Position numbers and translations under genes: made by a program | Assembly (NCBI GenBank): GCA_035544215.1 | Contig: DATKHY010000007.1 | Coordinates: 1,612,001-1,676,000 of the forward strand | Source: Candidatus Binatia bacterium | GTDB taxonomy: Bacteria > Vulcanimicrobiota > Vulcanimicrobiia > Vulcanimicrobiales > Vulcanimicrobiaceae | Direction of reading: 5' to 3' | DNA length: 64,000 bases | Notes under the pieces: generated by a model | What the model was told of the DNA's origin: nothing | The model's database searches: none | Seen by the model: only the letters and a program-made list of their open reading frames with translations | Shown here: piece by piece, positions 1 through 64,000 of the stretch | Numbering within the stretch: the stretch's first letter is position 1 | Layout of the letters: every line of letters starts with the position of its first letter

Positions 1-1
1 C

Positions 2-1498
<1,497 letters not shown>

Positions 1499-1577
1499 CG
1501 AGAAATCGCGTCTTGACTCGGAACAACTTCGAACAATTGAGCACGAGCATGAAGAAGGATCACTGTAGTTAGGAAGC

Positions 1578-2222
1578 ATGATCCCCTTAACGGACGTATC
1601 GCGCCGCCCTACGAGTTTCCCTATCGTCACACTGTTGATCATCGGCGTCAACTTCGTAGTATTCACGCTAGAACTGATTAACGGTGACCCTTTCGTAGCC
1701 AGATGGTCGCTCGTCCCGGCAGATGTTTCTTCGGGTCATCACCTGATCACAATACTGACGGCGATGTTCATGCATGCCAGTTGGGCGCACATCTTAGGGA
1801 ATATGGTCTTCCTCTGGGCTTTCGGACCGGAAATTGAAGACTCGATGGGACCGTGGCGCTATTTGGTGTTCTACTTGTTGGGAGGCGTCGCGGCGATGGG
1901 TGCGCAGGTCGCATTCGATCCCCACTCCACCGTGCCCAATCTGGGTGCTAGCGGCGCGATCGCTGCCGTGATGGGGGCGTTCTTGGTCACATTCCCGCGC
2001 GATAAGATCCGAACTATCCTGGTCATCTTTATCTTCATCCGCGTCACATATATCCCGGCGGTACTCTTAATCGGCGCGTGGTTTCTGTTACAGCTCTGGA
2101 GTGCGGGCGCTATTGCGCCTCAGGAACCAAACGGCGTAGCCTATTTGGCCCACATAGGCGGCTTCATGTTCGGAGCGGTCTTCGCGCGTCTCTTTGAAGA
2201 CCGCAGCCGAATCTCATCGTGA
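1578..2222 (+). CDS. Rhomboid-family intramembrane serine protease
   Basis: A 214-residue polytopic membrane protein that fits the minimal six-helix rhomboid core. It shows the N-terminal helix (about 15-33), the loop/helix motif HASWAHILGNM (66-76), the nucleophile motif GASG with Ser125, and the partner histidine in AHIGGFMFGA (His192). Rhomboids cleave substrates inside the membrane with a Ser-His dyad; the substrate here is unknown. The ATG start lies 79 bases after the tRNA. The stop overlaps the next start (GTGA), so it is probably translationally coupled to the downstream lipoprotein. Confidence 0.92.
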   Translation: MIPLTDVSRRPTSFPIVTLLIIGVNFVVFTLELINGDPFVARWSLVPADVSSGHHLITILTAMFMHASWAHILGNMVFLWAFGPEIEDSMGPWRYLVFYLLGGVAAMGAQVAFDPHSTVPNLGASGAIAAVMGAFLVTFPRDKIRTILVIFIFIRVTYIPAVLLIGAWFLLQLWSAGAIAPQEPNGVAYLAHIGGFMFGAVFARLFEDRSRISS

Positions 2223-3178
2223 CGGCTCGTCAGAAAATAGCCGGCTGGCTGAGCCTCGCGCTGCTAGCAGGCTGTGGCGGCGGACTGCCTGTGCACCCGC
2301 CGACATCGAGCCCGGATCGTTCCACTTCGTGGATGGCGCGCGACGCCGCTGCCGCGAAAAGCCTGCTCTACGTCTCCGACGCCGGCGCCTCCGACGTTTC
2401 CATCTACACGTTTCCCGATCTCAAGCCGGCGGGGAAGCTGACCGGCTTTGTACAGCCGCAAGGCATGTGCGCCGACAAGAGCGGCAACGTTTGGATCACG
2501 AACACGGTGTTGCAGCAGATCCTCGAGTTCGCGCACGGCGGCAAGCACCCGATCCGCACGCTGACCGACCCGACCGGGTATCCAGGCGGCTGCGCGGTCG
2601 ATGCAAGCAGCGGCGACCTCGCCGTCACGAACTTTTTCGATAACAGCGGCGCGGGCGAGGTGTTGATCTACCGCGGCGGCCGCGGAACGCCGACGCCATA
2701 CTTTAATTCCGCGGTTACGTACTACTACTTCGACGGCTACGATGCTGCCGGCAACCTGTACGTGAGCGGTTCGACGGGAGGCGGAGCGTACGTGCTATCG
2801 CTACTGAAGCAAGGAAAGCGTGCGATGGAGTCGATGTCGGTGCGCGGCGGCGCGATCCACTTTCCCGGATCGGTGCAGTGGATCGGAACCGCCCTCGTGC
2901 TCGGCGATCAGGAGTGCGACGGCAAGAAGGGCGCGTGCTTCTACGAGGCGTCGGTGCGCGGCACACTCGCGAAGATTACGCGCAAGACGGCGCTGACCGG
3001 ATCGTGCGACGTCGCGCAGGCCTGGATACAAAACGGACGGCTCGCCGCCGCCGACTACGACGACTGCAGCCGCGGCCGTAGCGGTGCGTACGTCTGGAAG
3101 TATCCAGGTGGCGGCGCTGCAATTCGCAGCGTGACCGGCCTAATGCGCCCGATCGGCGCGACGATCAGCAACCGCTAG
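2219..3178 (+). CDS. Secreted lipoprotein with NHL/SMP-30-like propeller repeats
   Basis: A 319-residue protein that starts with a lipoprotein signal: the hydrophobic stretch LSLALLAGC places the lipidated Cys at 19. The mature part has repeated strands of the form YVSDAGASDVSIYTFPD and GNVWITNT, about 40-60 residues apart, typical of six-bladed NHL/SMP-30-type beta-propellers. The likely location is the envelope. No catalytic residues can be assigned. The GTG start overlaps the rhomboid stop by 4 bases. Its 3' end faces the GloVer gene convergently with a 3-base gap. Confidence 0.75.
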   Translation: MTARQKIAGWLSLALLAGCGGGLPVHPPTSSPDRSTSWMARDAAAAKSLLYVSDAGASDVSIYTFPDLKPAGKLTGFVQPQGMCADKSGNVWITNTVLQQILEFAHGGKHPIRTLTDPTGYPGGCAVDASSGDLAVTNFFDNSGAGEVLIYRGGRGTPTPYFNSAVTYYYFDGYDAAGNLYVSGSTGGGAYVLSLLKQGKRAMESMSVRGGAIHFPGSVQWIGTALVLGDQECDGKKGACFYEASVRGTLAKITRKTALTGSCDVAQAWIQNGRLAAADYDDCSRGRSGAYVWKYPGGGAAIRSVTGLMRPIGATISNR

Positions 3179-3181
3179 CAA

Positions 3182-4465
3182 CTACGGCGTAAAGCCGAAG
3201 ACCGTGCCGCCGCTCGTGGCGCCGCCGAGCGCCGTCGTGCCGTACAGCGTGCCCGCCAGAGACGACAGCTCCGCCTGCGGCCGAGCGCCGTCGGGTTTGC
3301 CGGCGAAGCTGTACAGCACGCGTTCCGTTCCGCCCCTGCTTATTTGGAAGATCGTTCCCCCGGTTCGCGTGCCGCCGTCGCGCGTCGTGCCGTAGAGGAG
3401 ACCGTTGACGAGGACGAGCCGCGCGTCGGGGTGCACGCCGTCGTTTGCGCTCGGATCGAAGAAGTGCAGGGTGCGTTGTGCCTTGTCTGAAGCACGTATC
3501 GAGAAGACCGTGCCGCCGCCGAGGCCGCCGCCCGCGGCCGTTCCATACAGCACGCCTGAGACGGCGGTGAGGCCGGCTGCGGGATACGCACCGTCGGGGT
3601 TGCGCGGCCCGTACGCGAAGCGATACAGGACGGTCTCGCCGCCGCCGTCGGGCTCGAGGCGAAAGACCGTGCCGCATCCGGTAGCGCAGAACGGCGTCCG
3701 GCGTCCGCCGTATTGGGTCGTGCCATATAGCTCGCCGCCCAGCGCGACCAACGTGCCGGCGGGCTGCTCGCCGTCCGCGCCGCCCTTGAACTCGTAGATG
3801 ACTTTCTCGTTCGCTCCGGTCGGGCTCAGACTGAATACCGTGCCGCATCCCATCGGACACGGCGTCGATCTTCCGCCGTTCGTCGTCGTGCCATAGAGCA
3901 CTCCGTTGACGGATATCAAGGCCGCGGCGGGCTGTGCGCCGTCGCTTCCGCCGCCGAAGCGATGCAGCACGCGTGTGTTCCCCCTGGGGTTGCTCGCGAA
4001 CACCGTACCGCAACCGCCCGCGCAGGTGCGCGCGCCGCCGCCCGCGCTCGTCGTCCCGTAGAGCGCGCCCCCGGCGGCGATCGGTCCCGCGATCGGTATC
4101 GCCCCGTCCGACGCGCCGCTCGTGAAGCGGTGCAGCACGACCTCGCTGCCGGCGCGCGAAACGCGAAAGAGCGTTCCGCATCCGACGCTGCACCCACCGC
4201 TCGTGGTGCCGCCGTAGGCCGTCGTTCCATACAGCGTGTCGCCTATCGCGACGAGGTTGGCCAGCGGCGTGCGGCCATCGTCGGGCTTGCCGTTCCGCCC
4301 GAACGCGTAGAGAAGTTTGTAGTGGGCTGCCGCATCGCGCTCGATGGGGGCGCGGTTCGATGCGGTGGACGGCGCCGTCGAAAACGGGGGCGCTAGCGAA
4401 CACGCGGTCAGCGCGATCGTAGCGATCGTGCCGGCGACGGCTTCGAGCATGCGCCGCCTAGTCAT
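3182..4465 (-). CDS. GloVer-type tandem-repeat lipoprotein
   Basis: A 427-residue lipoprotein (lipobox IALTAC, Cys22) made almost wholly of about seven repeats of 50-60 residues. Each repeat has the core L-x-x-L-Y-G-T-T-x-x-G-G followed by GTVF and a segment like VLYRFxGGxDGxxPxAxL. This is the repeat of the TIGRFAM family named after Gloeobacter and Verrucomicrobia (choice-of-anchor tandem repeat GloVer-containing protein), predicted to form a beta-propeller outside the cell. No enzymatic role is known. Its start overlaps the end of the upstream phosphoesterase gene by 8 bases, so the pair is an operon. Confidence 0.85.
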   Translation of the reverse strand: MTRRRMLEAVAGTIATIALTACSLAPPFSTAPSTASNRAPIERDAAAHYKLLYAFGRNGKPDDGRTPLANLVAIGDTLYGTTAYGGTTSGGCSVGCGTLFRVSRAGSEVVLHRFTSGASDGAIPIAGPIAAGGALYGTTSAGGGARTCAGGCGTVFASNPRGNTRVLHRFGGGSDGAQPAAALISVNGVLYGTTTNGGRSTPCPMGCGTVFSLSPTGANEKVIYEFKGGADGEQPAGTLVALGGELYGTTQYGGRRTPFCATGCGTVFRLEPDGGGETVLYRFAYGPRNPDGAYPAAGLTAVSGVLYGTAAGGGLGGGTVFSIRASDKAQRTLHFFDPSANDGVHPDARLVLVNGLLYGTTRDGGTRTGGTIFQISRGGTERVLYSFAGKPDGARPQAELSSLAGTLYGTTALGGATSGGTVFGFTP

Positions 4466-5801
4466 CGTCGGGAATTACATTGGAGGGCGGTTGGCGCAAG
4501 AAGTACTCCGGCGGCAGGTGCGTCGGGATATGCTTGAACTTGGTCGGAAGCATCGAGAAGTCGAAGCAGTCCGAGAGATCGTCCGAGCGCGTGTCCGTCG
4601 TGTGCAGCGAGCCCAGGCCGAAGGTCTCTTCCGTGAACTTCAGGATGCTGGCGAACTCGTGCGGTTTGTGTGAGATGTAACCGTTTTTCGCGTACGGCGA
4701 GATGACGATCAGCGGGACGCGGAAGCTCAGCTCGTAGGAGTTGTAGAGGTGCGGTGGCACGTGATCGAACCAGCCGCCCCAGTCGTCCCACGTGATGAAG
4801 ATGGCCGTGTCGTTCCAGTAGCGGCTCTCGCCGATCGCGTTGACGACGTCGGCGACCCACGACGGCCCCGAGCCGTCCGTCACGCGGCCGTGGTCGGAGG
4901 CGAGCGCGGTGGGCGTCACCCATACGACGTCGGCCAGACGGCCCCGCGCGATGTCGGTTAAAACCCGCGACGGTGGCGTCACGACGTCGGCGGAGTAGTT
5001 CGGGTTCTCGCGGATGCGCAGGATCGCGTCCGGGCCGTTCCAGATTCCGGGACCGGATAAGGCCTGATAGTAGCGCCACGTCAGCGACTTGGCATCGATG
5101 AGCTGCATCAGCGAGATCCGGTCGAAGCACGGATAGATGTCTTGACCCTCGTTTCCGAGCGAATCGATGAGTGCGACGAGCGATCCCGACGGGGAATCGC
5201 AACCGCCGGTCGAGCGGTCCGTCGGCGTCGTCGGATTCTCCGACGCCTTCAGCGAGTTGGTATTGGTGATCGACGAGGTTCCGCTCACGATATACTGGTG
5301 GGCGGGGAAGCTCGGGCCCTGGTTGGTCTGAAACATACGGTCGCCAAACGTGTAGCGCTTCGCCATGATGAGATACGGCTGGATCTCGCTATGCGGCACG
5401 AAACCGTAGGCGCGGACGTTCGACGGCGGGCAGATCCCGACGCTGACGCACTTGGAGCCGACCTTATCGAAGCCGTTCCAGTGGCCGCCGTTGTATTCGA
5501 TCTCAAACGCGTGGTGCAAGTGGCCGAGGTCGTACGGCGCGGTCAGGCTGATCGGGCGAAGCGGGACGCGGTGGCCGCTCGAGTTGAAGCCGCTGCGAAC
5601 GGTGTCGGCGCCGGGGAGTCCGTTGAATAGGTCGTCGACGGTGCGGTTTTCCTGATAGATGATGACGACGTGATGGATCTTCGGGAATTTCACCGCAGCC
5701 GGAACCTGGGGGGCGCGGTTCGCTTCGAGCCCAAGCGGCGCGCCCGCGGAGCAGCCGGCGAGCAAAGCCGCGAGAAAGAAGGCCGCACAGCGAGACGTCA
5801 T
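4458..5801 (-). CDS. Secreted phosphoesterase (phospholipase C / acid phosphatase family)
   Basis: A 447-residue lipoprotein with lipobox LLAGC (Cys17). It belongs to the phosphoesterase family that includes bacterial phospholipase C and AcpA (PF04185). Landmarks are IYQENRTVDDLF near residues 48-59, which supplies the first metal ligand and substrate pocket, and the late motif ITWDDWGGWFDHVPP near residue 345, the equivalent of the family's DEHGGxxDHV block. Expected activity is hydrolysis of phosphate mono- or diesters at the cell surface. It is transcribed divergently from the small gene at 5841 across only 39 bases and is followed by the overlapping GloVer gene. Confidence 0.85.
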   Translation of the reverse strand: MTSRCAAFFLAALLAGCSAGAPLGLEANRAPQVPAAVKFPKIHHVVIIYQENRTVDDLFNGLPGADTVRSGFNSSGHRVPLRPISLTAPYDLGHLHHAFEIEYNGGHWNGFDKVGSKCVSVGICPPSNVRAYGFVPHSEIQPYLIMAKRYTFGDRMFQTNQGPSFPAHQYIVSGTSSITNTNSLKASENPTTPTDRSTGGCDSPSGSLVALIDSLGNEGQDIYPCFDRISLMQLIDAKSLTWRYYQALSGPGIWNGPDAILRIRENPNYSADVVTPPSRVLTDIARGRLADVVWVTPTALASDHGRVTDGSGPSWVADVVNAIGESRYWNDTAIFITWDDWGGWFDHVPPHLYNSYELSFRVPLIVISPYAKNGYISHKPHEFASILKFTEETFGLGSLHTTDTRSDDLSDCFDFSMLPTKFKHIPTHLPPEYFLRQPPSNVIPDDD

Positions 5802-5840
5802 TAAAACCCTCCGCGACTACCGTCCAGCAAGGGGTTCCCT

Positions 5841-6212
5841 ATGATCATCGCGCCTCCCGTTACGACCGTGATCGCACAGGCCGCCGCGACCAGCGCCCCG
5901 ACCGCCGACGCCGACGCTGCCGTTACAGCACGAGCAAAGGATTGGCTGCATCAAATTCAGACGGGCAAGGTCGACCGCACTCAACTCACCGACAAGATGA
6001 ACGCCGCGCCCACCGACTCGACGCTCGCGAACGTCTCGGTCCAGCTCGCGCCGCTCGGCGACCCGACGTCGTTTACCCTGAGCGCTAAGACCACCAAGGA
6101 CGTTTATACGGTGTACCTGTTCAAGGTTCAGTGGCCGTCGGTCACGCTCTCGGAGACGTTCGCCGTGGATCAAAGCGGCAAGATCGCAGGCCTCTATTTC
6201 GGGAAACAGTAA
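5841..6212 (+). CDS. Small uncharacterised protein
   Basis: A 123-residue protein with no family I can name firmly. After a moderately hydrophobic start rich in Ala (possible signal peptide) comes a compact alpha/beta segment beginning ARAKDWLHQIQTGKVDRTQL, then strands such as SVQLAPLGDPTSFTL, YTVYLFKVQW and ETFAVDQSGKIAGLYF. I recall a similar segment attached to serine hydrolases in related soil genomes, and its shape resembles cystatin/NTF2-like accessory domains; both points are from memory. The spacer to the divergent phosphoesterase is 39 bases. tRNA-Glu follows 44 bases after the stop. Confidence 0.6.
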   Translation: MIIAPPVTTVIAQAAATSAPTADADAAVTARAKDWLHQIQTGKVDRTQLTDKMNAAPTDSTLANVSVQLAPLGDPTSFTLSAKTTKDVYTVYLFKVQWPSVTLSETFAVDQSGKIAGLYFGKQ

Positions 6213-6256
6213 GCCTTGACACCCAGCCTGCTGGCCGGTACGGTGTTGAAGCCCGC

Positions 6257-6331
6257 GGCGCCATCGTCTATCGGTTAGGACATCGCCCTTTCAAGGCGGA
6301 AAGACGGGTTCGATTCCCGTTGGCGCTACCA
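6257..6331 (+). tRNA. tRNA-Glu (anticodon TTC)
   Basis: A 75-base gene including the encoded CCA. The acceptor GGCGCCA pairs with TGGCGCT (G1 with U72 as a wobble). The anticodon stem TCGCC/GGCGG carries the loop CTTTCAA, giving anticodon TTC. The T arm is ACGGG-TTCGATT-CCCGT. The last 24-25 bases recur as direct repeats at 14010-14034 and 37666-37689, which marks this tRNA as the integration site of accessory blocks. Confidence 0.95.
6307..6331 (+). other. Putative attachment site (attL/attB) in the tRNA-Glu 3' end
   Basis: The 25 bases from the T arm to CCA are identical to 14010-14034, and 24 bases ending in the discriminator A match 37666-37689. All three copies have the same orientation. 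This is the pattern left when tyrosine-recombinase elements insert in a tRNA 3' end and rebuild the tRNA. The repeats are seen directly; the att role is an inference. Confidence 0.7.
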
Positions 6332-6563
6332 AGAGCCCTATGAGGGTTAGGCGTTCAAGTAATCCTCGATCGACCGCGTCAGGCCAGCCGCGTAGGTTCG
6401 AACCCGCTCGCTCTGGCTTTTGGGTCTAGGCCCGTTGACGGCCGCGCAACCCGCCATGCAATCAGCTAGGCGGGGCCGCTTCAACGTTAGTCATTGGCGC
6501 TGCTAAGCGATAGCGCAGGATTTTGATAGCGGCGCTGGCTTCGGCGTCCTAAGCTGTTTCACA

Positions 6564-7757
6564 GTGAATCGCAGATCTTTCTTGGGTGCCACATCTGCGG
6601 TGACCCTTTTCTCCCGTACGAAAGCTGGACTAAAGGTGGAGCGAAACCAGCAGAGCAGTCTTACCGTAGTTTGGCAACGCGAATATCAAGGTGCAACGAT
6701 CGAACGCGCGAGCTTCCTCAATACTGATGGTGGCGGTCGCATAGACGGAGAGCTAGTAGGCTGCGTTGGCGACTGCTCGGTAAGTGCAAAGTATACTATT
6801 CTGTTGGACGATTCTTGGAGCGTGCGATCGTGCGTTGTGGAGGCTCAAAGCAGCTCAACGCTGCGTCGGCTCATTCTGACCCGTCGCGGCGAGTCATGGT
6901 TCGTCGATGGTTCCCGCGAGCCGGCGTTGGCTCGGTGCGATGTGCTGGACTTGGGTTTCACGCCGTCAACGAATACGATTGCCCTGAACCGCCTGCGTTT
7001 ACCCCTTGGCGGGCGCGGTGAGCTAGCGGCGGCTTATGTGGATTTTCCAAGTCTGGAAGTATGCCGGTCTCATCAGGGTTACCTGAGAACGGAAACGGCG
7101 AGCTACGAGTACAGGAACCTCGACTCGGGCTTCACTGCGACCCTGGGCGTCGACGATTCGAACGTCGTCGTCGAATATGGATCGGTTTGGCACAGGTTGG
7201 CAACCGTAGAAGCGCCGGAGGCCGATGTGCTTGCGGACGCTCGCACACGTCAATTCTGCCGCGCGCTTACTTCGAAGGCTCCATCGCACGAGTTGGACGG
7301 GCACAGCGCAGATTTCGACTGGCTCATCGGAGGTTGGTCCGGGGAGGTTCGCGATTATTCGGACGATGGCGCCGTCGCAGTAAGTTTTGGCGAATGGTGG
7401 TTTACCTGGATCCTCGAAGGGCGGGCGCTACAGGATGTCTGGATGGTGCCGCCGCCTTCCGCACGCCACGGCGCCTCGCGTCTCAACAATCGGTACGGGA
7501 CGACGACCAGGCGCTTCTCGGTAAATGACGGCTTTTGGTGCATTGCCTGGATAAATCCGGTGTCAGGCACCCACACCGAACTCCGAGGCCGGCGGCGATA
7601 CGATCGAATCGTCCTTGAGGGAACCCAAGGCCGTGCGTCGATTCGGTGGAGTTTCGTGGATATAACTCCCAGCACTTTTCGATGGACGGGCGAACGCCAA
7701 ACGTCAGAGTCCACTTGGAGACTGGAGTCCGAATTTATTTTGGAGCGGCTCGCCTAG
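6564..7757 (+). CDS. Putative glycolipid-binding domain fused to a DUF1579-like domain, Tat-type leader
   Basis: A 397-residue protein starting at GTG. The N-terminus MNRRSFLGATSAVTLF resembles a twin-arginine leader. Residues about 30-215 match my recollection of the putative glycolipid-binding family (PF06475): VVWQREYQGATIERA, DLGFTPSTNTIALNRL and AYVDFPSLEV in the right order. From about residue 250 a second unit begins with DFDWLIGGWSGEVRDY and continues through EWWFTWILEGRALQDVW, which looks like the beta-barrel of DUF1579-type proteins. A lipid or hydrophobic ligand is likely; no catalytic residues are evident. It is the first gene after tRNA-Glu and overlaps the convergent AraC gene by 23 bases. 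Confidence 0.7.
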   Translation: MNRRSFLGATSAVTLFSRTKAGLKVERNQQSSLTVVWQREYQGATIERASFLNTDGGGRIDGELVGCVGDCSVSAKYTILLDDSWSVRSCVVEAQSSSTLRRLILTRRGESWFVDGSREPALARCDVLDLGFTPSTNTIALNRLRLPLGGRGELAAAYVDFPSLEVCRSHQGYLRTETASYEYRNLDSGFTATLGVDDSNVVVEYGSVWHRLATVEAPEADVLADARTRQFCRALTSKAPSHELDGHSADFDWLIGGWSGEVRDYSDDGAVAVSFGEWWFTWILEGRALQDVWMVPPPSARHGASRLNNRYGTTTRRFSVNDGFWCIAWINPVSGTHTELRGRRRYDRIVLEGTQGRASIRWSFVDITPSTFRWTGERQTSESTWRLESEFILERLA

Positions 7758-8595
7758 GGCACCGAGAATCGCGAAGGCTGGACGGCGTAATCCCATACAG
7801 CTTCCGGAACGCAGCTGTGAAGTGACTGTGGTGCGAAAAGCCAAGCTCGGCAGCTAATGCCGAAATGTCAGTCGAGCCAGCACGCATTCTATCGAATGCG
7901 ATCGCCAGCCGTAGTTGCACGCGGTATTGGTGCATCGAGCTTCCCGTAGCTTTCTGGAAAAGACGGGCCAAATGATAGGCCGAAAGGTTGACCCGCTTGC
8001 CGATCTGCGCTAGGGTGACGTCCTTTTCTGGGTGCGCGGCGAACAGCGCGCGAACCTCATCCACTACTTTTCGATTCCTTGGGCTCTCGCCATGTCGTGG
8101 TTTGGGGTCGGAAATCTCGTGCAATAGTGTAAGAACTATCTCATCTTGCTCAAATGCATCGTGTGCACGCTCTAAGGCCAAAAACAGTAAACGCACGTTC
8201 CGCTGCTGCGCGGACGGTAGCGGGACTGCCTCGACCCCTGTGCACGCGTCGCGCATCGCCGCATCCATGATATCTTCGGAAGGCCGTATGACGAAGCATA
8301 CGTCACCGCCCTCCATGGGGTGAGCGACCCGGTATGGGGTGTCTCGCCTTACTATGATGGCTGTGTTGGGGTCCGCTACGTAGCTCTGACTGCCGACGTG
8401 GTAGAGAAAGAGTCCACGTTGCGGAAATATGAAGCCAGGTTTACGATTATACTCTTCGCGATCAGCCTCCGAACGCGGTGCCGAGCAGTGAACCCGCCTG
8501 ACGTCCGCGATTCGGCTCTCAAAAACGGCCCTGGGATGAAGATGCATCTTTATCTTAAACCGCACGATTTTGTTAGTGGCTGCACGTTGCCACAT
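7735..8595 (-). CDS. AraC-family transcriptional regulator
   Basis: A 286-residue regulator with an N-terminal sensory half (cupin-like segments such as FPQRGLFLYHVG and PYRVAHPMEGGDVCFV). The C-terminal AraC DNA-binding domain (about 180-280) shows both helix-turn-helix units: VTLAQIGKRVNLSAYHLARLF and ISALAAELGFSHHSHFTAAFRK, then the closing GITPSSLR. The effector is unknown. Met17 (8547) is an alternative start because no clear Shine-Dalgarno precedes either. The gene's 3' end overlaps the 3' end of the glycolipid-binding gene, and its start is 160 bases from the divergent hydrolase at 8756, a possible target. Confidence 0.88.
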   Translation of the reverse strand: MWQRAATNKIVRFKIKMHLHPRAVFESRIADVRRVHCSAPRSEADREEYNRKPGFIFPQRGLFLYHVGSQSYVADPNTAIIVRRDTPYRVAHPMEGGDVCFVIRPSEDIMDAAMRDACTGVEAVPLPSAQQRNVRLLFLALERAHDAFEQDEIVLTLLHEISDPKPRHGESPRNRKVVDEVRALFAAHPEKDVTLAQIGKRVNLSAYHLARLFQKATGSSMHQYRVQLRLAIAFDRMRAGSTDISALAAELGFSHHSHFTAAFRKLYGITPSSLRDSRCPRRAAPK

Positions 8596-8755
8596 TTTAG
8601 TACGTCACCGTGGCCTGAGGGCCTGAAACCCAGTAGTTGAGCCGTCGCACGTCATCGATCGCCTGTCCGATCCCGGGGACCCTACGACTTCGCTTCTCGG
8701 GTCAAGGGGTACCCTTGATTTTGAAACAACTTGCCCTGACCGGCGTAAGGCCATT

Positions 8756-10102
8756 GTGAAGCTCACACAGATTCCCGCGCTGCTGTTCGTCGTCTTCTCG
8801 ATAGCATCGCCGCCTTCGGCCGGCGCCACGTCGCCCGCCTCTACCGATTCGACGAAGAATTGTCATATCGGTTCATACCGGCTGAGTGACGGCAAAGCCG
8901 TCGATATAGCGCCGTCTGACGATGACACGCTGCGCTGGCGGATGTTCACCGGCGAGACTGGGCAGCTTTATCCGCAGAAAGACGGCACATGGACGAGCAC
9001 TTATGGTTGGACCGATCGGCCTGACGGCAAGACCGTTTCGTTTTCCGATTGCGAAAAAGGCGAGATTACCTTCGCAAAGGAGCCTGGCCGGCGCATTGCC
9101 TTCGACGTCACCAACACGACGTTCGAGAGCAATGGCGTGAAACTCGTCGGAAGGCTGGTACTACCGAAGGGCAACGGAAAGGTACCGGTAGTCGTGCTGG
9201 TGCATGGGTCGGAGCACGATTCCGCCCTCGATTTCTATTCGCTGCAGCGAATGTTTCCGGCGCAGGGCGTTGGTGCGTTTGTCTACGACAAGCGGGGCAC
9301 TGGAGTGTCGGACGGAACGTACACGCAGAATTTCTATGTCCTTGCCGAGGATGCTATTGCTGCGAAGAACGAGGCCAAGAGTCTCGCCGGCACGCGGCTG
9401 GGAAGCATCGGCTACCAGGGCGGCAGCGAAGGTGGCTGGGTCGTGCCCTTGGCGGCGAACCGCTCGCCAGTCGATTTCGCGATCGTGAGCTTCGGTCTTG
9501 CGGTTACGGTGCTGGAAGAAGATCAGGAAAGTGTCGCGCTCGACATGCGTCTCCATCATCACTCCGCTGCCGGCACCGCTAAGGCCCTGGAACTCGCGCG
9601 TGCCGGCGAGTACGTCGTAGATACTGGCGGTAAGGGCTACGAGACGTTCGATGCCTTGCGACGGAAATATAAATCGGAGCCCTGGTACAAGGACGTGCAT
9701 GGCGACTTTCTCTTCGTCGTCCTGCCGCTCGACAAGAAGCAGATCGCCAACGCTGCCAAAGCGTACGGTGTCGATACCGCTCTGTACCACTACCAGCCGA
9801 TGCCCGCCCTACGCGCCTCCACCACACCCCAGCTGTGGGTGCTCGGCGGCGATGATTTGGACGCTCCCAGCGCCGAAACGGCCAAGCGCATAAAGTCATT
9901 GATCGCGTACGGAAAGGATTACACGCTCGCGCTTTATCCAGGCGCAGAGCACGGGATGACGGAATACGAAGTGAATGCAAAGGGCGAACGCCTCTCCACA
10001 CGCTTCGCGCCCGGTTACTTTCAGATGATGGTCGAGTTCATTCGCGACGGCCGGATCGGCGAGCATTACGGTAACGCAGAGATCACGCAACCGCACCGAT
10101 GA
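8756..10102 (+). CDS. Secreted alpha/beta hydrolase (serine peptidase/esterase type)
   Basis: A 448-residue protein with a cleavable signal peptide (LTQIPALLFVVFSIASPPSAGA). An N-terminal beta domain of about 110 residues is followed by an alpha/beta hydrolase fold: oxyanion region LVHGSEHD (149-155), YDKRGTGVSDG, and the nucleophile elbow GYQGGSEGGW with Ser224. The late PGAEHGMTEY supplies the probable catalytic His, with an Asp in VLGGDDLD. The family contains exported esterases and acyl-peptidases; the substrate is unknown. GTG was chosen as start because TAAGG lies about 7 bases upstream and the signal peptide begins there. Confidence 0.85.
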   Translation: MKLTQIPALLFVVFSIASPPSAGATSPASTDSTKNCHIGSYRLSDGKAVDIAPSDDDTLRWRMFTGETGQLYPQKDGTWTSTYGWTDRPDGKTVSFSDCEKGEITFAKEPGRRIAFDVTNTTFESNGVKLVGRLVLPKGNGKVPVVVLVHGSEHDSALDFYSLQRMFPAQGVGAFVYDKRGTGVSDGTYTQNFYVLAEDAIAAKNEAKSLAGTRLGSIGYQGGSEGGWVVPLAANRSPVDFAIVSFGLAVTVLEEDQESVALDMRLHHHSAAGTAKALELARAGEYVVDTGGKGYETFDALRRKYKSEPWYKDVHGDFLFVVLPLDKKQIANAAKAYGVDTALYHYQPMPALRASTTPQLWVLGGDDLDAPSAETAKRIKSLIAYGKDYTLALYPGAEHGMTEYEVNAKGERLSTRFAPGYFQMMVEFIRDGRIGEHYGNAEITQPHR

Positions 10103-10509
10103 ACATCGCTAGAGCAAAGGCCGGGCCTCCAAGCGTGTAGTTTCGTCACCCGTACTTTTGCTTCGGTGCAGACTCGCGCACCGTCGCTGGAGCGTCCGCC
10201 TTCCCCAAAAGATCTGCGGAGTGTCCACGTTTAGCTGGTGTCAGTGATCGAAGAAGTCCGAGATCTCGTCCAAGATCGGCTCGCGGTGCAGCGACTCGTG
10301 CGCGAACTTCCGATGCTGTCCCGACCCGAACTTGACGACCGTCCGATACCCTGATCGTATTGCGCTGCGCTCCACGCGTGAGGGCATTCCCGGATGGAAA
10401 CGACGACCAGCCGCGTCCGGCGCCGTAGCGTTCACTGGGATCCTCTGCGCGAGCTTTTGGACGCTTAACGACGCTCTCTCCGAGTTCGGTTTAATTGAGG
10501 TGTCGCGCC
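10103..10509. other. Intergenic stretch with no recognisable gene
   Basis: A 407-base gap between the hydrolase and the TetR gene, which converge here. Short open frames occur on both strands but none has a family motif, signal peptide or ribosome site that I can support. I see no clear terminator. Confidence 0.6.
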
Positions 10510-11226
10510 CTAGCCTTTGATTATCATGCGCGAGACGATGGAGGCCCACAGCTCCGAATCGCGTTTTGACAAAGGGCGGCCTTGTACGATCGCGTCGTGC
10601 AGTCTGGCCTGTATGCACAGAACCACGGCGCGCGCCAGCGATTCGGCAGCGTCATTGCGGCCGATTCCGGCACGGTTGAGTTCGCCGATGTAAACGGTCC
10701 AGACGTGTTCAAGTTTCCTGTTGTGTGCCTCCCAGAGCGCTTGGAGCACCGAGCTGTCGCCCCGCGTCTCAATGAAAGCCTTTAGCAAACCGGTGCGCCT
10801 GCGCGCTTGTTCGAAGACTCCCTCGAGCAACCGGGAAATCTTGCGGCGTTCCTCGCTCGCGTCGCCCGTGACGTGAAGATCAAGCGACGGCAACGCTTGC
10901 TGGGCTAATGCAATCGCGCTGCCGAGCAAATCGTGCATGCTCCGAAAATGGCGATAGAACGTCGCATGGGTCATTTGTGCGCGCCGTGCGACGGCCTTAA
11001 CCGTCAGCGCCTTGAAGCGACGCGATTGGAGTAGTCCGAGAAACGCCTTCAGGAAACGGTCACGCGTTTCTTTGGCACGATCCTCGGGATGTCTTGCCGG
11101 GTGCGCTTCGACCCGGCCAAGATACCTCCAGCGCGATTTTCGGAGGCCGCTGACGGGATCGCGAACGCTGTCGACCACGTATCGATACGAACGGCCGCCG
11201 ACCTTCTTGATGACTTCGTATGACAT
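10510..11226 (-). CDS. TetR-family transcriptional regulator with N-terminal extension
   Basis: A 238-residue repressor-type protein. Residues 1-40 (YEVIKKVGGRSYRYVVDSV, SGLRKSRWRYLGRVE) form a small beta-rich extension absent from most TetR proteins. The TetR DNA-binding region follows at about 52-100, with RDRFLKAFLGLLQSRRFKALTV and the recognition helix in AQMTHATFYRHFRSMHDLL. The rest is the helical ligand and dimer domain. The gene is divergent from the FAD monooxygenase at 11346 across 119 AT-rich bases, so control of that oxygenase is likely (inference). Confidence 0.88.
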   Translation of the reverse strand: MSYEVIKKVGGRSYRYVVDSVRDPVSGLRKSRWRYLGRVEAHPARHPEDRAKETRDRFLKAFLGLLQSRRFKALTVKAVARRAQMTHATFYRHFRSMHDLLGSAIALAQQALPSLDLHVTGDASEERRKISRLLEGVFEQARRRTGLLKAFIETRGDSSVLQALWEAHNRKLEHVWTVYIGELNRAGIGRNDAAESLARAVVLCIQARLHDAIVQGRPLSKRDSELWASIVSRMIIKG

Positions 11227-11345
11227 AGGACGCTCCCAACGTGTGGTAGAACATCTTTATATACTGTATCGTGAAATACCTACACTTTGAGACAATCGCC
11301 GCGACTGCGTAAACTCGTTCGTACCATGCGTACCGCCTGAGGAAA

Positions 11346-12947
11346 GTGAGAACGCCTGCTTTGCGAACCCAACCGCAAGTCCTTATCGTGGGGGCCGGGC
11401 CAAGCGGACTCGTTTTGGCGCTTCTTTTGGCGCGGTTCGGCATACCGTTTCGAATCATTGACAAGGAAAAGGAGACCGGGACTACCTCCAGAGCGCTTAT
11501 CGTGCACGCGCGTACCCTGGAGTTCTACCGGCAGCTTGGCATAGCCGATGACGTCGTGCAAGCTGCACAAAAGTTCGTGGCCGTGAACCTATGGGTTAAC
11601 GCAAAGCCGCGCGCCAGGCTCGCGTTCGGAGACATCGGAGCGACCCTAAGCAAGTACCCGTACAGCCTGATCTTCCCTCAGGATAAACATGAGCAAATCC
11701 TAATCCAGGCGTTGGGCAAACACGGGGTCGAGGTCGAGCGCGATTGCGATCTCGTGGGTCTTGAAACCAGCCGCGAACACATAACCGGATCGATACGGCG
11801 CGCCGATGGGAACACGGAGCAGTGTGAGGTCGCGTATATCGCCGGCTGCGACGGCGCCCATTCGACGGTACGCGAGACGGTGAAGATCGGCTTGCCGGGC
11901 GGTACATACTCACACCTCTGGTACGTCGTGGACGTGGACTATGCGGGTCCCCTTACGGCCAACGAAGTGTATATTTCTATGGATCGGCGCGACGCTCTAG
12001 CGGTGTTTCCGATGAGGGAAGCGGGAAGGGCCCGCGTCGTAGGCCAGGCGCCTCCCAAACCCGACGGTTCGCCGGTCGCTTGGGGTGACGTCAGTGTGCG
12101 TGTCAGCAAAGAGCTGCGCACGCAGGTGCACGACGTCCGTTGGTTCTCGACCTACCACGTGCATCACCGGGTCGCCGAGCATTTTCGGAAAGAGCGCGTG
12201 TTTCTCGTGGGAGATGCCGCGCATCTGCACAGCCCAGTCGGCGGCCAAGGCATGAACACCGGCATTGGCGACGCCGTCAATCTGGCGTGGAAGCTCGCGG
12301 CCGTTCTGCGCGGTCAGTCGTCGGGCGAATTGCTTGATTCCTACGAACCCGAGCGGATCAGATTTGCGCGCGGTCTCGTTGCAAGCACCGACAGAATGTT
12401 CAGCGTATTGAATAGTAAAAGTCCCTGGGCCGGTCTGTTTCGAACGTTTGTGGCGCCGACGTTTCTGCCACCGCTGCTGCGTCTAGGATCCGCACGCGCG
12501 TTGGCGTTCCGCATTCTGTCGCAGACCTCCATTGAATACCGAAACAGTCCCATAAGCCTGGGGCGCGTCGGATGTCTGCGAGCCGGAGATCGTCTCCCCT
12601 TTGCTCAGTTTCCGTCGATGCCTGGCGGTGATAACTTTGCACCGCTGAACACAATTGATTGGCAAGTGCACTTTTATGGAGAGCCCAGCGGTTCCCTACG
12701 CAAAACGTGTGAAGCTTATGGCCTCCCATTGCATGCCTTCATGTGGCAAAGGAGGCTACACTCTACGGGTCTGCGCGAGAACGCACTCTATCTAGTTCGC
12801 CCCGACGGACACGTCGGGTTTGCTCACCCGACCGACGATACCGCCGCACTGGAACGCTACCTGCTCGGCTCGCCCGCGTTTATCACCCGAGTACAACATT
12901 GGAAAGAACCCGCCGACGCGTCGCCTTCGTTCGATGGAGGGCGCTAA
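11346..12947 (+). CDS. FAD-dependent monooxygenase (PheA/TfdB-type aromatic hydroxylase)
   Basis: A 533-residue class A flavoprotein hydroxylase. It has the dinucleotide motif VGAGPSGL (GxGxxG at 16-21), an Arg-rich substrate/NADPH region around CDGAHSTVRETV, and the second FAD motif LVGDAAHLHSPVGGQGMNTG near residue 290. The C-terminal thioredoxin-like tail seen in phenol hydroxylase-like members is present but short. Expected reaction: NAD(P)H- and O2-dependent hydroxylation of an aromatic or polyketide-like ring. The GTG start has GAGGAAA just upstream. It is divergent from TetR and directly followed by the methyltransferase-like gene. Confidence 0.88.
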   Translation: MRTPALRTQPQVLIVGAGPSGLVLALLLARFGIPFRIIDKEKETGTTSRALIVHARTLEFYRQLGIADDVVQAAQKFVAVNLWVNAKPRARLAFGDIGATLSKYPYSLIFPQDKHEQILIQALGKHGVEVERDCDLVGLETSREHITGSIRRADGNTEQCEVAYIAGCDGAHSTVRETVKIGLPGGTYSHLWYVVDVDYAGPLTANEVYISMDRRDALAVFPMREAGRARVVGQAPPKPDGSPVAWGDVSVRVSKELRTQVHDVRWFSTYHVHHRVAEHFRKERVFLVGDAAHLHSPVGGQGMNTGIGDAVNLAWKLAAVLRGQSSGELLDSYEPERIRFARGLVASTDRMFSVLNSKSPWAGLFRTFVAPTFLPPLLRLGSARALAFRILSQTSIEYRNSPISLGRVGCLRAGDRLPFAQFPSMPGGDNFAPLNTIDWQVHFYGEPSGSLRKTCEAYGLPLHAFMWQRRLHSTGLRENALYLVRPDGHVGFAHPTDDTAALERYLLGSPAFITRVQHWKEPADASPSFDGGR

Positions 12948-12948
12948 C

Positions 12949-13515
12949 GTGACCGGCATTCTAGGAGCGGCGACCATCGCGTTGCTTCTCGCCATCGTAC
13001 TCATGCGGGTTGCGATACTCCGACGCGCCGGAACCGTAGCGGTGCAATTCGGTAAAACGGATAGGCGGGACTTTCTCATTCCCCCGTTTGCGGTGTTCTA
13101 CTTTTATTTGATCTTTGCGAGTGCATTGCATTGGCCGACGCCGCTTCACTCTAAGATGTTCGATTCAACCGCGGCGGCTTGGGTCGGCATCGCGTCGTGC
13201 ATCGCCGCGCTTGGGCTGATGTTTGTCACCTTGCTGTCGTTCGGCCAAAGCTTTCGCATCGGCATCGACACCGATCACCCGGGCGCGCTCGTTACGTCGG
13301 GCGCCTTCGCCTACACGCGGAATCCCATCTACGTCGCATTCGCAGCGGTGCTGATCGGCGAGTTTCTCATCCTGCCGCATTGGGTGCTCTTGCTGTACGT
13401 TGTCGCAGGCATCGCCCTCTTGCACCGTCAAGTGTTACGCGAAGAAACCTATCTGCAATCGTACTACGGCTCGGAATTTACACGGTATCGCAAGCGTGTT
13501 CCGCGGTACTTTTAA
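12949..13515 (+). CDS. Isoprenylcysteine carboxyl methyltransferase-family membrane protein
   Basis: About 188 residues, with four to five predicted membrane helices. The C-terminal half has the SAM-binding signature of the ICMT/PEMT families: LLSFGQSFRIGIDTDHPG, then GAFAYTRNPIYVAF and the end block EETYLQSYYGSEFTRYRKRVPRYF. The substrate is probably a small hydrophobic molecule, not a prenylated protein. The reading frame is open further upstream, but the GTG at 12949 has GGAGG 8 bases before it and sits just after the monooxygenase stop, so I chose it. Coupling suggests it methylates a product of the hydroxylase (inference). Confidence 0.75.
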   Translation: MTGILGAATIALLLAIVLMRVAILRRAGTVAVQFGKTDRRDFLIPPFAVFYFYLIFASALHWPTPLHSKMFDSTAAAWVGIASCIAALGLMFVTLLSFGQSFRIGIDTDHPGALVTSGAFAYTRNPIYVAFAAVLIGEFLILPHWVLLLYVVAGIALLHRQVLREETYLQSYYGSEFTRYRKRVPRYF

Positions 13516-13886
13516 ATGACGGTGATGTGACTACGTGCGGGCGATCTTGCTGCCAACGGCGCAGGCGCTCTTGGCCGAGTAGTATGCGGTGATCTGCTCG
13601 CGCCTCGGATGCACGTCAGAGCGTCGCGCGGTCCGGCGTGTCACTTTGTCAGCGACCTGCTTATGAAGATCCGTGTCTCCGGAGATACTACATTCGTGAC
13701 CTTGCGGTCGGGATCTTGAACGGGGCTCGCGCGGGGGCCGTCGTGATCTACAGGAACGCGAGTGGCTCGGGCACTGTTATAAGCGCGCCTCTAGCCAGAG
13801 AGTACTTCGACGGCGTGACGCCGGAATCGGGAGCCAAAGATAACAGTGGGCAGGCCGGCCGCTGGAGCGGCTGCTTTCTAACATTT

Positions 13887-14034
13887 TCTAACGGAGCGCT
13901 CGGGGGTGGTCGGGAAGGGAGAGTATCGGCGGGGAACTCGGAGGCGAAAAAGCCTTACAAAATAACGCTATTCGCTAGTGGACGGGACTCTACGGAACCC
14001 CCGAGCGTAGGTTCGATTCCCGTTGGCGCTACCA
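13887..14034 (+). repeat. Divergent copy of the att-flanking repeat, ending in a tRNA-Glu 3' fragment
   Basis: Starts with TCTAACGGA, as in the copies at 37545, 47994, 55531 and 59048. It contains the later shared parts (CGCTATTCGCTAGTGGACGG compared with the GACTATCGGGTATTCGACGG stretch of the 37.6 kb copy) and ends in 25 bases identical to the tRNA-Glu 3' end. It is much more diverged than the other copies. Confidence 0.55.
14010..14034 (+). other. Putative attachment site: tRNA-Glu 3' end fragment
   Basis: Twenty-five bases identical to 6307-6331 including CCA. The bases before it (GCGTA) do not match tRNA-Glu, and the T stem would mispair, so this is a fragment and not a tRNA. It lies 7.7 kb from the intact tRNA in direct orientation. 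Confidence 0.7.
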
Positions 14035-14234
14035 GAAAACGGCCTGTATTTGCAGGCATTTTTCGATGCCCGCGGCGATGCGGTTGCCATTCGGTTGCCG
14101 TGCCGCGTCAAAATCGGCCGCCGCGAGCCGTTCGCGACGTTCGCCGAGAAAATACACCGCAGTATGGTGCGCAAGAAAATCCTCCGGAGCGTAAGGTTCG
14201 CGGCCGCGCGATGGCCTTTAACTACATGGGCTAA

Positions 14235-14375
14235 ATGTTGATCAAGTTCGTCGATCTAAAAGGGGTGCGGCTCGATGAGAAGCTCTCGGCGTTCGTTCCG
14301 AACGCCATGTTCCGCGATATCGCGCGGATCATGATACCGAACAATCCCCCGCTTTCAAGCGGAGGAGTATTGTAA
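14235..14375 (+). CDS. Short open frame, 46 residues, unknown
   Basis: ATG at 14235 to TAA at 14373. The product starts MLIKFVDLKGVRLDEK and has no recognisable domain. The stop overlaps the ATG of the next frame (TAATG), and GGAGGA lies 10-14 bases before that next ATG. It may be the end of a decayed gene. Weak support. Confidence 0.25.
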   Translation: MLIKFVDLKGVRLDEKLSAFVPNAMFRDIARIMIPNNPPLSSGGVL

Positions 14376-14620
14376 TGACGCGCCGCTCACCGGCGGCGTT
14401 GCTCGTTTTCGCATTATTCGCCGCCGCACCGCTGCCTGCACCTTCCGACACCGCCCTGCGCACAGCACTGCAGCGCGATTTGAACCAATATTTGAGCGCT
14501 CGCGCCAAAATCGAACATGTCTCCGCGATCTCCCTGGGCGTCAGCCTTCACGGTCGTAAGACTGTCGCACGCTGCTGCGGAGCCCATCGCGGCTGCCAGC
14601 ACGAGCGATGCGAAAGGTAG
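14375..14620 (+). pseudogene. 5' fragment of a beta-lactamase-family serine hydrolase gene
   Basis: Eighty-one codons with a clear signal peptide (SPAALLVFALFAAAPLPAPS) and a stretch LNQYLSARAKIEHVSAISLGVSLHG. This looks like the segment before the SxxK motif in exported beta-lactamase or DD-peptidase-like hydrolases. The remaining 300 or so residues, including all catalytic motifs, are missing. The frame degrades after residue 63 and ends where the oppositely oriented serine hydrolase gene ends. A good ribosome site (GGAGGA) precedes the ATG, so it may still be translated. Confidence 0.45.
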
Positions 14621-14621
14621 C

Positions 14622-15359
14622 CTAGACGTCTGCAAACTCCATGTCAGGAAGGACGAGGATGTCGGCGATTTTCCCACTGTCGTCCCATTTGTAGACGTAT
14701 ACCATCGTTTTTTCCTTGGCTTTCACGGTAAAGATGTAGGTCGTCGCGGGCTTGCGACGGTCTACGCTCTCGAGTTCGTAGGTGCGCGGGCCGTACCGCG
14801 AGAGCGCTCGTAGAGCTGCCAGGTGGCTGGGGGTGAGCAGCGCGCGCATGTCGCCGGTCACGTTGCTCGTATCGGGCTGTCCTGCGATGGCGGCGTTGAG
14901 CCACGCAGTCGCCGCGCGCAAGCGCTGCGGGTCGCCTGTTGGCGGCGGAGGCGACGACGCTGGTGCGGCACTGCTCGAACTCGGCTGAGGCACCAGAACC
15001 TTGTAGATCGCGCGAACGGTCGTGTTGTAGCTGTAGTACGGCGCGTTGGAGAGAACGATAATGGCGAGACGGTCGTCGGGAAAACGTGCATCTTGCGAGG
15101 CGGATCCCGTCGTGTTTCCGCCGTGCCAGATGTAGCGATGTCCGTTGGGCATTCGACCCACTCGTATCCCCATGCCATAGCCCTCTCCGCCAGGGCTCGA
15201 CGCACCGGGCCCGGGAGCGAACATCTCGGCGAGCGATCGCGGCGAGAGAATCTTCCCGCCGTCCAGGGCGGCGTTCCATTTCTCCAGATCCGAGACGTCG
15301 CTCACTAATCCGCCGGCGGCCCCAATCCACTGTAATCCCAAAACGGCGCCGGTTCCCAT
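14622..15359 (-). CDS. Serine hydrolase (beta-lactamase family), 3' part after a frameshift
   Basis: A 245-codon open frame that continues the beta-lactamase fold of the frame at 15305-16084 in another phase. It begins in sense with LQWIGAAGGLVSDVSDLEKW, then shows the third active-site motif as WHGGNTTG (equivalent of the KTG/HTG box). It ends in an extra domain of about 100 residues with a Ser/Pro-rich linker (PQPSSSSAAPASSPPPP). The two frames overlap by 55 bases, so one inserted or lost base near 15310-15330 separates them. This is either a true pseudogene or a sequence error. Confidence 0.7.
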   Translation of the reverse strand: MGTGAVLGLQWIGAAGGLVSDVSDLEKWNAALDGGKILSPRSLAEMFAPGPGASSPGGEGYGMGIRVGRMPNGHRYIWHGGNTTGSASQDARFPDDRLAIIVLSNAPYYSYNTTVRAIYKVLVPQPSSSSAAPASSPPPPTGDPQRLRAATAWLNAAIAGQPDTSNVTGDMRALLTPSHLAALRALSRYGPRTYELESVDRRKPATTYIFTVKAKEKTMVYVYKWDDSGKIADILVLPDMEFADV

Positions 15360-16084
15360 GGGCCGAGTGCGAAGCTGCTGTATTCGCCAGCAACGTTCGG
15401 CTTCACGTTTTTCGAAAGTCGGAGGTACGTCGCATTCATTCCGAGCGGCCCGAAGAAATGCCGCTGCAAGAAATCGTAGAAGGTCATGCCACTAACATGC
15501 TCGATGACCATCTGCGCCAGCATGTAGCCCGTATTGCTATATTGCCAGCGCGTACCAGGAGGGAAATCCAGGGGCAGCGACTTCACCAGATCGGCCGCCT
15601 CTTTCGGCGATAGCGCCGGACGGCGCATCGAGTGTAGAAACATTGGGGCCTCGACGTAGTCGGCGTAACCGCTGCTCATTGTGAGGAGCTCGCGCAGCGT
15701 CACTTCGCCGGCATGCGGTATCCCAGGAAAGTATTTCGAGAGGCGGTCGTTGACGTTCAGCTTGCCTTCGTCTTGCAAGAGCAGGATCGAGGCTGCGGCA
15801 AACTGTTTCGTATTCGAGCCGATCATGTACGGCGTCGATGGCTGCGCCGGCGCGTTCGGGTCGACCGTGCGGTTACCGAATGCGTGTAGATAGACCGTCT
15901 TTCCGTCGCGCCCCACACCAATGACGACGCTCGGGGCGAAGCGTCCCGAGACCGAGGTCTCCCCAATGCGGTCGATCGCCGCCGTTTGCGCAGCGCTCAG
16001 TCCGCTTGTGAGCTGCGCTTGCGGTGCAGCCCCAAGCAGGCCGGCCGCCAAAACGATCGCGCAGAATGCTTTTCTGGTCATCAT
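15305..16084 (-). CDS. Serine hydrolase (beta-lactamase family), 5' part before a frameshift
   Basis: A 259-codon frame with a signal peptide (FCAIVLAAGLLGAAPQAQ) and the first two active-site motifs of class C beta-lactamase/DD-peptidase relatives: SNTK (Ser90, Lys93) and YSN (182-184). The normal continuation is found in the overlapping frame 14622-15359, while this frame ends in an unrelated GLGPPAD. If repaired, the product would be about 485 residues, usual for exported S12-type hydrolases with a C-terminal accessory domain. It starts 7 bases after the TAP-like hydrolase and is probably cotranscribed with it. Confidence 0.75.
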   Translation of the reverse strand: MMTRKAFCAIVLAAGLLGAAPQAQLTSGLSAAQTAAIDRIGETSVSGRFAPSVVIGVGRDGKTVYLHAFGNRTVDPNAPAQPSTPYMIGSNTKQFAAASILLLQDEGKLNVNDRLSKYFPGIPHAGEVTLRELLTMSSGYADYVEAPMFLHSMRRPALSPKEAADLVKSLPLDFPPGTRWQYSNTGYMLAQMVIEHVSGMTFYDFLQRHFFGPLGMNATYLRLSKNVKPNVAGEYSSFALGPWEPAPFWDYSGLGPPAD

Positions 16085-16091
16085 CCTGCCC

Positions 16092-17576
16092 CTAGTGGTG
16101 GCACAGTATCGTCGCTGGAACCGACTTCGGATCGTTTAAGAATTTTACCATCGCGTCGTATGAGCACTGAGATCGAACCAACGTCTGATGCCCGTCGACA
16201 TCGGCGATCAGCAGAACGGAACCGGGGATTTGCTGGTGGACGGCAAGTGCATTCGGAAATGCCGTCGAGGGATCGCGCGCCGGATTGGCGACCATCACGT
16301 TTCGGTGCCACCCGACGTGGAGGACGTGCGGCGGATTGGTTGCCGGCCGCGACCAGCCGGTGCAGTCGGCAGCACCGGGGCCCATGTGCGCGATCGGCGT
16401 CCAGTCCCAATACCGCCACGCAAAGCGGGGCGCCTCACGGACAACCGTCTGTCCGGTTTTGACGAAAGCGTCGTAGTCGTTTACCGGCCCGTAGTCGGCG
16501 CAGACGACGCCGGCATACAGGCCCCCCTCTCCGGCGGTGATTTGGGCGTCCTGCGATCCGCTGCCCCGCGCTTCCGCCGCAGTCTTCGTAAACGCGTCGA
16601 TGGCGGTCATGTCGCCGCGGCTTACCTCGGCGAGCATCTTAGTGATTGCCGGCCAACCGACGTGCGGATCTTGCCCTGCAGCCAGCATAAGGGCGACCAG
16701 AAGTCGCGTGATGGGCGCCTTGGCGACACCGGCATCGTACGCCGCCCCGACGTTTTTGCCGTGGAGCGCGCAGCCGGCAGTGCGGCCGCACCAAGCTGAC
16801 ATGTGCTGAAATGTCTCATTCAATGCGAGAATCGCACGCGTGATGTCGGTCGGCTGATCGACACTGTGGTCCACGACGCCGTCCAACACCAGAGCCTTCA
16901 CGTGGGAACCGTAGCGTTCCAGATACATTGCAGCGTACACCGTTCCGTAGGAGCCGGCGTACGCGACAAGGCCATCGTTCGGGGTCAACGCACGCCGAAT
17001 TCGCTCGATGTCCGCGGCCGTGTCGATTGCCGAGAGATGCGGCATGAGCGGCCGGCTCAACGCAAAGCACGTCCGAAAGAACGTGGAGTTCTTGACCATG
17101 ATGGCCCGAAATTGGGGGCGCGTCGGAGGTTGTGCAGAAGGCGCCGACGGCTTAGGCACTCTGTTGGGATCGCAGCGTATGGGGTCGCTTTTTCCGACCC
17201 CGCGCGGATCGAACGTCACGACGTCGTAGTACCGGCGGAACTTTGAGACTTGCTTTTCGGCTGCGCTCAGCGTTGGCTCGATACCGACGCCTGGTCCGCC
17301 GGGAATGATGAGCAGCACGCCGCGCTTGCGTCCTATACCTGTTGCGCGCATGCGCGCTAGGCGAAGGCTCAGCGTCGCACCGTCCGGTTTCGCCGGACCG
17401 ATTGGCACGGTCAGCATCGCGCACTGAGCGTCCTTGATCTCTGGACAGGCCGCCCAGTTTAGGTGAGGCGCGCCAGCGGCCGGCGCAGCGGCAAGAAGAC
17501 GAGTTGGCAGCGCCAGCGATGCGGCGACTAGCGTGCACAAACAAAGGATAGCTAGACGAGACAAATCACCCTCCAT
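16092..17576 (-). CDS. TAP-like secreted alpha/beta hydrolase
   Basis: A 494-residue exported protein (signal peptide LAILCLCTLVAASLALP) of the tripeptidyl-aminopeptidase/proline-iminopeptidase-like group. The oxyanion motif IPGGPGVG (91-98), FDPRGVGKSDP (122-132) and the nucleophile elbow AGSYGTVYA with Ser209 are clear. The C-terminal TAP-like segment contains GSVLLIADVDGHQTL, with the acid and His of the triad. Several Cys pairs suggest an oxidised extracellular fold. It probably releases short peptides or amino-acyl groups outside the cell. The downstream beta-lactamase-family gene is 7 bases away. Confidence 0.85.
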   Translation of the reverse strand: MEGDLSRLAILCLCTLVAASLALPTRLLAAAPAAGAPHLNWAACPEIKDAQCAMLTVPIGPAKPDGATLSLRLARMRATGIGRKRGVLLIIPGGPGVGIEPTLSAAEKQVSKFRRYYDVVTFDPRGVGKSDPIRCDPNRVPKPSAPSAQPPTRPQFRAIMVKNSTFFRTCFALSRPLMPHLSAIDTAADIERIRRALTPNDGLVAYAGSYGTVYAAMYLERYGSHVKALVLDGVVDHSVDQPTDITRAILALNETFQHMSAWCGRTAGCALHGKNVGAAYDAGVAKAPITRLLVALMLAAGQDPHVGWPAITKMLAEVSRGDMTAIDAFTKTAAEARGSGSQDAQITAGEGGLYAGVVCADYGPVNDYDAFVKTGQTVVREAPRFAWRYWDWTPIAHMGPGAADCTGWSRPATNPPHVLHVGWHRNVMVANPARDPSTAFPNALAVHQQIPGSVLLIADVDGHQTLVRSQCSYDAMVKFLNDPKSVPATILCHH

Positions 17577-17873
17577 GCACAGAGAGTTACGTTTCGCGAG
17601 CGATTGTTACACGAAAGCGGCGACGACCCTCGTAAGCCTAAGCTGAAGCAAACGACCAGGCGGCCGCTTTTTCTAGGCCATTACCGCCCGCGCATCGGGC
17701 GTCCCGTTTTCCCTTGAGCAATGCTTTGCCCGAGTCTACCTCTAGGCGCTCGATCGTGACGTCCAAGGCTTCCGACACGCGCGCTGCCGTATCCACGAGG
17801 AATCGTATCAACCTCGTCTCGACGACTTACGAAGCCATTCCCACGGCAAAACGAGAGCATTGCCTGTAGCCCA
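17577..17873. other. Intergenic, nothing recognisable
   Basis: About 300 bases upstream of the TAP-like hydrolase. No open frame with support was found on either strand. Confidence 0.5.
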
Positions 17874-18032
17874 TTAACCGCGTGGGAGGTTAGCGTTCAT
17901 GCCCGACCGTACAGCGTAGTGCGGCTGTGGTGTCGACAGAGAGAACGGCGATTGAGTGCCACCGCACGCAGCGAGCGCAAAGGAGATAAAGACAAGCGTC
18001 AACGTTGCGGCTGCGCGGTGAAAGCTGTTCAT
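17874..18032 (-). CDS. Small lipoprotein, 52 residues
   Basis: Too short for routine gene calling, but it has all the marks of a lipoprotein: a positively charged start (MNSFHR), the hydrophobic run AAATLTLVFISFALAAC with lipobox ALAAC (Cys23), then a short polar tail of 29 residues ending in LPRG. AAGGAAGG lies 9 bases upstream of the ATG as a strong ribosome site. It sits between the TAP-like hydrolase and the graveyard region. No family recognised. It could also be the surviving 5' end of a longer lipoprotein gene. Confidence 0.5.
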   Translation of the reverse strand: MNSFHRAAATLTLVFISFALAACGGTQSPFSLSTPQPHYAVRSGMNANLPRG

Positions 18033-18332
18033 TCTGGAAAACCTTCCTTTGCGACAGCCCGTCCGGTCTGTAGAGGCGGCGGTGCCGCGGAAGGCGCCCG
18101 CGATTTGCGGACGTCTTGGGTCGTCGCTTGAGACTCAACAGAGTCTAAAACGGCACGTCTTTAAAAGCGCCGCGCTGCCCGAGCCTTGCAGTCTATGAGC
18201 TTAGAATGACCAGAGAACATTCTCAGCCCGCAGACGGGTACTAAGCTCCGCGCACTTCGTATCTGTTGACCACGTGGGTGCACGTAAATGTTGCAATAGT
18301 CCACCGTAAGCGCAGGCTCGTCACGCACTTCA

Positions 18333-18355
18333 GGCCACTTTTCGTTCATGTGGCC
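18333..18355 (+). repeat. 23-bp inverted-repeat motif, copy 1
   Basis: GGCCAC, 11-base spacer beginning TTTT, then GTGGCC and ATCG. Member of the seven-copy family with exactly the same arm and spacer length between 18.3 and 29.3 kb. Confidence 0.55.
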
Positions 18356-18384
18356 ATCGAAACTCAAGCGTTTCCCGGATATTG

Positions 18385-18573
18385 TCTATGATGACACATG
18401 GACTTATCGACTGTCAGGACGATCCGCGTTTCGTCAGTCAAAGGGGAACTAAAATGGGTAGACGCAGCCTTCTCCACGTCGTGCACGGCAAAATAGGTTT
18501 CGATGGAATTGAGATTAGTGGTAATGTCGCTGAGGTCGCTACCGCCGCGATGCGCTTGGCTTCTTTGCACTAG
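18385..18573 (+). pseudogene. C-terminal fragment of a PhzF-family isomerase gene
   Basis: The translated stretch DPRFVSQRGTKMGRRSLLHV and the following GFDGIEISGNVAEVATAAMR align without gaps to the C-terminus of the intact PhzF-family protein at 31125-32027 (TRLVSEQGTQMGRRSFLHV and so on). The catalytic N-terminal domain and the DPATGSA motif are missing. It is a remnant of a paralogue. Confidence 0.7.
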
Positions 18574-18593
18574 CTCGGTTCACGGCCACGTAT

Positions 18594-18845
18594 ATGCGAA
18601 TCCAACATCTAGCCGCCGGCGTCATCCTGCTGCTCGTAACTGCTACAGCGTGTTTTCCGAGCAGCAACAGGCCTAAAGCGAACGGACTGAGGACTGACCT
18701 TCGTTCAAACCACGAGAGTCGCCCTTGCTCACGAGCTTCTACCGACCAACGGCGCAAACAGGTGTTCCGGGAGATTTATGTGATGACGCACGTCACTGAC
18801 GTTCCGGCATCTGCATTTCCAACGCTTCCGCCAGATTGTCTTTAA
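18594..18845 (+). pseudogene. Possible remnant of a lipoprotein / antibiotic-biosynthesis-monooxygenase-like gene
   Basis: Eighty-three codons with a lipoprotein-like start (GVILLLVTATAC, Cys about 20), then a polar stretch and FREIYVMTHVTDVPAS. The latter looks like the first strand of an ABM-type ferredoxin-like domain before the frame is lost. It could equally be a short lipoprotein. No Shine-Dalgarno stands out. Confidence 0.3.
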
Positions 18846-18918
18846 CTCCAGAGGTCCGCGACGTAACACCGCTTAGGAGAGATCTACGCGGCTGTCATCT
18901 GCATTCCGTTGTCGCGGG

Positions 18919-19083
18919 TTTCTTTACCTATCCGCGGTGCCGGATTGGTTCTCGCGCAGAGTGCTGGCTTGGCGGTTCACCAACAGGCTCACGATCGGGT
19001 TCTGCATCACACTGATGAGGACGCGATCTCGCAGTTCGGCGCGCTTGGCAAACTACGGCACACTCGGCGACTTCATCACATAA
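18919..19083 (+). mobile_element. IS3-family transposase (OrfB) remnant
   Basis: A 54-codon frame reading FLYLSAVPDWFSRRVLAWRF, which matches the DDE integrase core of IS3-family OrfB proteins around the second catalytic Asp (usual form YLYAVIDLFSRRIVGW). The sequence then drifts (RSSARLANYGTLGDF resembles the stretch before the third motif) and ends at TAA. No terminal repeats were found, so it is a decayed piece of an insertion sequence. Confidence 0.6.
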
Positions 19084-19117
19084 GGCCGCATCCGACACTG
19101 CGGAAAAGAGGAAAGTC

Positions 19118-19515
19118 ATGCACGACCAGCTTCGTCGTCTAGTTATGCTTTGTGCGGCGGTCGCTTGGTTCGCATGCTCGCCCGGGACGCCGATTTCCGG
19201 TACCATCAACGTCGCCTCCTACGTTTCCGGGACGCCCTTCGAATTCTATCAGCCCCACTCCAACGTTCCGGTCGGATTAGATATCGAATTGCTGGCGGCG
19301 ATTGCGGCCAAGCTCGGCATGGCGATCCCGGTGACGAACCACCAGTTCGACGATCTGCTCAACGCCGTCGCGCACGGGAAGTTCGACGCGGCGATGTCCG
19401 CGATCTCCGACACGAGCACGCGCGCGATATGCACAACATATCTGCTGGACGCGATCGAGGGTGACTGTTGGGTCAATGAGAGTACAATCTACGCGAAGGG
19501 GCTTGGCCTAGCAAA
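19118..19515 (+). pseudogene. Truncated solute-binding protein gene (SBP_bac_3-like)
   Basis: The N-terminal third of an ABC-transporter amino-acid-type binding lipoprotein: lipobox WFAC, then INVASYVSGTPFEFYQP, VGLDIELLAAIAAKLGMAI and FDDLLNAVAHGKFDAAMSAI. These fit the first lobe of the family. Similarity ends near residue 110, and the open frame simply continues antisense through the thioesterase gene. The second lobe and the hinge are gone, so it is non-functional. Confidence 0.65.
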
Positions 19516-19531
19516 GGAGACGCGTCGCTTG

Positions 19532-19990
19532 TCATCGCTCCGGGTGTGTCATAGGTTTAGCGATCATCTCGGCGCTCGGCAGAGCGTACGTCACTTGATG
19601 GGTTGCGACGAGCGTGCCGTCGTCACTGCGGGTTTCCACGGAGCCCATTGCCAGACGCCGGCCGACCTTGATCAACCGCGCGGTGCCGACGATATCGCCG
19701 TTCGCCCGCGAAATGTAATCGGTGGCGAGGTGGACGGTCAAGGCATGCTCGCCTCCCTCGACGATGGTAATAATCGCTATCCAAACGGCAACATCTGCTA
19801 CTACCGTCGAACAGCCGCCGTGAAGAACGCCGCCCGGCCGCTCTAGGACTTGACGATACGGAAGACGCACGCTCGCACTGCCGACGCCGACCGATTCGAC
19901 GAGCAATCCCCACCAGCGTCCGAAAGGAGTAGCGTCCACTAATCGCTGCATTTTGTCGCGTTCGTACGTGGGCCCACGCCTCGGTTTCAT
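19532..19990 (-). CDS. PaaI-type hotdog thioesterase
   Basis: A 152-residue protein of the PaaI/YbgC-like hotdog superfamily. Landmarks are RPGGVLHGGCSTVVADVAVW, which carries the family HGG segment, LTVHLATDYISRANGDI and GTARLIKVGRRLAMGSVE. It probably hydrolyses an aryl- or acyl-CoA thioester. Met14 (19951) is an alternative start. It is the only complete gene in a stretch of remnants, so it may be a survivor of a larger lost operon. Confidence 0.8.
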   Translation of the reverse strand: MKPRRGPTYERDKMQRLVDATPFGRWWGLLVESVGVGSASVRLPYRQVLERPGGVLHGGCSTVVADVAVWIAIITIVEGGEHALTVHLATDYISRANGDIVGTARLIKVGRRLAMGSVETRSDDGTLVATHQVTYALPSAEMIAKPMTHPER

Positions 19991-20039
19991 GCCAACCCCA
20001 TCAATTCGAGCGTGCTGCTGCCCTCAACGATCAGTTGCA

Positions 20040-20202
20040 TCATTTGGGACTCCTTGGCAGCGCGGGTCTCCCCGGCGTGATCGTACGTTCAACTTGCGCA
20101 GCTGGGATGATGATTACGCTGTCATCGTCCCCGACTACCAGGTCAGCTTGGGTCACCGGAACGCCGCCGACCGTAATCGGCGATCCTATGGATCCGACCG
20201 CC
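20040..20202 (-). pseudogene. Fragment of an RraA-family gene
   Basis: On the minus strand the reading VGSIGSPITVGGVPVTQADL followed by VVGDDDSVIIIPAAQVER is the C-terminal core of RraA/HMG-aldolase-like proteins (usual form GxVxVxPGDLVVGDDDGVVVVP). Upstream the frame degenerates into Arg-rich noise and no start is present. An intact family member lies at 36585-37262. Confidence 0.65.
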
Positions 20203-20329
20203 CGACGGCGGGCGTGCCACCTTCAACATCCTCCAACATCCTCGCATCCGCTAGCGTGATCTGGTCGTCGGCCGTGCGCTTTACGAGTGTAACCGGAGTT
20301 GCGAGTTTTGACGAGTTCGGGCAAGCATC

Positions 20330-20706
20330 CTAATAAGTTTCGGGCTTCGCGCTTATCGCGTCGAGTTTTGCGAGCGTCGAGGCGTAGATGGCAGCGAGTT
20401 TTCGATAGGCGCTTTGCATGTCGGGGGTGGGGACGGCGTCGGCGCTTTCGAGCCAAGGCGATAGAATTCACCGCTTGCGCCATAGAGGCGTACCGTTACC
20501 CCTTGCTCAGCGGATCCGCTATTCACGTTCCAGCCGAGTTGAGCGACCGCAGCGTCCGTCAGCTTCTTGGGCGTATCAGCAATCGGGACATTGAGGGTGG
20601 ACGCGGCGAACGCAGGCAGTGCGATACCCGTAAAAAGCGCCCCTGCGAGCGCGGGCGTGTACTTTTTCACGCGAACTACGATCCTCCGGATTTTAGCACA
20701 GTCCAC
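20330..20706 (-). pseudogene. Composite remnant: 5' end of a CBM9-like secreted protein joined to another gene's 3' end
   Basis: The start (KYTPALAGALFTGIALPAFA, then STLNVPIADTPKKLTDAAVA and QLGWN) matches the signal peptide and first strands of the protein at 22894-23583. Similarity stops near residue 75. In a different phase the last 40 codons read PWLESADAVPTPDMQSAYRK and then LAAIYASTLAKLDAISAKPE before the stop at 20330. This is a helical C-terminus of an unrelated, unidentified exported protein. The open frame itself crosses the join and is not a real protein. Confidence 0.5.
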
Positions 20707-20776
20707 TAGTGGCTTGTCGTCGCTGCCAATCTCAGACTGTACTCATAATTATGCGGAATCGCGGACGTTATTTCGA

Positions 20777-20799
20777 CGGCCACATCGCAACAAAGTGGT
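20777..20799 (-). repeat. 23-bp inverted-repeat motif, copy 2 (reverse orientation)
   Basis: On the plus strand GGCCAC, 11 bases, GTGGTT. Read on the minus strand the spacer begins TTTG and the arm ends GTGGCC. Same geometry as the other copies. Confidence 0.5.
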
Positions 20800-20874
20800 T
20801 CGAATAATTGGGCCACTCATCAGCGTCGGGGAAACGTTAGCTGCGTACCTAGCCGCGGATGATTTCTTATCGTC

Positions 20875-20902
20875 TTGACATACTACGGTTTCGTATTATA
20901 CG
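20875..20902 (+). promoter_or_regulatory. Sigma70-type promoter for the SRPBCC gene
   Basis: TTGACA at 20875-20880 and TATACG at 20897-20902, 16 bases apart. The -10 box ends 11 bases before the ATG at 20914, so the leader is very short or absent. Confidence 0.45.
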
Positions 20903-20913
20903 CTATCGGTACA

Positions 20914-21438
20914 ATGTTTGCAACGATTTGTATTACGTCCCTGTGTATCGCCGCATCGCTGGGCGCGGCCGGACCGGCGCTCCCGGGAACCGGGCACGTG
21001 CAAGCAGTCCGTTCGTTTACGATCGTCCTCAACGCACCGCCAGACATCGCGATCCGGCCCTTCGGTGCCGTCGCAGAGCAAGGGTGGGACCCCGACTGGC
21101 ATCCGCATTTCGTCTTTCCTACGGAGCCCAAGGACTGCGAAGGCGCGGTCTTCACCATCGACCGGCGTGGTGTACAGACATGGCTCCTTCAGACTTGGGA
21201 TATGCAGAATCACATCGTGCGCTACATCGCGTTCGATCCTGGAGTCAAGCTCACCGAGATCACCATACGCGTCTCAGCGCAGGGAGCGAGAAGTAGCCAA
21301 GCGGTGGTCACCTACCGGCGCACGGGCTTAAGCTCCGCCGGCGACGAGCAAGTTCGCCATTTTGCTCAACTTTTCACTCAGGAAGGCCCACATTGGGAAG
21401 CCGCGATAAATGGGTACCTCGAGCGGTCGCATTCGTGA
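20914..21438 (+). CDS. Exported SRPBCC-family protein
   Basis: About 174 residues. I take ATG 20914 as the start because the signal peptide (ICITSLCIAASLGAAGPALP) begins there and a promoter sits directly upstream. The mature part RSFTIVLNAPPDIAIRPFGA, GAVFTIDRRGVQTWLLQTWD and ITIRVSAQGARSSQAVVTYR, ending in a long amphipathic helix, fits the helix-grip fold of polyketide-cyclase/SRPBCC proteins, which bind hydrophobic ligands. No catalytic residues assigned. The stop overlaps the next GTG start by 4 bases (GTGA). Confidence 0.7.
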   Translation: MFATICITSLCIAASLGAAGPALPGTGHVQAVRSFTIVLNAPPDIAIRPFGAVAEQGWDPDWHPHFVFPTEPKDCEGAVFTIDRRGVQTWLLQTWDMQNHIVRYIAFDPGVKLTEITIRVSAQGARSSQAVVTYRRTGLSSAGDEQVRHFAQLFTQEGPHWEAAINGYLERSHS

Positions 21439-21872
21439 CAGCGGAGGTTCTCGTCGCACGCCTAGAGGCGCTCGACCTGCAAAATGTCGATTTCCACCAC
21501 CGAGAACATCTCGAAGTGGCATTTTTTTACCTTCGACGCGATGGGGCCGAAGAAGGCACACGCGCCATGCTTCGCGCCATCGCCGCTTTGGCATCGCACG
21601 AAGGGCGTGAAGATAAGTTCCATGCAACCATGACGGTCTGCTGGATTCGTATCATCGCAGCGGCCATGGCAGAAGAACAGGATTGCCAAACCGCGGCCGA
21701 CCTCGTTTCACGTCAGCCAATGCTGCTGGATAAGGAACTGCCACTTCGGTTCTACTCGAGGGAGCTTTTCTTTAGTGCCGAAGCCCGTCGGCGAGCCCTG
21801 GACCCGGATCTCGCGCCCCTGCCGCCGATGCCTCACTCGCTCGGCAACGCCTTGAGTTTCAAGCTCCGATAG
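21435..21872 (+). CDS. Uncharacterised helical protein
   Basis: 145 residues from GTG 21435, whose 4-base overlap with the SRPBCC stop supports translational coupling. The sequence begins TAEVLVARLEALDLQNVDFH and continues HREHLEVAFFYLRRD, then FHATMTVCWIRIIAAAM. I recall this His-rich pattern (FHHREH, KFHxT) from a widespread uncharacterised cytoplasmic family in soil bacteria. The conserved His residues could bind a metal, but that is speculation. Confidence 0.6.
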   Translation: MTAEVLVARLEALDLQNVDFHHREHLEVAFFYLRRDGAEEGTRAMLRAIAALASHEGREDKFHATMTVCWIRIIAAAMAEEQDCQTAADLVSRQPMLLDKELPLRFYSRELFFSAEARRRALDPDLAPLPPMPHSLGNALSFKLR

Positions 21873-21928
21873 TCGTTGCGGGGGAGCAGCCGACGGTCAT
21901 CCAGGGTTGCTGTATCGGTGGAGGCCTG

Positions 21929-22345
21929 ATGCTTGACCTGATCCCGAAACTGCACCGCGCTTCGCACGCCATTGCGCTTCTTATAGCTAACGCGCCCGAG
22001 GTGGATCTGAGTCAAGCGGAGGCTCAAATATTGGCAAGTCTTCACGCACATAGATCCTCGACGATCAACGATCTCCATGCCACGTTTGGCCACCGCAGGT
22101 CCACGATTACGAGTGTGTTGGATCGTCTGGAGCGTCGAGGTCTCATCAAGCGCTCGGTCGATGACGGCGATCGGCGGGTCGTGCAAGTTGCGCTCACGAC
22201 CACGGGAAAGAAGTTAGCATTGCGCGCTTATACCTTGCTGTCGGACGCGGAGTCGCACGTACGCAAGAGATTTTCTGCCGCGGAGATCGATGCGTTCTGT
22301 AACGTGGCGGAGGCCTTTGTGGCGTTGTCCGGAGCGCATCGATAA
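21929..22345 (+). CDS. MarR-family transcriptional regulator
   Basis: A 138-residue winged-helix protein. The DNA-binding core is at about 30-100: AEAQILASLHAHRSSTINDL, then FGHRRSTITSVLDRLERRGL and the wing SVDDGDRRVVQVALTTTGKK. Flanking helices would form the dimer. It lies 56 bases after the previous gene on the same strand and may control this small SRPBCC operon. The ligand is unknown. Confidence 0.88.
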   Translation: MLDLIPKLHRASHAIALLIANAPEVDLSQAEAQILASLHAHRSSTINDLHATFGHRRSTITSVLDRLERRGLIKRSVDDGDRRVVQVALTTTGKKLALRAYTLLSDAESHVRKRFSAAEIDAFCNVAEAFVALSGAHR

Positions 22346-22589
22346 GCTCCGCCCGCCGGTGATTCGGATCACTTTTGCCACATCTGGCCATCGCATTCAT
22401 GGCCACTCCAGGCAGCGCCCGACTCTCCACCGCTGCGGGGTCTCATTGGCGGCCTCGGCCCGGGCGCATCGCCGGGCGCATCAGAGGAAGGATTTTTAAG
22501 ATTGTTGTAGCCGCTGGCTTCTTAGCCGTCTCCGCCTGCATTGCCCTGGCGGCAGCGGCCGTGCCGCTGATCTGAGAACACGATTTTCG

Positions 22590-22612
22590 GGCCACTTTTA
22601 GGCCAAGTGGCC
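22590..22612 (+). repeat. 23-bp inverted-repeat motif, copy 3
   Basis: The most symmetric copy: GGCCACTT, 7 bases, AAGTGGCC, followed by ATCG. The arms are 8 bases here. Confidence 0.6.
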
Positions 22613-22768
22613 ATCGTGGTTCGGCTCGGTTCCGGATACCGTTAGTTTCAGCATGGCCGCATAGCCCTAGTTCACGAGGTGCTTCATAGCGTGACCAGCT
22701 GCGACTAGTGCTTCGCAGCAATGGCAAGGATCACGTTCTGATACGAGAGACGTGATGGCCCTTTTTGG

Positions 22769-22791
22769 GACCACTTTTCTGCAAGGCGGCC
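22769..22791 (+). repeat. 23-bp inverted-repeat motif, copy 4
   Basis: GACCAC, 11 bases starting TTTT, GCGGCC, followed by ATCG. It lies about 100 bases upstream of the CBM9-like gene start. Confidence 0.5.
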
Positions 22792-22893
22792 ATCGCCTTG
22801 ATAACGCGAGGCTCGTACAATCAACGTATGCAACAAGATATAACCAAGGCGGATAATAGAATCAATTGCACAAAAGCAAAGAGAATCATCAGC

Positions 22894-23583
22894 GTGAAAC
22901 ACGGTACGATCGTGTTCGCGTTTGCGCTTTTTTCGGGTGCGACCCTGCCTGCGTTGGCAGGAGCAAGCCTAGACGTTCCGATTGTTCCTGGCGCGCCGGA
23001 AGGTTTTAGCAAAGGTACTGTCGCTGACCTCGGATGGGATCCGGTCGATAATCGCTCTGCTGACGAAGCGGCAACCGTGCACGTTTATAGTGACGGAACC
23101 ACGCTGTTTGTTCGATTTGATGCACCCCAGAGCGAGGTGCTCACAGGGGGGCAAGGCGGCGACTCTGTTGCGATCGACCTTTGGCCGAACGGTGCGAGTG
23201 GTGGTTACTATCACCTCGGTGTCAATCTCGACGGATCGCATACATTCGACAGTACGGCGAACACCGCAAACTGGGTCGTCGAGAAATCGATTTATGCTGG
23301 TGGTTACAACGTCACTATGAAAATTCCGATGAACGTAGTGACAGGAGCTTCGGCGCCAGTTCTCGTGCAGTTCTCGCGCGAGATCGCTCTCACGGGCGAG
23401 CAGCAGATATGGTCGCATAATGGCTCCAACGGGCCTCCAGTGGGCATCGCGCAGGCGGGAACGATGATTTTTAAAACGACCGTCCGATCCACGGAAGCCT
23501 TACTTCGCGAAAGGTGGATTAACACGATCTTATCGGACTCGTGCTCTATGTGGCCTCCTTCACAGCCCATAAGGTGCCCGTAG
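22894..23583 (+). CDS. Secreted CBM9/DOMON-like domain protein
   Basis: About 229 residues from GTG 22894, chosen because the signal peptide (GTIVFAFALFSGATLPALAG) starts there; the frame is open further upstream. The mature domain runs ASLDVPIVPGAP, ADLGWDP, VHVYSDGTTLFVRFDAPQSE and DSVAIDLWPNGASGGYYHLG. This is the beta-sandwich pattern of CBM9/DOMON domains found at the front of DUF5916 outer-membrane proteins such as the one at 25443. Similarity to that fold ends near residue 195, and the last 30 residues look like read-through sequence. It may be a shortened member of the same family. Confidence 0.55.
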   Translation: MKHGTIVFAFALFSGATLPALAGASLDVPIVPGAPEGFSKGTVADLGWDPVDNRSADEAATVHVYSDGTTLFVRFDAPQSEVLTGGQGGDSVAIDLWPNGASGGYYHLGVNLDGSHTFDSTANTANWVVEKSIYAGGYNVTMKIPMNVVTGASAPVLVQFSREIALTGEQQIWSHNGSNGPPVGIAQAGTMIFKTTVRSTEALLRERWINTILSDSCSMWPPSQPIRCP

Positions 23584-23718
23584 GATTGAGACCACATCAA
23601 CATTTCGGCGCCTGTTGAGCGCGGCTTTGCGCGGGTCGGGCTCGAGCGCTGCACTGCGGAGCTGGCTCGCGGACGCGACCTTCGCCGATGGAAGCCGAGG
23701 CCGAAATGAACGCGGTCC

Positions 23719-23823
23719 TTCTCGCTGACTGCACAACCCTTGGATCCTCATTGCTGCGATGTACGAATACGTGCTCGCAAAATCGAACCAGAATTCAAGT
23801 CGCTTAAAAGGCTGCACTCTCAT
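23719..23823 (-). pseudogene. N-terminal fragment of an HCCA-isomerase-like gene
   Basis: Minus-strand reading KRLEFWFDFASTYSYIAAMR then IQGLCSQRE is nearly identical to the start of the intact gene at 35938 (KLEFWFEFASTYSYIAAMRI). The frame becomes unrelated after about 35 codons. It is a remnant of a paralogue. Confidence 0.7.
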
Positions 23824-23876
23824 CGATCGCTTTTGCGTACCGCAAGGGCCCGTGGCCGGTTAGCGGTTAACATGCT

Positions 23877-24245
23877 TTAGTGCGAGACCGTGATCTGATG
23901 GAGGCTGACCTTGTTTCCTTCGGCATCCTCGAGATATGCAACACGGCAAACCGGAGTGTTGACCAGTTCGCTAACCTCGACCCCCTTGGCGCGAAGGTCG
24001 GCGACCGTTTTGGTGACGTCGTCGACTTCGAAGTAGACGCCGGATGCGCTGCCGGGGTCTCGGCCGATCCATTCGAACGTCGAAACGCTAAAATACCCGG
24101 TGCCAACTTTCGCTTGAGCGTATTTTTCCATCCCGTCCTGAACGTGTGGCGCGTCGAAACGCAGTCCGAGCTTCTCTTCGTACCAGCGCCGCAGGCCGGC
24201 GACGTCCTTAGCGGGATACTCCGTGAACGCGATTTCCTTTACCAT
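23877..24245 (-). CDS. VOC-superfamily protein (glyoxalase/bleomycin-resistance fold)
   Basis: A 122-residue single VOC domain with two beta-alpha-beta-beta-beta units: EIAFTEYPAKDVAGLRRWYE with LGLRFDAP, and SGVYFEVDDVTKTVADLRAK with CRVAYLEDAEGNKVSLHQIT. The Glu in YFEV and the His near the C-terminus could be metal ligands in the dimer. Its role could be an isomerase, lyase or resistance protein; nothing narrows it down. It is intact amid remnants. Confidence 0.82.
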   Translation of the reverse strand: MVKEIAFTEYPAKDVAGLRRWYEEKLGLRFDAPHVQDGMEKYAQAKVGTGYFSVSTFEWIGRDPGSASGVYFEVDDVTKTVADLRAKGVEVSELVNTPVCRVAYLEDAEGNKVSLHQITVSH

Positions 24246-24358
24246 CTGCTCCTATCGTTCTCCCTTCCGAAGCGCGGCAAGTTCTTTGAAAAGTTCAGGA
24301 ATGGGCAGTCAAAACTGGCGTTTCATGAAGACCGATTCTAGGCCGCACGTCTCTAAGT

Positions 24359-24672
24359 ATGGAACAAGTGCCCCTCACGGCGATGGCCACATCGCGCAAA
24401 AGTGGTCTAATTTTGATCCCGTCGACACTTAGCGAGTTCCTGGGCCGTAGATGCACGGAAAAGTGCTTTTCGCATGCGGCTCAAGTCGGAGGCAACAGTC
24501 GACGCACAATCGTGAGGCCCCCAGGCCCCTCGAAGGGCAGCTTGACATTCTTAGGCTGGTGAGCGAATCGGCCGCCGATTTCTTGACCAGCGGCGATTTG
24601 TCTCGCTTACGACAGCACGCCCGCGATCGCGAGCGTCACGCGTTATCCGCATTTAGACGCGACCGTCGTTAG
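24359..24672 (+). pseudogene. MocR-type regulator gene, internally deleted and frameshifted
   Basis: The start MEQVPLTAMATSRKSGLILI then PSTLSEFLGR aligns with the start of the intact MocR-type gene (MEQVASNRLPISRKSGPMLT, PAALSQILG), and nucleotide similarity continues about 70 bases further in a shifted frame. The end, SESAADFLTSGDLSRLRQHA, looks like the C-terminal end of a MocR aminotransferase domain. The central 350 or so codons are gone. It is clearly a dead paralogue of 27829-29325. Confidence 0.65.
24385..24407 (-). repeat. 23-bp inverted-repeat motif, copy 5 (reverse orientation, inside the MocR remnant)
   Basis: On the plus strand GGCCAC, 11 bases, GTGGTC. It overlaps codons 9-17 of the MocR remnant, so in this copy the motif could be coding sequence. 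Confidence 0.45.
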
Positions 24673-25110
24673 AACGAATCGCGCCGGCAATTGTTACGAT
24701 CGCCGTCAAACTTTGGTCGATGTCGTCTTCAGTGATTCTCCATGAGCAGACGCCGATCCGCATAGCGGTCTTGCATTGCCACTCCGTTCCGCCACCCAGC
24801 ATGTTCCGTCTCGCTGAGTCAGCTCAATAACGCGCTCCGTGACGTCAGGTTCGCCGAACGAGACCAGAATCTGATTGAACGTCACGTCGTTGAGCACGGC
24901 AGACCCCGCCTGCCTCAGACCTTCTGCAAAGCGCGTTGCCAGCGTACAGTTACGATCGATTATATCAGCTAAGCCCGATCGCCCGAGCGATTTCAACGCC
25001 GCCCGAACATCGGCACCGCGCATGCGTCGTCCCATTTCGGGCGTATAAAAGGCAGGCTCTCGCTGATATTGAGCCACTGCCACCCGCCGTGATGGCGTCC
25101 CCAAACGTAT
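24653..25110 (-). pseudogene. C-terminal part of a pyridoxal-dependent decarboxylase gene, frameshifted
   Basis: The minus-strand reading AVAQYQREPAFYTPEMGRR, MRGADVRAALKSLGRSGLAD and FAEGLRQAGSAVLNDVTFNQ is the C-terminal region of group II PLP-dependent decarboxylases. After DGTCWV the frame shifts by one: the expected GGTEWQCKTAMRIGVCSWRI and TEDDIDQSL are found in the neighbouring phase, ending at 24653. The N-terminal two thirds, including the PLP lysine, is absent. The open frame extends to 25227, but that upstream part does not look related. Confidence 0.65.
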
Positions 25111-25303
25111 CAGAGAGTAGAGTGTTGTTCCACTCCTTTTGGCCGTCGCGCTGGGATCGAACGGCTGTCGTGGTTTTAGAAGATTTAGTTTTACAAATTC
25201 AGCGCAATGATTCATTGTTTTCCCCACTAGCCCGATGCTTCGGCCACAAATCTAAACGCCTTCGCTTACGCGAAGTGTGCGAACACTAGGATATGAGGTT
25301 GCG

Positions 25304-25326
25304 GGCCACTTTAAGCTTAGGTGGCT
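25304..25326 (+). repeat. 23-bp inverted-repeat motif, copy 6
   Basis: GGCCAC, 11-base spacer TTTAAGCTTAG, GTGGCT. It lies 110-140 bases upstream of the DUF5916-type gene, in a position compatible with an operator. Confidence 0.5.
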
Positions 25327-25442
25327 ATTGGAGCTTCGTCGATGCTCCGATACCCTTAGCGTATCGTGTTCCCAGGGGAAGTCCGTAATGTCCCGTGCCC
25401 AACATAAGTCTTCCAATGCCCGTTGATCTGCGCGTCAGGCAG

Positions 25443-27677
25443 ATGAGAGCGAGCGGCGTTGCCATTGTGGCGCTTTCTGCATCAATCGCGCTAGCGCCGC
25501 TTCCCGTAGCCGCAGCCGTAAGCTATCCGTCGAGCTTTCACGCGGAGCAAGCTCCCTATAGTATTGGGCCGTCGGCTTTTACGGACACGGCATGGCAGAA
25601 GGGTCTGATGGGGTCGGATTTCTTCAATGTCACGACGCGGGTTCCGAGCCGGCTGTCGACTCGCTCGTACGTCCTGTACGACGGGGCAAATCTCTACGTG
25701 CAGTTCGAATGCTACCAAAAACCCTACCCCGTAACAGCCTTACAATCGACGAACGACATCGGCTTTGGGACGGATGATTTCGTAGGGGTAGGGATCGACA
25801 CGAGCGGCAATGGCTCACAGGTATACTACTTCGAAACGACGCCGGCCGGCGTGCGATACCAAGCAGCGAGCGAAAATGCGCGATACCTGCCGCAATGGAC
25901 TGCGACCGCGCGCCTAACCAAAGAGGGATGGCAAGCCATTTTGGTCATTCCTCTATCCACGATGCGTTTGCGGGCCGGAGGCCAGCAAACTTGGCGCATG
26001 AATTTCATTCGAGGCGTGGCAGCCACAGCCGAGCACTTCAGCTGGGCGTGGAATACGAAAATGGCCGACGCCGTGGGTTCGGCGTGGCCGGTTTTTACCG
26101 ACGCACAATTTTGGCCCAACGTTCAAGTTGCAATCAGTTCAAAGACCGGAGTGGTGCGGGCCAAGCCCCATGCCGAGATTTTCGGACTCCTGAGCACCGG
26201 TGGCGCCAGGCATTTGTTCCAACAGGCCAATAGTACGTTTTTGCCCGAGCCCAATCGACCGTTTGGCGCCGACCTAAGCGTACCGCTAACGAACACGATC
26301 AACTTCGTCGGAACCGTCGATCCAGATTTCTCGAACGTGGAAATCGACCAAGTCACGATCGCACCAAGCGAATTTCAGCGGGCGCTTGTGGAGTACAGAC
26401 CATTTTTTACGCAAGGGGCGAGTTTTCTCAATCCCAATATTATGTCGTCGAGCGGCGCATTCGCGCCGAACAACGTCATCTTCTACTCTCCCGACGTCGG
26501 GCCGTTCAACTCCGGTCAGAAGGTCGAGGGCACCTTCGGGGATCAGTCGTTCGGGCTCCTGCATTTCGAAGGCTTCAACCAGGTCACGAACAGCGACTTC
26601 AACGGCACGGCTTACGGGTATCTTTACGCCTTGCCCGATCAATCGCTACGAATCTGGAGCGACGGAGTGTTGGCGCACGATAGCGTAGCGGGCAACGACA
26701 CGACTGCAGAAATCGGTGCAACGGCACTTGACGTTTCAACCGGCATTAGCGGTGGGTTCAGCCAGTCTTGGGAGGCCGGTTCGTTCGTACCCGATTTACA
26801 TCGAGCGCAAGACTTCGATTCTAACTTCGGAGTTAAGAAGGCCAACTATACGATTATAGGCGTCTATCAGAACGTCTCACCCAACTATGGTCCGATGCTG
26901 GGCTACACTTCGATCTCGGACATTCACGGCTTTGCTTTGGCCGTCGCCGATGGCGGCGCCCTGCCGTGGACAAAATCGTTCAAGGTCGTCATGGGTACCG
27001 ATCGTTTCTTCGACGATTCGGGCGCGATACATCAAAGCGATTTTGGGATTACTACTACCGTCGCCTTAAAAAACCAACTGACTCTATCGGTCGATCCACA
27101 GGTCGGCCTCTTGCGGAGCTATGCGACGCAGGCCCCGACCGCGTCCGACACGTGCCGATCGCCTTCCATTCCCCGAAGTTCATACACCGGTTTTCCCAAC
27201 TATTATTGCCCACTAACGCAACAATACTCGAACCTCGGACTGACGCTCGGCTATCGCGATGGAACGCCCTTTCCCATCGATCTCGGCTACGGAGAGGGCC
27301 CTTTCGGTGGATCATATCTGCATCAGTACAGCAGCTCACTCTCGCGCCAACTGGGGCGGCGGCTTACCTTTTCCATTAACTATGATGGTACGTACGCTTC
27401 TTCGAAAGGCATCCTGTCGTCGCAGTGGCTCCGTCGCGTTAGCGTAAGCGATGCTCTCAGTTCGGACTCAAACGTGTCACTGGAGTACCGGGTTGTCAGC
27501 GGCAATATCCCGTTTGAAACGCAGCCGCCAGGAGCAAATCTCGCCGTAAACTTCCACGAGTTGTTTCGAAATGGAAATACGCTCTACGTCACTTACGGAA
27601 CGCCTGCCGCGTCACAAACTCTCAATCGTTTTATCGTCAAGTACATCTTCAGCTACGGTGGTGGCGCCGGGACTTAG
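25443..27677 (+). CDS. CBM9-like plus DUF5916-type outer-membrane beta-barrel protein
   Basis: About 744 residues from ATG 25443 (the frame is open from GTG 25395; I chose the ATG that starts the signal peptide GVAIVALSASIALAPLPVAA). Residues about 35-220 form the beta-sandwich CBM9-like domain (DTAWQKG, DDFVGVGIDTSGNGSQVYYF, EGWQAILVIPLSTM). Then comes the DUF5916 signature VDPDFSNVEIDQVTIAPSEF with YRPFFTQGASFL. The remainder is alternating strands of a barrel (LTLSVDPQVGLLRSY, LGLTLGYRDGTPFPIDLGYG) ending in an aromatic strand (FIVKYIFSYGG). It probably sits in the outer membrane; the ligand is unknown. Two shorter relatives or remnants lie upstream at 20.5 and 22.9 kb. Confidence 0.8.
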   Translation: MRASGVAIVALSASIALAPLPVAAAVSYPSSFHAEQAPYSIGPSAFTDTAWQKGLMGSDFFNVTTRVPSRLSTRSYVLYDGANLYVQFECYQKPYPVTALQSTNDIGFGTDDFVGVGIDTSGNGSQVYYFETTPAGVRYQAASENARYLPQWTATARLTKEGWQAILVIPLSTMRLRAGGQQTWRMNFIRGVAATAEHFSWAWNTKMADAVGSAWPVFTDAQFWPNVQVAISSKTGVVRAKPHAEIFGLLSTGGARHLFQQANSTFLPEPNRPFGADLSVPLTNTINFVGTVDPDFSNVEIDQVTIAPSEFQRALVEYRPFFTQGASFLNPNIMSSSGAFAPNNVIFYSPDVGPFNSGQKVEGTFGDQSFGLLHFEGFNQVTNSDFNGTAYGYLYALPDQSLRIWSDGVLAHDSVAGNDTTAEIGATALDVSTGISGGFSQSWEAGSFVPDLHRAQDFDSNFGVKKANYTIIGVYQNVSPNYGPMLGYTSISDIHGFALAVADGGALPWTKSFKVVMGTDRFFDDSGAIHQSDFGITTTVALKNQLTLSVDPQVGLLRSYATQAPTASDTCRSPSIPRSSYTGFPNYYCPLTQQYSNLGLTLGYRDGTPFPIDLGYGEGPFGGSYLHQYSSSLSRQLGRRLTFSINYDGTYASSKGILSSQWLRRVSVSDALSSDSNVSLEYRVVSGNIPFETQPPGANLAVNFHELFRNGNTLYVTYGTPAASQTLNRFIVKYIFSYGGGAGT

Positions 27678-27828
27678 GTTTACTTACCTTAGCTGTCTCC
27701 GCCTGTTTTGCACCAGCCGACGGCTAAAGTGCCGCAGTCAATGGGCAGCAGCCCGAGAAGGGGTCGCCCTGATTCAGATCTGGAATTAGAGATGTGCCCT
27801 TACGGCACCGACTACGACTCTGCTCAGT

Positions 27829-29325
27829 TTAAGGACTGTCGAGGGCCCGGTTAATGGAAGCGCGCGTGCTCGCGTATCGGCGCCAGGCCGATGCGAGACG
27901 CACGATGCCGGCCTCGATGATCGCCGGGCAAGCGGTATACGAAAGTCGGACGTATTCCGTACAAGACCCATCTACAGTCATGGAACTGCCGGGAAGGATA
28001 CGCACGCCCTCACGCGCGGCAAACTGCGCAAAGGATGTCGCATCTCCAAATGGTAGTCGCACCCACAGGCATAGTCCACCGGACGGCTTTTTAAACTGCC
28101 ATTGCGGCAGCTGCTCAGCTAGTCGCTGGCAAAAAAGATCGCAGTTGTCTTCAAGCTGGCGCCGGCGAAACGTGGCGATCTGGTCGAACGACTCAAGGAC
28201 GCGCAAGGCGAGAACTTGCGAAGGAACGGACGTTCCTAAATCAGACAGCACTTTCAGTCGACCCAAGCGGGCAGCAATGCTCGCAGAGGCGCGGATCCAT
28301 CCAAGGTGGATCCCTGGCCAAAAGACCAGGCTGAGCGATCCAACGGATACGACATTCTCGGGATCAAAATACGCGAGGGACCTCGGCGTCGAACCACTGA
28401 ACGCCGTGGTTTCGAGGGCACAGTCCTCCAGTATCGGCACGTCGTGTTCGCGCGCGAGATTCACGAGCGTGCGTCGCGCATGTTCGGACATAACGTGTCC
28501 GGTCGGACTCTGAAAGGTCGGGATGCAGTACAACGCTCTAAACGATGAGGTTGCCATTTCCTGTTGTAACGAGTGGTCCGTGAAACCCGGTGGGAAGGCG
28601 CGCAGGCGCGCTCCCATAGCTCTGAATGCGTCAAGCGCAACGAAATATGTCGGCTGCTCGATTGCTACGGTTTCGCCCGGGCTGACCAACAACGACGCCG
28701 CGAGACTGAGGCCTTGTTGCGAACCCGTCGTAACGATAATGTTGTCGGCGAGGGTCGGAATCCCAGCGACGGAATACTGCTGCGCGATTCGCTCTCGAAG
28801 GCGCGGCAGGCCGGCCGGCGCATGTATCGAGGGACATTGAAAGTCGTGCAACTCCACAAGAGTCGGGCTGTGCAAATACGGGAAAAACTCGATTGGTAAG
28901 TCGGGCCAGCTCAAGCTCAAATCTACGATGTCTTCTGGCTCCTGGAGTATCATTCCGGACGAAAGGGCGGTGAGCTCGGCGTCTCGTCGCGATGTCATCT
29001 GGCTCCGCGCGGCGGCCGTCCGCACGATACTTCCGCTCCCGCGCCGTCGCTCTAGCAGCCCGTCTTCCTCGAGCATGTCGTACGCGGAAACGATCGTACT
29101 ACGACTCACGCCGCCGGCATCGGCGAACCCACGCTCCGACGGCAGGCGCGTGCCATCGACGATGAGCCCGTCCACAATCGCCTTCTCAACGGCGCCTTTG
29201 AGCCGTACGCGAAGAGGGCCTTTCCCGTGCAGCCAGGTTCCGAGGATTTGGCTCAGTGCCGCAGGCGTCAACATCGGTCCACTCTTGCGCGATATGGGCA
29301 ACCTGTTTGATGCGACCTGTTCCAT
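27829..29325 (-). CDS. MocR/PdxR-type regulator (GntR HTH + aminotransferase domain) lacking the PLP lysine
   Basis: 498 residues from ATG 29325, where the family-typical start MEQV...ISRKSGP begins; the frame is open further upstream. The GntR winged helix lies at about 25-95 (LKGAVEKAIVDGLIVDGTRL, PSERGFADAGGVSRSTIVSA). The rest is a fold-type I aminotransferase domain (GSQQGLSLAASLLVSPGETV, YCIPTFQSPTGHVM). The segment that normally reads SLSK with the PLP-anchoring lysine reads SLSLVFWPGIHLGW, so Leu333 (codon CTG, 28327-28329) replaces Lys. It therefore cannot form the usual internal aldimine and may bind PLP-adducts or another ligand non-covalently. It follows the SDR gene on the same strand. 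Confidence 0.88.
   Translation of the reverse strand: MEQVASNRLPISRKSGPMLTPAALSQILGTWLHGKGPLRVRLKGAVEKAIVDGLIVDGTRLPSERGFADAGGVSRSTIVSAYDMLEEDGLLERRRGSGSIVRTAAARSQMTSRRDAELTALSSGMILQEPEDIVDLSLSWPDLPIEFFPYLHSPTLVELHDFQCPSIHAPAGLPRLRERIAQQYSVAGIPTLADNIIVTTGSQQGLSLAASLLVSPGETVAIEQPTYFVALDAFRAMGARLRAFPPGFTDHSLQQEMATSSFRALYCIPTFQSPTGHVMSEHARRTLVNLAREHDVPILEDCALETTAFSGSTPRSLAYFDPENVVSVGSLSLVFWPGIHLGWIRASASIAARLGRLKVLSDLGTSVPSQVLALRVLESFDQIATFRRRQLEDNCDLFCQRLAEQLPQWQFKKPSGGLCLWVRLPFGDATSFAQFAAREGVRILPGSSMTVDGSCTEYVRLSYTACPAIIEAGIVRLASAWRRYASTRASINRALDSP
29277..29299 (+). repeat. 23-bp motif, copy 7 (weak, inside the MocR gene start)
   Basis: GTCCAC, 11 bases, ATGGGC: the same geometry but poor arm symmetry. 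It encodes PISRKSG of MocR, and shows that part of this repeat family may derive from the MocR coding start. Confidence 0.35.
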
Positions 29326-29428
29326 AGTTCGAGAACTTTCGTAAGATTGTAAATGCAGTTTCCGGATATTTTCGTTGAGCACGAACCCCCTCGGGGTCAA
29401 ATGACTACGGCTTCCTCCGACGTATCCT

Positions 29429-30199
29429 TTAATACAGTGACTTAATGTAGCCACCGTCGATCGCAATCGTTTGTCCGGTGATGTAGCTCGCCGGCTCGCC
29501 GCAGAGGAACGTGACGAGCGGAGCGAACTCGCTAGGGGTCCCCGGCCGGCGCATCGGAACCTCGCGCTGCGCGGCGGAACGAAGCGCGTCTTCGTCGTTG
29601 TCGTACAACTGCCGTAGCCGATCCGTGAGAATGCGTCCCGTGGCTATACAGTTGATGGTAACCCCTTCGGATGCAACCTCTCCCGAGAGCGTTTTCAGCG
29701 CTGCTGTTAGGGCCGTTCGAAAGGAATTCGAAAGGACCAGATTCGGGATCGGCTCTTTAACGGACATCGACGTAAGAGCGACGATGCGACCCCAGCCCTT
29801 GGCGCGCATTCCGGGCAATGTCTTATCGACAAGTGAAAGCATGCTGCGAAGAACTGAACGGTAGCCGTGGTCCCAATCCCCAAGCGACACCTGTAAGTAG
29901 GTCCCGGGCTTAGGTCCACCACCGTTTGCGATCAGGACGTCGATCGGGCCCAGCGTGCTCAAAACGTTCGAGGCGAGTTCAGCCCCAGATGCGTCATCAG
30001 TTTGATCGAAGTGAAATGTTCGAACGGAAGGCGCTCCGAGTTTTCGCGCAGCATCCGCAACTTCACCGAGGCGCTCCTGTCGCCGGGAGGCAAGAGCCAG
30101 GTGTGCACCTTCCTTAGCCAGCGAGAGCGCGACGGCTTCGCCGATTCCAGAACTTGCGCCGGTCACTAAGGCGACGCGGCCGGCAAGCTGAAGATCCAC
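29429..30199 (-). CDS. Atypical short-chain dehydrogenase/reductase
   Basis: A 256-residue Rossmann protein of the classical SDR size. The cofactor motif TGASSGIG (13-20), ANGGG (91-95) and the C-terminal GQTIAIDGGY are intact. The active site is not: with Ser144 in LTSMS as the catalytic Ser, the positions of the YxxxK motif (157 and 161) read S and R in NLVLSNSFRTAL. Known SDR families with this SNxxR variant exist, and their chemistry is poorly defined. It abuts the RidA gene with no gap and lies upstream of MocR, so it is part of the minus-strand arm of the divergent cluster. Confidence 0.87.
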   Translation of the reverse strand: MDLQLAGRVALVTGASSGIGEAVALSLAKEGAHLALASRRQERLGEVADAARKLGAPSVRTFHFDQTDDASGAELASNVLSTLGPIDVLIANGGGPKPGTYLQVSLGDWDHGYRSVLRSMLSLVDKTLPGMRAKGWGRIVALTSMSVKEPIPNLVLSNSFRTALTAALKTLSGEVASEGVTINCIATGRILTDRLRQLYDNDEDALRSAAQREVPMRRPGTPSEFAPLVTFLCGEPASYITGQTIAIDGGYIKSLY

Positions 30200-30571
30200 C
30201 TATCGTGCCTTGCCGGCCACGGCGATGACTGCGATTTCGACTTTATATTCCGGCGCCGCGAGCCTGCTCTCGACCGTTGCGCGAGCCGGAGGATTGTTCG
30301 GATCGATCCAACGCTCCCACACGCGGTTCATGTCATCGAACGCCGCCATGTCCGAAAGCCAAATGTTTGCCGACAGTAATTGTGATTTCGAGCTCTGCGC
30401 CTGCGCCAGGAGAGCGTCGACCTTCGCCAGCACGTTCTTTGTCTGCTCGCCTACGTCGGCAGATTCCTTATCGACCTGGCCTGCGGTGTATAGTAGTCCA
30501 CCGTGCACGACACCTTGGCTCAGGCGTGGGCCCGGCGTCAGCCTTTCGATCGATTCGCTAACGTTAGCCAA
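30200..30571 (-). CDS. RidA-family enamine/imine deaminase
   Basis: A 123-residue single RidA (YjgF/YER057c/UK114) domain: LSQGVVHGGLLYTAGQVDKE at the start, ANIWLSDMAAFDDMN in the middle and PPARATVESRLAAPEYKVEI at the end. The conserved Arg and Glu that bind the carboxylate and activate water are present. These trimers hydrolyse reactive 2-aminoacrylate or iminium intermediates from PLP or flavin enzymes, and 2-aminomuconate deaminases are in the same family. Its start overlaps the MarR stop by 8 bases and its stop abuts the SDR start. A second RidA domain is fused in the plus-strand arm at 33133. Confidence 0.9.
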   Translation of the reverse strand: MANVSESIERLTPGPRLSQGVVHGGLLYTAGQVDKESADVGEQTKNVLAKVDALLAQAQSSKSQLLSANIWLSDMAAFDDMNRVWERWIDPNNPPARATVESRLAAPEYKVEIAVIAVAGKAR

Positions 30572-31010
30572 GATATGCTCCTTTTAAAAGTCCCGAGAGA
30601 CTATCGAGCGCTCGAACCTGTCCCGGTGAAATGACCTCGTGCAGGCGGCGCTGCGCTTTTGTCCAGAGCACAAAAGCCTTTCGGACGACTTGCTTCCCTT
30701 GAGCGGTTAGCTCGTATCGCTTCGTACGATCGTCCTTACCGCGCCCGGATTTGACCCAGCCGTTGGCAATTAGCGGACGCAGTCCCCGTGACAGAGACGT
30801 GACGTCTAGGTCGCACACCTGAGCCAACTCACTAAGGCTACAATGAACGAGTCGATCGAGACGCGCGAGAACGGAGTACTGCGTTTGTTTCAATCCCACC
30901 GGTTCGAGAACGTCGTCATAAATCGCCGTCGCGCGGCGCGCGAGTCCTCGCAGCGTCGTGCATGCGCAAAGCTCTCGGTCCTGCGGAAGAACGTGTGCTG
31001 ATCGTTTCAT
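30564..31010 (-). CDS. MarR-family transcriptional regulator
   Basis: 148 residues from ATG 31010 (an upstream ATG at 31046 would put the start inside the palindromes, so I prefer 31010). The winged-helix core YSVLARLDRLVHCSLSELAQ, DLDVTSLSRGLRPLIANGWV and the wing GKDDRTKRYELTAQGK are clear. It is the first gene of the minus-strand arm and faces the PhzF gene. The two palindromes between them are the obvious autoregulatory operators, with the whole divergent cluster as target. The ligand is probably a pathway substrate (inference). Confidence 0.88.
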   Translation of the reverse strand: MKRSAHVLPQDRELCACTTLRGLARRATAIYDDVLEPVGLKQTQYSVLARLDRLVHCSLSELAQVCDLDVTSLSRGLRPLIANGWVKSGRGKDDRTKRYELTAQGKQVVRKAFVLWTKAQRRLHEVISPGQVRALDSLSGLLKGAYLG

Positions 31011-31019
31011 AAAATTCGC

Positions 31020-31046
31020 TTGTAAATACAAGGCTTGCATATACAA
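31020..31046. promoter_or_regulatory. Paired 12-bp palindromes, probable MarR operators
   Basis: TTGTAAATACAA at 31020-31031 and TTGCATATACAA at 31035-31046, centres 15 bases apart, in the divergent MarR/PhzF region. TTGCAT of the second box is also a plausible -35, with TATCGT 17 bases further as -10 for the PhzF operon, so binding would block that promoter. Confidence 0.55.
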
Positions 31047-31124
31047 TACTTCTGTGCTATCGTTTTGTCAAGGGCTGTCCATCGAGTCGGCCCCCAGTCA
31101 AACGACCGGAGAGGCACCGATTGC

Positions 31125-32027
31125 ATGGACTTGTCCTATTACCTCGTCGACGTCTTTACGGCGGTTCCCCTCCTGGGGAATCCGCTTGCCGTCTTCCCGG
31201 ACGCTACCGGAGTCGACTCTGGAACGATGCAGAGGATAGCGCGCGAGCTGAACCTGTCCGAAACGACCTTCATACTTCCGCGAGAGTCAAACGAGCGCCG
31301 GACGCGCGTGCGCATCTTTACACCTGGCGCCGAACTGCAGTTCGCGGGTCATCCGACGCTTGGTACGGCGTTCGTAATGCGCGCGCTCGGCATCGTGCCG
31401 CGCAACTCCAAGCACTTTGTTCTCCAAGAAAATGTTGGTGACGTTGCCGTCCGAGTCGACAACGGCGAGGATCCGATTATTTGGCTCACGACGCCTCCTA
31501 TCGAGAAGCTCGCGGAATACCCGCGTGAACGTTGTGCGGCGATGGTCGGTCTTCAACCGGGTCAACTCGCTGCGGACGTTCCTTGCGAGCTTCTCTCCGC
31601 CGGGAACGGCTTTATCTTCGTAGCCGTCGATCGACCCGCGTTCGTCGACCAAGCGCGCTTAGATATGGCGGTCTTCGAGCACATCGTCAAGGGCCGCTCG
31701 ACGCCGACGTCCGTGCTCGTCTTCGCGGCTACCGATCAAGGAGCGTATTCGCGCATGTTTGGACCACAGCTCGGCGTCGCAGAAGATCCGGCAACCGGAA
31801 GTGCTACCGGTCCCTTAGCGCTTTTTATGATGAAATACGGCCTCGCGCAAAGCGGTGATGGTACACGCCTTGTTAGCGAGCAGGGAACCCAAATGGGCCG
31901 GCGGAGCTTCCTGCACGTACATGTGAACGGCGAGCGGGGTGCCGCCGGCATTGAAGTCGGGGGGCATGTTGTCGAGTTGGCACAGGGCGTCATGCGCATT
32001 CCGGTTCCGTCGGTCGCAGCCGCGTAA
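31125..32027 (+). CDS. PhzF-family isomerase/epimerase
   Basis: 300 residues from ATG 31125 (GGAGAGG upstream; the open frame extends into the operator region but is not needed). The two-lobed PhzF fold is seen in the start YYLVDVFTAVPLLGNPLAVF, the catalytic Glu of LSETTF (Glu46), FAGHPTLGTAFVM and EDPATGSATGPLALFM near 218-232. PhzF proteins use the Glu for proton shuttling in isomerisation of dihydro-aromatic amino acids and related diaminopimelate-epimerase-like reactions. It is first in a tight eight-gene run, and a fragment of a paralogue lies at 18385-18573. Confidence 0.9.
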   Translation: MDLSYYLVDVFTAVPLLGNPLAVFPDATGVDSGTMQRIARELNLSETTFILPRESNERRTRVRIFTPGAELQFAGHPTLGTAFVMRALGIVPRNSKHFVLQENVGDVAVRVDNGEDPIIWLTTPPIEKLAEYPRERCAAMVGLQPGQLAADVPCELLSAGNGFIFVAVDRPAFVDQARLDMAVFEHIVKGRSTPTSVLVFAATDQGAYSRMFGPQLGVAEDPATGSATGPLALFMMKYGLAQSGDGTRLVSEQGTQMGRRSFLHVHVNGERGAAGIEVGGHVVELAQGVMRIPVPSVAAA

Positions 32028-32031
32028 GAAC

Positions 32032-32391
32032 ATGCCGCACCTTATTTTGGAGTACTCGAGCAATCTCTCTAGCGACGCCGCGATGAACCAGCTTCTGGGC
32101 AAGTTGCACGATGCTCTGGGGAGTATTGAGAGTTTCGAGAGCGACCGAATCAAGAGCCGGGCTCTCCGGTTCAACGCCTACAGAATCGGCGCCGACGACC
32201 GCCGCGGATTCGTGCACGCAACGGTTTTGTTCTCTCCCGGCCGGCCCGAGGCGCTGCGACGCGAACTGGTGAAAAAGCTGCTGACAATTATCATTAGCGA
32301 GGTGCGCAGTGCCTCAGGGAGCTTCTCGTCCAGCGTCGAGATCCGGCAGTTCGAGCCGGGGATGTACGCTACGGAGCGGGACGAGCGATGA
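32032..32391 (+). CDS. 5-carboxymethyl-2-hydroxymuconate delta-isomerase-like protein
   Basis: 119 residues of the CHMI/HpaF branch of the tautomerase superfamily. The start MPHLILEYSSNL leaves Pro at position 1 after Met removal, the catalytic base of tautomerases. The rest (ALRFNAYRIGADDRRGFVHA, EALRRELVKKLLTIIISEV, SSVEIRQFEPGMY) follows the family. It moves double bonds in hydroxymuconate-type diacids in aromatic meta-cleavage pathways. The ATG is 4 bases after the PhzF stop, so the two are cotranscribed. Confidence 0.85.
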   Translation: MPHLILEYSSNLSSDAAMNQLLGKLHDALGSIESFESDRIKSRALRFNAYRIGADDRRGFVHATVLFSPGRPEALRRELVKKLLTIIISEVRSASGSFSSSVEIRQFEPGMYATERDER

Positions 32392-32440
32392 TGAGGTGGG
32401 ACATAAGGGCATCGATGCGACAGATGCCCAACTCGAAGAC

Positions 32441-33136
32441 GTGAGCGCTGTGGCATCAAGGGAACCGGTTCTCGGGCTCGTCGTAGGCGTCGGCTTTGGC
32501 GCCGGAGTGTTCTACTATAAGCGAATCGCGAAGGCGCTAGGGGAAGGCTCTCGCGGAGGCTTAATGCTTGCGCACGCCGATCTTCGCAGGGTTCTTGACG
32601 CCGTTGGCGCCGCCGATATTGCGGGCCTGACGGAATACCTGAATACCATGGTTGCCGCGCTAGCGAACGCCGGTGCCACCTTATCCGCGATTTCTTCGGT
32701 TACGACGCACGCCTACATTTCGCAATTAACGCCCATTGCGCCCATTCCAATTATCAGTATTTTCGACAGTGTAAAGACCGAGCTTGAAACGGCTCCCGGA
32801 AGGCGCATCGCTCTTTTCGGAACCCGTTACGTTATCGAGACCGACATGTTTGGAAGCCTTCCTGGTGTGGATATTGTGCGACCGACAGAGGCTGAAGTGG
32901 CTCGGATTGACGGAGCGTACCAGGGACTTGCGGTTCGGGGGTATGGTACTGCCGAGGATCGAGAGACGTTCAATCGCATAGGCTCGGCGCTGAGTAAGCG
33001 GGAGGGCGTTGACGTGATTTTGTTGGCTGGAACCGATTTGTCCATGCTTTATGAATCGCAAGAGCCGGCATTTCCATCCCTGGACTGTTCAGTCGTTCAT
33101 ATTCGTGCGATCTTGGAGAGGTTCATCAAAGCGTGA
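32441..33136 (+). CDS. Asp/Glu-racemase-superfamily protein without the catalytic cysteines
   Basis: About 231 residues. The start is uncertain: GTG 32396, 32441 and 32450 are in frame, and I chose 32441 because the first strand (VLGLVVGVGFG) follows shortly after. The overall order fits the two-domain racemase fold (LVVGVGFGAGVFYYKRIAKA; IALFGTRYVIETDMFG; VDVILLAGTDLSML). The two cysteines normally found in CNTxH and GCTE are replaced: Ser85-Ser86 in SSVTTH and Gly in AGTD. Superfamily relatives include maleate isomerase and arylmalonate decarboxylase, which depend on at least one Cys, so a different chemistry or lost activity is implied. Its stop overlaps the next start (GTGA). Confidence 0.78.
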   Translation: MSAVASREPVLGLVVGVGFGAGVFYYKRIAKALGEGSRGGLMLAHADLRRVLDAVGAADIAGLTEYLNTMVAALANAGATLSAISSVTTHAYISQLTPIAPIPIISIFDSVKTELETAPGRRIALFGTRYVIETDMFGSLPGVDIVRPTEAEVARIDGAYQGLAVRGYGTAEDRETFNRIGSALSKREGVDVILLAGTDLSMLYESQEPAFPSLDCSVVHIRAILERFIKA

Positions 33137-34407
33137 GGCACGCCATACTTGGCGCCGGGGCCATTGGAGGATTGCTCGGTGCGCTGCTTGCGGATCGAGG
33201 CGAAGACGTCACTTTGGTAATTCATGATGTAGTGGAAACCTTTCCGACGCACATGTCGCTTCAGCGATCTGATGGATCCGTGCTAGGTGGCGATGTACGA
33301 GCCGTTACGTCAATCCATAAAAACGGCGCCGCCGATGTGTTGTGGGTGGCGACAAAGTCGATGGACCTTACTTCGGCGCTCAATGCAGTACGCGGCAGCT
33401 CGCCTCGCATTGTAGTACCTCTACTCAACGGCTTTGAACATATCCAGGAGTTGCGAACGGCGTTTCCGCCAGAGGCGGTGATCCCAGCAACGATCGCGGT
33501 CGAGGTTGAGCGAGGGGAGCCGGGATCCGTATGCGTGCGAAGCTCCTTTGTGCGCCTGCGAATCGGCGTTCGAGCCAAGCTCCTTCTCTCGGGGTTGGCG
33601 GATGCGCTACGCGATCGGGACGTCGATATCGAGTTCGAAGATGACGAAACGACCCTTCTCTGGCGTAAGCTGGTCTTTTTGGCGCCGTTTGCCCTAACCA
33701 CAAGCGCCAGCGGGTTACCCGCCGGCATGTTGCGATCGGATCCCGTTTGGCGAAATCGCTTTGAAACTGCCGCGGCTGAGGTCGTGGCCGTCGCTAATGC
33801 TGAGGGCGCCGGGCTGACGAGCGAACCTGCTGTTCGCACGTTGGAAACGTTGGGAGATCAGATGCGGAGCTCGATGGCGAAGGACCTCGCGGCCAGGCGC
33901 GAGCCCGAACTGGATGCGATCGGTATTGCAGTCGTTCGAGCTGCGGTGAGGCATAACATTGACGTCCCAATGCTGCGGCATCTAGTTGCTTCCGTGAGCG
34001 GGAAGATTAAAACGCCGATTCACTCGACGAAAGCCCCAAGACCGTTGGGTCCCTACAACCAAGCGATAGAGATCGGGGGGCTCGTCTTCTTTAGCGGTCA
34101 ACTTCCCGTGGATTTTGTAACGGGCGAAGTCGTCGGTGACGACATCGGAGCTCAAGTGAGAAAGGCTCTCAGCAACTTGGGCGCCGTCGTCGAAGCGGCA
34201 GATATGACCTTTGACGACATCCTCAAAACGACGGTCTTTCTGACTGAAATGGAAGAATATTTTGAAGAGTTCAACACCGCTTACTCGACGTTTTTTCCAA
34301 GTAAACCGCCCGCGCGAACTACTGTGGCAGTCAAAGCGCTGCCTCGTGGATCAATGGTCGAGATCGACGCTGTGGGCGTTCGAAATACAGCGCCGCGATC
34401 ATGCTGA
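33133..34407 (+). CDS. Ketopantoate-reductase-like protein fused to a RidA domain
   Basis: A 424-residue fusion. Residues 1-285 are a PanE/ApbA-type reductase: NAD(P)-binding GAGAIGG (7-13), PLLNGFEHIQEL, TLLWRKLVFLAPFALTTSAS with the expected catalytic Lys near 178, and SSMAKDLAARREPELDAIG in the C-terminal helical domain. From about 293 a complete RidA domain follows: RPLGPYNQAIEIGGLVFFSG, ILKTTVFLTEMEEYFEEFN and PPARTTVAVKALPRGSMVEI, with the conserved Arg and Glu. No stop or frame change lies between them. I infer coupling of 2-oxo-acid (or imine) reduction with imine hydrolysis. GTG start overlaps the previous stop by 4 bases. Confidence 0.9.
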   Translation: MRHAILGAGAIGGLLGALLADRGEDVTLVIHDVVETFPTHMSLQRSDGSVLGGDVRAVTSIHKNGAADVLWVATKSMDLTSALNAVRGSSPRIVVPLLNGFEHIQELRTAFPPEAVIPATIAVEVERGEPGSVCVRSSFVRLRIGVRAKLLLSGLADALRDRDVDIEFEDDETTLLWRKLVFLAPFALTTSASGLPAGMLRSDPVWRNRFETAAAEVVAVANAEGAGLTSEPAVRTLETLGDQMRSSMAKDLAARREPELDAIGIAVVRAAVRHNIDVPMLRHLVASVSGKIKTPIHSTKAPRPLGPYNQAIEIGGLVFFSGQLPVDFVTGEVVGDDIGAQVRKALSNLGAVVEAADMTFDDILKTTVFLTEMEEYFEEFNTAYSTFFPSKPPARTTVAVKALPRGSMVEIDAVGVRNTAPRSC

Positions 34408-34416
34408 GGAAATGAT

Positions 34417-35559
34417 ATGGAGCTAAAACCCTTTTTACTCGAACAATGGCTCGCAAACTTCGAGCAGGAAATAAAGTATAACCTTGGCGCCAGTACGGGC
34501 CCGCACTGGACCGTCGACGAACTCCTTGGTCTCGCCGGTGAGGACGCTCGTCGGCGAATGTCCGCGTTGGCCCTTACCTATGGTCCGCCAGCCGGTAATG
34601 CGAGTCTGCGAACGGCAATTGCCGACTTCCAAGGCGTGAGTCCGGAGTGCGTACAGGCCGTCACCGGCGCAGCGGAGGCACTACTCATTCTGTTCTGGCT
34701 CGCCGCCGAGCCTGGGGCAAATGTTATCGTGCCCGCGCCGGGCTATCCCGCCTTCTCGGCGCTGCCTCTGTCGCTCGGTTTAGAAACGCGGTACTACCGA
34801 TTTTTAAAAGAGCGCGGCTTTGAGGTGGAGGTCGAGGAGATTAAAGCACTTGCCGACGGAAAGACTAAACTCATTCTCGTCAGCAACCCACATAGTCCGA
34901 CCGGTGCAATTCTGACCGACGCTCAGATGGACCATCTTCACACATTTACTTCAGATCGCGGAATCCAACTCGTCAGCGATGAGGTCTACCATCCGATCCA
35001 CCATAGCAAGAAAGTCCAATCGGCGGCGAGGCTACCAAGGGCGACGGTTATTAATGACTTTTCCAAAGCATTCTCGCTACCGGGCTTGCGAATGGGCTGG
35101 ATAATCGAGCACGATGCTCAGCGACGCGAGCGTTACTGGAACGCGAGAGCGTTTTCTACTGTTTGCAGCAGCTCACTGGGAGAGTTTCTCGCTGAGATCG
35201 CTGCGAACAACCGAATAGCGATCATCGGCAGAGCTCAAGAAGTCACCAGTCGAAACCTTCGCGCGCTTACGGAATTTATGCATGAAAACGAATCCGTATT
35301 TGGATGGATTCCTCCTCGAGGAGGAATGGTCGGCTTCCCTTGGATGAAGGATGGTCAGAACGCGAGGGCCTTTTGTCTCGCAGCCGCGGGCGAAGGGGTG
35401 TTGTTGACGCCGGGAGATGTTTACGATCAACCCGAGCACTTTAGAATCGGCATGGGCGTAAGCGGAGATGCGTTTCTCGAGGCAATCAAGCACTTAGAGC
35501 GTTTAGTGGGCCATTGGAGATCCGCAAGAGAGAATCGCAGTCGCCACGCCGTCGTTTAG
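34417..35559 (+). CDS. Class I/II PLP-dependent aminotransferase
   Basis: A 380-residue fold-type I enzyme. YGPPAGNASLRTAIADF, TGAAEALLILFWLAAEPGA, SNPHSPTGAILTDAQM and SDEVYH are the cofactor-binding blocks. The PLP lysine is Lys217 in DFSKAFSLPGLRMGW, and RIGMGVSG near the end holds the substrate-carboxylate Arg. The N-terminus (FLLEQWLA, YNLGASTGP) reminds me of capreomycidine-synthase-type aminotransferases, but this is a weak recollection. It would provide or consume the amino group in the pathway, and the enamine-forming step would explain the RidA partners. ATG is 9 bases after the fusion gene. Confidence 0.88.
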   Translation: MELKPFLLEQWLANFEQEIKYNLGASTGPHWTVDELLGLAGEDARRRMSALALTYGPPAGNASLRTAIADFQGVSPECVQAVTGAAEALLILFWLAAEPGANVIVPAPGYPAFSALPLSLGLETRYYRFLKERGFEVEVEEIKALADGKTKLILVSNPHSPTGAILTDAQMDHLHTFTSDRGIQLVSDEVYHPIHHSKKVQSAARLPRATVINDFSKAFSLPGLRMGWIIEHDAQRRERYWNARAFSTVCSSSLGEFLAEIAANNRIAIIGRAQEVTSRNLRALTEFMHENESVFGWIPPRGGMVGFPWMKDGQNARAFCLAAAGEGVLLTPGDVYDQPEHFRIGMGVSGDAFLEAIKHLERLVGHWRSARENRSRHAVV

Positions 35560-35594
35560 CCAAACGCGAGTCGACGCCGAGAAGAGAAAACAGT

Positions 35595-35960
35595 ATGAAT
35601 GACAGTCCCGCAGAGTCACAGTTCAATGGGGTAATCACTGAGATCCGCATGTATCGAATCAAAGCGGGTCGCGGCGAGGAGTTTCTACGATGCTTTGATA
35701 CCAGCGTAGCGCCGCTACTGCGCTCGAAGGGAATAGCGGTTGTCGGTCCATTTTGCGACATTGAGAACGGCGATACGATAGTTTGGCTTCGTACGTTTCC
35801 TTCGCTCGAGGATCGCGAGCGTATGTTGGACGACTTTTATGCGAGCGATGAATGGAGAAGCGGTCTAAAAGAAATCACGGGAGATCTGATCGAAGACCAA
35901 AGCCACGCCATCGTGCTTCTACCCGCGAGGGTGTTGAGTGACCGCCGAGACATCGAATAA
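35595..35960 (+). CDS. NIPSNAP-family protein
   Basis: 121 residues from ATG 35595 (AAGAGA 8 bases upstream; the frame is open from 35514 but the extra 27 residues are Arg-rich noise overlapping the aminotransferase). It is a dimeric ferredoxin-like alpha/beta barrel: ITEIRMYRIKAGRGEEFLRC, then DTIVWLRTFPSLEDRERML and FYASDEWRSGL. Family members occur in catabolic operons with unclear chemistry. Its 3' end overlaps the next gene by 23 bases. Confidence 0.82.
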   Translation: MNDSPAESQFNGVITEIRMYRIKAGRGEEFLRCFDTSVAPLLRSKGIAVVGPFCDIENGDTIVWLRTFPSLEDRERMLDDFYASDEWRSGLKEITGDLIEDQSHAIVLLPARVLSDRRDIE

Positions 35961-36549
35961 GCTTGAGTTCTGGTTCGAGTTTGCGAGCACCTATTCGTAC
36001 ATAGCGGCTATGCGTATCGAGGATCTATGCAGGCAGCGTGGCGTGGATCTCATGTGGAAACCCTTCGCCTTGGGTCCAATATTTAAGATGCAAGGCTGGG
36101 AAGACTCGCCATTCAATCTGAACCCGCGCCGAGGATCCTATATGTGGCGCGATATGGAGCGCCTTACGGCAAAGGACAACCTGGCTTGGCGCAAGCCTTC
36201 GGTTTTCCCTAGGAACTCCACGCTGGCTACACGCTTTGCCTGTGCTGCTGAAACACAGACGTGGTGCGGAGATTTCATCCGAAGGGTGTTTGTTGCGAAT
36301 TTTGGCGAGGACGCCGACATCGGCGATTCGTCGATCCTGCAGGCCTTGCTTAACGAAGTCGGAGCGCCGAAAGGCTTTTCCGAGTACGCTACCTCTCAAG
36401 GATGCCACGGGCTGCTTAGACGTAATACCGAAGCCGCAATTGATTTGGGCATATTCGGAGCGCCCAACTGCGTTGTCGGCGGAGAGCTGTTTTGGGGCGA
36501 GGAGACATTGAACGACGCGCTAGACTGGGCCGTCAGCCACCGCACTTAA
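35938..36549 (+). CDS. 2-hydroxychromene-2-carboxylate isomerase-like protein (DsbA fold)
   Basis: 203 residues from GTG 35938. The thioredoxin/DsbA-like start KLEFWFEFASTYSYIAAMRI has Ser17 at the position of the glutathione-activating Ser of HCCA isomerases, and the cis-Pro loop is GAPNCVVGGELFWGEE near the end. HCCA isomerase converts a cyclic chromene acid to the open-chain benzylidene pyruvate in naphthalene breakdown. Other relatives are glutathione-dependent isomerases, so the substrate is open. It overlaps NIPSNAP by 23 bases. A fragment of a close paralogue lies at 23719-23823. Confidence 0.87.
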   Translation: MTAETSNKLEFWFEFASTYSYIAAMRIEDLCRQRGVDLMWKPFALGPIFKMQGWEDSPFNLNPRRGSYMWRDMERLTAKDNLAWRKPSVFPRNSTLATRFACAAETQTWCGDFIRRVFVANFGEDADIGDSSILQALLNEVGAPKGFSEYATSQGCHGLLRRNTEAAIDLGIFGAPNCVVGGELFWGEETLNDALDWAVSHRT

Positions 36550-36584
36550 CCTTCCACGGCTTTTGACGACGAGGAGCTTGGGGC

Positions 36585-37262
36585 ATGGGAATCGACCTAT
36601 CGACTGCAAATCTTGCCGATGCGTGCTTGCGGGTGGGCGCCCGTCCGCGCTGCATCGCGCTGCGCTCGCTGATCGAAGGCACGCGCATCGCGGGCCGGGC
36701 CGTTACGGTGCGTCACGTGGGCAGCGTTGACGTCTTTCTCGAAGCGATCGGTCGGGCGCCCCGCGGTGCGATCCTCGTGATCGATAACGGCGGACGGCTT
36801 GACGAGGCGTGCATCGGAGATCTCGTGGTCGTCGAGGCACAGGCCGCCGGACTGAGTGGTATCGTCGTTTGGGGGCTGCATCGCGATTCGCGCGAACTGC
36901 GTGAGCTGCGAATGCCGGTCTTCAGTCTCGGTGCCATCGCCAACGGTCCGCTGCGCCTTGATCCGCGCGTGGAGCCGACGTTCGGCGAAGCGCAGATAAC
37001 TGATTTTCTCGTCACCGACGGCGACGCCGTCGTCGCTGACGACGACGGCGCGCTGTTCTTTCCCCTCGAACGCTACGACGAAATTGTCGCCGCCGCGATC
37101 GGCGTTCGGGACGTCGAAAACGAACAAGCGCTGCGCGTCAAAGCTGGCGCGTCACTGCGGGATCAATTCGAGTTCGCAGCCTATCTCGAGCGCCGCCGGT
37201 CGGATCCGGATCGCACCTTCCGAGACCACTTACGCGATCTCAAAGCCGAGATCGAGGTGTGA
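36585..37262 (+). CDS. RraA-family protein (4-hydroxy-4-methyl-2-oxoglutarate aldolase-like)
   Basis: 225 residues. The RraA fold is seen from TANLADACLRVGARPRCIAL through ILVIDNGGRLDEACIGDLV, GLSGIVVWGLHRDSRELREL and the late VTDGDAVVADDDGALFFP. The RD pair in GLHRDS matches the pyruvate-binding Arg and metal-binding Asp of HMG/CHA aldolases. Members cleave 4-hydroxy-2-oxo acids to pyruvate plus a 2-oxo acid or decarboxylate oxaloacetate, a fitting last step. It closes the eight-gene run, and a possible terminator follows. A dead paralogue fragment is at 20040-20202. Confidence 0.87.
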   Translation: MGIDLSTANLADACLRVGARPRCIALRSLIEGTRIAGRAVTVRHVGSVDVFLEAIGRAPRGAILVIDNGGRLDEACIGDLVVVEAQAAGLSGIVVWGLHRDSRELRELRMPVFSLGAIANGPLRLDPRVEPTFGEAQITDFLVTDGDAVVADDDGALFFPLERYDEIVAAAIGVRDVENEQALRVKAGASLRDQFEFAAYLERRRSDPDRTFRDHLRDLKAEIEV

Positions 37263-37271
37263 TCGAAAAGT

Positions 37272-37298
37272 CTCCGCTCAAAAAAGGCGGAGTGTTTG
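37272..37298 (+). terminator. Possible terminator after the RraA gene
   Basis: CTCCGC (37272-37277) and GCGGAG (37287-37292) enclose an A-rich 9-base loop and are followed by TGTTTG. The T run is poor, so support is modest. Confidence 0.35.
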
Positions 37299-37544
37299 AA
37301 GAATGGCCGTGAAGCGGGGCACCCCAATGGACTTCTCACGGACTGGTGACGCCAGCCCGGGACTATATTATACCGGGCTGTCGACGGGCAGCGTCTTGCC
37401 TTTGTATGAGTACAAGAACAACAAACAGGTGTCGATCGATGGGGGCCCGCTCACGCTTCGCGGCATGGCGTATCTAGGCGAATCGACGCGGCATCTCCAC
37501 GGCGCCTGCCAGCGGAGAAGACGGCAGTCCCGTTCTAACACCTG

Positions 37545-37689
37545 TCTAACGGATTCCGCGAAACTCGTCGGGATTCGAAGGGACTAGCCGGGACTCAAAA
37601 ACGCGAAAACCTGTACAGGAAAGGACTATCGGGTATTCGACGGGAGCGGCCGGGACCCCGATTCGCGGGTTCGATTCCCGTTGGCGCTA
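37545..37689 (+). repeat. Att-flanking repeat with tandem 10-bp motif and tRNA-Glu 3' fragment
   Basis: The most complete copy. It opens with TCTAACGGATTCCGCGAAAC, then has three units of about 10 bases in a row (ACTCGTCGGGA, ATTCGAAGGGA, ACTAGCCGGGA sharing their A). An A-rich stretch with CCTGTACAGG follows, then another unit, ATTCGACGGGA. The last 24 bases (37666-37689) equal tRNA-Glu 6305-6328. Confidence 0.65.
37666..37689 (+). other. Putative attachment site: tRNA-Glu 3' end fragment
   Basis: Twenty-four bases identical to the tRNA-Glu T arm plus 3' acceptor strand and discriminator; CCA is replaced by TAA. Direct orientation, 31.4 kb from the intact tRNA. Confidence 0.7.
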
Positions 37690-37852
37690 TAAAAACTCAT
37701 ATCCTATAGGCATTTCTCACGCGACTTCGTCTAACGGCTTCTTGCTGAAGCATCCGAGCCTACACCCCGGGGGGCCACGGTCGCGCGTTGATGTCGGCTG
37801 CGGATTATGCCGAGAACCCTTTGGCTGAATTGCGACGCTCCAATATTGGGCA

Positions 37853-37890
37853 GGAGCGCCGGAACCTCGATTCGCGGGCGCGATTCCCCG
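37853..37890 (+). repeat. Decayed second att-like copy
   Basis: AGCGCCGGAACCTCGATTCG, CGGGCGCGATTCCCC parallels AGCGGCCGGGACCCCGATTC, GCGGGTTCGATTCCC of the copy 200 bases upstream, with several substitutions. It suggests an earlier insertion event or a local duplication. Confidence 0.4.
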
Positions 37891-38220
37891 CCATGGCTAT
37901 GGCTTCACTAGGCTCGCTTATTCGTTGCCATTTCGTGGCGAACAGCGGTGAGCGCACGTAGTGCATACTTCGTCGATTGATGATCGGTCCCAGACTCTTC
38001 GCACTGATCGCTAGGACACGAAAGAGCAACGGCTCGTGCAGTGGCGGGGACGTTAGGAGAACCTTCTACACGCTCTCGCGATTTGCTTCCGCTGCGTGGG
38101 GCGCGGACATTGTCAATGGTACGCACCGGTTTATCCCGCAGATATGGGCCGGGTCGGCTTCGCGAGAAGGTGAAAGTCTGCAAGCCGTTCAGTGGGAATC
38201 CCGAACCCAGCGGGATTCGC

Positions 38221-39993
38221 TCATTCCGGAGCCAGCGAGCCTCCTGCGAGAAGCGGCTTAAGAAACGCACCGTTGTTGACGCCCACTTCCGCCGCGATGA
38301 GGTCGTTGAGCAGCCGGTTCATCCGCAGAATCGTCTCCCGGTTTTTCTCCGGCTCTAGCGCCAAATTGTGCACTTCATGCGGATCGTTATGCAGATCGAA
38401 GAGCTGCACGTCGTTGTCTCTGAGGATTTCCTCAAGCGTGATTGGAGTATTAAAGGCGGTCGGTGCGTAGTAGCGGCCGAATTTGTACCGTCCGTCGAAT
38501 GCGAACGAAACGAGTCCGCGCTTTGTCAATTTCGCCTGTGATATGGAGGGCTGCGGCGTGGTATTCAGCATTTGCGAGGCCATCACGGCCTGGAGATACT
38601 GGGCATCGACCGTACCAAGCCCCATGTAATTGTAGAGTACGCCCTGGCGCACCTCGTCAACCTTGGCTGCGCCCGGATTCGTCAGTAGTTTTGAGAAGTC
38701 GCGTCCGGCGAGCCCTTTGACGACCGCTGCCTGCTTCTCTTCCGGCACCCCGGTGAGTCCGACGAATGTCGGCAGCAAATCTAGGTGGCTCGTAAGTGCC
38801 CTGCACGTCGCGCCGGTCGCGCCAAGGGGATGCGCGATAAACATCGGCACGTGAGCGTTTTGCTCATAGATGAACGGCCCTTTCCCTTTGAGGCCGCCGT
38901 GTGAGCCGCCCATTTCGCCGTGATCGGCCGTAAAGATCACGACCGTGTCGCGCCACAAATCCATTTCATCGAAAACGTCGACGAGTTGCTTGACGTTGCG
39001 TTCGTTGTCCTGAATTGTGTTCAAATAATAGTTGTAGAAGATCGTCCACATGTCGGTACGATTGGTCGGGATCGTGCCGGACCATCCGTCCCAGCCCTTC
39101 TTGTATTCCGAGAGCGCTTCGGGCATTCCGTGTGCACTCAATGACTCCGCAAGGCTGGGCGCCAACGTCAGCGGCCATTTCTTTTCGTAGATGGAATTTG
39201 GTGGCGGCGGCGGCGTCGCCGATGGCGCCACGGGTTTCTGAACCTCTGGCTCGCCAGGAACGTTGGCGTCGCCATACATGATGTCGTGCGGGTTGACGAA
39301 GGCCGCAACCATGAAAAATGGCTGACCGTGGTTACGCGATTGCAACGCCGCGTTGCGCAGCCAGCGGACGCTTTCGCCTGCGATGAATGAATCGTTCTCA
39401 AAACCGCTCAAGGGAGCGCTACCGATATCGCCGCCGGCGCTGAAAACGTCGAAACCATAGGGTTGAGCAACCGTGCTATAGTTTATGTTTGGTTCGGGGT
39501 TCAGAATGCTCTTGTCCATCTCGAACTTGCCAAAGTAGGCGGTCTTGTATCCGAGCCCTTTTAGGACCGAACCCATGTTGGGAATGCTCGGATTAAGCGT
39601 TGGGACGAAGTCGAACTGCATCTGATCGATGACGTGGTGATATTGCGGAGGTCGACCCGTCAGGAAGGTCGCACGCGACGGCGAGCACTGTGCCGAGGCG
39701 ATGTAATGGTTGACAAAGGCAACGCCGTTGCGCGCGATTCTGCCGGTACCCGGTAGCGTATATTCGGGTCCGCCAAGAAGTTGATGGGTCTGCTGATCGA
39801 CGATAATGAAGACGATGTTATAGGGCGGCTTTTTGGGCGGCCCCTTTCGCACGACCTGATGTTCGGCTGGTTGCGCGGACGGCGATGCCTCTGCGACACT
39901 AGGTAATCCGAGGGCGGTGGCGGCCAGAGTGGATGCTCCGACCAGAACGTCACGACGCGTAACAACAGTAGCCTTGGACTCGACTTCTTTCAT
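38221..39993 (-). CDS. Secreted sulfatase (formylglycine-dependent)
   Basis: 590 residues with a twin-arginine-type leader (TRRDVLVGASTLAATALG). The alkaline-phosphatase-fold sulfatase core begins YNIVFIIVDQQTH with metal ligand Asp66. The modification motif is CSPSR with Cys103, followed by ATFLTGR, so the class I CxPxR signature for conversion to formylglycine is present. FTADHGEMGGSHGG gives the second set of metal ligands, and DLHNDPHEVHNLA is the usual C-terminal block. Likely reaction: hydrolysis of sulfate esters outside the cytoplasm. No formylglycine-generating enzyme gene is in the window. Confidence 0.92.
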   Translation of the reverse strand: MKEVESKATVVTRRDVLVGASTLAATALGLPSVAEASPSAQPAEHQVVRKGPPKKPPYNIVFIIVDQQTHQLLGGPEYTLPGTGRIARNGVAFVNHYIASAQCSPSRATFLTGRPPQYHHVIDQMQFDFVPTLNPSIPNMGSVLKGLGYKTAYFGKFEMDKSILNPEPNINYSTVAQPYGFDVFSAGGDIGSAPLSGFENDSFIAGESVRWLRNAALQSRNHGQPFFMVAAFVNPHDIMYGDANVPGEPEVQKPVAPSATPPPPPNSIYEKKWPLTLAPSLAESLSAHGMPEALSEYKKGWDGWSGTIPTNRTDMWTIFYNYYLNTIQDNERNVKQLVDVFDEMDLWRDTVVIFTADHGEMGGSHGGLKGKGPFIYEQNAHVPMFIAHPLGATGATCRALTSHLDLLPTFVGLTGVPEEKQAAVVKGLAGRDFSKLLTNPGAAKVDEVRQGVLYNYMGLGTVDAQYLQAVMASQMLNTTPQPSISQAKLTKRGLVSFAFDGRYKFGRYYAPTAFNTPITLEEILRDNDVQLFDLHNDPHEVHNLALEPEKNRETILRMNRLLNDLIAAEVGVNNGAFLKPLLAGGSLAPE

Positions 39994-40634
39994 TGCGAAG
40001 GTCCTTTTCGTACGGCGCAGCTGACAGCGTTTCGATTGGTCGGTTCTTTCCTTCGGCAGAGCAAGAAATCACTTCCTTCTCTCCATCGGGCAAGTCGAAG
40101 ACGCTGGAAATGCCGGCCTTTGGAAAACATGTATTGCGCAGATGGCCCTCAGAAAGGCATCCTATAAACTGCTAAGAGCGGCGGCGAAGACCGGCTCGTT
40201 AGTACGCCATTACACACCCCTGCGCTTCTTCTGCATTTGTAGAGAGAGCCATTGAAAGGCGCGACACTTTCCGGCACTCCGAAGCCCCGCTCAAACGCGG
40301 CCAGATTACGTGAATGGCACGCTATGGGCTCCACGCGCAGCAGAGGCGCTGTTCGCGAAGCTTCGTTTGCGACAGCGACTTTCGTCTGATCCCGACGCTC
40401 GCATGATGCCGATATTCGCAAGGCAGGTCGCGTCGCGCGCAGCCCCAAACACTCGTTTGGGGCGCCCGCTGAGAAGCCTAAAGCGCGCCTATAACTTCTT
40501 GTTCAAGCAAGAACAAGGCGGAGATCCTTATGGTGCTGTGCCGGCGCTGATCCATTGGCGGTAGGAAAGACTCGAGCTCCGATATCGTACGGCTCGGGCT
40601 GGGAGCGCAGCGGCGAGCGGCGAAACGGCGTGTA
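39994..40634. other. 640-base intergenic region with two palindromes
   Basis: No supported gene between the divergent sulfatase and cyclase genes. Two perfect inverted repeats occur: CCCCAAAC/GTTTGGGG (40443-40462, 4-base loop) and CTTGTTC/GAACAAG (40498-40517, 6-base loop). They lie 120-190 bases before the cyclase start and could be regulatory. Neither has a T tract. Confidence 0.5.
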
Positions 40635-43367
40635 ATGCTCCCAACTGGGACGGTGACCTTTCTTTTCTCCGATATCGAAGGTTCCACGCAGCGCTGGGAG
40701 TCACACCGCGAGGCGATGGATGTCGCGCTAAAGCGCCACGACGCGCATCTGCGCGCCGCGATAGAAGGGCACGGCGGTCATGTCTTCAAGACCGTCGGCG
40801 ACGCCTTTTGCGGCGTCTTTGCACGCGCATCCGATGGGATTGCTGCTTGTGTCGACGCGCAGCGCTCGCTCGGCGCCGAAGATTTCTCGGCAGTTGAAGG
40901 CTTGCGGGTGCGCTGTGCGCTGCATACGGGCGAAGCGGTCGAGCGAAACGGTGATTACTTTGGGCCGGCCGTTAACCGCGTCGCGAGGCTCATGTCCATC
41001 GGCTACGGGGGCCAAATACTGGTGTCGGGCGTTACGAGAGATATCGCGCATAGCGCATTGCCCGCCGGTACGGTGCTTGTCGATCTCGGCTCGCACCGGC
41101 TCAAGGACCTTACCGAGGCCGAGCACGTATGGCAGCTCAACGTCGCCGGTTTGCAGGCCGAGTTTGCACCCCTGCGTTCGCTCGATGCGTTGCTCAATAA
41201 CCTTCCGATTTCGCTAACCACATTCGTCGGCCGCAAGCGCGACGTCGCGGCGGTCGAAGAACTGCTCGGGCGCCACCGTCTGCTCACGCTCGTCGGCTCC
41301 GGCGGCCTCGGCAAGACGCGCCTTGCCTTGCAAGTCGCTGCGGAGCTGCTCGATCGATTTCCCGACGGTGTCTGGTTTGCCGACCTAGCGCCGATCACCG
41401 ATCCAGAGTTGGTCTCCAGCGTCGTCGCTCAGTCGGTGGGTATGAGCCAGGAAAGCCGCCGCCTCGACGAGGCGATTCCGCAGTGGCTCAAACGTAAGAA
41501 GCTTTTGCTGATTCTCGACAATTGCGAGCACGTCTTGGAGACCGCGGCGACGCTCGCATCCTCGATCGTTCGTGCTGCCTCGAGCGTCTCGATATTGGCC
41601 ACGTCACGCCAGGCACTGGATATCGCGGGCGAGGTCGTGCATCGGCTTCCGGCACTTTCGGTGCCTGCCGAAACCGCCGGTTTGAAGACTGACGAAGCGT
41701 TCCGATACGGTGCGGTCGCACTCTTTGCCGATCGAGCCTATCGCGCCGACACGCGCTTTGCGGTCACCGATGACAACGCGCCCGTCATCGCCGATATCTG
41801 CCGCCGCCTCGACGGCATCCCGCTTGCGATCGAGCTCGCCGCCGCGCGCGTGAAAGCGCTCTCTATTCCGCAGCTCGCGAAACGGCTCGACGAACGCTTT
41901 AGAATTCTCACCGGAGGCAGTCGCGACGCTCTGCCGCGTCAGAGGACCCTGAGCGCGCTTATCGATTGGAGCTACGATTTGCTCGCGGCGCCGGAGCAAC
42001 TGTTGTTCGCGCGCTTGGGCATCTTCGCAGGCGGCTTCGGCCTGGATGCCGCAGCGAGCGTCTGCGCCGGCACGGAGCTCGACGAGCTCGACATCTTGGA
42101 TTTGCTCGCGTCGCTGACCGACAAGTCGCTGGTCGTCTCTGACACCAGCGGCGATCAGGACCGGTACCGCCTGCTCGAGTCGACCGCCGCCTACGCGCTC
42201 GAAAAGCTGCGCGCGTTAGACGAGCAGGACGGTCGCAGTCGCCGCCACGCCGAGTATTTCCGCGACCAGGCTGCAGCAGCCGAGGAACGCCGCGGCATAG
42301 GATCGGCGTTTGCGTGGCTCGCCGGGGTGGAGCTGGAGCTCGACAACTACCGGGCGGCACTTGAGTGGACGCTCACGCAAAACAGCGATGCCGTAATGGG
42401 CGGAGCAATAACCGGCGCATTGCTCGGGTTTTGGGCCGACGGCGGTCTGACGGCCGAAGGGCGTTATTGGATCGGGCTTGCACTCGAACGCCTGAGCGAA
42501 GCCGAACAGCCGCGAATCGTGGCACGCCTGCACTTCGCACTCGGGGTTCTTTCATCCGGAAAGCGGAGATACGATGAAGCGCAGCGTGCGCTGAAGCTGT
42601 ACGAATCCTTGGGCGATGCCGGCCGGGCGGCTCGAGCGCAGCGGACCCTTGCGTTCGCTCTCTATCAGATGGGTGAGCGACTCGACGAGGCAACGATGGC
42701 GATCGTGCAGGCGCTTGCGACGTCGCGTGAGTGCGGGGACAAGTCGAACGTGGCAGATTGTCTCAACGTGTACGCGTCGCTCGAGTTTAGTCGCGGCGAC
42801 CTATCCAGGGCTGAAGAGCTCTACTTTCAGGCGCTCGCAGCGTACAGGGCACTTGAGGATGAGGCGGGTACGGCGATCGCGCTGGGCAACATTGCCGAGC
42901 TGGAATTCGCGGAAGGTCGGGCGGAGCGGGCGTTGGGTTACGTAACCGAAGCGCTCGAGCTCGCATCTCACGGGAAGAACGCGGAAAGCATCGCAACGTA
43001 CCACGCCAACAGCGCCGCATATCGCATCGCGCTCGGAGACCTCGGCGGAGCACGTAAAGAAGCTCGGGAGGGATTGCGCCTTGCGCGACAGGCAGAGATC
43101 CAAATGGCGGTCGTTATTTTGCTCGAGCATCTGGCCGTACTTTCGGCACTTAATGGCGACAGGCGATCCGCGGCGCGGCTGGTCGGGTACGTGAACGTGC
43201 AATGCAGCGAGCTTGGACTGGAACGTGCATCCACGGAGCAACAGGGCCACGACAAGCTCGTCGAGGCTATGCGCGAAACACTGAGCGAACACGAGATTGC
43301 AAAACTCGAGGCAGAAGGCGCTACGTGGACCGAAGATCAGGCGGTCGAAGAGGCGCTGAAAGTCTAG
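40635..43367 (+). CDS. Class III adenylate/guanylate cyclase-domain ATPase with TPR-like tail
   Basis: 910 residues. Residues 1-175 form a class III cyclase domain (VTFLFSDIEGSTQRWE with metal Asp13; HGGHVFKTVGDAFCGVFA; GDYFGPAVNRVARL). About 195-550 is a STAND/NB-ARC-like ATPase: Walker A VGSGGLGKTR (Lys227), Walker B KLLLILDNCEH, ILATSRQAL, and LDGIPLAIELAAARVKAL. The rest is a helical TPR-like array (YDEAQRALKLYESLGD, NIAELEFAEGRAERALGYVT). This layout is common in soil bacteria and suggests a signalling switch that may form cAMP. No DNA-binding domain is present. A second gene of this type is at the right edge of the window. Confidence 0.88.
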   Translation: MLPTGTVTFLFSDIEGSTQRWESHREAMDVALKRHDAHLRAAIEGHGGHVFKTVGDAFCGVFARASDGIAACVDAQRSLGAEDFSAVEGLRVRCALHTGEAVERNGDYFGPAVNRVARLMSIGYGGQILVSGVTRDIAHSALPAGTVLVDLGSHRLKDLTEAEHVWQLNVAGLQAEFAPLRSLDALLNNLPISLTTFVGRKRDVAAVEELLGRHRLLTLVGSGGLGKTRLALQVAAELLDRFPDGVWFADLAPITDPELVSSVVAQSVGMSQESRRLDEAIPQWLKRKKLLLILDNCEHVLETAATLASSIVRAASSVSILATSRQALDIAGEVVHRLPALSVPAETAGLKTDEAFRYGAVALFADRAYRADTRFAVTDDNAPVIADICRRLDGIPLAIELAAARVKALSIPQLAKRLDERFRILTGGSRDALPRQRTLSALIDWSYDLLAAPEQLLFARLGIFAGGFGLDAAASVCAGTELDELDILDLLASLTDKSLVVSDTSGDQDRYRLLESTAAYALEKLRALDEQDGRSRRHAEYFRDQAAAAEERRGIGSAFAWLAGVELELDNYRAALEWTLTQNSDAVMGGAITGALLGFWADGGLTAEGRYWIGLALERLSEAEQPRIVARLHFALGVLSSGKRRYDEAQRALKLYESLGDAGRAARAQRTLAFALYQMGERLDEATMAIVQALATSRECGDKSNVADCLNVYASLEFSRGDLSRAEELYFQALAAYRALEDEAGTAIALGNIAELEFAEGRAERALGYVTEALELASHGKNAESIATYHANSAAYRIALGDLGGARKEAREGLRLARQAEIQMAVVILLEHLAVLSALNGDRRSAARLVGYVNVQCSELGLERASTEQQGHDKLVEAMRETLSEHEIAKLEAEGATWTEDQAVEEALKV

Positions 43368-43827
43368 GCAATGCCGCACGAGCGCGGTTTGCGGCGGCGA
43401 GGGGCCGCCGAATCGGCGCCGCGGTCATGGCTGAGCAAGCCGTATTTCTTTTCCCTCCCGACACGCGCGTGCGCGCGAGGCGAAATCGGTGTGTTACAAG
43501 CGGCCCGCAGTTGGCCCACATGCGGTGACCAACGGCTAGCGGCCCGAGGCAACATCTAAGGCCGATTCAGCCGCAAAATGTCACCTTCAGTCGGGTCGGT
43601 TACCTCGGGTTTATCCTATCGAACTACGGCGACGTCGTATCATCCACGCGTTCTTCCGAGCACTTGAGGCACGTCACGGCATCGTGAGCGCCAAGCCATA
43701 CGACTCCGGTTTTGAGGTGACGCTACAATACTCTGTCGCAGCGGACGGGTGTTTTACGGATGCGTGTCATTTGGCGAGCTGACCATCACAAGGACTTCGT
43801 CGACAAGGATGGCGCGCTCTTGGAGAC
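43368..43827. other. Intergenic, nothing recognisable
   Basis: A 460-base stretch between the convergent cyclase and MerR genes. Only short overlapping frames with Arg-rich products; no terminator with a clear T tract. Confidence 0.5.
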
Positions 43828-44655
43828 CTAAAGCGCGGGCCGGGTTTGGAATATCGGCCAGCCAATTTCGGTTCGCCACAACGACTCGTCTCGGGTATCG
43901 GCGGGGCCGACGAGGTAATACTCGCGAATCGGCCCGTCGACCGCAAGCGCGTGCTGCGTCACATAAGCGGCGAGGGCACCGTAAGTTCGGTCGACTTCGG
44001 TGTTGGAACCGCGGTGGACGATCGTTGCCAGCTCTGCCGGCGGGATCACGGTGGTGCTGACTCGTCCAACCGGCTGTGGCAGCGGATCGCACGGAAGAAA
44101 GATCGTGACCCGTCCCCGGTCCTCGGTGAAGAGCTCCGTGTCGAAGATGCCCCCGAGGGGCCCGGCCGGCGAGATGTCCTGGGCGGTCAGCGTGGCAGCC
44201 ACTTCGCCCATGGCTCCCCGATACCAGGCGACAACGTCGGATTTTTCAACAATGTCCGTGATGACGGCGGCCGGCGTGGCTGCGACATGCCGGTGATCGA
44301 TCGGCACGCTTCTGTCCTGGCGGCGATCCAGCAGCCCCCGCACGGATGCGACTGTCTCTTGGGTCCGAGCCAGGACGGACTCGAGGCGAGCAAGATGATT
44401 AGCGATCACCCGGTTGCGGGTGTCGACGTCGGGAGCCTTAAGGACTATGTCGATGTCCTCAAGCGGCATCTCCAAGTCGCGGAAGCGGCGGATAATCTGC
44501 GCCTTGACGATCTGCTCTGCGGCGTAGCGCCGGTACCCGCTGTTCAGGTCCACGTCAGCCGGCTTCAATAGCCCAATCTCGTGGTAGTGACGAAGCATCT
44601 TCGCACTCAGGTGCGTGGCCCGGGAGAAGTCGCCGATGGAGAGGGTCGAGTTCAT
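43828..44655 (-). CDS. MerR-family regulator with GyrI-like effector domain
   Basis: 275 residues from ATG 44655, where the MerR domain starts (STLSIGDFSRATHLSAKMLR, HYHEIGLLKPADVDLNSGYR). The upstream open frame adds 17 unlikely residues. A coiled-coil linker follows (LARLESVLARTQETVASVRG). The C-terminal half from about 125 looks like the GyrI/BmrR effector-binding domain (YRGAMGEVAATL, TIFLPCDPLPQPVGRV, EYYLVGPADT). Such proteins sense small hydrophobic or cationic drugs. The VOC protein starts 191 bases away on the other strand and is a plausible target. Confidence 0.87.
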   Translation of the reverse strand: MNSTLSIGDFSRATHLSAKMLRHYHEIGLLKPADVDLNSGYRRYAAEQIVKAQIIRRFRDLEMPLEDIDIVLKAPDVDTRNRVIANHLARLESVLARTQETVASVRGLLDRRQDRSVPIDHRHVAATPAAVITDIVEKSDVVAWYRGAMGEVAATLTAQDISPAGPLGGIFDTELFTEDRGRVTIFLPCDPLPQPVGRVSTTVIPPAELATIVHRGSNTEVDRTYGALAAYVTQHALAVDGPIREYYLVGPADTRDESLWRTEIGWPIFQTRPAL

Positions 44656-44707
44656 AAATAAATATCGTGCCTGGAAGTCGCTGATTGGTAGGGTGCTTTC
44701 ACACAAT

Positions 44708-44777
44708 TTGGGCCTCCCCCTGTGGGAGAGTCAAACGGCAAATCCTCTCTTGACCCTCCCTCTGCGGGAGGGGAGAT
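44708..44777. repeat. Two short G/C hairpins between MerR and VOC genes
   Basis: CTCCCCCTGTGGGAG (from about 44709) and CCCTCCCTCTGCGGGAGGG (from about 44755) are two related stem-loops in the divergent region. They resemble dispersed extragenic palindromes. A regulatory role is only a guess. Confidence 0.35.
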
Positions 44778-44846
44778 GCTAGCCGTACCGGCGCGCGAGA
44801 AAAAAAGCTTGCCCACGTCGGCTGAACGTGACAGAGGAGGATTAAA

Positions 44847-45257
44847 ATGAAGCTACTTGGATTGGATCACGTCGGAATCGTCGTGCGCGATATCGACGAA
44901 ACCGTCGCTCGGGCGGGCGCCACCGTTGACGGCAGAGCCGTTGGCGAGCGTTTTGTCTCCGACGACATCGACTTGCAAGTTCTCATGGCCGGCAAATCGA
45001 CCTTGGAGTTGATCGAGGTCCGCAATGCGGGTTTCGGCATGCCGAGGCTCAAGGATGGCGAGACTGCGGTCATCGGCCATTTTGCGATTGAGGTCGACGA
45101 CCTCGACGACGCCAAGGCCGAACTGACACGCCGAGGCGTCGCCTTGGAGGGCGAGACCGACACCGATGCGGTCCGCTTCATCTTCACGGTGCCACAGACG
45201 ACGTTCGGCGTGACGGTGCAGCTCATGGATTACAAGGGCCGCCGACAGGGCGTGTGA
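44847..45257 (+). CDS. VOC-family protein (methylmalonyl-CoA epimerase-like)
   Basis: 136 residues. The start LLGLDHVGIVVRDIDETVAR has the first metal-ligand His of the epimerase/glyoxalase branch. LELIEVRNAGFG supplies the Glu, and IGHFAIEVDDLDDAKAELTR with a late FGVTVQLMDYKG repeats the pattern. This matches the sequence layout of methylmalonyl-CoA epimerases, though such small VOC proteins also serve other roles. GAGGAGG lies 7 bases before the ATG, one of the strongest ribosome sites in the window. It is divergent from MerR. Confidence 0.82.
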   Translation: MKLLGLDHVGIVVRDIDETVARAGATVDGRAVGERFVSDDIDLQVLMAGKSTLELIEVRNAGFGMPRLKDGETAVIGHFAIEVDDLDDAKAELTRRGVALEGETDTDAVRFIFTVPQTTFGVTVQLMDYKGRRQGV

Positions 45258-45450
45258 GCGGCGAGGGGTCTAACGCCGGCGTTGCGGCGGCGCGGACGGC
45301 GACTCACGGACAGGCGATCCTGCGCGGCCGTTAGGCCGGCGAGTCTGATAGGACAAGCCTGACCGCTTCGACCCAGCTCCATATACGAATTGAAAAAAGA
45401 ACTTCATGCCAGACACGAACGAGCTACTTCAACAAGAACAGGAGGGTCCG

Positions 45451-45840
45451 GTGACGGATCTAGCAGACAACAAGCGGATCGTGGTCGATTACTACACGAC
45501 GGGGTTCGCGGGAAATCCCGAGAAGGCGGCCGCCGACTACCTCACCCCAGGGTACATACAGCACAATCCGACAGTCGCAGACGGCCCCGACGAGTTCATC
45601 CGGGGCGTGCACCTGCTACGGGACCGGTACCCGAACATGAGGCTAGACATCAAGCGAGTCATCGCGGAGGGCGATCTCGTCGCAACCCATTCGCATGTCG
45701 ATTTCGAACCCGGCCATCCAGAAAACCCGGGAGGAGCGTTTATGGACTTCTTCCGCCTCAAGGATGGCAAGATCGTCGAGCACTGGGATGTCATCCAGGA
45801 GGTACCTGAGAGATCTGCCAACAGCAACGGCATGTTCTGA
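45451..45840 (+). CDS. SnoaL-like / NTF2-fold protein
   Basis: 129 residues from GTG 45451, chosen because GGAGG sits 5 bases before it; the frame also has an ATG at 45406. The cone-shaped NTF2 fold is seen in IVVDYYTTGFAGNPEKAAAD, YIQHNPTVADGPDEF and the end block FMDFFRLKDGKIVEHWDVIQ. The QHNP and EHWD motifs are typical of SnoaL-like polyketide cyclase/ester-cyclase proteins with unknown substrates. It follows the VOC gene by 193 bases on the same strand. Confidence 0.8.
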   Translation: MTDLADNKRIVVDYYTTGFAGNPEKAAADYLTPGYIQHNPTVADGPDEFIRGVHLLRDRYPNMRLDIKRVIAEGDLVATHSHVDFEPGHPENPGGAFMDFFRLKDGKIVEHWDVIQEVPERSANSNGMF

Positions 45841-45967
45841 GGCACGACCTCGATCGCGCACCTCAAAGAGAACCTAGCGTTCGGACGTCGCACGTGGTTC
45901 AACGGTGATGCATATGTCCATGCTCGCAAAGACTGCAGAGATGGCAAGAGCATCAAATTCTCGCTCG

Positions 45968-47794
45968 TTACGTGGCCGTCATTTCTTCGAGTTGATATAG
46001 CAACGCCTCCCACTGGATGACACACTCCCGACTGCGCATTTTTAGTCCAGCGAGTTCTTCGCTCAACACCGTGGATCCGGCCGCGTCGGTATAGATCTCG
46101 GGCGACTCGAAGAGAAGCTCGATCGCGTTGACGCGCGCATCGAGGCCTTCGATTTCTCGCTCGATTCGCTCGATCTGCCCCTTTAGCTGCGAGCGTACGC
46201 GCAACGGCGTTTGACGCGACGCCTTGGCACGCACGGGTGACTCTTCGACCGACCGGTCAATCGCCGCTTTGTCGCGCTCGCGCTGGGCCGCCTCGTACAC
46301 GTCGTAACCGCCGTCGACGAGTCCCCACGCGCCCCGTTCAAGCCACAATACCCGATCGCACAGGCGCGACAGAAGATAGCGATCGTGCGAGACGACGACG
46401 ATCGTTCCCCCGTACTCGCATAAGACGCTTTCGAGTGCTTCGCGGCTATCGATATCGAGGTCGTTGGTCGGCTCGTCGAGCAGCAAGACGTCGGCCGCAC
46501 GCGCCATCAGTCGTGCCAGCATGATGCGGCGCCGCTCACCACCGGAAAAATCGCGCACGGCTTTGTCGGCGGCATCGCCGCTAATACGCATGCGGCCGAG
46601 CAATCCACGCGCCTCCTGCGGCGTCAGCACAGCGCCGCCCAGCACGGCTGCGAGCGCGCTCTCCTGGACTTCGAGTTGATCGTGTGAATTCTGGGCGAAG
46701 TACGCGACTTGCGCCGCGGGGTTGAAGATAACCGATCCGGAATCCGGTTGCGATGCGCCGGTGAGTATCTTCAGAAGCGTCGACTTTCCGGAGCCGTTTG
46801 GACCGACGATGCCGAGGCGCTCTCCGCGCTCGACGTCGATCGCTAGTCGGCTGAAGAGCCGTTGATCGTACGCTTTGCTCAAGTCCCGGACTTCGAAGGC
46901 GTACCCGCTGCCAGCGCGCCGCGACGGGCGCAGGCGGACAGAGATCTGGCGTTCGGGAGCCGCCGGAGACGGCGTTTGGGCTGTCGCTTCGATGCGCGCC
47001 AGCTGCTTCTCGCGACTGCGCACTTGGCTGTAGTCCGAGGAGGTGTGCGTCGCTCGCAGGCCGGCTATTGTTCTTCGCCGCTTGTCGCGTTCGACAACGA
47101 AGGTTTCGTACTCGCGCCGCTCCGCCTCGAGCCGCACGTCTTTCGCGGCGACGTACGCGGTGTATGCGGGCCGTTCGGGTGCGTAGGCGTGGAAGCGCCC
47201 CCGCTCGATCTCCCAGACGCGCGTAGCTATCCGGTCGAGAAAGTAGCGGTCGTGCGAAACGACGATATAACCGCGGGGATCGTTGGACACGAACGATTCG
47301 AACCAGCGGATCGTCGCGACGTCGAGATGGTTAGTCGGTTCGTCGAGAATCAGGTAGTCGGGTTCGTCGATCAGCACGTGCGTTAACGCTACTTTCGCCC
47401 GCTGGCCGCCTGAAAACGAGCGTAGCGGGCGATCGTATTCCGTTGGCGCGAAGCCGAACGCGGAGAGCATGGTGCGCAGCGCTTTGTTGCGCACGCCCGA
47501 CTCTTCGTCCGTCGCTCTAGCCAGCGCAGCGTCGACGAGGTCCTGCAGCGTCGACTCGGTCTCGTCGGCAACGCCCTGAGCGAGATACCCGAGCTTCAAG
47601 CCTTTCGCCCGTACGACGGTACCGCCAAATGGCTGGTCGACGCCAGCGAGAAGACGCAAGAGCGACGACTTCCCCGCGCCGTTTGGGCCTACGAGGCCGA
47701 TGCGTTCGCCGTGGTTGAAAGCTCCACTAAGACTCGAGAATACTTCGCGCGCCCCATAGTGACATTCGAGATCGGAAAACCGCAACAATTCCAC
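45968..47794 (-). CDS. ABC-F family ATPase
   Basis: About 608 residues from GTG 47794 (the open frame continues upstream to 47923 with an unlikely Arg-rich stretch). It is a soluble duplicated ABC protein: first Walker A GPNGAGKS (36-43), signature FSGGQRAKVAL and Walker B YLILDEPTNHLD; second Walker A GPNGSGKST, signature FSGGERRRIML and Walker B VLLLDEPTNDLD. An inter-domain linker with EAERREYETFVVERDKRRRT and a C-terminal coiled coil (KGQIERIEREIEGLDARVNA) are typical. ABC-F proteins act on the ribosome E site, as translation factors or antibiotic-protection factors. No membrane segments. Confidence 0.92.
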   Translation of the reverse strand: MELLRFSDLECHYGAREVFSSLSGAFNHGERIGLVGPNGAGKSSLLRLLAGVDQPFGGTVVRAKGLKLGYLAQGVADETESTLQDLVDAALARATDEESGVRNKALRTMLSAFGFAPTEYDRPLRSFSGGQRAKVALTHVLIDEPDYLILDEPTNHLDVATIRWFESFVSNDPRGYIVVSHDRYFLDRIATRVWEIERGRFHAYAPERPAYTAYVAAKDVRLEAERREYETFVVERDKRRRTIAGLRATHTSSDYSQVRSREKQLARIEATAQTPSPAAPERQISVRLRPSRRAGSGYAFEVRDLSKAYDQRLFSRLAIDVERGERLGIVGPNGSGKSTLLKILTGASQPDSGSVIFNPAAQVAYFAQNSHDQLEVQESALAAVLGGAVLTPQEARGLLGRMRISGDAADKAVRDFSGGERRRIMLARLMARAADVLLLDEPTNDLDIDSREALESVLCEYGGTIVVVSHDRYLLSRLCDRVLWLERGAWGLVDGGYDVYEAAQRERDKAAIDRSVEESPVRAKASRQTPLRVRSQLKGQIERIEREIEGLDARVNAIELLFESPEIYTDAAGSTVLSEELAGLKMRSRECVIQWEALLYQLEEMTAT

Positions 47795-47982
47795 GGAGAG
47801 CCGTACATTTGCGCGCGCCCAGCCCGCAGGCCTTCGCGCCCGAAGCTCAAAGCGACGGACGGTCAGGTTCGCTCGTACGCCCGAGAGAGGTGGATTCGAG
47901 CGGTTAGCAACCGCCACCGGCAAGCCATCAAAGAGCTGCGCCGTATGCTTTCACCCTAAGCAGCGGCAAGGTCCCGGTCTCA

Positions 47983-48037
47983 TCTAACGGCCGTCTAACG
48001 GATTCCGCAAAACTCGTCGGGATCGAAGGGACTAAGA
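47983..48037 (+). repeat. Short copy of the att-flanking repeat
   Basis: TCTAACGGCCG then TCTAACGGATTCCGC and ACTCGTCGGGATCGAAGGGA match the opening of the 37.5 kb copy. The second half and the tRNA part are missing. It ends at the DUF417 gene's stop. Confidence 0.55.
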
Positions 48038-48040
48038 GGT

Positions 48041-48538
48041 TCATTTCGCTGCCCGGCTGCGCCGCTGGCGAGCCGCGGCGAGGGCTTCGCTCGCCGTCCA
48101 CAACGCGCCGCCAAGCAGCACGATGTCTTTGATGATGAACGCTCCCATTGGATTCGTGAAAATGCCCGGCGTCGTGAACAAGAACGAGAGTGTCGTCACG
48201 AACATGATCGCGCAGAACGTGCTTCCGATCGCTGAGACCAACGGTAGGAAGGGGCGTGATGCGATGGCAATCGCCGCAGCGATCTCGAAAACACCGAAGA
48301 AGATCGACGTTCCCTGCAGCCCAAGTACGCCGTAAAGCCAGCTGAACAAAGGGCTGTGTGAGATCAAGGGTTGAATGCCTTGGGCTTCTGCGGCAGTCCA
48401 CTTCACGGCGCCAAAGAGCAGCAACAGTACGACGATGCCGTACCGGGTGATGCCCACGCCAAGGGCGAACGCGATACGTTCGTAGGCAGTAGGTTCGATT
48501 GTTGTCACGGAATCCAGGCGGTCCAGCGTTATCTGCAT
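48041..48538 (-). CDS. DUF417 (YkgB/RclC-like) inner-membrane protein
   Basis: 165 residues with four predicted helices: ITRYGIVVLLLLFGAVKWT, FFGVFEIAAAIAIASRPFLP, AIGSTFCAIMFVTTLSFLFT and IIKDIVLLGGALWTASEAL. The layout, with ISHSPLFSW after the first helix and the Lys-Asp in the last, matches DUF417 proteins, of which E. coli RclC is a member in the reactive-chlorine response. The gene is divergent from the ECF sigma factor across 66 bases and is a likely regulon member (inference). Confidence 0.85.
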   Translation of the reverse strand: MQITLDRLDSVTTIEPTAYERIAFALGVGITRYGIVVLLLLFGAVKWTAAEAQGIQPLISHSPLFSWLYGVLGLQGTSIFFGVFEIAAAIAIASRPFLPLVSAIGSTFCAIMFVTTLSFLFTTPGIFTNPMGAFIIKDIVLLGGALWTASEALAAARQRRSRAAK

Positions 48539-48604
48539 TGATGTTCTCCTCGTAAATGAGTTTGCTGCTCGTTTCGTCTCGGATAGGACCGATTTGTTAC
48601 ACGC

Positions 48605-49234
48605 ATGACGAGGTTGGAAGAAAAATCTCTGCTCGCGCGGCTGCGCAAGGGCGAAGAATCAGCATTCACCGAGCTCGTAGATAGCCTTCATACAAAGCTG
48701 GTTCGGTTTGCGCGTGGGTTCGTTCACGATGACGCGACCGCTGAGGACGTCGTCCAGGAGGCGTGGCTCGGGGCACTCAGCGGGCTAGGTACGTTCGAAG
48801 GTCGCAGTTCCTTGAGTAGTTGGATCTTCACCATCACGGCCAACAAGGCGAAAACGCGGGCGGCGCGAGATGCACGAAGCATGCCGTTCTCGGCGCTGGC
48901 GGCGGCAGAGGCCTCGGGTTCCGAATATGCAGTCAGCCCAGACCGCTTTCTCGATGCTTCGGCCGAGTGGCCGGGGCACTGGGCACGACCGCCTGCTTCG
49001 TGGGGGGACCGGCCGGAAGAGCGCCTGCTCCAGACGGAACTATCGGCGCAACTCTTCCGGACTGTCGACCGCCTGCCACCGGCTCAGCGAGCGGTGCTGC
49101 TTCTGCGCGACATCGCGGGCCACGATGCGAGCGCCGTCTGTAACATTTTGGACTTGAGCGAGACAAACGTTCGGGTGCTCTTGCACCGGGCACGGTCAAA
49201 AGTGCGCGGTGCGCTGGAGGCCTATCTAACATGA
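48605..49234 (+). CDS. ECF-type RNA polymerase sigma factor
   Basis: 209 residues. Region 2 at about 20-90 (ELVDSLHTKLVRFARGFVHD, AEDVVQEAWLGALSGLGTFE, SSLSSWIFTITANKAKTRAA) and region 4 at about 150-205 (VDRLPPAQRAVLLLRDIAGH, CNILDLSETNVRVLLHRARS) are clear. A 40-residue linker with ASAEWPGHWARPP is a feature of some stress ECF groups. It overlaps the anti-sigma gene by 4 bases (ATGA), so it controls its own operon with the zinc-finger partner and probably the divergent DUF417 gene. Confidence 0.93.
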   Translation: MTRLEEKSLLARLRKGEESAFTELVDSLHTKLVRFARGFVHDDATAEDVVQEAWLGALSGLGTFEGRSSLSSWIFTITANKAKTRAARDARSMPFSALAAAEASGSEYAVSPDRFLDASAEWPGHWARPPASWGDRPEERLLQTELSAQLFRTVDRLPPAQRAVLLLRDIAGHDASAVCNILDLSETNVRVLLHRARSKVRGALEAYLT

Positions 49235-49470
49235 TGATGGACTGCAACGAACTCGTCGAGCTCATTACCGATTATCTGGAAGGCACCCTCGCGGCATCAG
49301 ACCGCGCTCGCTTCGATGAGCACCTGACGATCTGCGACGGCTGCACCGAGTATCTCGACCAGATGCGTGCAACGCTTAAGATGCTCGGAAAGATCCCTAG
49401 TGAATCAATCAGCCAAACGGCCCGCGAGCGACTGCAGCATGCTTTTCATAACTGGAAGGAAACGCAATGA
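49231..49470 (+). CDS. Short anti-sigma factor with zinc-finger motif
   Basis: 79 residues starting MMMDCNELVELITDYLEGTL. The ZAS signature is HLTICDGC (His31, Cys35, Cys38), as in ChrR/RsrA-like anti-sigma domains that release their sigma upon zinc or thiol chemistry. There is no membrane helix, so it is a soluble sensor. It overlaps the sigma gene by 4 bases and the next gene by 4 bases. Confidence 0.88.
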   Translation: MMMDCNELVELITDYLEGTLAASDRARFDEHLTICDGCTEYLDQMRATLKMLGKIPSESISQTARERLQHAFHNWKETQ

Positions 49471-49880
49471 TAAAGCAAACTTCGCAAACGCGGACTGCCG
49501 ACGAGGTGGAGATTCATGGACTCATCGATCGTTGGAGCGCCGCCGTACGCGCCCACGACTATAGCGCCATTCGCGCCAATCATGATGCCGATATGCTAAT
49601 GTTCGACGTTCCGCCGCCTTTTCAATCTCGAGGGATCGACGCATACATGGCGACTTGGGATTTGTTCTTCAAGTGCGCCGATCGTCCGGCGACGTTCAAC
49701 TTCACAGACGTCAACGTCACCGCCGGCGACGACGTAGCCTTCGCAACCGCCGTAGGGCACTGTACTACCGTCAATGATGGACGGCGTGAAAGCCTTGAAT
49801 TTCGTCTTACGATGGGACTTCGCAAGATCGATGGTCGCTGGACGATCGTACACGAGCACCACTCCGTTCCCTCAGAGTGA
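49467..49880 (+). CDS. SnoaL-like NTF2-fold protein of the ECF operon
   Basis: 137 residues. EIHGLIDRWSAAVRAHDYSA, MLMFDVPPPFQSRGIDAYMA, VAFATAVGHCT and WTIVHEHHSVPSE fit the DUF4440/SnoaL-like branch with a small internal cavity. The role is unknown. The start overlaps the anti-sigma stop (ATGA) and a strong terminator follows, so the operon is sigma, anti-sigma and this effector. Confidence 0.82.
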   Translation: MIKQTSQTRTADEVEIHGLIDRWSAAVRAHDYSAIRANHDADMLMFDVPPPFQSRGIDAYMATWDLFFKCADRPATFNFTDVNVTAGDDVAFATAVGHCTTVNDGRRESLEFRLTMGLRKIDGRWTIVHEHHSVPSE

Positions 49881-49987
49881 ATGCTCTAAGGTGCACCCCG
49901 ATCGACCGGCAGTCGTGTTGTACCGTGCCAGCCGACCGTTAATCAGCGGGTCACTGGTACGAGCCAGCACCGAGAGGCATTGAACGA

Positions 49988-50022
49988 CGAAATCCCTCGC
50001 GAAAGCGGGGGATTTCGTTTGC
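49988..50022 (+). terminator. Rho-independent terminator of the ECF operon
   Basis: A 13-bp stem (CGAAATCCCTCGC with GCGGGGGATTTCG, one T-G pair) closed by a GAAA tetraloop and followed by TTTG. It is the strongest terminator-like hairpin in the window. Confidence 0.75.
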
Positions 50023-50409
50023 CACTCCGACGAGCGGCTTTCGAGCGGCCAGATGGCGGGCAAAAATTGCCTCCAGCAGAGCTCAACCACAGACCGGCTC
50101 TAAGTGTCGTCCACGTCTACTAAAATGTCTACGAACGATTTGCATTCAAAACAAAGTAATTTTGGATACCGGCAATTCGCTTGCGCTTCGCAACGATGCC
50201 TTCGCCGCGCCTAGTATTTGTCGTGAAAGGGCGCCGGCATGACGGTATCGCAAGCCATACGCAGCGCGACGCGCAGCCACAGCGCAGCGACCATGTAGTA
50301 AGAGTCGCTAGTATGCGACGGAAGGCATCAAGCTTGCGGAAACGCGCGCGAAGACGCGTGGCCGATCACTGGGGAAGCGGGCCGCGTGAAATGCTTATGG
50401 CGACGCAGA

Positions 50410-50435
50410 GGCTCTAACCGCGAGCGATTAGAGCC
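50410..50435. repeat. Inverted repeat downstream of the Tyr/Gly-rich protein gene
   Basis: GGCTCTAA (50410-50417) and TTAGAGCC (50428-50435), loop of 10 bases, no T tract on either strand. It could help terminate the minus-strand gene that ends at 50463. Confidence 0.4.
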
Positions 50436-50462
50436 TGATTCAAAAACGATGGGAGCGATGCG

Positions 50463-50897
50463 TTAACGGACGACGGGCCGTCCCCAATATGCGCGGCGAT
50501 AAGCACGCCAATAGGGACGACGAGCCCAATACACCCGAGGCCCATAGACGGCCGGATAGGGCGCGTACCCGTAGCCTCCGCCAACGTAGCCGTAACCTCC
50601 GCCAACGTAGCCGTAGCCAACGCCGACGCCAAGGCCGTAGCCGTAGGGATAGCCGTAGCGATAGGGGTAGCCATAGCCGTAGCGGTAACCGTAGCGATAG
50701 GGGTAGCCGTAACCGGACCGATAGCCGTAGCCCCGGTATCCGGTTCCGTAGTAGCGGTTGCCCGGGACCACCCGCCCCGGCGCTGCCAGTCGCGCGGTTC
50801 CAACGGAGACGTGAGCCGCCGATGCCGGCGCCGCCGCGGCGAGTAACGACGCCGCGCCCAGAGCGCAGGCCAGTAAGATGTTATGGAATTTCGTCAT
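50463..50897 (-). CDS. Exported Tyr/Gly-rich repeat protein
   Basis: 144 residues. A signal peptide (NILLACALGAASLLAAAAPASA) is followed by about 70 residues built from Gly-Tyr dipeptides with Arg and Pro (YGYRSGYGYPYRYGYRYGYG), then GYVGGGYGYVGGGYGYAPYP and a basic tail with YWARRPYWRAYRRAYWGRP. The DNA shows the matching short tandem repeats. Such proteins are found in surface layers or cross-link through Tyr. No domain is recognised and the function is unknown. Confidence 0.7.
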   Translation of the reverse strand: MTKFHNILLACALGAASLLAAAAPASAAHVSVGTARLAAPGRVVPGNRYYGTGYRGYGYRSGYGYPYRYGYRYGYGYPYRYGYPYGYGLGVGVGYGYVGGGYGYVGGGYGYAPYPAVYGPRVYWARRPYWRAYRRAYWGRPVVR

Positions 50898-51102
50898 CCT
50901 TCATTTCTAGCATCGGCGAGGCAAAAGCTCTCTTCAGTAATGATTAGAAGCTTCTTCGAAATGGATGAGAGGGCAGTCGAGCAGCAATCGACATGCGCCT
51001 GACGCTCGGTGCGAACACGGTTCCGAATGCATCGCGGCAACAGCCCGCGATCGATGCGGTTCGCAGACGCCTCGCTCCGCAAACGTGTGTGTAAAACGGA
51101 CG

Positions 51103-51564
51103 TTACGTGGGCGGCGCGATGACGATCCAGGTCTTCCCGTTCAAGCTCTGGATCATGAGCACCAATCCGCCGGGGCCGTGTCCTACAAGAAATGCGTCCA
51201 TCGTCTTCTCTTTGCCCGGCTGCGCCATCTCAGGAGCACCTTTGAGCTGCGCTTGATACCACGTTTTCACCTTTGCGAAATCGTCGGACGTTGAGTAGAC
51301 TCTAGCCGACGGCGGAAGCGACTTCATGCCCAACCCGCCGGGATTGGCACCGGCCTCGGCTCCCGGATACATGGGGATCGACCCAGGCTTCCCAGCAGCT
51401 GGTGCCTCGGCAGCTGGTGCCGATGAAGCCGGCGCGGCTGAAGCGGCCGCGGTGTCCGACGACGTGGCGCTCTGGTCGCTAGAACTATTCCTGGAACTCG
51501 AACATGCACAGATGCTCAATGCAGCGAGAACTACAACGGCCGAATGAAATAACGTCGTCCGCAT
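51103..51564 (-). CDS. Lipoprotein with Ser/Ala-rich linker
   Basis: 153 residues from ATG 51564, which has GGAGG 4 bases upstream and starts the signal peptide (TTLFHSAVVVLAALSICAC; Cys21 lipobox). A low-complexity spacer of about 50 Ser/Ala/Pro residues leads to a small globular part: IPMYPGAEAGANPGGLG, ARVYSTSDDFAKVKTWYQAQ and GLVLMIQSLNGKTWIVIAPP. The spacer would hold the domain away from the membrane. The globular part resembles short uncharacterised lipoprotein domains; no function is known. Confidence 0.75.
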   Translation of the reverse strand: MRTTLFHSAVVVLAALSICACSSSRNSSSDQSATSSDTAAASAAPASSAPAAEAPAAGKPGSIPMYPGAEAGANPGGLGMKSLPPSARVYSTSDDFAKVKTWYQAQLKGAPEMAQPGKEKTMDAFLVGHGPGGLVLMIQSLNGKTWIVIAPPT

Positions 51565-52126
51565 ACTGCCTCCTTTTGGAATTGCCAACGGAAAGTCGTT
51601 CGGTATTTCCCCGAGAGCGCTCGTTTACCTAGTGAAGCAGCTCGCCTGGGGGGCTTTGCGCTCGACGCTGCCTGGCGCGCCAGGACACGGTGGGGCTTTA
51701 CAGCAGAGTTTTGAACGTAGCCGTATCGTCGATATGCAACTTGCCTGCGATATGGTCGGCTTATTGGTCGAAAGTGCTAACGCGTGCGCGTTAGTGCGGG
51801 CCGCAAGCGCACCAGATTCAGCCAGAATAGCACGCCAACAGACAGATGTGCCGCGCACGAGCGGAGCATTGAGCTTCCATCCTGGACCTCCCGCAAATAT
51901 CAGGATACCACGCGAGCCGTTGCTCTGTAGCGCGAGGCGATGATCAAGTTGAAACGTAAAACCTAGGCCGTCATACGCTTTACCGCCTTGGCGCCATTCG
52001 CTTTGTCGCCAAGCCAAGCGAGAGCTCGGTAGCCCGTTGTTTCCCTTTCGCCCGTAAGTGTATGTTGGAGGCATAGCCGTCCGATTAGCATTTCATTCCG
52101 TCGTCGATGCGTCCGAGGTGACTCCA
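51565..52126. other. Intergenic, no supported gene
   Basis: About 560 bases. Two overlapping frames (51632-51943 plus; 51625-52074 minus) have no domain, signal or ribosome site, so I do not call them. Confidence 0.5.
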
Positions 52127-53473
52127 ATGTCAAAGCATCTCAATCGCCGTGGCTTTTTCGGTGCTGCAGCTGCAACCGTTGTCGTCGGTCCACTCGGTCT
52201 CTCGGGTTTTGTAGGGAGCCCAAGCGTCGTGACTGACGTTGCAGAACAGACGGTCGGCGACCCTACCGCCATTCGCCCCTTTAGAGTCAACTTTTCGGAC
52301 GCGGATCTCGACGATCTGCGCAAGCGCATCAAGGCGACACGATGGCCCGACCGGGAAACGGTCAACGATAACTCGCAGGGCGTGCCGCTGGAGATGCTTC
52401 AATGGCTTGCGACCTATTGGGCGACCGATTACGACTGGCGCAAGTGTGAGGCGAGACTTAACGCGTTGCCGGAATACGTTACGGAAATCGATGGCCTCGA
52501 CATTCAATTCATTCACGTTCGTTCGAAACATGAAAACGCGCTGCCGCTGATCGTTACCCACGGCTGGCCCGGATCGATCATCGAACAGCTCAAGATCATC
52601 GAGCCGCTGACCAATCCGACGGCACATGGAGGGAGCGCTTCGGACGCTTTCCACATCGTTGTTCCATCGATACCGGGCTACGGGTTTTCCGCGCGGCCGA
52701 CCGTGACCGGATGGGGTACCGACCATACGGCACGCGCGTGGGCCGTGTTGATGAAACGCCTGGGCTATGCGAACTACGTTGCGCAGGGCGGCGACATCGG
52801 TTCGGTGGTTACGACATTGATGGCCAAACAGGCTCCGCCCGGATTATTGGGAATCAACACCAGCTTGCCGGCGACCGTTCCACCTGCCGTCGCAAAGTCG
52901 CTCGCCTGCGGCAACCCCGCTCCGCCCGGTCTTTCACCTGACGAGGCGCACGCGTACGCGCAGCTGCAGCTCCTGTACGGAAAGCAATTCGCCTACGCCG
53001 CGTTCATGCACACACGGCCGCAAACGCTGTACGGATTGGCCGATTCGCCCGTGGCGCTGGCGGCCTGGCTTCTGGACCACGGCGACGGCTGGGGACAGCC
53101 GGCGGCGGCCGTCGTCTCCGCCGTAGCTGGGCATACGGTCGACGGACATACCGCAGGTGCTCTGACACGCGACGACGTCCTCGACAACATCACCCTGTAC
53201 TGGCTGACCAATACCGGGATCTCCGCGGCGCGCTCGTATTGGGAAAATAAGACCAGCCCATTCAACGCCGCCAACGTTGCCATCCCGACTGCCGCGATCG
53301 TCTTCCCGGGCGAGATCTACCTGGCGCCGCGCAGTTGGGCGGAGCGCGCATTTCACAAACTCGTCTATTACAACCGCGCTAGCGCAGGCGGCCACTTTGC
53401 GGCCTGGGAACAGCCACAAGTCTTTTCCGAAGAGGTGCGCGCGGGTTTCCGATCGCTTAGAACGAGCGCCTGA
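52127..53473 (+). CDS. Epoxide hydrolase (EHN-type), Tat-exported
   Basis: 448 residues from ATG 52127 (GAGGTGA upstream; the leader MSKHLNRRGFFGAAAATVVV is a twin-arginine signal). The N-terminal EHN domain (about 45-150: IRPFRVNFSDADLDDLRKRI, WATDYDWRKCEARLNALPEY) caps an alpha/beta hydrolase fold with oxyanion motif HGWPGS, nucleophile Asp223 in GGDIGS and catalytic His423 in GGHFAAWEQP. The Asp nucleophile distinguishes epoxide hydrolases from esterases. It would convert epoxides to diols, as in mammalian microsomal or bacterial detoxification enzymes. Confidence 0.9.
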   Translation: MSKHLNRRGFFGAAAATVVVGPLGLSGFVGSPSVVTDVAEQTVGDPTAIRPFRVNFSDADLDDLRKRIKATRWPDRETVNDNSQGVPLEMLQWLATYWATDYDWRKCEARLNALPEYVTEIDGLDIQFIHVRSKHENALPLIVTHGWPGSIIEQLKIIEPLTNPTAHGGSASDAFHIVVPSIPGYGFSARPTVTGWGTDHTARAWAVLMKRLGYANYVAQGGDIGSVVTTLMAKQAPPGLLGINTSLPATVPPAVAKSLACGNPAPPGLSPDEAHAYAQLQLLYGKQFAYAAFMHTRPQTLYGLADSPVALAAWLLDHGDGWGQPAAAVVSAVAGHTVDGHTAGALTRDDVLDNITLYWLTNTGISAARSYWENKTSPFNAANVAIPTAAIVFPGEIYLAPRSWAERAFHKLVYYNRASAGGHFAAWEQPQVFSEEVRAGFRSLRTSA

Positions 53474-53697
53474 ACGGTGCCCCGCGCCGGTCGAGCCGCT
53501 CACCGTCGAAGAGCCGCCGCCGAGGAACGTCATCGAGTGCGTCTTTACGCGCGACGCACGATCACAACGAAGCGCGAGGTAAGCGAGTTTCCGGTTTGAC
53601 GCGCGTTTGTGTACTTTTAGTTGCCAGACGTCGATCTCCGGCGGTGGTACGTTAGATGTAGTCAAATGCGAAAATAGGAACAAATTCTCTCGATTTT

Positions 53698-54150
53698 GTG
53701 CCCGACAAAATTCCTTTCGACACTCCGTATGGCCCACCGATATCGCTAGACCGAGCCCAGGCAATTATTCGTGCAACGGTGGCAGAAGCGAAGAAGCGGA
53801 AGTGGAAGATGAATGTAGCGGTGGTCGATTCCGGCGGCAGCCTCGTCGCCTTTGCGCGAATGGACGGTGCGATGCTTGCCTCAATTCAGATTGCCGAACA
53901 CAAGGCTCGGGCGGCCGCGACCTTCCGGCGCGAGACCAAGGTCTTCGAGGACGGTGTCCAGCTCATGCAGCTCAAGTATCTGCTCGCGTTCGATGGAATC
54001 ATTGCCTCTCGGGGCGGCATCCCGCTTGTCGAACAGGGGGCGATTATCGGTGCAATCGGTGGTTCGGGAGGCACGGATTCGCAGGACGAGATCGTCAGCA
54101 AGGCGGGCGCGGCAGTAGTGAACCAAAGCGTTGAGGAGAATCAGCCATGA
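53698..54150 (+). CDS. GlcG/HbpS-family heme-binding-type protein
   Basis: 150 residues starting GTG 53698. The family pattern is LDRAQAIIRATVAEAKKRKW, MNVAVVDSGGSLVAFARMDG, AEHKARAAATFRRET and GGIPLVEQGAIIGAIGGSGG. GlcG/HbpS proteins bind heme or act in glycolate and catabolic operons; many roles are unproven. The stop overlaps the start of the broken enoyl-CoA hydratase gene by 4 bases, so the two once formed an operon. Confidence 0.85.
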   Translation: MPDKIPFDTPYGPPISLDRAQAIIRATVAEAKKRKWKMNVAVVDSGGSLVAFARMDGAMLASIQIAEHKARAAATFRRETKVFEDGVQLMQLKYLLAFDGIIASRGGIPLVEQGAIIGAIGGSGGTDSQDEIVSKAGAAVVNQSVEENQP

Positions 54151-54799
54151 CAACAGCAGCCCAGCTTACGAAGCGCCAGATTCGCGTGGCCCGGCGGTCG
54201 CCCGCATACTGGCGTGTCACGATCGACAACCCGCCGATCAACGTCATGGGCCCGCCTCCATTGCTCTGATCCGTGGCCGGGCGACCGGCAACGGCAGCGA
54301 GATCGCGCTGTCTTGCGACATGAGTTTCGCCAGCCGCGAAAGGCCATTCTCTCGCAATGGGAGGTGGGCGTAGGGATGGTCGCCGGCGGCCCCATGGCCC
54401 GGCTGCCCCGACTCATCGGCCGAAACCGGGCCCTCGAGGTGCTACTGAGCTCGGAAGATATCAGGGCGGATCAGGCCGAGGCCTACGGCTACGTTAATCG
54501 CGCCTTGCCCGACGCCGAGCTAGACGCCTTCGTAGAGACGCTCGCGACCCGAATCGCCGGATTCGACAAGTGGGCGATCTCCAACACTAAACGCCTGGTC
54601 AACACCAGCCTTTAAACGCCTGGTCAACACCAGCCTTTCGCCGGACGTCGAGCTCGGTGCCGGGTGGGATGCGTGCATCGCGTCGCTCGGGCGATCCGCC
54701 GCCCAGGATGGGATCAAAGCGCTGACGGCGCGCGGTTTCCACAAGCCCGGAGATGTCGAAAATCGGCTCGGATACTACCTAGGCAAAATCGCGCGCTAG
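54147..54799 (+). pseudogene. Broken enoyl-CoA hydratase/isomerase-family gene
   Basis: The ATG at 54147 starts a product with PAYWRVTIDNPPINVMG, then stops. Later pieces in other frames (IRGRATGNGSEIALSCDMSF, WEVGVGMVAGGPMARLPRLI, EAYGYVNRALPDAELDAFVE, WDACIASLGRSAAQDGIKAL) follow the order of the intact relative at 60525-61358. About 90 codons of the front half are missing. A 25-base tandem duplication at 54589-54638 adds a stop and a frameshift. It is dead. Confidence 0.82.
54589..54638 (+). repeat. 25-base perfect tandem duplication
   Basis: Two exact 25-base units, 54589-54613 and 54614-54638, in the 3' part of the broken enoyl-CoA hydratase gene. Since 25 is not a multiple of 3, it shifts the frame, and the junction creates TAA. 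Confidence 0.9.
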
Positions 54800-55005
54800 G
54801 CCGGTGCCGACGCGATTCTCAAGCCACATCGGCAGAGTGTCACCCGGTCGCGAACTTCGTGCTTCGCGCGATTGCGCGGTTGGTTGCCTCGACGTAACTC
54901 AGTAACTTCCCAGTGCCCTTCAGCGCCCATCACTGTAGGAGGTCGCAACCGTCGCAACCTCGCTGAGGGTCGTACACAAAAGCAAAAGTCAAAGGAGTTT
55001 TTTTG

Positions 55006-55446
55006 ATGGATCTAACCAAAGAATATCCTCGAAGCGTGCGCGACAAGTGGCAGGGTGTCGTTCAGCTCGCGCGGACGATCGACAAGGGGAGGGCGACGGC
55101 TCTCGGTAACGTCGGCGAGTATCACTACAATTGTCCGATGGATCAGGCCGTGTTCGGCTTTCTCAGCATCGACCACGAGCAACTTCTCGATTCAATTCGC
55201 AACGCCAAGAGCGATGCGGACATTGAAGCGTTCACGCGGCCATTCGTCGATGCCAAGTCGCGCGAAGAGATCGAGCGCTGGAATCGCGAGTGGTTATCGC
55301 ATGAGCCGCAAGGCGACTCGGCGAAGGCCTTTCAGAGCCTCCGCGCACAGATCGCACCCGACCGAACCGATGTGACGACGTGGCCCGACCTTCTCGACCT
55401 CGACGAGAAGCGCCACGTTCCGCGTCGCGCCGCCAACGTGGCTTAG
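55006..55446 (+). CDS. DUF5069 domain protein
   Basis: 146 residues from ATG 55006 (AAAGGAG 8 bases upstream). The DUF5069 pattern is present: DLTKEYPRSVRDKWQGVVQL, ARTIDKGRATALGNVGEYHY, CPMDQAVFGFLSIDHEQLLD and EEIERWNREWLSHEP. Members are small helical cytoplasmic proteins without known function. It is isolated; the pseudogene is upstream and a repeat follows. Confidence 0.85.
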   Translation: MDLTKEYPRSVRDKWQGVVQLARTIDKGRATALGNVGEYHYNCPMDQAVFGFLSIDHEQLLDSIRNAKSDADIEAFTRPFVDAKSREEIERWNREWLSHEPQGDSAKAFQSLRAQIAPDRTDVTTWPDLLDLDEKRHVPRRAANVA

Positions 55447-55520
55447 GTCGTCAAACACGTTAAAGGCGGCCGGCTACCAATTGCGAAGCGAAACGCGCGG
55501 CTTCATGAGCGCTCGCTCCC

Positions 55521-55642
55521 GTAACGGCCGTCTAACGGATTATGTAAAACTCGCCGGGATTCTAAGGACCACCCGAGAGACTAAAACGCGAAATCCCATA
55601 CAGGGGAAGACTATCCGCTACTAGACGGGAACGGCCGGGACT
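55521..55642 (+). repeat. Att-flanking repeat, near full-length copy
   Basis: Opens TAACGGCCG, TCTAACGGAT. It has ACTCGCCGGGATTCTAAGGA, the AAAACGCGAAATCCCATACAG stretch as in the 37.5 kb copy, and ends ACTAGACGGGAACGGCCGGG. No tRNA-Glu fragment follows. Confidence 0.6.
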
Positions 55643-55669
55643 TGCCATCCTGAACTTGTCGAAGGACGA
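55643..55669 (+). repeat. Dispersed 27-base repeat of the CATCCTGA-CTTGTCGAAGGA type
   Basis: TGCCATCCTGAACTTGTCGA followed by AGGACGA. I recall close variants of this sequence as a very common dispersed repeat in many environmental bacterial genomes. Here it directly joins the end of the att-flanking repeat. Confidence 0.5.
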
Positions 55670-55966
55670 GGGTTCGATTCCGGTCCCCCGTGTCAGCGGG
55701 CGCCGGCGCCGCTTGGCCGTCGCACGCCCCACGTGGTATCTTCGTACGCAGCGCCCACAAAGTTCTAGTAGTATCTAGGCAGGTTCTAGTTGTGAAGATG
55801 ATTTTCTAACCGTCGGAGGTTGTTGCTATGTCACGGCAACTGTCATTCGCGAAAATTAGGAGCTCTTCCACGAAAGCCTCGAGCTCTGGGCGCTCCTGCG
55901 ACGGTCACATGAGACCTAGGCCCGGCGTTCTAGGTTACAGCTCTTCACGGATAATATAGTACTGAC

Positions 55967-56707
55967 ATGCTTTTAGCAGCCCTTTGGGTGCTCGTTGCTC
56001 AGGTTGGCTCAGCTGCCTCACCGTCAGCGGCGCAATCACCCCCGGCCCTCAAAGAGATCGGTCACGTTCGGTCGTCGAAGTTGTGCACCACGCTCCGCCA
56101 TAACCTCTTCCCCGCTGTTGAGGGCCTGCGTATCAATGACGCGCTAATAAGTCACGGCCAAGCGATTCTGGTAAGGACGGCCGAAGACGCTGCGGCATAC
56201 GCAGCTAGCGCTTCGCAGACCGACACGAGCGGCGGAGATCCCTTCGCGCAGGTGGCGGGAGCAAATGCGGGTGGCGCTTCGGCAACCGGCGGTGGGAGCG
56301 CCGGCTCCGAGATGGACGGCTTTCAGCTGGGAATAGTCTCGCATAACCTGGCAAAGAATCTCGACAAAGTTCAAACGTTTCTCGACGATCCGCACAGCTT
56401 CCCTGACAGTCCAACGAGCGACGACGAACGCGCGCTCACGCTGGCAAAACTACGCCTTGAGGCCGTCGTAGCGCGGCAGCGTACATCGCTGAACATTCTC
56501 TCAGCCACCGCAGAGATGAATGCTGCCAACGATCTCAAAAGCCGCCGCGACGTAATTCCTTACGAACACTGCATGACTTGTTCGCAGACGCCACCGTTTA
56601 CGCCCATCAGCGCGCCCAGCACGCTCGCCGCCGCAACGAACCAGACGCAGCAGACCGAAACCGGTGTTGCGCCGGCGGTTCTTCCAATCGTCGCAGCATG
56701 CCGGTAG
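55967..56707 (+). CDS. Exported protein of unknown function
   Basis: 246 residues with a signal peptide (LLAALWVLVAQVGSAASPSA). The mature part has a Gly/Ala/Ser-rich stretch (VAGANAGGASATGGGSAGSE), a helical segment (IVSHNLAKNLDKVQTFLDD, ALTLAKLRLEAVVARQRTSL) and four Cys, two as CMTC. I do not recognise a family. The helical part with paired Cys suggests a secreted or envelope protein. Confidence 0.6.
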   Translation: MLLAALWVLVAQVGSAASPSAAQSPPALKEIGHVRSSKLCTTLRHNLFPAVEGLRINDALISHGQAILVRTAEDAAAYAASASQTDTSGGDPFAQVAGANAGGASATGGGSAGSEMDGFQLGIVSHNLAKNLDKVQTFLDDPHSFPDSPTSDDERALTLAKLRLEAVVARQRTSLNILSATAEMNAANDLKSRRDVIPYEHCMTCSQTPPFTPISAPSTLAAATNQTQQTETGVAPAVLPIVAACR

Positions 56708-56826
56708 CGTAACCGGTCGTCGGTGAATCGTTACCTCACGAGGGACATTGCCATTCTCGTCCTGCGCGACGGAAGGATGACCTAGCAAGGCCGAATCGGC
56801 CTAAACGACGAATATTTTCTCCCAAT

Positions 56827-57159
56827 ATGGAAACTCCGCCAGCGCCCGTTGCCGTTCTGGAAGTCGCTCGCAAAAGCAAGAACGGCCTCTTCAGCCAATC
56901 ATCGGAGCCGATTTTCGGCGGCTACTCCAACGCTCGCGGGCAAGTTAGCCTCTTTGCAGAGCGTTGCGCCTACAGCGTGAACTTCAAGAGCCAGACGCTG
57001 CGTGAGCGCCCGTCACTCAACTCCGGCGCACAGGCGCACTACGAGGCGGCCGAGGCGGGCGAGCCGTTCGTGTATGCCAATGTGACGTTCTTGCGACTAA
57101 GCCACGAACGCATCGCCGAAATTTGCGCGTCAGGCACGTTTAGAGTGAGGGCAAGCTAA
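56827..57159 (+). CDS. Small uncharacterised protein
   Basis: 110 residues, METPPAPVAVLEVARKSKNG at the start, then FGGYSNARGQVSLFAERCAY and FVYANVTFLRLSHERIAEIC. No domain, signal or membrane segment recognised. No good ribosome site is seen, and it overlaps the 3' end of the desaturase gene by 4 bases, so it is a weaker call. Confidence 0.4.
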   Translation: METPPAPVAVLEVARKSKNGLFSQSSEPIFGGYSNARGQVSLFAERCAYSVNFKSQTLRERPSLNSGAQAHYEAAEAGEPFVYANVTFLRLSHERIAEICASGTFRVRAS

Positions 57160-57989
57160 GCTTCCACGCTCCGCCGTAGCGCCGTTGCTGCTGGGATTCG
57201 AACGCGATCGACGAGCCGCAGAAGGGTCAAAGTCCTAACGCTCCACCAGGTGGGGTCGAACTCGAACCACCGTAATCCGTGCCGGGCGGAATACGGGAAT
57301 GCGTGGTGGTTGTTATGCCACCCTTCGCCCCACGAGATGAGCGCAACCCACCAGCAGTTTGTCGAAAGGTCGCCCGTAGGATACGTTCGATACCCGAGTG
57401 AGTGCGCAGCGCTGTTGACTAGCCACGTAGCGTGATAGCTAATCACGAGCCGAACGAAGATGCCCCATGCAACCCAAGTCCACCCGCCAAGCGCGAATAG
57501 CAGCCCGGCAAGAACGAGCTGCAACGGCACGTGGAGGTACCGCAGCGTCCGATAGAATCTCTGCGCATAAAGATCCGGCGCGTACCGAACCAGCTCGGCA
57601 GTCGTCGGCAGCGCGTCGTTCACTTCGGTTAGCCAGCAAACGTGAGCCCAGCGAAAGCTCACGTTGCGTCCATGAGGGTCGCCCTCGGCGTCCGCATGCG
57701 CGTGATGTTTACGATGGATCGCGACCCAGCGGACGGGATCGCCTTGCAGCGCTAGCGTCCCAAGGACCGCAAATGCATACTCGAGAGGTTTACGCATGCG
57801 TAGCCCACGGTGTGTCAATGACCGATGGTAGCACAGCGCGATGCCGAGCCCGCCGGTCAGGTACAGCAGAACGGCCGCGACGATTGGGCCACTCCAATGA
57901 AATGTGCCCGGCAAGAATCCCATCAGCGCGCCTGCGTGGATGCCCAGCAAGCCAACGCGGTTCATCCACGCGCGAAAACGGGCGCTCAA
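57156..57989 (-). CDS. Acyl-CoA/acyl-lipid desaturase (delta-9 type)
   Basis: 277 residues with three to four membrane segments. The three di-iron His boxes are complete: HRSLTH (55-60), HRKHH (92-96) and HNNHH (225-229, in EGWHNNHHAFPYSARHG), in the spacing of stearoyl-CoA-desaturase-like enzymes. It inserts a cis double bond in acyl chains at the membrane and would keep lipids fluid in the cold. The zinc-ribbon gene and IF-1 precede it with gaps of 4 and 30 bases, so they form an operon. Confidence 0.93.
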   Translation of the reverse strand: MSARFRAWMNRVGLLGIHAGALMGFLPGTFHWSGPIVAAVLLYLTGGLGIALCYHRSLTHRGLRMRKPLEYAFAVLGTLALQGDPVRWVAIHRKHHAHADAEGDPHGRNVSFRWAHVCWLTEVNDALPTTAELVRYAPDLYAQRFYRTLRYLHVPLQLVLAGLLFALGGWTWVAWGIFVRLVISYHATWLVNSAAHSLGYRTYPTGDLSTNCWWVALISWGEGWHNNHHAFPYSARHGLRWFEFDPTWWSVRTLTLLRLVDRVRIPAATALRRSVEA

Positions 57990-57993
57990 CGGC

Positions 57994-58308
57994 TTAGCGG
58001 TAACTCGGCCGCGCTGCGAAGCAGTCCCGGCAGTAAACGGGCCTGTCGCCGCGTGGTTGAAACGGTACTTCCGCTACGCCGCCGCATTGGCTGCACGTGG
58101 CCTTGAACGTCTCGCGTTGGCCGTAGCTTCCGCCTCTGGCTCCGCTCCCGCTCCGACCGCCGTTGGCCGCTTTGCGCGCCGCGCGACAATCGCCGCACCG
58201 GCTGGGTTTGTTCGTGAATCCTTTGCTTGCAAAGAACTCCTGCTCGCTCGCCGTGAAGGGGAAAGTGCGTCCGCAATCGACGCAGCTAAGGGTTTCTTCT
58301 GTGTACAT
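57994..58308 (-). CDS. Two-zinc-ribbon protein
   Basis: 104 residues with eight Cys in two CxxC pairs each: Cys9/12 with Cys38/41 (ETLSCVDCGRTFPFTASEQE, SRCGDCR) and Cys72/75 with Cys93/96 (ATCSQCGG, VYCRDC). A basic Gly-rich linker (RKAANGGRSGSGARGGSYGQ) joins the two ribbons and would suit nucleic acid. The first ribbon is the zinc-ribbon type with TASEQEFFASKGFTNKPSRC. It lies between IF-1 and the desaturase. Function unknown; RNA binding is an inference. Confidence 0.82.
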   Translation of the reverse strand: MYTEETLSCVDCGRTFPFTASEQEFFASKGFTNKPSRCGDCRAARKAANGGRSGSGARGGSYGQRETFKATCSQCGGVAEVPFQPRGDRPVYCRDCFAARPSYR

Positions 58309-58338
58309 TTGAGCCTCCTAGGTCTCAGTGGCCGTCCG

Positions 58339-58587
58339 TTAGGACGACCGGCGTTCCTCGCCGGCGCGATAGCGGTAAACGATGCGTCCTTTCGTCAAAT
58401 CGTATGGCGAAATTTCGACATCTACGCGGTCACCCGGGAGAATCTTGATGTGATGCCGGCGCAAACGGCCGGCGATATGCGCTAAAATGGTATGGCCGTT
58501 ATTCAGCTCGACGGAAAAGGTTGTGCTGGGAAAGACTTGACGGATACTGCCAAAGACCTCCAAGGGCGCTTCTTTCGTGTCCTTCAC
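58339..58587 (-). CDS. infA: Translation initiation factor IF-1 family protein
   Basis: 82 residues of the S1/OB fold: [64 protein letters not shown]. This is the IF-1 pattern, including the basic [13 protein letters not shown] stretch that contacts 30S helix 44. The start is GTG. The frame is open upstream with a basic stretch ([18 protein letters not shown]) but no usual start codon. It is outside a ribosomal-protein cluster, so it may be an accessory copy. It leads an operon with the zinc-ribbon and desaturase genes. Confidence 0.85.
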
Positions 58588-59231
58588 GGCCTTGGCTTTC
58601 GTTGGGCGCGGAGTGTCCTTGCGATTTCGGTTGCGTCGTGGAATGACGAACTTCCCTTCCCGATTTAGTGGGGGCTTTGCCCGAGACGCTGCATAGTCCC
58701 CAGGCCTGACTCACGAGTCCGAGTCAAGAGCAATGTAGCGCGGCGGTTACCTCGGAATAGCCGCGCCGGATCGGCGTCGACTCGGCATAAGTAGCCGCCG
58801 CCGCGCAGAATGGCGGCATGCGGGGGGTCTAAAAAAGGGAAGATGTTGAAACCTGTCTTTCGGCGGCGCTACTTATCGACCACTCGAAAGATCGCGCTTG
58901 CTGTGGCAAAGAGTGTCTCACAAATCGGCTCCCGACGCAAGCCGTATAGTTCATAAGAAGCCCGAAACGCTGCCCTTTCGGACTAGAAATCCATGTAGAC
59001 CAGCGCAATTGCCTCGGCGAGCCAGCGGCCGCTCTTCTTAACATTGATCTAACGGATTCCGCGAAACCAGGGGATTCAAAAGAAAGGATCCTCGGGTACT
59101 CGACGGGAGCGGCCGGGACCTGTCATTCCACTGGATACGCTCACTCCGCGCCACCGCGATGGTGGTCCGGCACCGACAACGAGCACCGATACGTGTTGCG
59201 AACCATCGGTAACACCGCTCATGGCCTTCTC
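58588..59231. other. Intergenic region with a repeat copy
   Basis: No gene supported apart from a possible IF-1 extension. Contains the repeat at 59048-59120. Confidence 0.5.
59048..59120 (+). repeat. Att-flanking repeat, internally shortened copy
   Basis: TCTAACGGATTCCGCGAAAC, then a shorter middle, then GGGTACTCGACGGGAGCGGC, CGGGACC as in the 37.5 kb copy. TGTCATTCCACTGGATACGC follows, not a tRNA fragment. Confidence 0.6.
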
Positions 59232-59966
59232 CTAAGGGTGCGCGGCCATCGAGTCGCCCTCGAGCTGCAGCGTCGTTTGTGATTTGACGACTCGATATTG
59301 ATTTACACCCTCGCTACGTTCGATGGCGTCCTCGTTGATCGTTGTCGGGATCGTCTTGTTGAAATCGTAGCCGATCGTTGCAGTAACGTTTCGCGTGTAC
59401 GGACGCGAGCCCGTTCCCGTCACGGTTCGCGTTTCGACGATCGTCATCACCCCGGCGGCGTTCTGCGCGATGACGAAGTCGGACACCGTCGTGAAGCCTG
59501 GTGCATTCTGGCTCACCTGCCGATGCCGCTTGGCGTCGAGCTGCGCTGGATCGACGAATGCCGCACCGAGCAAGCGTACCAGCGCGAGCTCCTCTGCGTT
59601 CACTTTGCCGTTCGAATCGCAAATGACGTTCGTATTGCCAAACACAACGCACGTGGTCGCGGGGGCCGAGCGCTGCCCATGCGCCTGCTCGCTCACGCTG
59701 ATCACGAGTCCGCGATCCTGTTGTTCGCGCAGGACATCGACGGTAATCGTCCCCCTATCTTGGGTGCCCCCGCCGAAGTCGCTCATGCCCGATCCGGTCG
59801 TGCCGCCGTTCTGCGTCATTCCGGAGTTCTGCATTTGCAGATTGCTGGTCGTTCCCCAAGTAAACGCGTAGACGAGGTGGCGCAACGGCTTCGTCTGCGC
59901 ATTAGCGCTTAATGGAAGAACGAAGAGCGCCGCGAGGGCGGCCAAACGCGAAAGCGCTTCACGCAC
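59232..59966 (-). CDS. Exported protein of unknown function
   Basis: 244 residues with a signal peptide (LSRLAALAALFVLPLSANA). The mature part begins KPLRHLVYAFTWGTTSNLQM, has a Gly/Thr/Met-rich insert (GMTQNGGTTGSGMSDFGGGT), then GTITVDVLREQQDRGLVISV and a C-terminal half of alternating strands (TVSDFVIAQNAAGVMTIVET, TRNVTATIGYDFNKTIPTTI). It looks like an exported beta-rich protein. No family recognised. It is monocistronic. Confidence 0.6.
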   Translation of the reverse strand: MREALSRLAALAALFVLPLSANAQTKPLRHLVYAFTWGTTSNLQMQNSGMTQNGGTTGSGMSDFGGGTQDRGTITVDVLREQQDRGLVISVSEQAHGQRSAPATTCVVFGNTNVICDSNGKVNAEELALVRLLGAAFVDPAQLDAKRHRQVSQNAPGFTTVSDFVIAQNAAGVMTIVETRTVTGTGSRPYTRNVTATIGYDFNKTIPTTINEDAIERSEGVNQYRVVKSQTTLQLEGDSMAAHP

Positions 59967-60007
59967 GCCTACCGTTTAGGCAAAAAGACCCCCGAGTCCT
60001 CACAGGT

Positions 60008-60502
60008 TCAAGCCGCTGCGGCGGACAGCGCCCGACCAAGCGCAACGTCGAGTCCGTGAGCGACTTCTGAGATGCAATCGTCACCGAATTGTCCGAACAA
60101 GGACGATGGAAGGTCGTATTCGATGCGGGAGCCGCCACCGTTTTTTTCATATATGACGACCCGTAGCGGCGCATACAACGCGGCGGCGAGTCCGTAACGC
60201 GTCATCGTGGAAGCGGTAAGGGGATTTCCGATCTCATATTGCACCGCGTCTCGAGCCTGGCCATACAGTCCGAGTAGCGCGCCGTGGTCACGCTTGAGAA
60301 AGATCGAGAGTTCTGGAGCGGCCTTAAGCTTCTGCTTCAGCCGATCGGTGATGCCATCGCTAAGGAGCAGTCGAATCTCTTTGTCGATTTCAGGCACCGC
60401 GGCTTCCAAGGATGCTCGGACCTGGGCAGGCGGCTTGGGAGACTCCATCACGACGTGCACGATTGCGATCGTATTTCGTGACATCGACACTGACATGGAC
60501 AC
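60008..60502 (-). CDS. DUF302 domain protein
   Basis: 164 residues. The DUF302 core is VQYEIGNPLTASTMTRYGLA, ALYAPLRVVIYE and the closing SRIEYDLPSSLF. These small alpha/beta proteins bind unknown ligands. An N-terminal helical part (IDKEIRLLLSDGITDRLKQK) is added. The upstream Mets (MSMSVSM) leave the exact start open; MSRNT is equally plausible. The enoyl-CoA hydratase-like gene lies 22 bases upstream on the same strand, so they may be cotranscribed. Confidence 0.8.
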   Translation of the reverse strand: MSMSVSMSRNTIAIVHVVMESPKPPAQVRASLEAAVPEIDKEIRLLLSDGITDRLKQKLKAAPELSIFLKRDHGALLGLYGQARDAVQYEIGNPLTASTMTRYGLAAALYAPLRVVIYEKNGGGSRIEYDLPSSLFGQFGDDCISEVAHGLDVALGRALSAAAA

Positions 60503-60524
60503 ACCTCCAGATACTTACGCTCGA

Positions 60525-61358
60525 CTACGTGTTGAGGAGCTCACCCAGCACGCTAGGCCAATGTTTCTCGAACTCGACATCTCGCTGAAGCCCCCGTTTA
60601 AAGAGCGCCTGAAAGCGATTCAGTGCTTGCGGCCAGCTTAGTGCGGTCTCAAACGAGTTGAGGGCGTCAAGGAGCTGGTCGGCGCTCGGCAAGGAGACTT
60701 GGTTGATGAGATTTTTCGCCGCTGCGACTGCGGGCCGGTCGAAAGAGGCGATCCGGCGCGCGAATTCATCGACGAATCCGTCCAGCTCCGTGTCTGGAAG
60801 GGCCCGGTTAATGTAGCCATAGCGCTCCGCGGTTTCGCCGTCGAAGTCGTTTCCACCGAGGACGATCTCAAGCGCGCGGCCGCGGCCAACGAGCAACGGG
60901 AGGCGCTCTGCTCCGCCACCACCGGGATGCACGCCGACTCCGACCTCGGGTTGCCCTAGGAGCATGTTTTCGCACGAGCCAAAGCGCATGTCGCAAGCCA
61001 AAACGAACTCGCTGCTCACGCCCCGGGCACATCCTCGGATCTTCGCGATGCTAACCACCGGGCTCTTGGTCAGACGGACGAACGTATCCATCAGAATCGG
61101 GAACCCTGAAGGCCCCACGGCCGTGGTAATGTTGCCCGTGTTGCCGGTCAAATCAAAGTGAGCGAGGTAGAACTCTGGAATCGCGCTTTCGAATACGACG
61201 ACGCGTAGCGTCGAGCTGGCGTCCATTCGTCCGAGCACGGTCTGGAGCCCCTCGAAAACGCCGGCATCTACGATGTTGAACGGCGGATTGTCGAAAATAA
61301 CCCTCCAGAGGGCGGGCGATTCTTCGGCGATTCGAACGCGTGCTGCAGGTTCGGTCAT
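60525..61358 (-). CDS. Enoyl-CoA hydratase/isomerase-family protein
   Basis: 277 residues of the crotonase fold: VIFDNPPFNIVDAGVFEGLQ at the start, the oxyanion region IAKIRGCARGVSSEFVLACD, and PEVGVGVHPGGGGAERLPLL. In the usual hydratase the two catalytic Glu residues sit in the regions about ARGVSSE and the late PEVGV/GGG loop; only the second area is close to canonical, so the reaction cannot be fixed. RYGYINRALPDTELDGFVDE is the helical closure. A dead relative is at 54147-54799. Confidence 0.85.
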   Translation of the reverse strand: MTEPAARVRIAEESPALWRVIFDNPPFNIVDAGVFEGLQTVLGRMDASSTLRVVVFESAIPEFYLAHFDLTGNTGNITTAVGPSGFPILMDTFVRLTKSPVVSIAKIRGCARGVSSEFVLACDMRFGSCENMLLGQPEVGVGVHPGGGGAERLPLLVGRGRALEIVLGGNDFDGETAERYGYINRALPDTELDGFVDEFARRIASFDRPAVAAAKNLINQVSLPSADQLLDALNSFETALSWPQALNRFQALFKRGLQRDVEFEKHWPSVLGELLNT

Positions 61359-61471
61359 AGTGTCAGGATAGGCCGCTCTGAACCCCGCTTGCCACCCACA
61401 GTTACTATGACAGTTGCGAACGATTCGATCTGTGGGTGGCGCTGTGTCAAACGTGGTCGCAGACTGGGTGC

Positions 61472-62149
61472 ATGACTTCCTCCGAAATCAACATCGTCTT
61501 AGTTCATGGCGCTTGGTCGGACGGCTCCGGTTGGGCCAAGGTCCTGGCGATTCTGCAAGCGGCCGGACACAACGTCGTTGCAGTCCAAAACCAGATGACG
61601 AGCCTTGCCGACGACGCGGCGAACACGCGAGCCACGATCGATGCAATGCAGGGGCCAACCGTCGTCGCGGGCCACTCCTACGGCGGAGCCGTGGTGACGT
61701 CCGCGGCTTACGGCGCCAGCAACGTAAAGGGGCTGGTCTACATCGCCGCATTCGCTCCCGATGAAGGCGAGGCGCTCGGTGGATTCCCGACCGGCGCCGG
61801 GGCGAAATTCATCGGCCCGGGTCCAGGCGGCTTGCTCTACATCGACCGCAAACAGTTTCCGGCATGCTTCGCCGGCGACGTTCCAGTTCAGGAAGCTGCG
61901 GTTCTTGCGGCCGTTCAACGGCCGGTGGGCGGTGCGATCTTCGGCGACAAAATGGGACCGCCGGCCTGGAAGTCGATCAAGTCGTGGTACCAGGTATCCG
62001 AAAACGACCAGATGATTCCGCCCGAAACGGAACGGATGATGGCTTCGCGTGCAAAGGCAACGACGATCGCGTTTCCGTCGAGCCACGCGTCGCTGCTCTC
62101 GCATCCCAAAGAAGTTGCCGACCTGATTCTCACCGCGGCGCGCAGCTAA
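61472..62149 (+). CDS. Alpha/beta hydrolase
   Basis: 225 residues from ATG 61472. NIVLVHGAWSDGSGWAKVLA (oxyanion loop), nucleophile elbow VAGHSYGGAVV with Ser69, a short cap, NDQMIPPETERMMA and the late catalytic His in SSHASLLSHPKEVADLI. This is the MESH-like (methylesterase/hydroxynitrile-lyase-like) small esterase type. The substrate is probably a small ester or lactone. It is convergent with the ATPase gene and the stops are 3 bases apart. Confidence 0.87.
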   Translation: MTSSEINIVLVHGAWSDGSGWAKVLAILQAAGHNVVAVQNQMTSLADDAANTRATIDAMQGPTVVAGHSYGGAVVTSAAYGASNVKGLVYIAAFAPDEGEALGGFPTGAGAKFIGPGPGGLLYIDRKQFPACFAGDVPVQEAAVLAAVQRPVGGAIFGDKMGPPAWKSIKSWYQVSENDQMIPPETERMMASRAKATTIAFPSSHASLLSHPKEVADLILTAARS

Positions 62150-62152
62150 GAA

Positions 62153-64000
62153 CTACGTGGCGAGAAACTCTTCGATAAGATCGTAGAGATCCTCATGGGT
62201 AGCGCGAGCACGGAGCGCCGCGAGTTGCGCGTACGGCACCTTAGCTTCGATCTCACGCATGGCGAGATCGTGCGCGAAAGAGTCTGTTGACGTAGCTCCG
62301 GTACGCTCGCTTGTGGTTTCGCAAGCGGTCAGGAGTCGAACGGCCAAATCCGGACGCCCGGATAGCGCTGCCACGGCGGCAGCATCTCGTGCAAACTCCG
62401 CCGTGACCGACAGAAAGCCCTGATCTCGTGCGTCGACGGCCTGGCGTAACGCCACGGTGAGATCCTGGGACGCCGTGAGAACGTCACCGTTGTAGAGCCG
62501 AAATCTACCGAGGTTTCCAGAGACCATCATGCCCAAAACGTTAGCGTTGAAGTAGCGGTGCAGTTCGGGTTTGATCTCTTCCAGAAGCTCGATAGCTCGG
62601 TCGACGTGACCTTCGCCAAACTCCGCGTCGGCGAGCACGATTCTTGCTTCGACCTCGTACGACTCGCCGGGCGGAATCTCCAGCTGAGTCAGCACGCCTT
62701 TCGCGCCGGCGAAATCGCCAAGCAAACTCCGTACGTAGGCGCTCTCGATTATTGCGACGATTCCATCCCGGGTGCGTCGAAGGTCAGGCGTGCTCAACAG
62801 TTCCACGACCTTTCCTAGGTGGTGCGTGGCGCTAGCAGAACGGCCATGGCTCGCCTCGGTCTGCGCGACACGGGCGTGAACGTTTGCGGCGCGCGCCACG
62901 TCACCGGCGGAGGTCAATAGCTGTATGACGCGTGGCGCGTGCTGCGCCAGTTCGAAATATGTGAGATGAGGCGTGATTGCAAAGAGAAGACGCCCCACAA
63001 CGCCGGCGCTGTCAGCGCCCCGCAATCGATCGAGAAGCCCGAACGCGAGCTTCCGAAGCTCGGCTTGTCGATTCGTGCCCTGCCAAACGCGACGAAAGCC
63101 GAACAGAATGCGCGCGGCCAGTTGGATCGTCGCGTCATCGGAGGCCAATTCGGCCCATATGACGGCCGCGGCGACGTTGTCGAGTTCGGCGCGTTCGTCG
63201 ATCAGACGCTCCTGCGACGGCGAGGAGTCGAGTGCCTCTGCTTTGCGTTCGAGCCACTTCATGAAGCGCCGCGTCGTTTCTGTGGCCTCGCCGCTCTCCG
63301 ATAAACGTTCCCACGCATAGGAGCGAATCGAATCGAGAAACCTATAGCGTGCCGAGGTCCCCTCGCGTTCCAAGTTCAACAGTGACTTCTGCACGAGGCG
63401 CGAAACGCTGTCGGCGATTGCGCCGACCGGCAGCGTTTCGTTCGCGCATACCTCTTCCGCCGCCGCCAGCGTGAAGCCGCCGAGAAAGACGCTCAGGCGC
63501 TGAAAAAGCAGTCGATCGTCAATGCCGAGCAGGTCGTAGCTCCACGCGATCGTCGCGGTCATCGTTTGATGGCGGGGTGGAAGATCGCGGTTCCCGGTCA
63601 ACGGGATGCCGCTCCTGAGCCGCTCGAGCAAGTCTTCAAAGCCCAGCGTCGACAGGCGCGACGCGGCGAGCTCGATCGCAAGCGGGATGCCATCTAACTC
63701 CTTGCAGATATCAGCGATGATTGCGCGCCGTTGCGGATCGATGCGCAAGGTCGGATCGATCGACTGTGCGCGTGTGGCGAACAGCTCGACGCCTGCCGCG
63801 ACATCCATCGACGGTAACCGAAATGCGAGCTCCCCCGAAAGTGCGAGCGGCTCGCGGCTCGTCGCGAGAATCGTCAGAGCCGGGCAGCGCCTCAGAAGCG
63901 TGTCGATCGTCAACGACGCCTCCGCAATAACGTGCTCACAGTTGTCGAGAATCAGCAACGCATGGCGCGCATGGAGATGGCGAACGACGCCTGCCAAACC
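62153..64000 (-). CDS. STAND/NB-ARC-like ATPase regulator, N-terminus outside the window (partial)
   Basis: At least 614 codons, running off the right edge. The visible part starts at Walker B (HALLILDNCEHVIAEA), then LTILATSREPLALSGELAFR, KELDGIPLAIELAASRLSTL and the winged-helix region (IAWSYDLLGIDDRLLFQRLS; LVQKSLLNLEREGTSARYRF). The helical TPR-like tail has NIAVxL-type repeats replaced by (EARIVLADAEFGEGHVDRAI; DLAVRLLTACETTSERTG). It resembles the cyclase-ATPase at 40635, so a cyclase or LuxR domain may sit at the unseen N-terminus. Confidence 0.85.
   Translation of the reverse strand, partial: GLAGVVRHLHARHALLILDNCEHVIAEASLTIDTLLRRCPALTILATSREPLALSGELAFRLPSMDVAAGVELFATRAQSIDPTLRIDPQRRAIIADICKELDGIPLAIELAASRLSTLGFEDLLERLRSGIPLTGNRDLPPRHQTMTATIAWSYDLLGIDDRLLFQRLSVFLGGFTLAAAEEVCANETLPVGAIADSVSRLVQKSLLNLEREGTSARYRFLDSIRSYAWERLSESGEATETTRRFMKWLERKAEALDSSPSQERLIDERAELDNVAAAVIWAELASDDATIQLAARILFGFRRVWQGTNRQAELRKLAFGLLDRLRGADSAGVVGRLLFAITPHLTYFELAQHAPRVIQLLTSAGDVARAANVHARVAQTEASHGRSASATHHLGKVVELLSTPDLRRTRDGIVAIIESAYVRSLLGDFAGAKGVLTQLEIPPGESYEVEARIVLADAEFGEGHVDRAIELLEEIKPELHRYFNANVLGMMVSGNLGRFRLYNGDVLTASQDLTVALRQAVDARDQGFLSVTAEFARDAAAVAALSGRPDLAVRLLTACETTSERTGATSTDSFAHDLAMREIEAKVPYAQLAALRARATHEDLYDLIEEFLAT

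Follow-up and report, generated by a model that had tools for sequence, protein, structure and literature searches.

Organization of the gene cluster

The host is a soil bacterium whose phylum has hardly any cultured representatives. The window (the whole 64-kb stretch of DNA that was analysed) contains a divergent, tightly spaced cluster of twelve genes at 27829-37262, all open and uninterrupted. The genes and the control elements between the two arms are as follows:

27829..29325, minus strand: MocR-type regulator (GntR and aminotransferase domain), YczR-like; start at 29325 (Pfam, NCBIfam)
29429..30199, minus strand: SDR-fold protein without the YxxxK pair (NCBIfam, structure relatives)
30200..30571, minus strand: RidA-family protein, separate gene (sequence)
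30564..31010, minus strand: MarR-family regulator (Pfam)
31020..31046, no strand assigned: predicted tandem MarR operator TTGTAAATACAA-GGC-TTGCATATACAA, 15-bp period (pattern search)
31043..31071, minus strand: MarR promoter-like site TTGACA-17-TATTGT, 10/12 (promoter scan)
31125..32027, plus strand: PhzF-family isomerase (Pfam, NCBIfam, structure alignment)
32032..32391, plus strand: CHMI-family tautomerase (Pfam, sequence)
32450..33136, plus strand: Asp/Glu racemase-superfamily protein (Race), start codon uncertain (Pfam, alignment)
33133..34407, plus strand: PanE/ApbA reductase fused to a RidA domain (Pfam, NCBIfam)
34417..35559, plus strand: PLP fold-type I aminotransferase-like enzyme (AT), GntC/PRK07324 group, long branch
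35595..35960, plus strand: NIPSNAP-family protein (Pfam)
35938..36549, plus strand: DsbA/kappa-fold protein, HCCA isomerase-like (Pfam)
36585..37262, plus strand: RraA/HMG-CHA aldolase-family protein with D-x20-R-D (Pfam, NCBIfam, sequence)

Every cluster protein scanned reached or exceeded the curated Pfam cut-off, the families being GntR and Aminotran_1_2 (MocR), MarR, PhzC-PhzF, CHMI, Asp_Glu_race, ApbA with ApbA_C and Ribonuc_L-PSP (PanE-RidA), Aminotran_1_2, NIPSNAP, DSBA (HCCA isomerase-like protein) and RraA-like. The SDR was assigned by NCBIfam, and the separate RidA was recognised from its sequence. The original prediction, which had named these twelve families and their divergent layout, is thus correct in its gene content, and the overlaps that it gave are exact: 8 bases between RidA and MarR, 4 between Race and PanE-RidA and 23 between NIPSNAP and HCCA. 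Gaps are similarly short, with 0 bases between SDR and RidA, 4 between PhzF and CHMI and 9 between PanE-RidA and AT. No RNA families were found in the region.

A predicted tandem operator lies between MarR and PhzF

A MarR operator had been proposed for the intergenic region, and a candidate is present there: TTGTAAATACAAGGCTTGCATATACAA at 31020-31046, between MarR and PhzF, consists of two sites with a 15-base period (TTGN6CAA-N3-TTGN6CAA) and is the sole match in the window, where 0.09 matches are expected. The site TTGACA-17-TATTGT directed toward MarR is the best promoter-like site of the region. The tandem operator extends into its -10 element and also holds a possible -35 element of PhzF (TTGCAT).

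Searching the genome for the operator pattern with up to three mismatches returned five sites, every one in front of MarR and/or PhzF genes. Besides the site in the window, these are located upstream of a PhzF and of a MarR gene on contig C1, upstream of a third PhzF (C1:205794) and at C1:226968, where a decayed MarR lies on one side and a PhzF remnant with a Rid-family gene on the other. The promoter-like site before the C1 MarR has the layout found in the window. The other 148 genomes contain a single match with one mismatch, in a genome of the same genus; it precedes a MarR (87%) and a RidA (89%) gene, with a PhzF remnant on the opposite side. Since the genome-wide and same-genus sites all precede MarR and/or PhzF genes, the predicted tandem operator most likely belongs to the MarR of the cluster, which would act as a repressor.

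A third, decayed MarR/PhzF remnant with an operator was observed at L157 (1034-2141), beside a Rid-family gene and with an IS3-like transposase nearby.

A decayed second copy is present in the same genome

A block on contig C1 (L156, G000:C1:205500-222500) represents a decayed second copy with the same gene order, reversed. It comprises a fragment of the neighbour gene found at 25395-27677 in the window, followed by a MocR that is cut after the GntR domain (79% identity to the window MocR over 97 residues). Identities of the further genes to their counterparts in the window are 79% for SDR, 83% for RidA, 76% for MarR, 76% for PhzF, 56% for AT and 63% for NIPSNAP. An S9 peptidase is inserted between the C1 MarR and the C1 PhzF, and the operator is duplicated there. 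The C1 PhzF carries a frameshift near its start and a Val in place of the catalytic His. Between the two copies, dN/dS values range from 0.10 to 0.30 (MarR, RidA, SDR, PhzF, NIPSNAP).

CHMI, Race and PanE-RidA are absent from the C1 copy. However, the RidA domain has left its final ~70 bases (LPRGSMVMIDALGVRNP) before the C1 AT, with an alignment score of 80 versus at most 31 in 500 shuffles. PanE-RidA, or at least its RidA end, was therefore already linked to AT before the two copies separated, and it is the C1 copy that has undergone reduction. A recent duplication of the whole block is not a simple explanation: in the tree, the window AT forms a long branch outside the group (98/88) that contains the C1 AT, so it evolved faster or has a separate source.

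That the cluster is a functional unit had been deduced from its spacing. The operator and the same order of genes in the decaying copy add to this, and the sequence evidence supports the twelve genes well as one regulatory unit.

Further paralogues are common to window positions 19532-22345 and C1 204.9-208.9 kb, in a different order; they encode a thioesterase-like protein, two uncharacterised proteins and a MarR-type regulator.

Relatives carry parts of the gene set

The full twelve-gene set was found nowhere else among the 149 genomes of the phylum, so no conserved context is available to name the substrate. The original prediction had proposed looking for the neighbourhood in other genomes, an order confined to this genome counting against it. 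The outcome is divided: the full order is unique among these genomes, yet the second copy in the same genome shows that it was inherited as a unit.

Relatives of PhzF at E 1e-35 are encoded in 75 of the 149 genomes. The neighbourhoods of the 20 closest contain cluster partners in five cases, namely AT2-PALP-SDR (L190), AT2 and RidA (L191), RidA (L192), SDR (L194) and MarR-MocR-RraA (L200). The MocR at L200, from another genus of the family, is 86% identical to that of the window. The PALP protein of L190 belongs to the threonine-dehydratase family and is a PLP enzyme, and a PALP-RidA-AT arrangement occurs in genome G073. Relatives hence hold sub-combinations, in which PhzF is accompanied by RidA, SDR, a threonine-dehydratase-like enzyme, RraA or MocR.

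For AT, about 55 of 80 loci are close relatives, nearly all from Acidobacteriota and without conserved neighbours; the pathway could thus not be named by way of conserved AT neighbours. Race orthologues in the phylum are few, and none adjoins other cluster genes; among 397 genomes of the order of Terracidiphilus, Race homologues stand alone. Because the homologues of both proteins are mostly solitary in Acidobacteriota, they give no functional hint.

Two families were observed alongside: lone genes of the AT family are widespread across Acidobacteriota (L076-L132), and standalone genes in the same phylum encode an AGTD-bearing, Cys-less clade of the Asp/Glu racemase superfamily (L224-L243).

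The cluster is probably located on a tRNA-Glu island

A tRNA-Glu gene is located at 6257-6331, and 22 bases of its 3' end recur without mismatch at 14.0 and 37.7 kb:

6305..6329, plus strand: first att-like repeat copy, at the tRNA-Glu 3' end
14008-14032: tRNA-Glu 3'-end repeat, third copy
37666..37690, plus strand: tRNA-Glu 3'-end repeat, right edge of the probable island

About 400 bases separate the end of the cluster from the last repeat. Since the repeats bracket the region, the cluster is probably island-borne, on a single island or on two in tandem, of 7.7 and 23.7 kb. Among ten proteins scanned, no integrase was recognised. A genomic island, which we consider likely, would explain the scattered occurrence of the genes.

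At 14622-16084, the coding sequence of a serine hydrolase of the beta-lactamase family is divided between two overlapping frames, and a sulfatase-like gene (38221-39993) lies immediately beyond the right-hand repeat.

Sequence features of the cluster proteins

In the PhzF protein, the residues aligned with E45, H74 and D208, the catalytic residues of PhzF, are present (alignment to 1T6K/1U1V). The CHMI-family protein retains a Pro right after the Met. In the RraA-family protein, GDLVVVEAQAAGLSGIVVWGLHRD gives D-x20-R-D, the metal/substrate motif of the CHA/HMG aldolases of this family; its score is below the LigK cut-off (65.4 versus 304.5 bits). Both parts of the fusion protein pass their models, the RidA domain TIGR00004 (135.2 versus 106.25 bits) and the PanE domain TIGR00745, the ketopantoate reductase family (161.3 versus 141.35 bits).

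The SDR-fold protein has NLVLSNSFR where the catalytic YxxxK pair is expected and is in that respect not a classical SDR. It is close to PRK08339, 1O5I and 2Z1N, the last of which likewise has no YxxxK.

Race belongs to the same Pfam family as the Asp/Glu racemases 3OJC and 2ZSK (53 bits to 3OJC), but has lost both catalytic positions (Cys or Thr at one, Cys at the other), reading VTTH and AGTD where xNTxH and GCTE are expected. A two-residue Asp/Glu racemase was rejected for this reason. The AGTD signature is common to nearly all Race homologues from Acidobacteriota and this phylum. Of the designations racemase and HCCA isomerase used originally, the family membership stands, whereas the activities are names only.

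The best match of AT is the cyclase GntC (8FFT, E 5e-53), its closest solved or characterised relative, and the profile agrees. Like the PLP cyclases GntC, OrfR and VioD, AT has a matching N-terminal segment with E9 and Ser26 (S25 in GntC), and Lys217 (K219) and Arg343 (R346) are matched as well. Only cofactor, carboxylate and N-terminal residues are in common with GntC, however; the substrate-specific N52, T84 and H250 are replaced by Tyr55, Ala86 and a non-His residue, the Tyr at position 55 being aminotransferase-like. GntC-type cyclisation by AT was rejected on these grounds.

Comparison with known pathways

The cluster contains no ring-opening oxygenase, as predicted. In addition, LigB-type (PF02900) and intradiol dioxygenases (PF00775) are absent from the genome, whereas the control genomes were positive for both; for 3-hydroxyanthranilate dioxygenase (PF06052), neither the genome nor the control genomes gave a match. 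Because the first two are missing, ring fission by these classes is unlikely, a ring-cleavage pathway using them was rejected and a non-aromatic substrate is favoured.

The lower pathway of 4,5-cleavage employs an isomerase of DAP-epimerase-like fold and an RraA-type aldolase. Protocatechuate/gallate 4,5-cleavage (LigU/GalD, LigK/GalC) resembles the cluster in this pair, but the cluster has PhzF and not a PrpF-type isomerase and contains no hydratase, the genome is without LigB and the RraA protein is far under the LigK cut-off. The 2-aminomuconate routes (kynurenine, 2-aminophenol, nitrobenzene) have in common with the cluster a Rid-family protein, a tautomerase and 2-oxo acid chemistry; the cluster is without their ring-cleavage dioxygenase, semialdehyde dehydrogenase and decarboxylase. 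The 2-aminomuconate label suggested earlier stands as a family name only, and the fused domain fits RidA (TIGR00004) far better than 2-aminomuconate deaminase (6IZH). None of phzABCDEG is among the cluster neighbours. A search of the literature, with incomplete coverage, found no matching cluster or pathway for this combination of genes, in agreement with the initial view that none is described.

Enamines are classically produced by PLP enzymes and dehydratases and removed by RidA. The enamine/imine chemistry that had been proposed is supported by the two Rid domains and by the relatives, where RidA and a PLP enzyme resembling threonine dehydratase accompany AT or PhzF. MocR regulons repeatedly include PhzF and RidA genes (PMC5320631). 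RidA-linked catabolism by PLP dehydratases or aminotransferases, together with these regulons (PMC5320631), is the known system in which PLP enzyme, RidA, PhzF and MocR occur together as they do here; the cluster adds MarR control, CHMI, the PanE-RidA fusion, NIPSNAP, the DsbA/HCCA-type protein and RraA.

Proposed function and alternatives

We tentatively favour, at somewhat less than an even chance, a single divergent unit, repressed by MarR and carried by the probable tRNA-Glu island, that dissimilates an unusual (hydroxylated or unsaturated) amino acid. Dissimilation of an amino acid is preferred because the partners in relatives (PALP, AT, RidA) point to enamine or imine intermediates derived from amino acids and because PhzF and RidA recur in MocR regulons; substrate, order of steps and catabolic direction are inferred. 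MarR would sit across both promoters on the tandem TTGN6CAA operator until freed by an inducer, probably the substrate or its product. AT may then take off the amino group or carry out an elimination, yielding an enamine or imine that the RidA protein and the RidA domain would hydrolyse to a 2-oxo acid. The PanE domain could reduce the 2-oxo or imino acid, CHMI and PhzF could shift double bonds or protons, and the RraA-type aldolase would release pyruvate or oxaloacetate. MocR, a PLP-binding regulator, may read the amino acid or the PLP status. Several observations argue against dissimilation: the unit holds no transporter, no final dehydrogenase and no acyl-CoA step, which leaves a catabolic route with neither entry nor exit; no role can be assigned to SDR and Race, which are without canonical catalytic residues; the full set has no counterpart in the other sampled genomes; and the mostly solitary AT and Race homologues of Acidobacteriota offer no hint of function. 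We further suggest, as a doubtful possibility, that an undescribed, oxygen-independent amino acid route of enamine, tautomer and aldol steps is encoded and that the AGTD-bearing, Cys-less racemase branch performs a reaction other than racemisation.

The cluster offers a delimited set of regulated genes, a predicted operator of defined sequence and, in the decayed second copy, an internal evolutionary control, in a barely cultured phylum. PhzF, NIPSNAP, PanE-RidA and the Cys-less racemase fold are poorly understood families that partly co-occur in relatives, and the substrate, once solved, would assign a function to several of these families at once.

Alternatively, MarR could sense a toxic electrophile or a reactive enamine or enal and switch on enzymes for its clean-up (RidA, PanE reductase, kappa-type DsbA protein, PhzF, NIPSNAP, RraA) that form no single linear pathway. 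MarR regulators commonly respond to toxic small molecules, and two Rid domains, a GST-kappa/HCCA-type protein, the lack of a transporter, the S9 peptidase inside the decayed copy and the operator beside the decayed MarR/PhzF remnant that precedes a Rid-family gene would all be in keeping with damage control. AT, CHMI and the RraA aldolase, however, look like stages of a metabolic route, and the presence of MocR implies PLP or amino acid metabolism; we regard such a regulon as unlikely.

The genes might also be a patchwork that duplications and insertions assembled on the island, any joint pathway being limited to a core of MarR, RidA, SDR, PhzF, AT and NIPSNAP. The mosaic of sub-combinations in relatives, the long branch of the window AT outside the C1 AT group, the att-like repeats and the spread in G+C across the cluster genes, from 0.52 (NIPSNAP) to 0.64 (RraA), fit such an origin. 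Overlapping reading frames, the single operator and the RidA-domain stub on C1, by which the linkage to AT is older than the split, speak against it, and we consider it improbable. Least probable is that the cluster makes a non-proteinogenic amino acid or another small molecule by a route of the cyclic-arginine or phenazine type: hydroxylase, NRPS, ligase, export or resistance genes and other phz genes are missing and AT does not conserve N52, T84 and H250 of GntC, even though this cyclase (8FFT) is its nearest solved relative and PhzF and PanE/RidA families are found in biosynthetic pathways.
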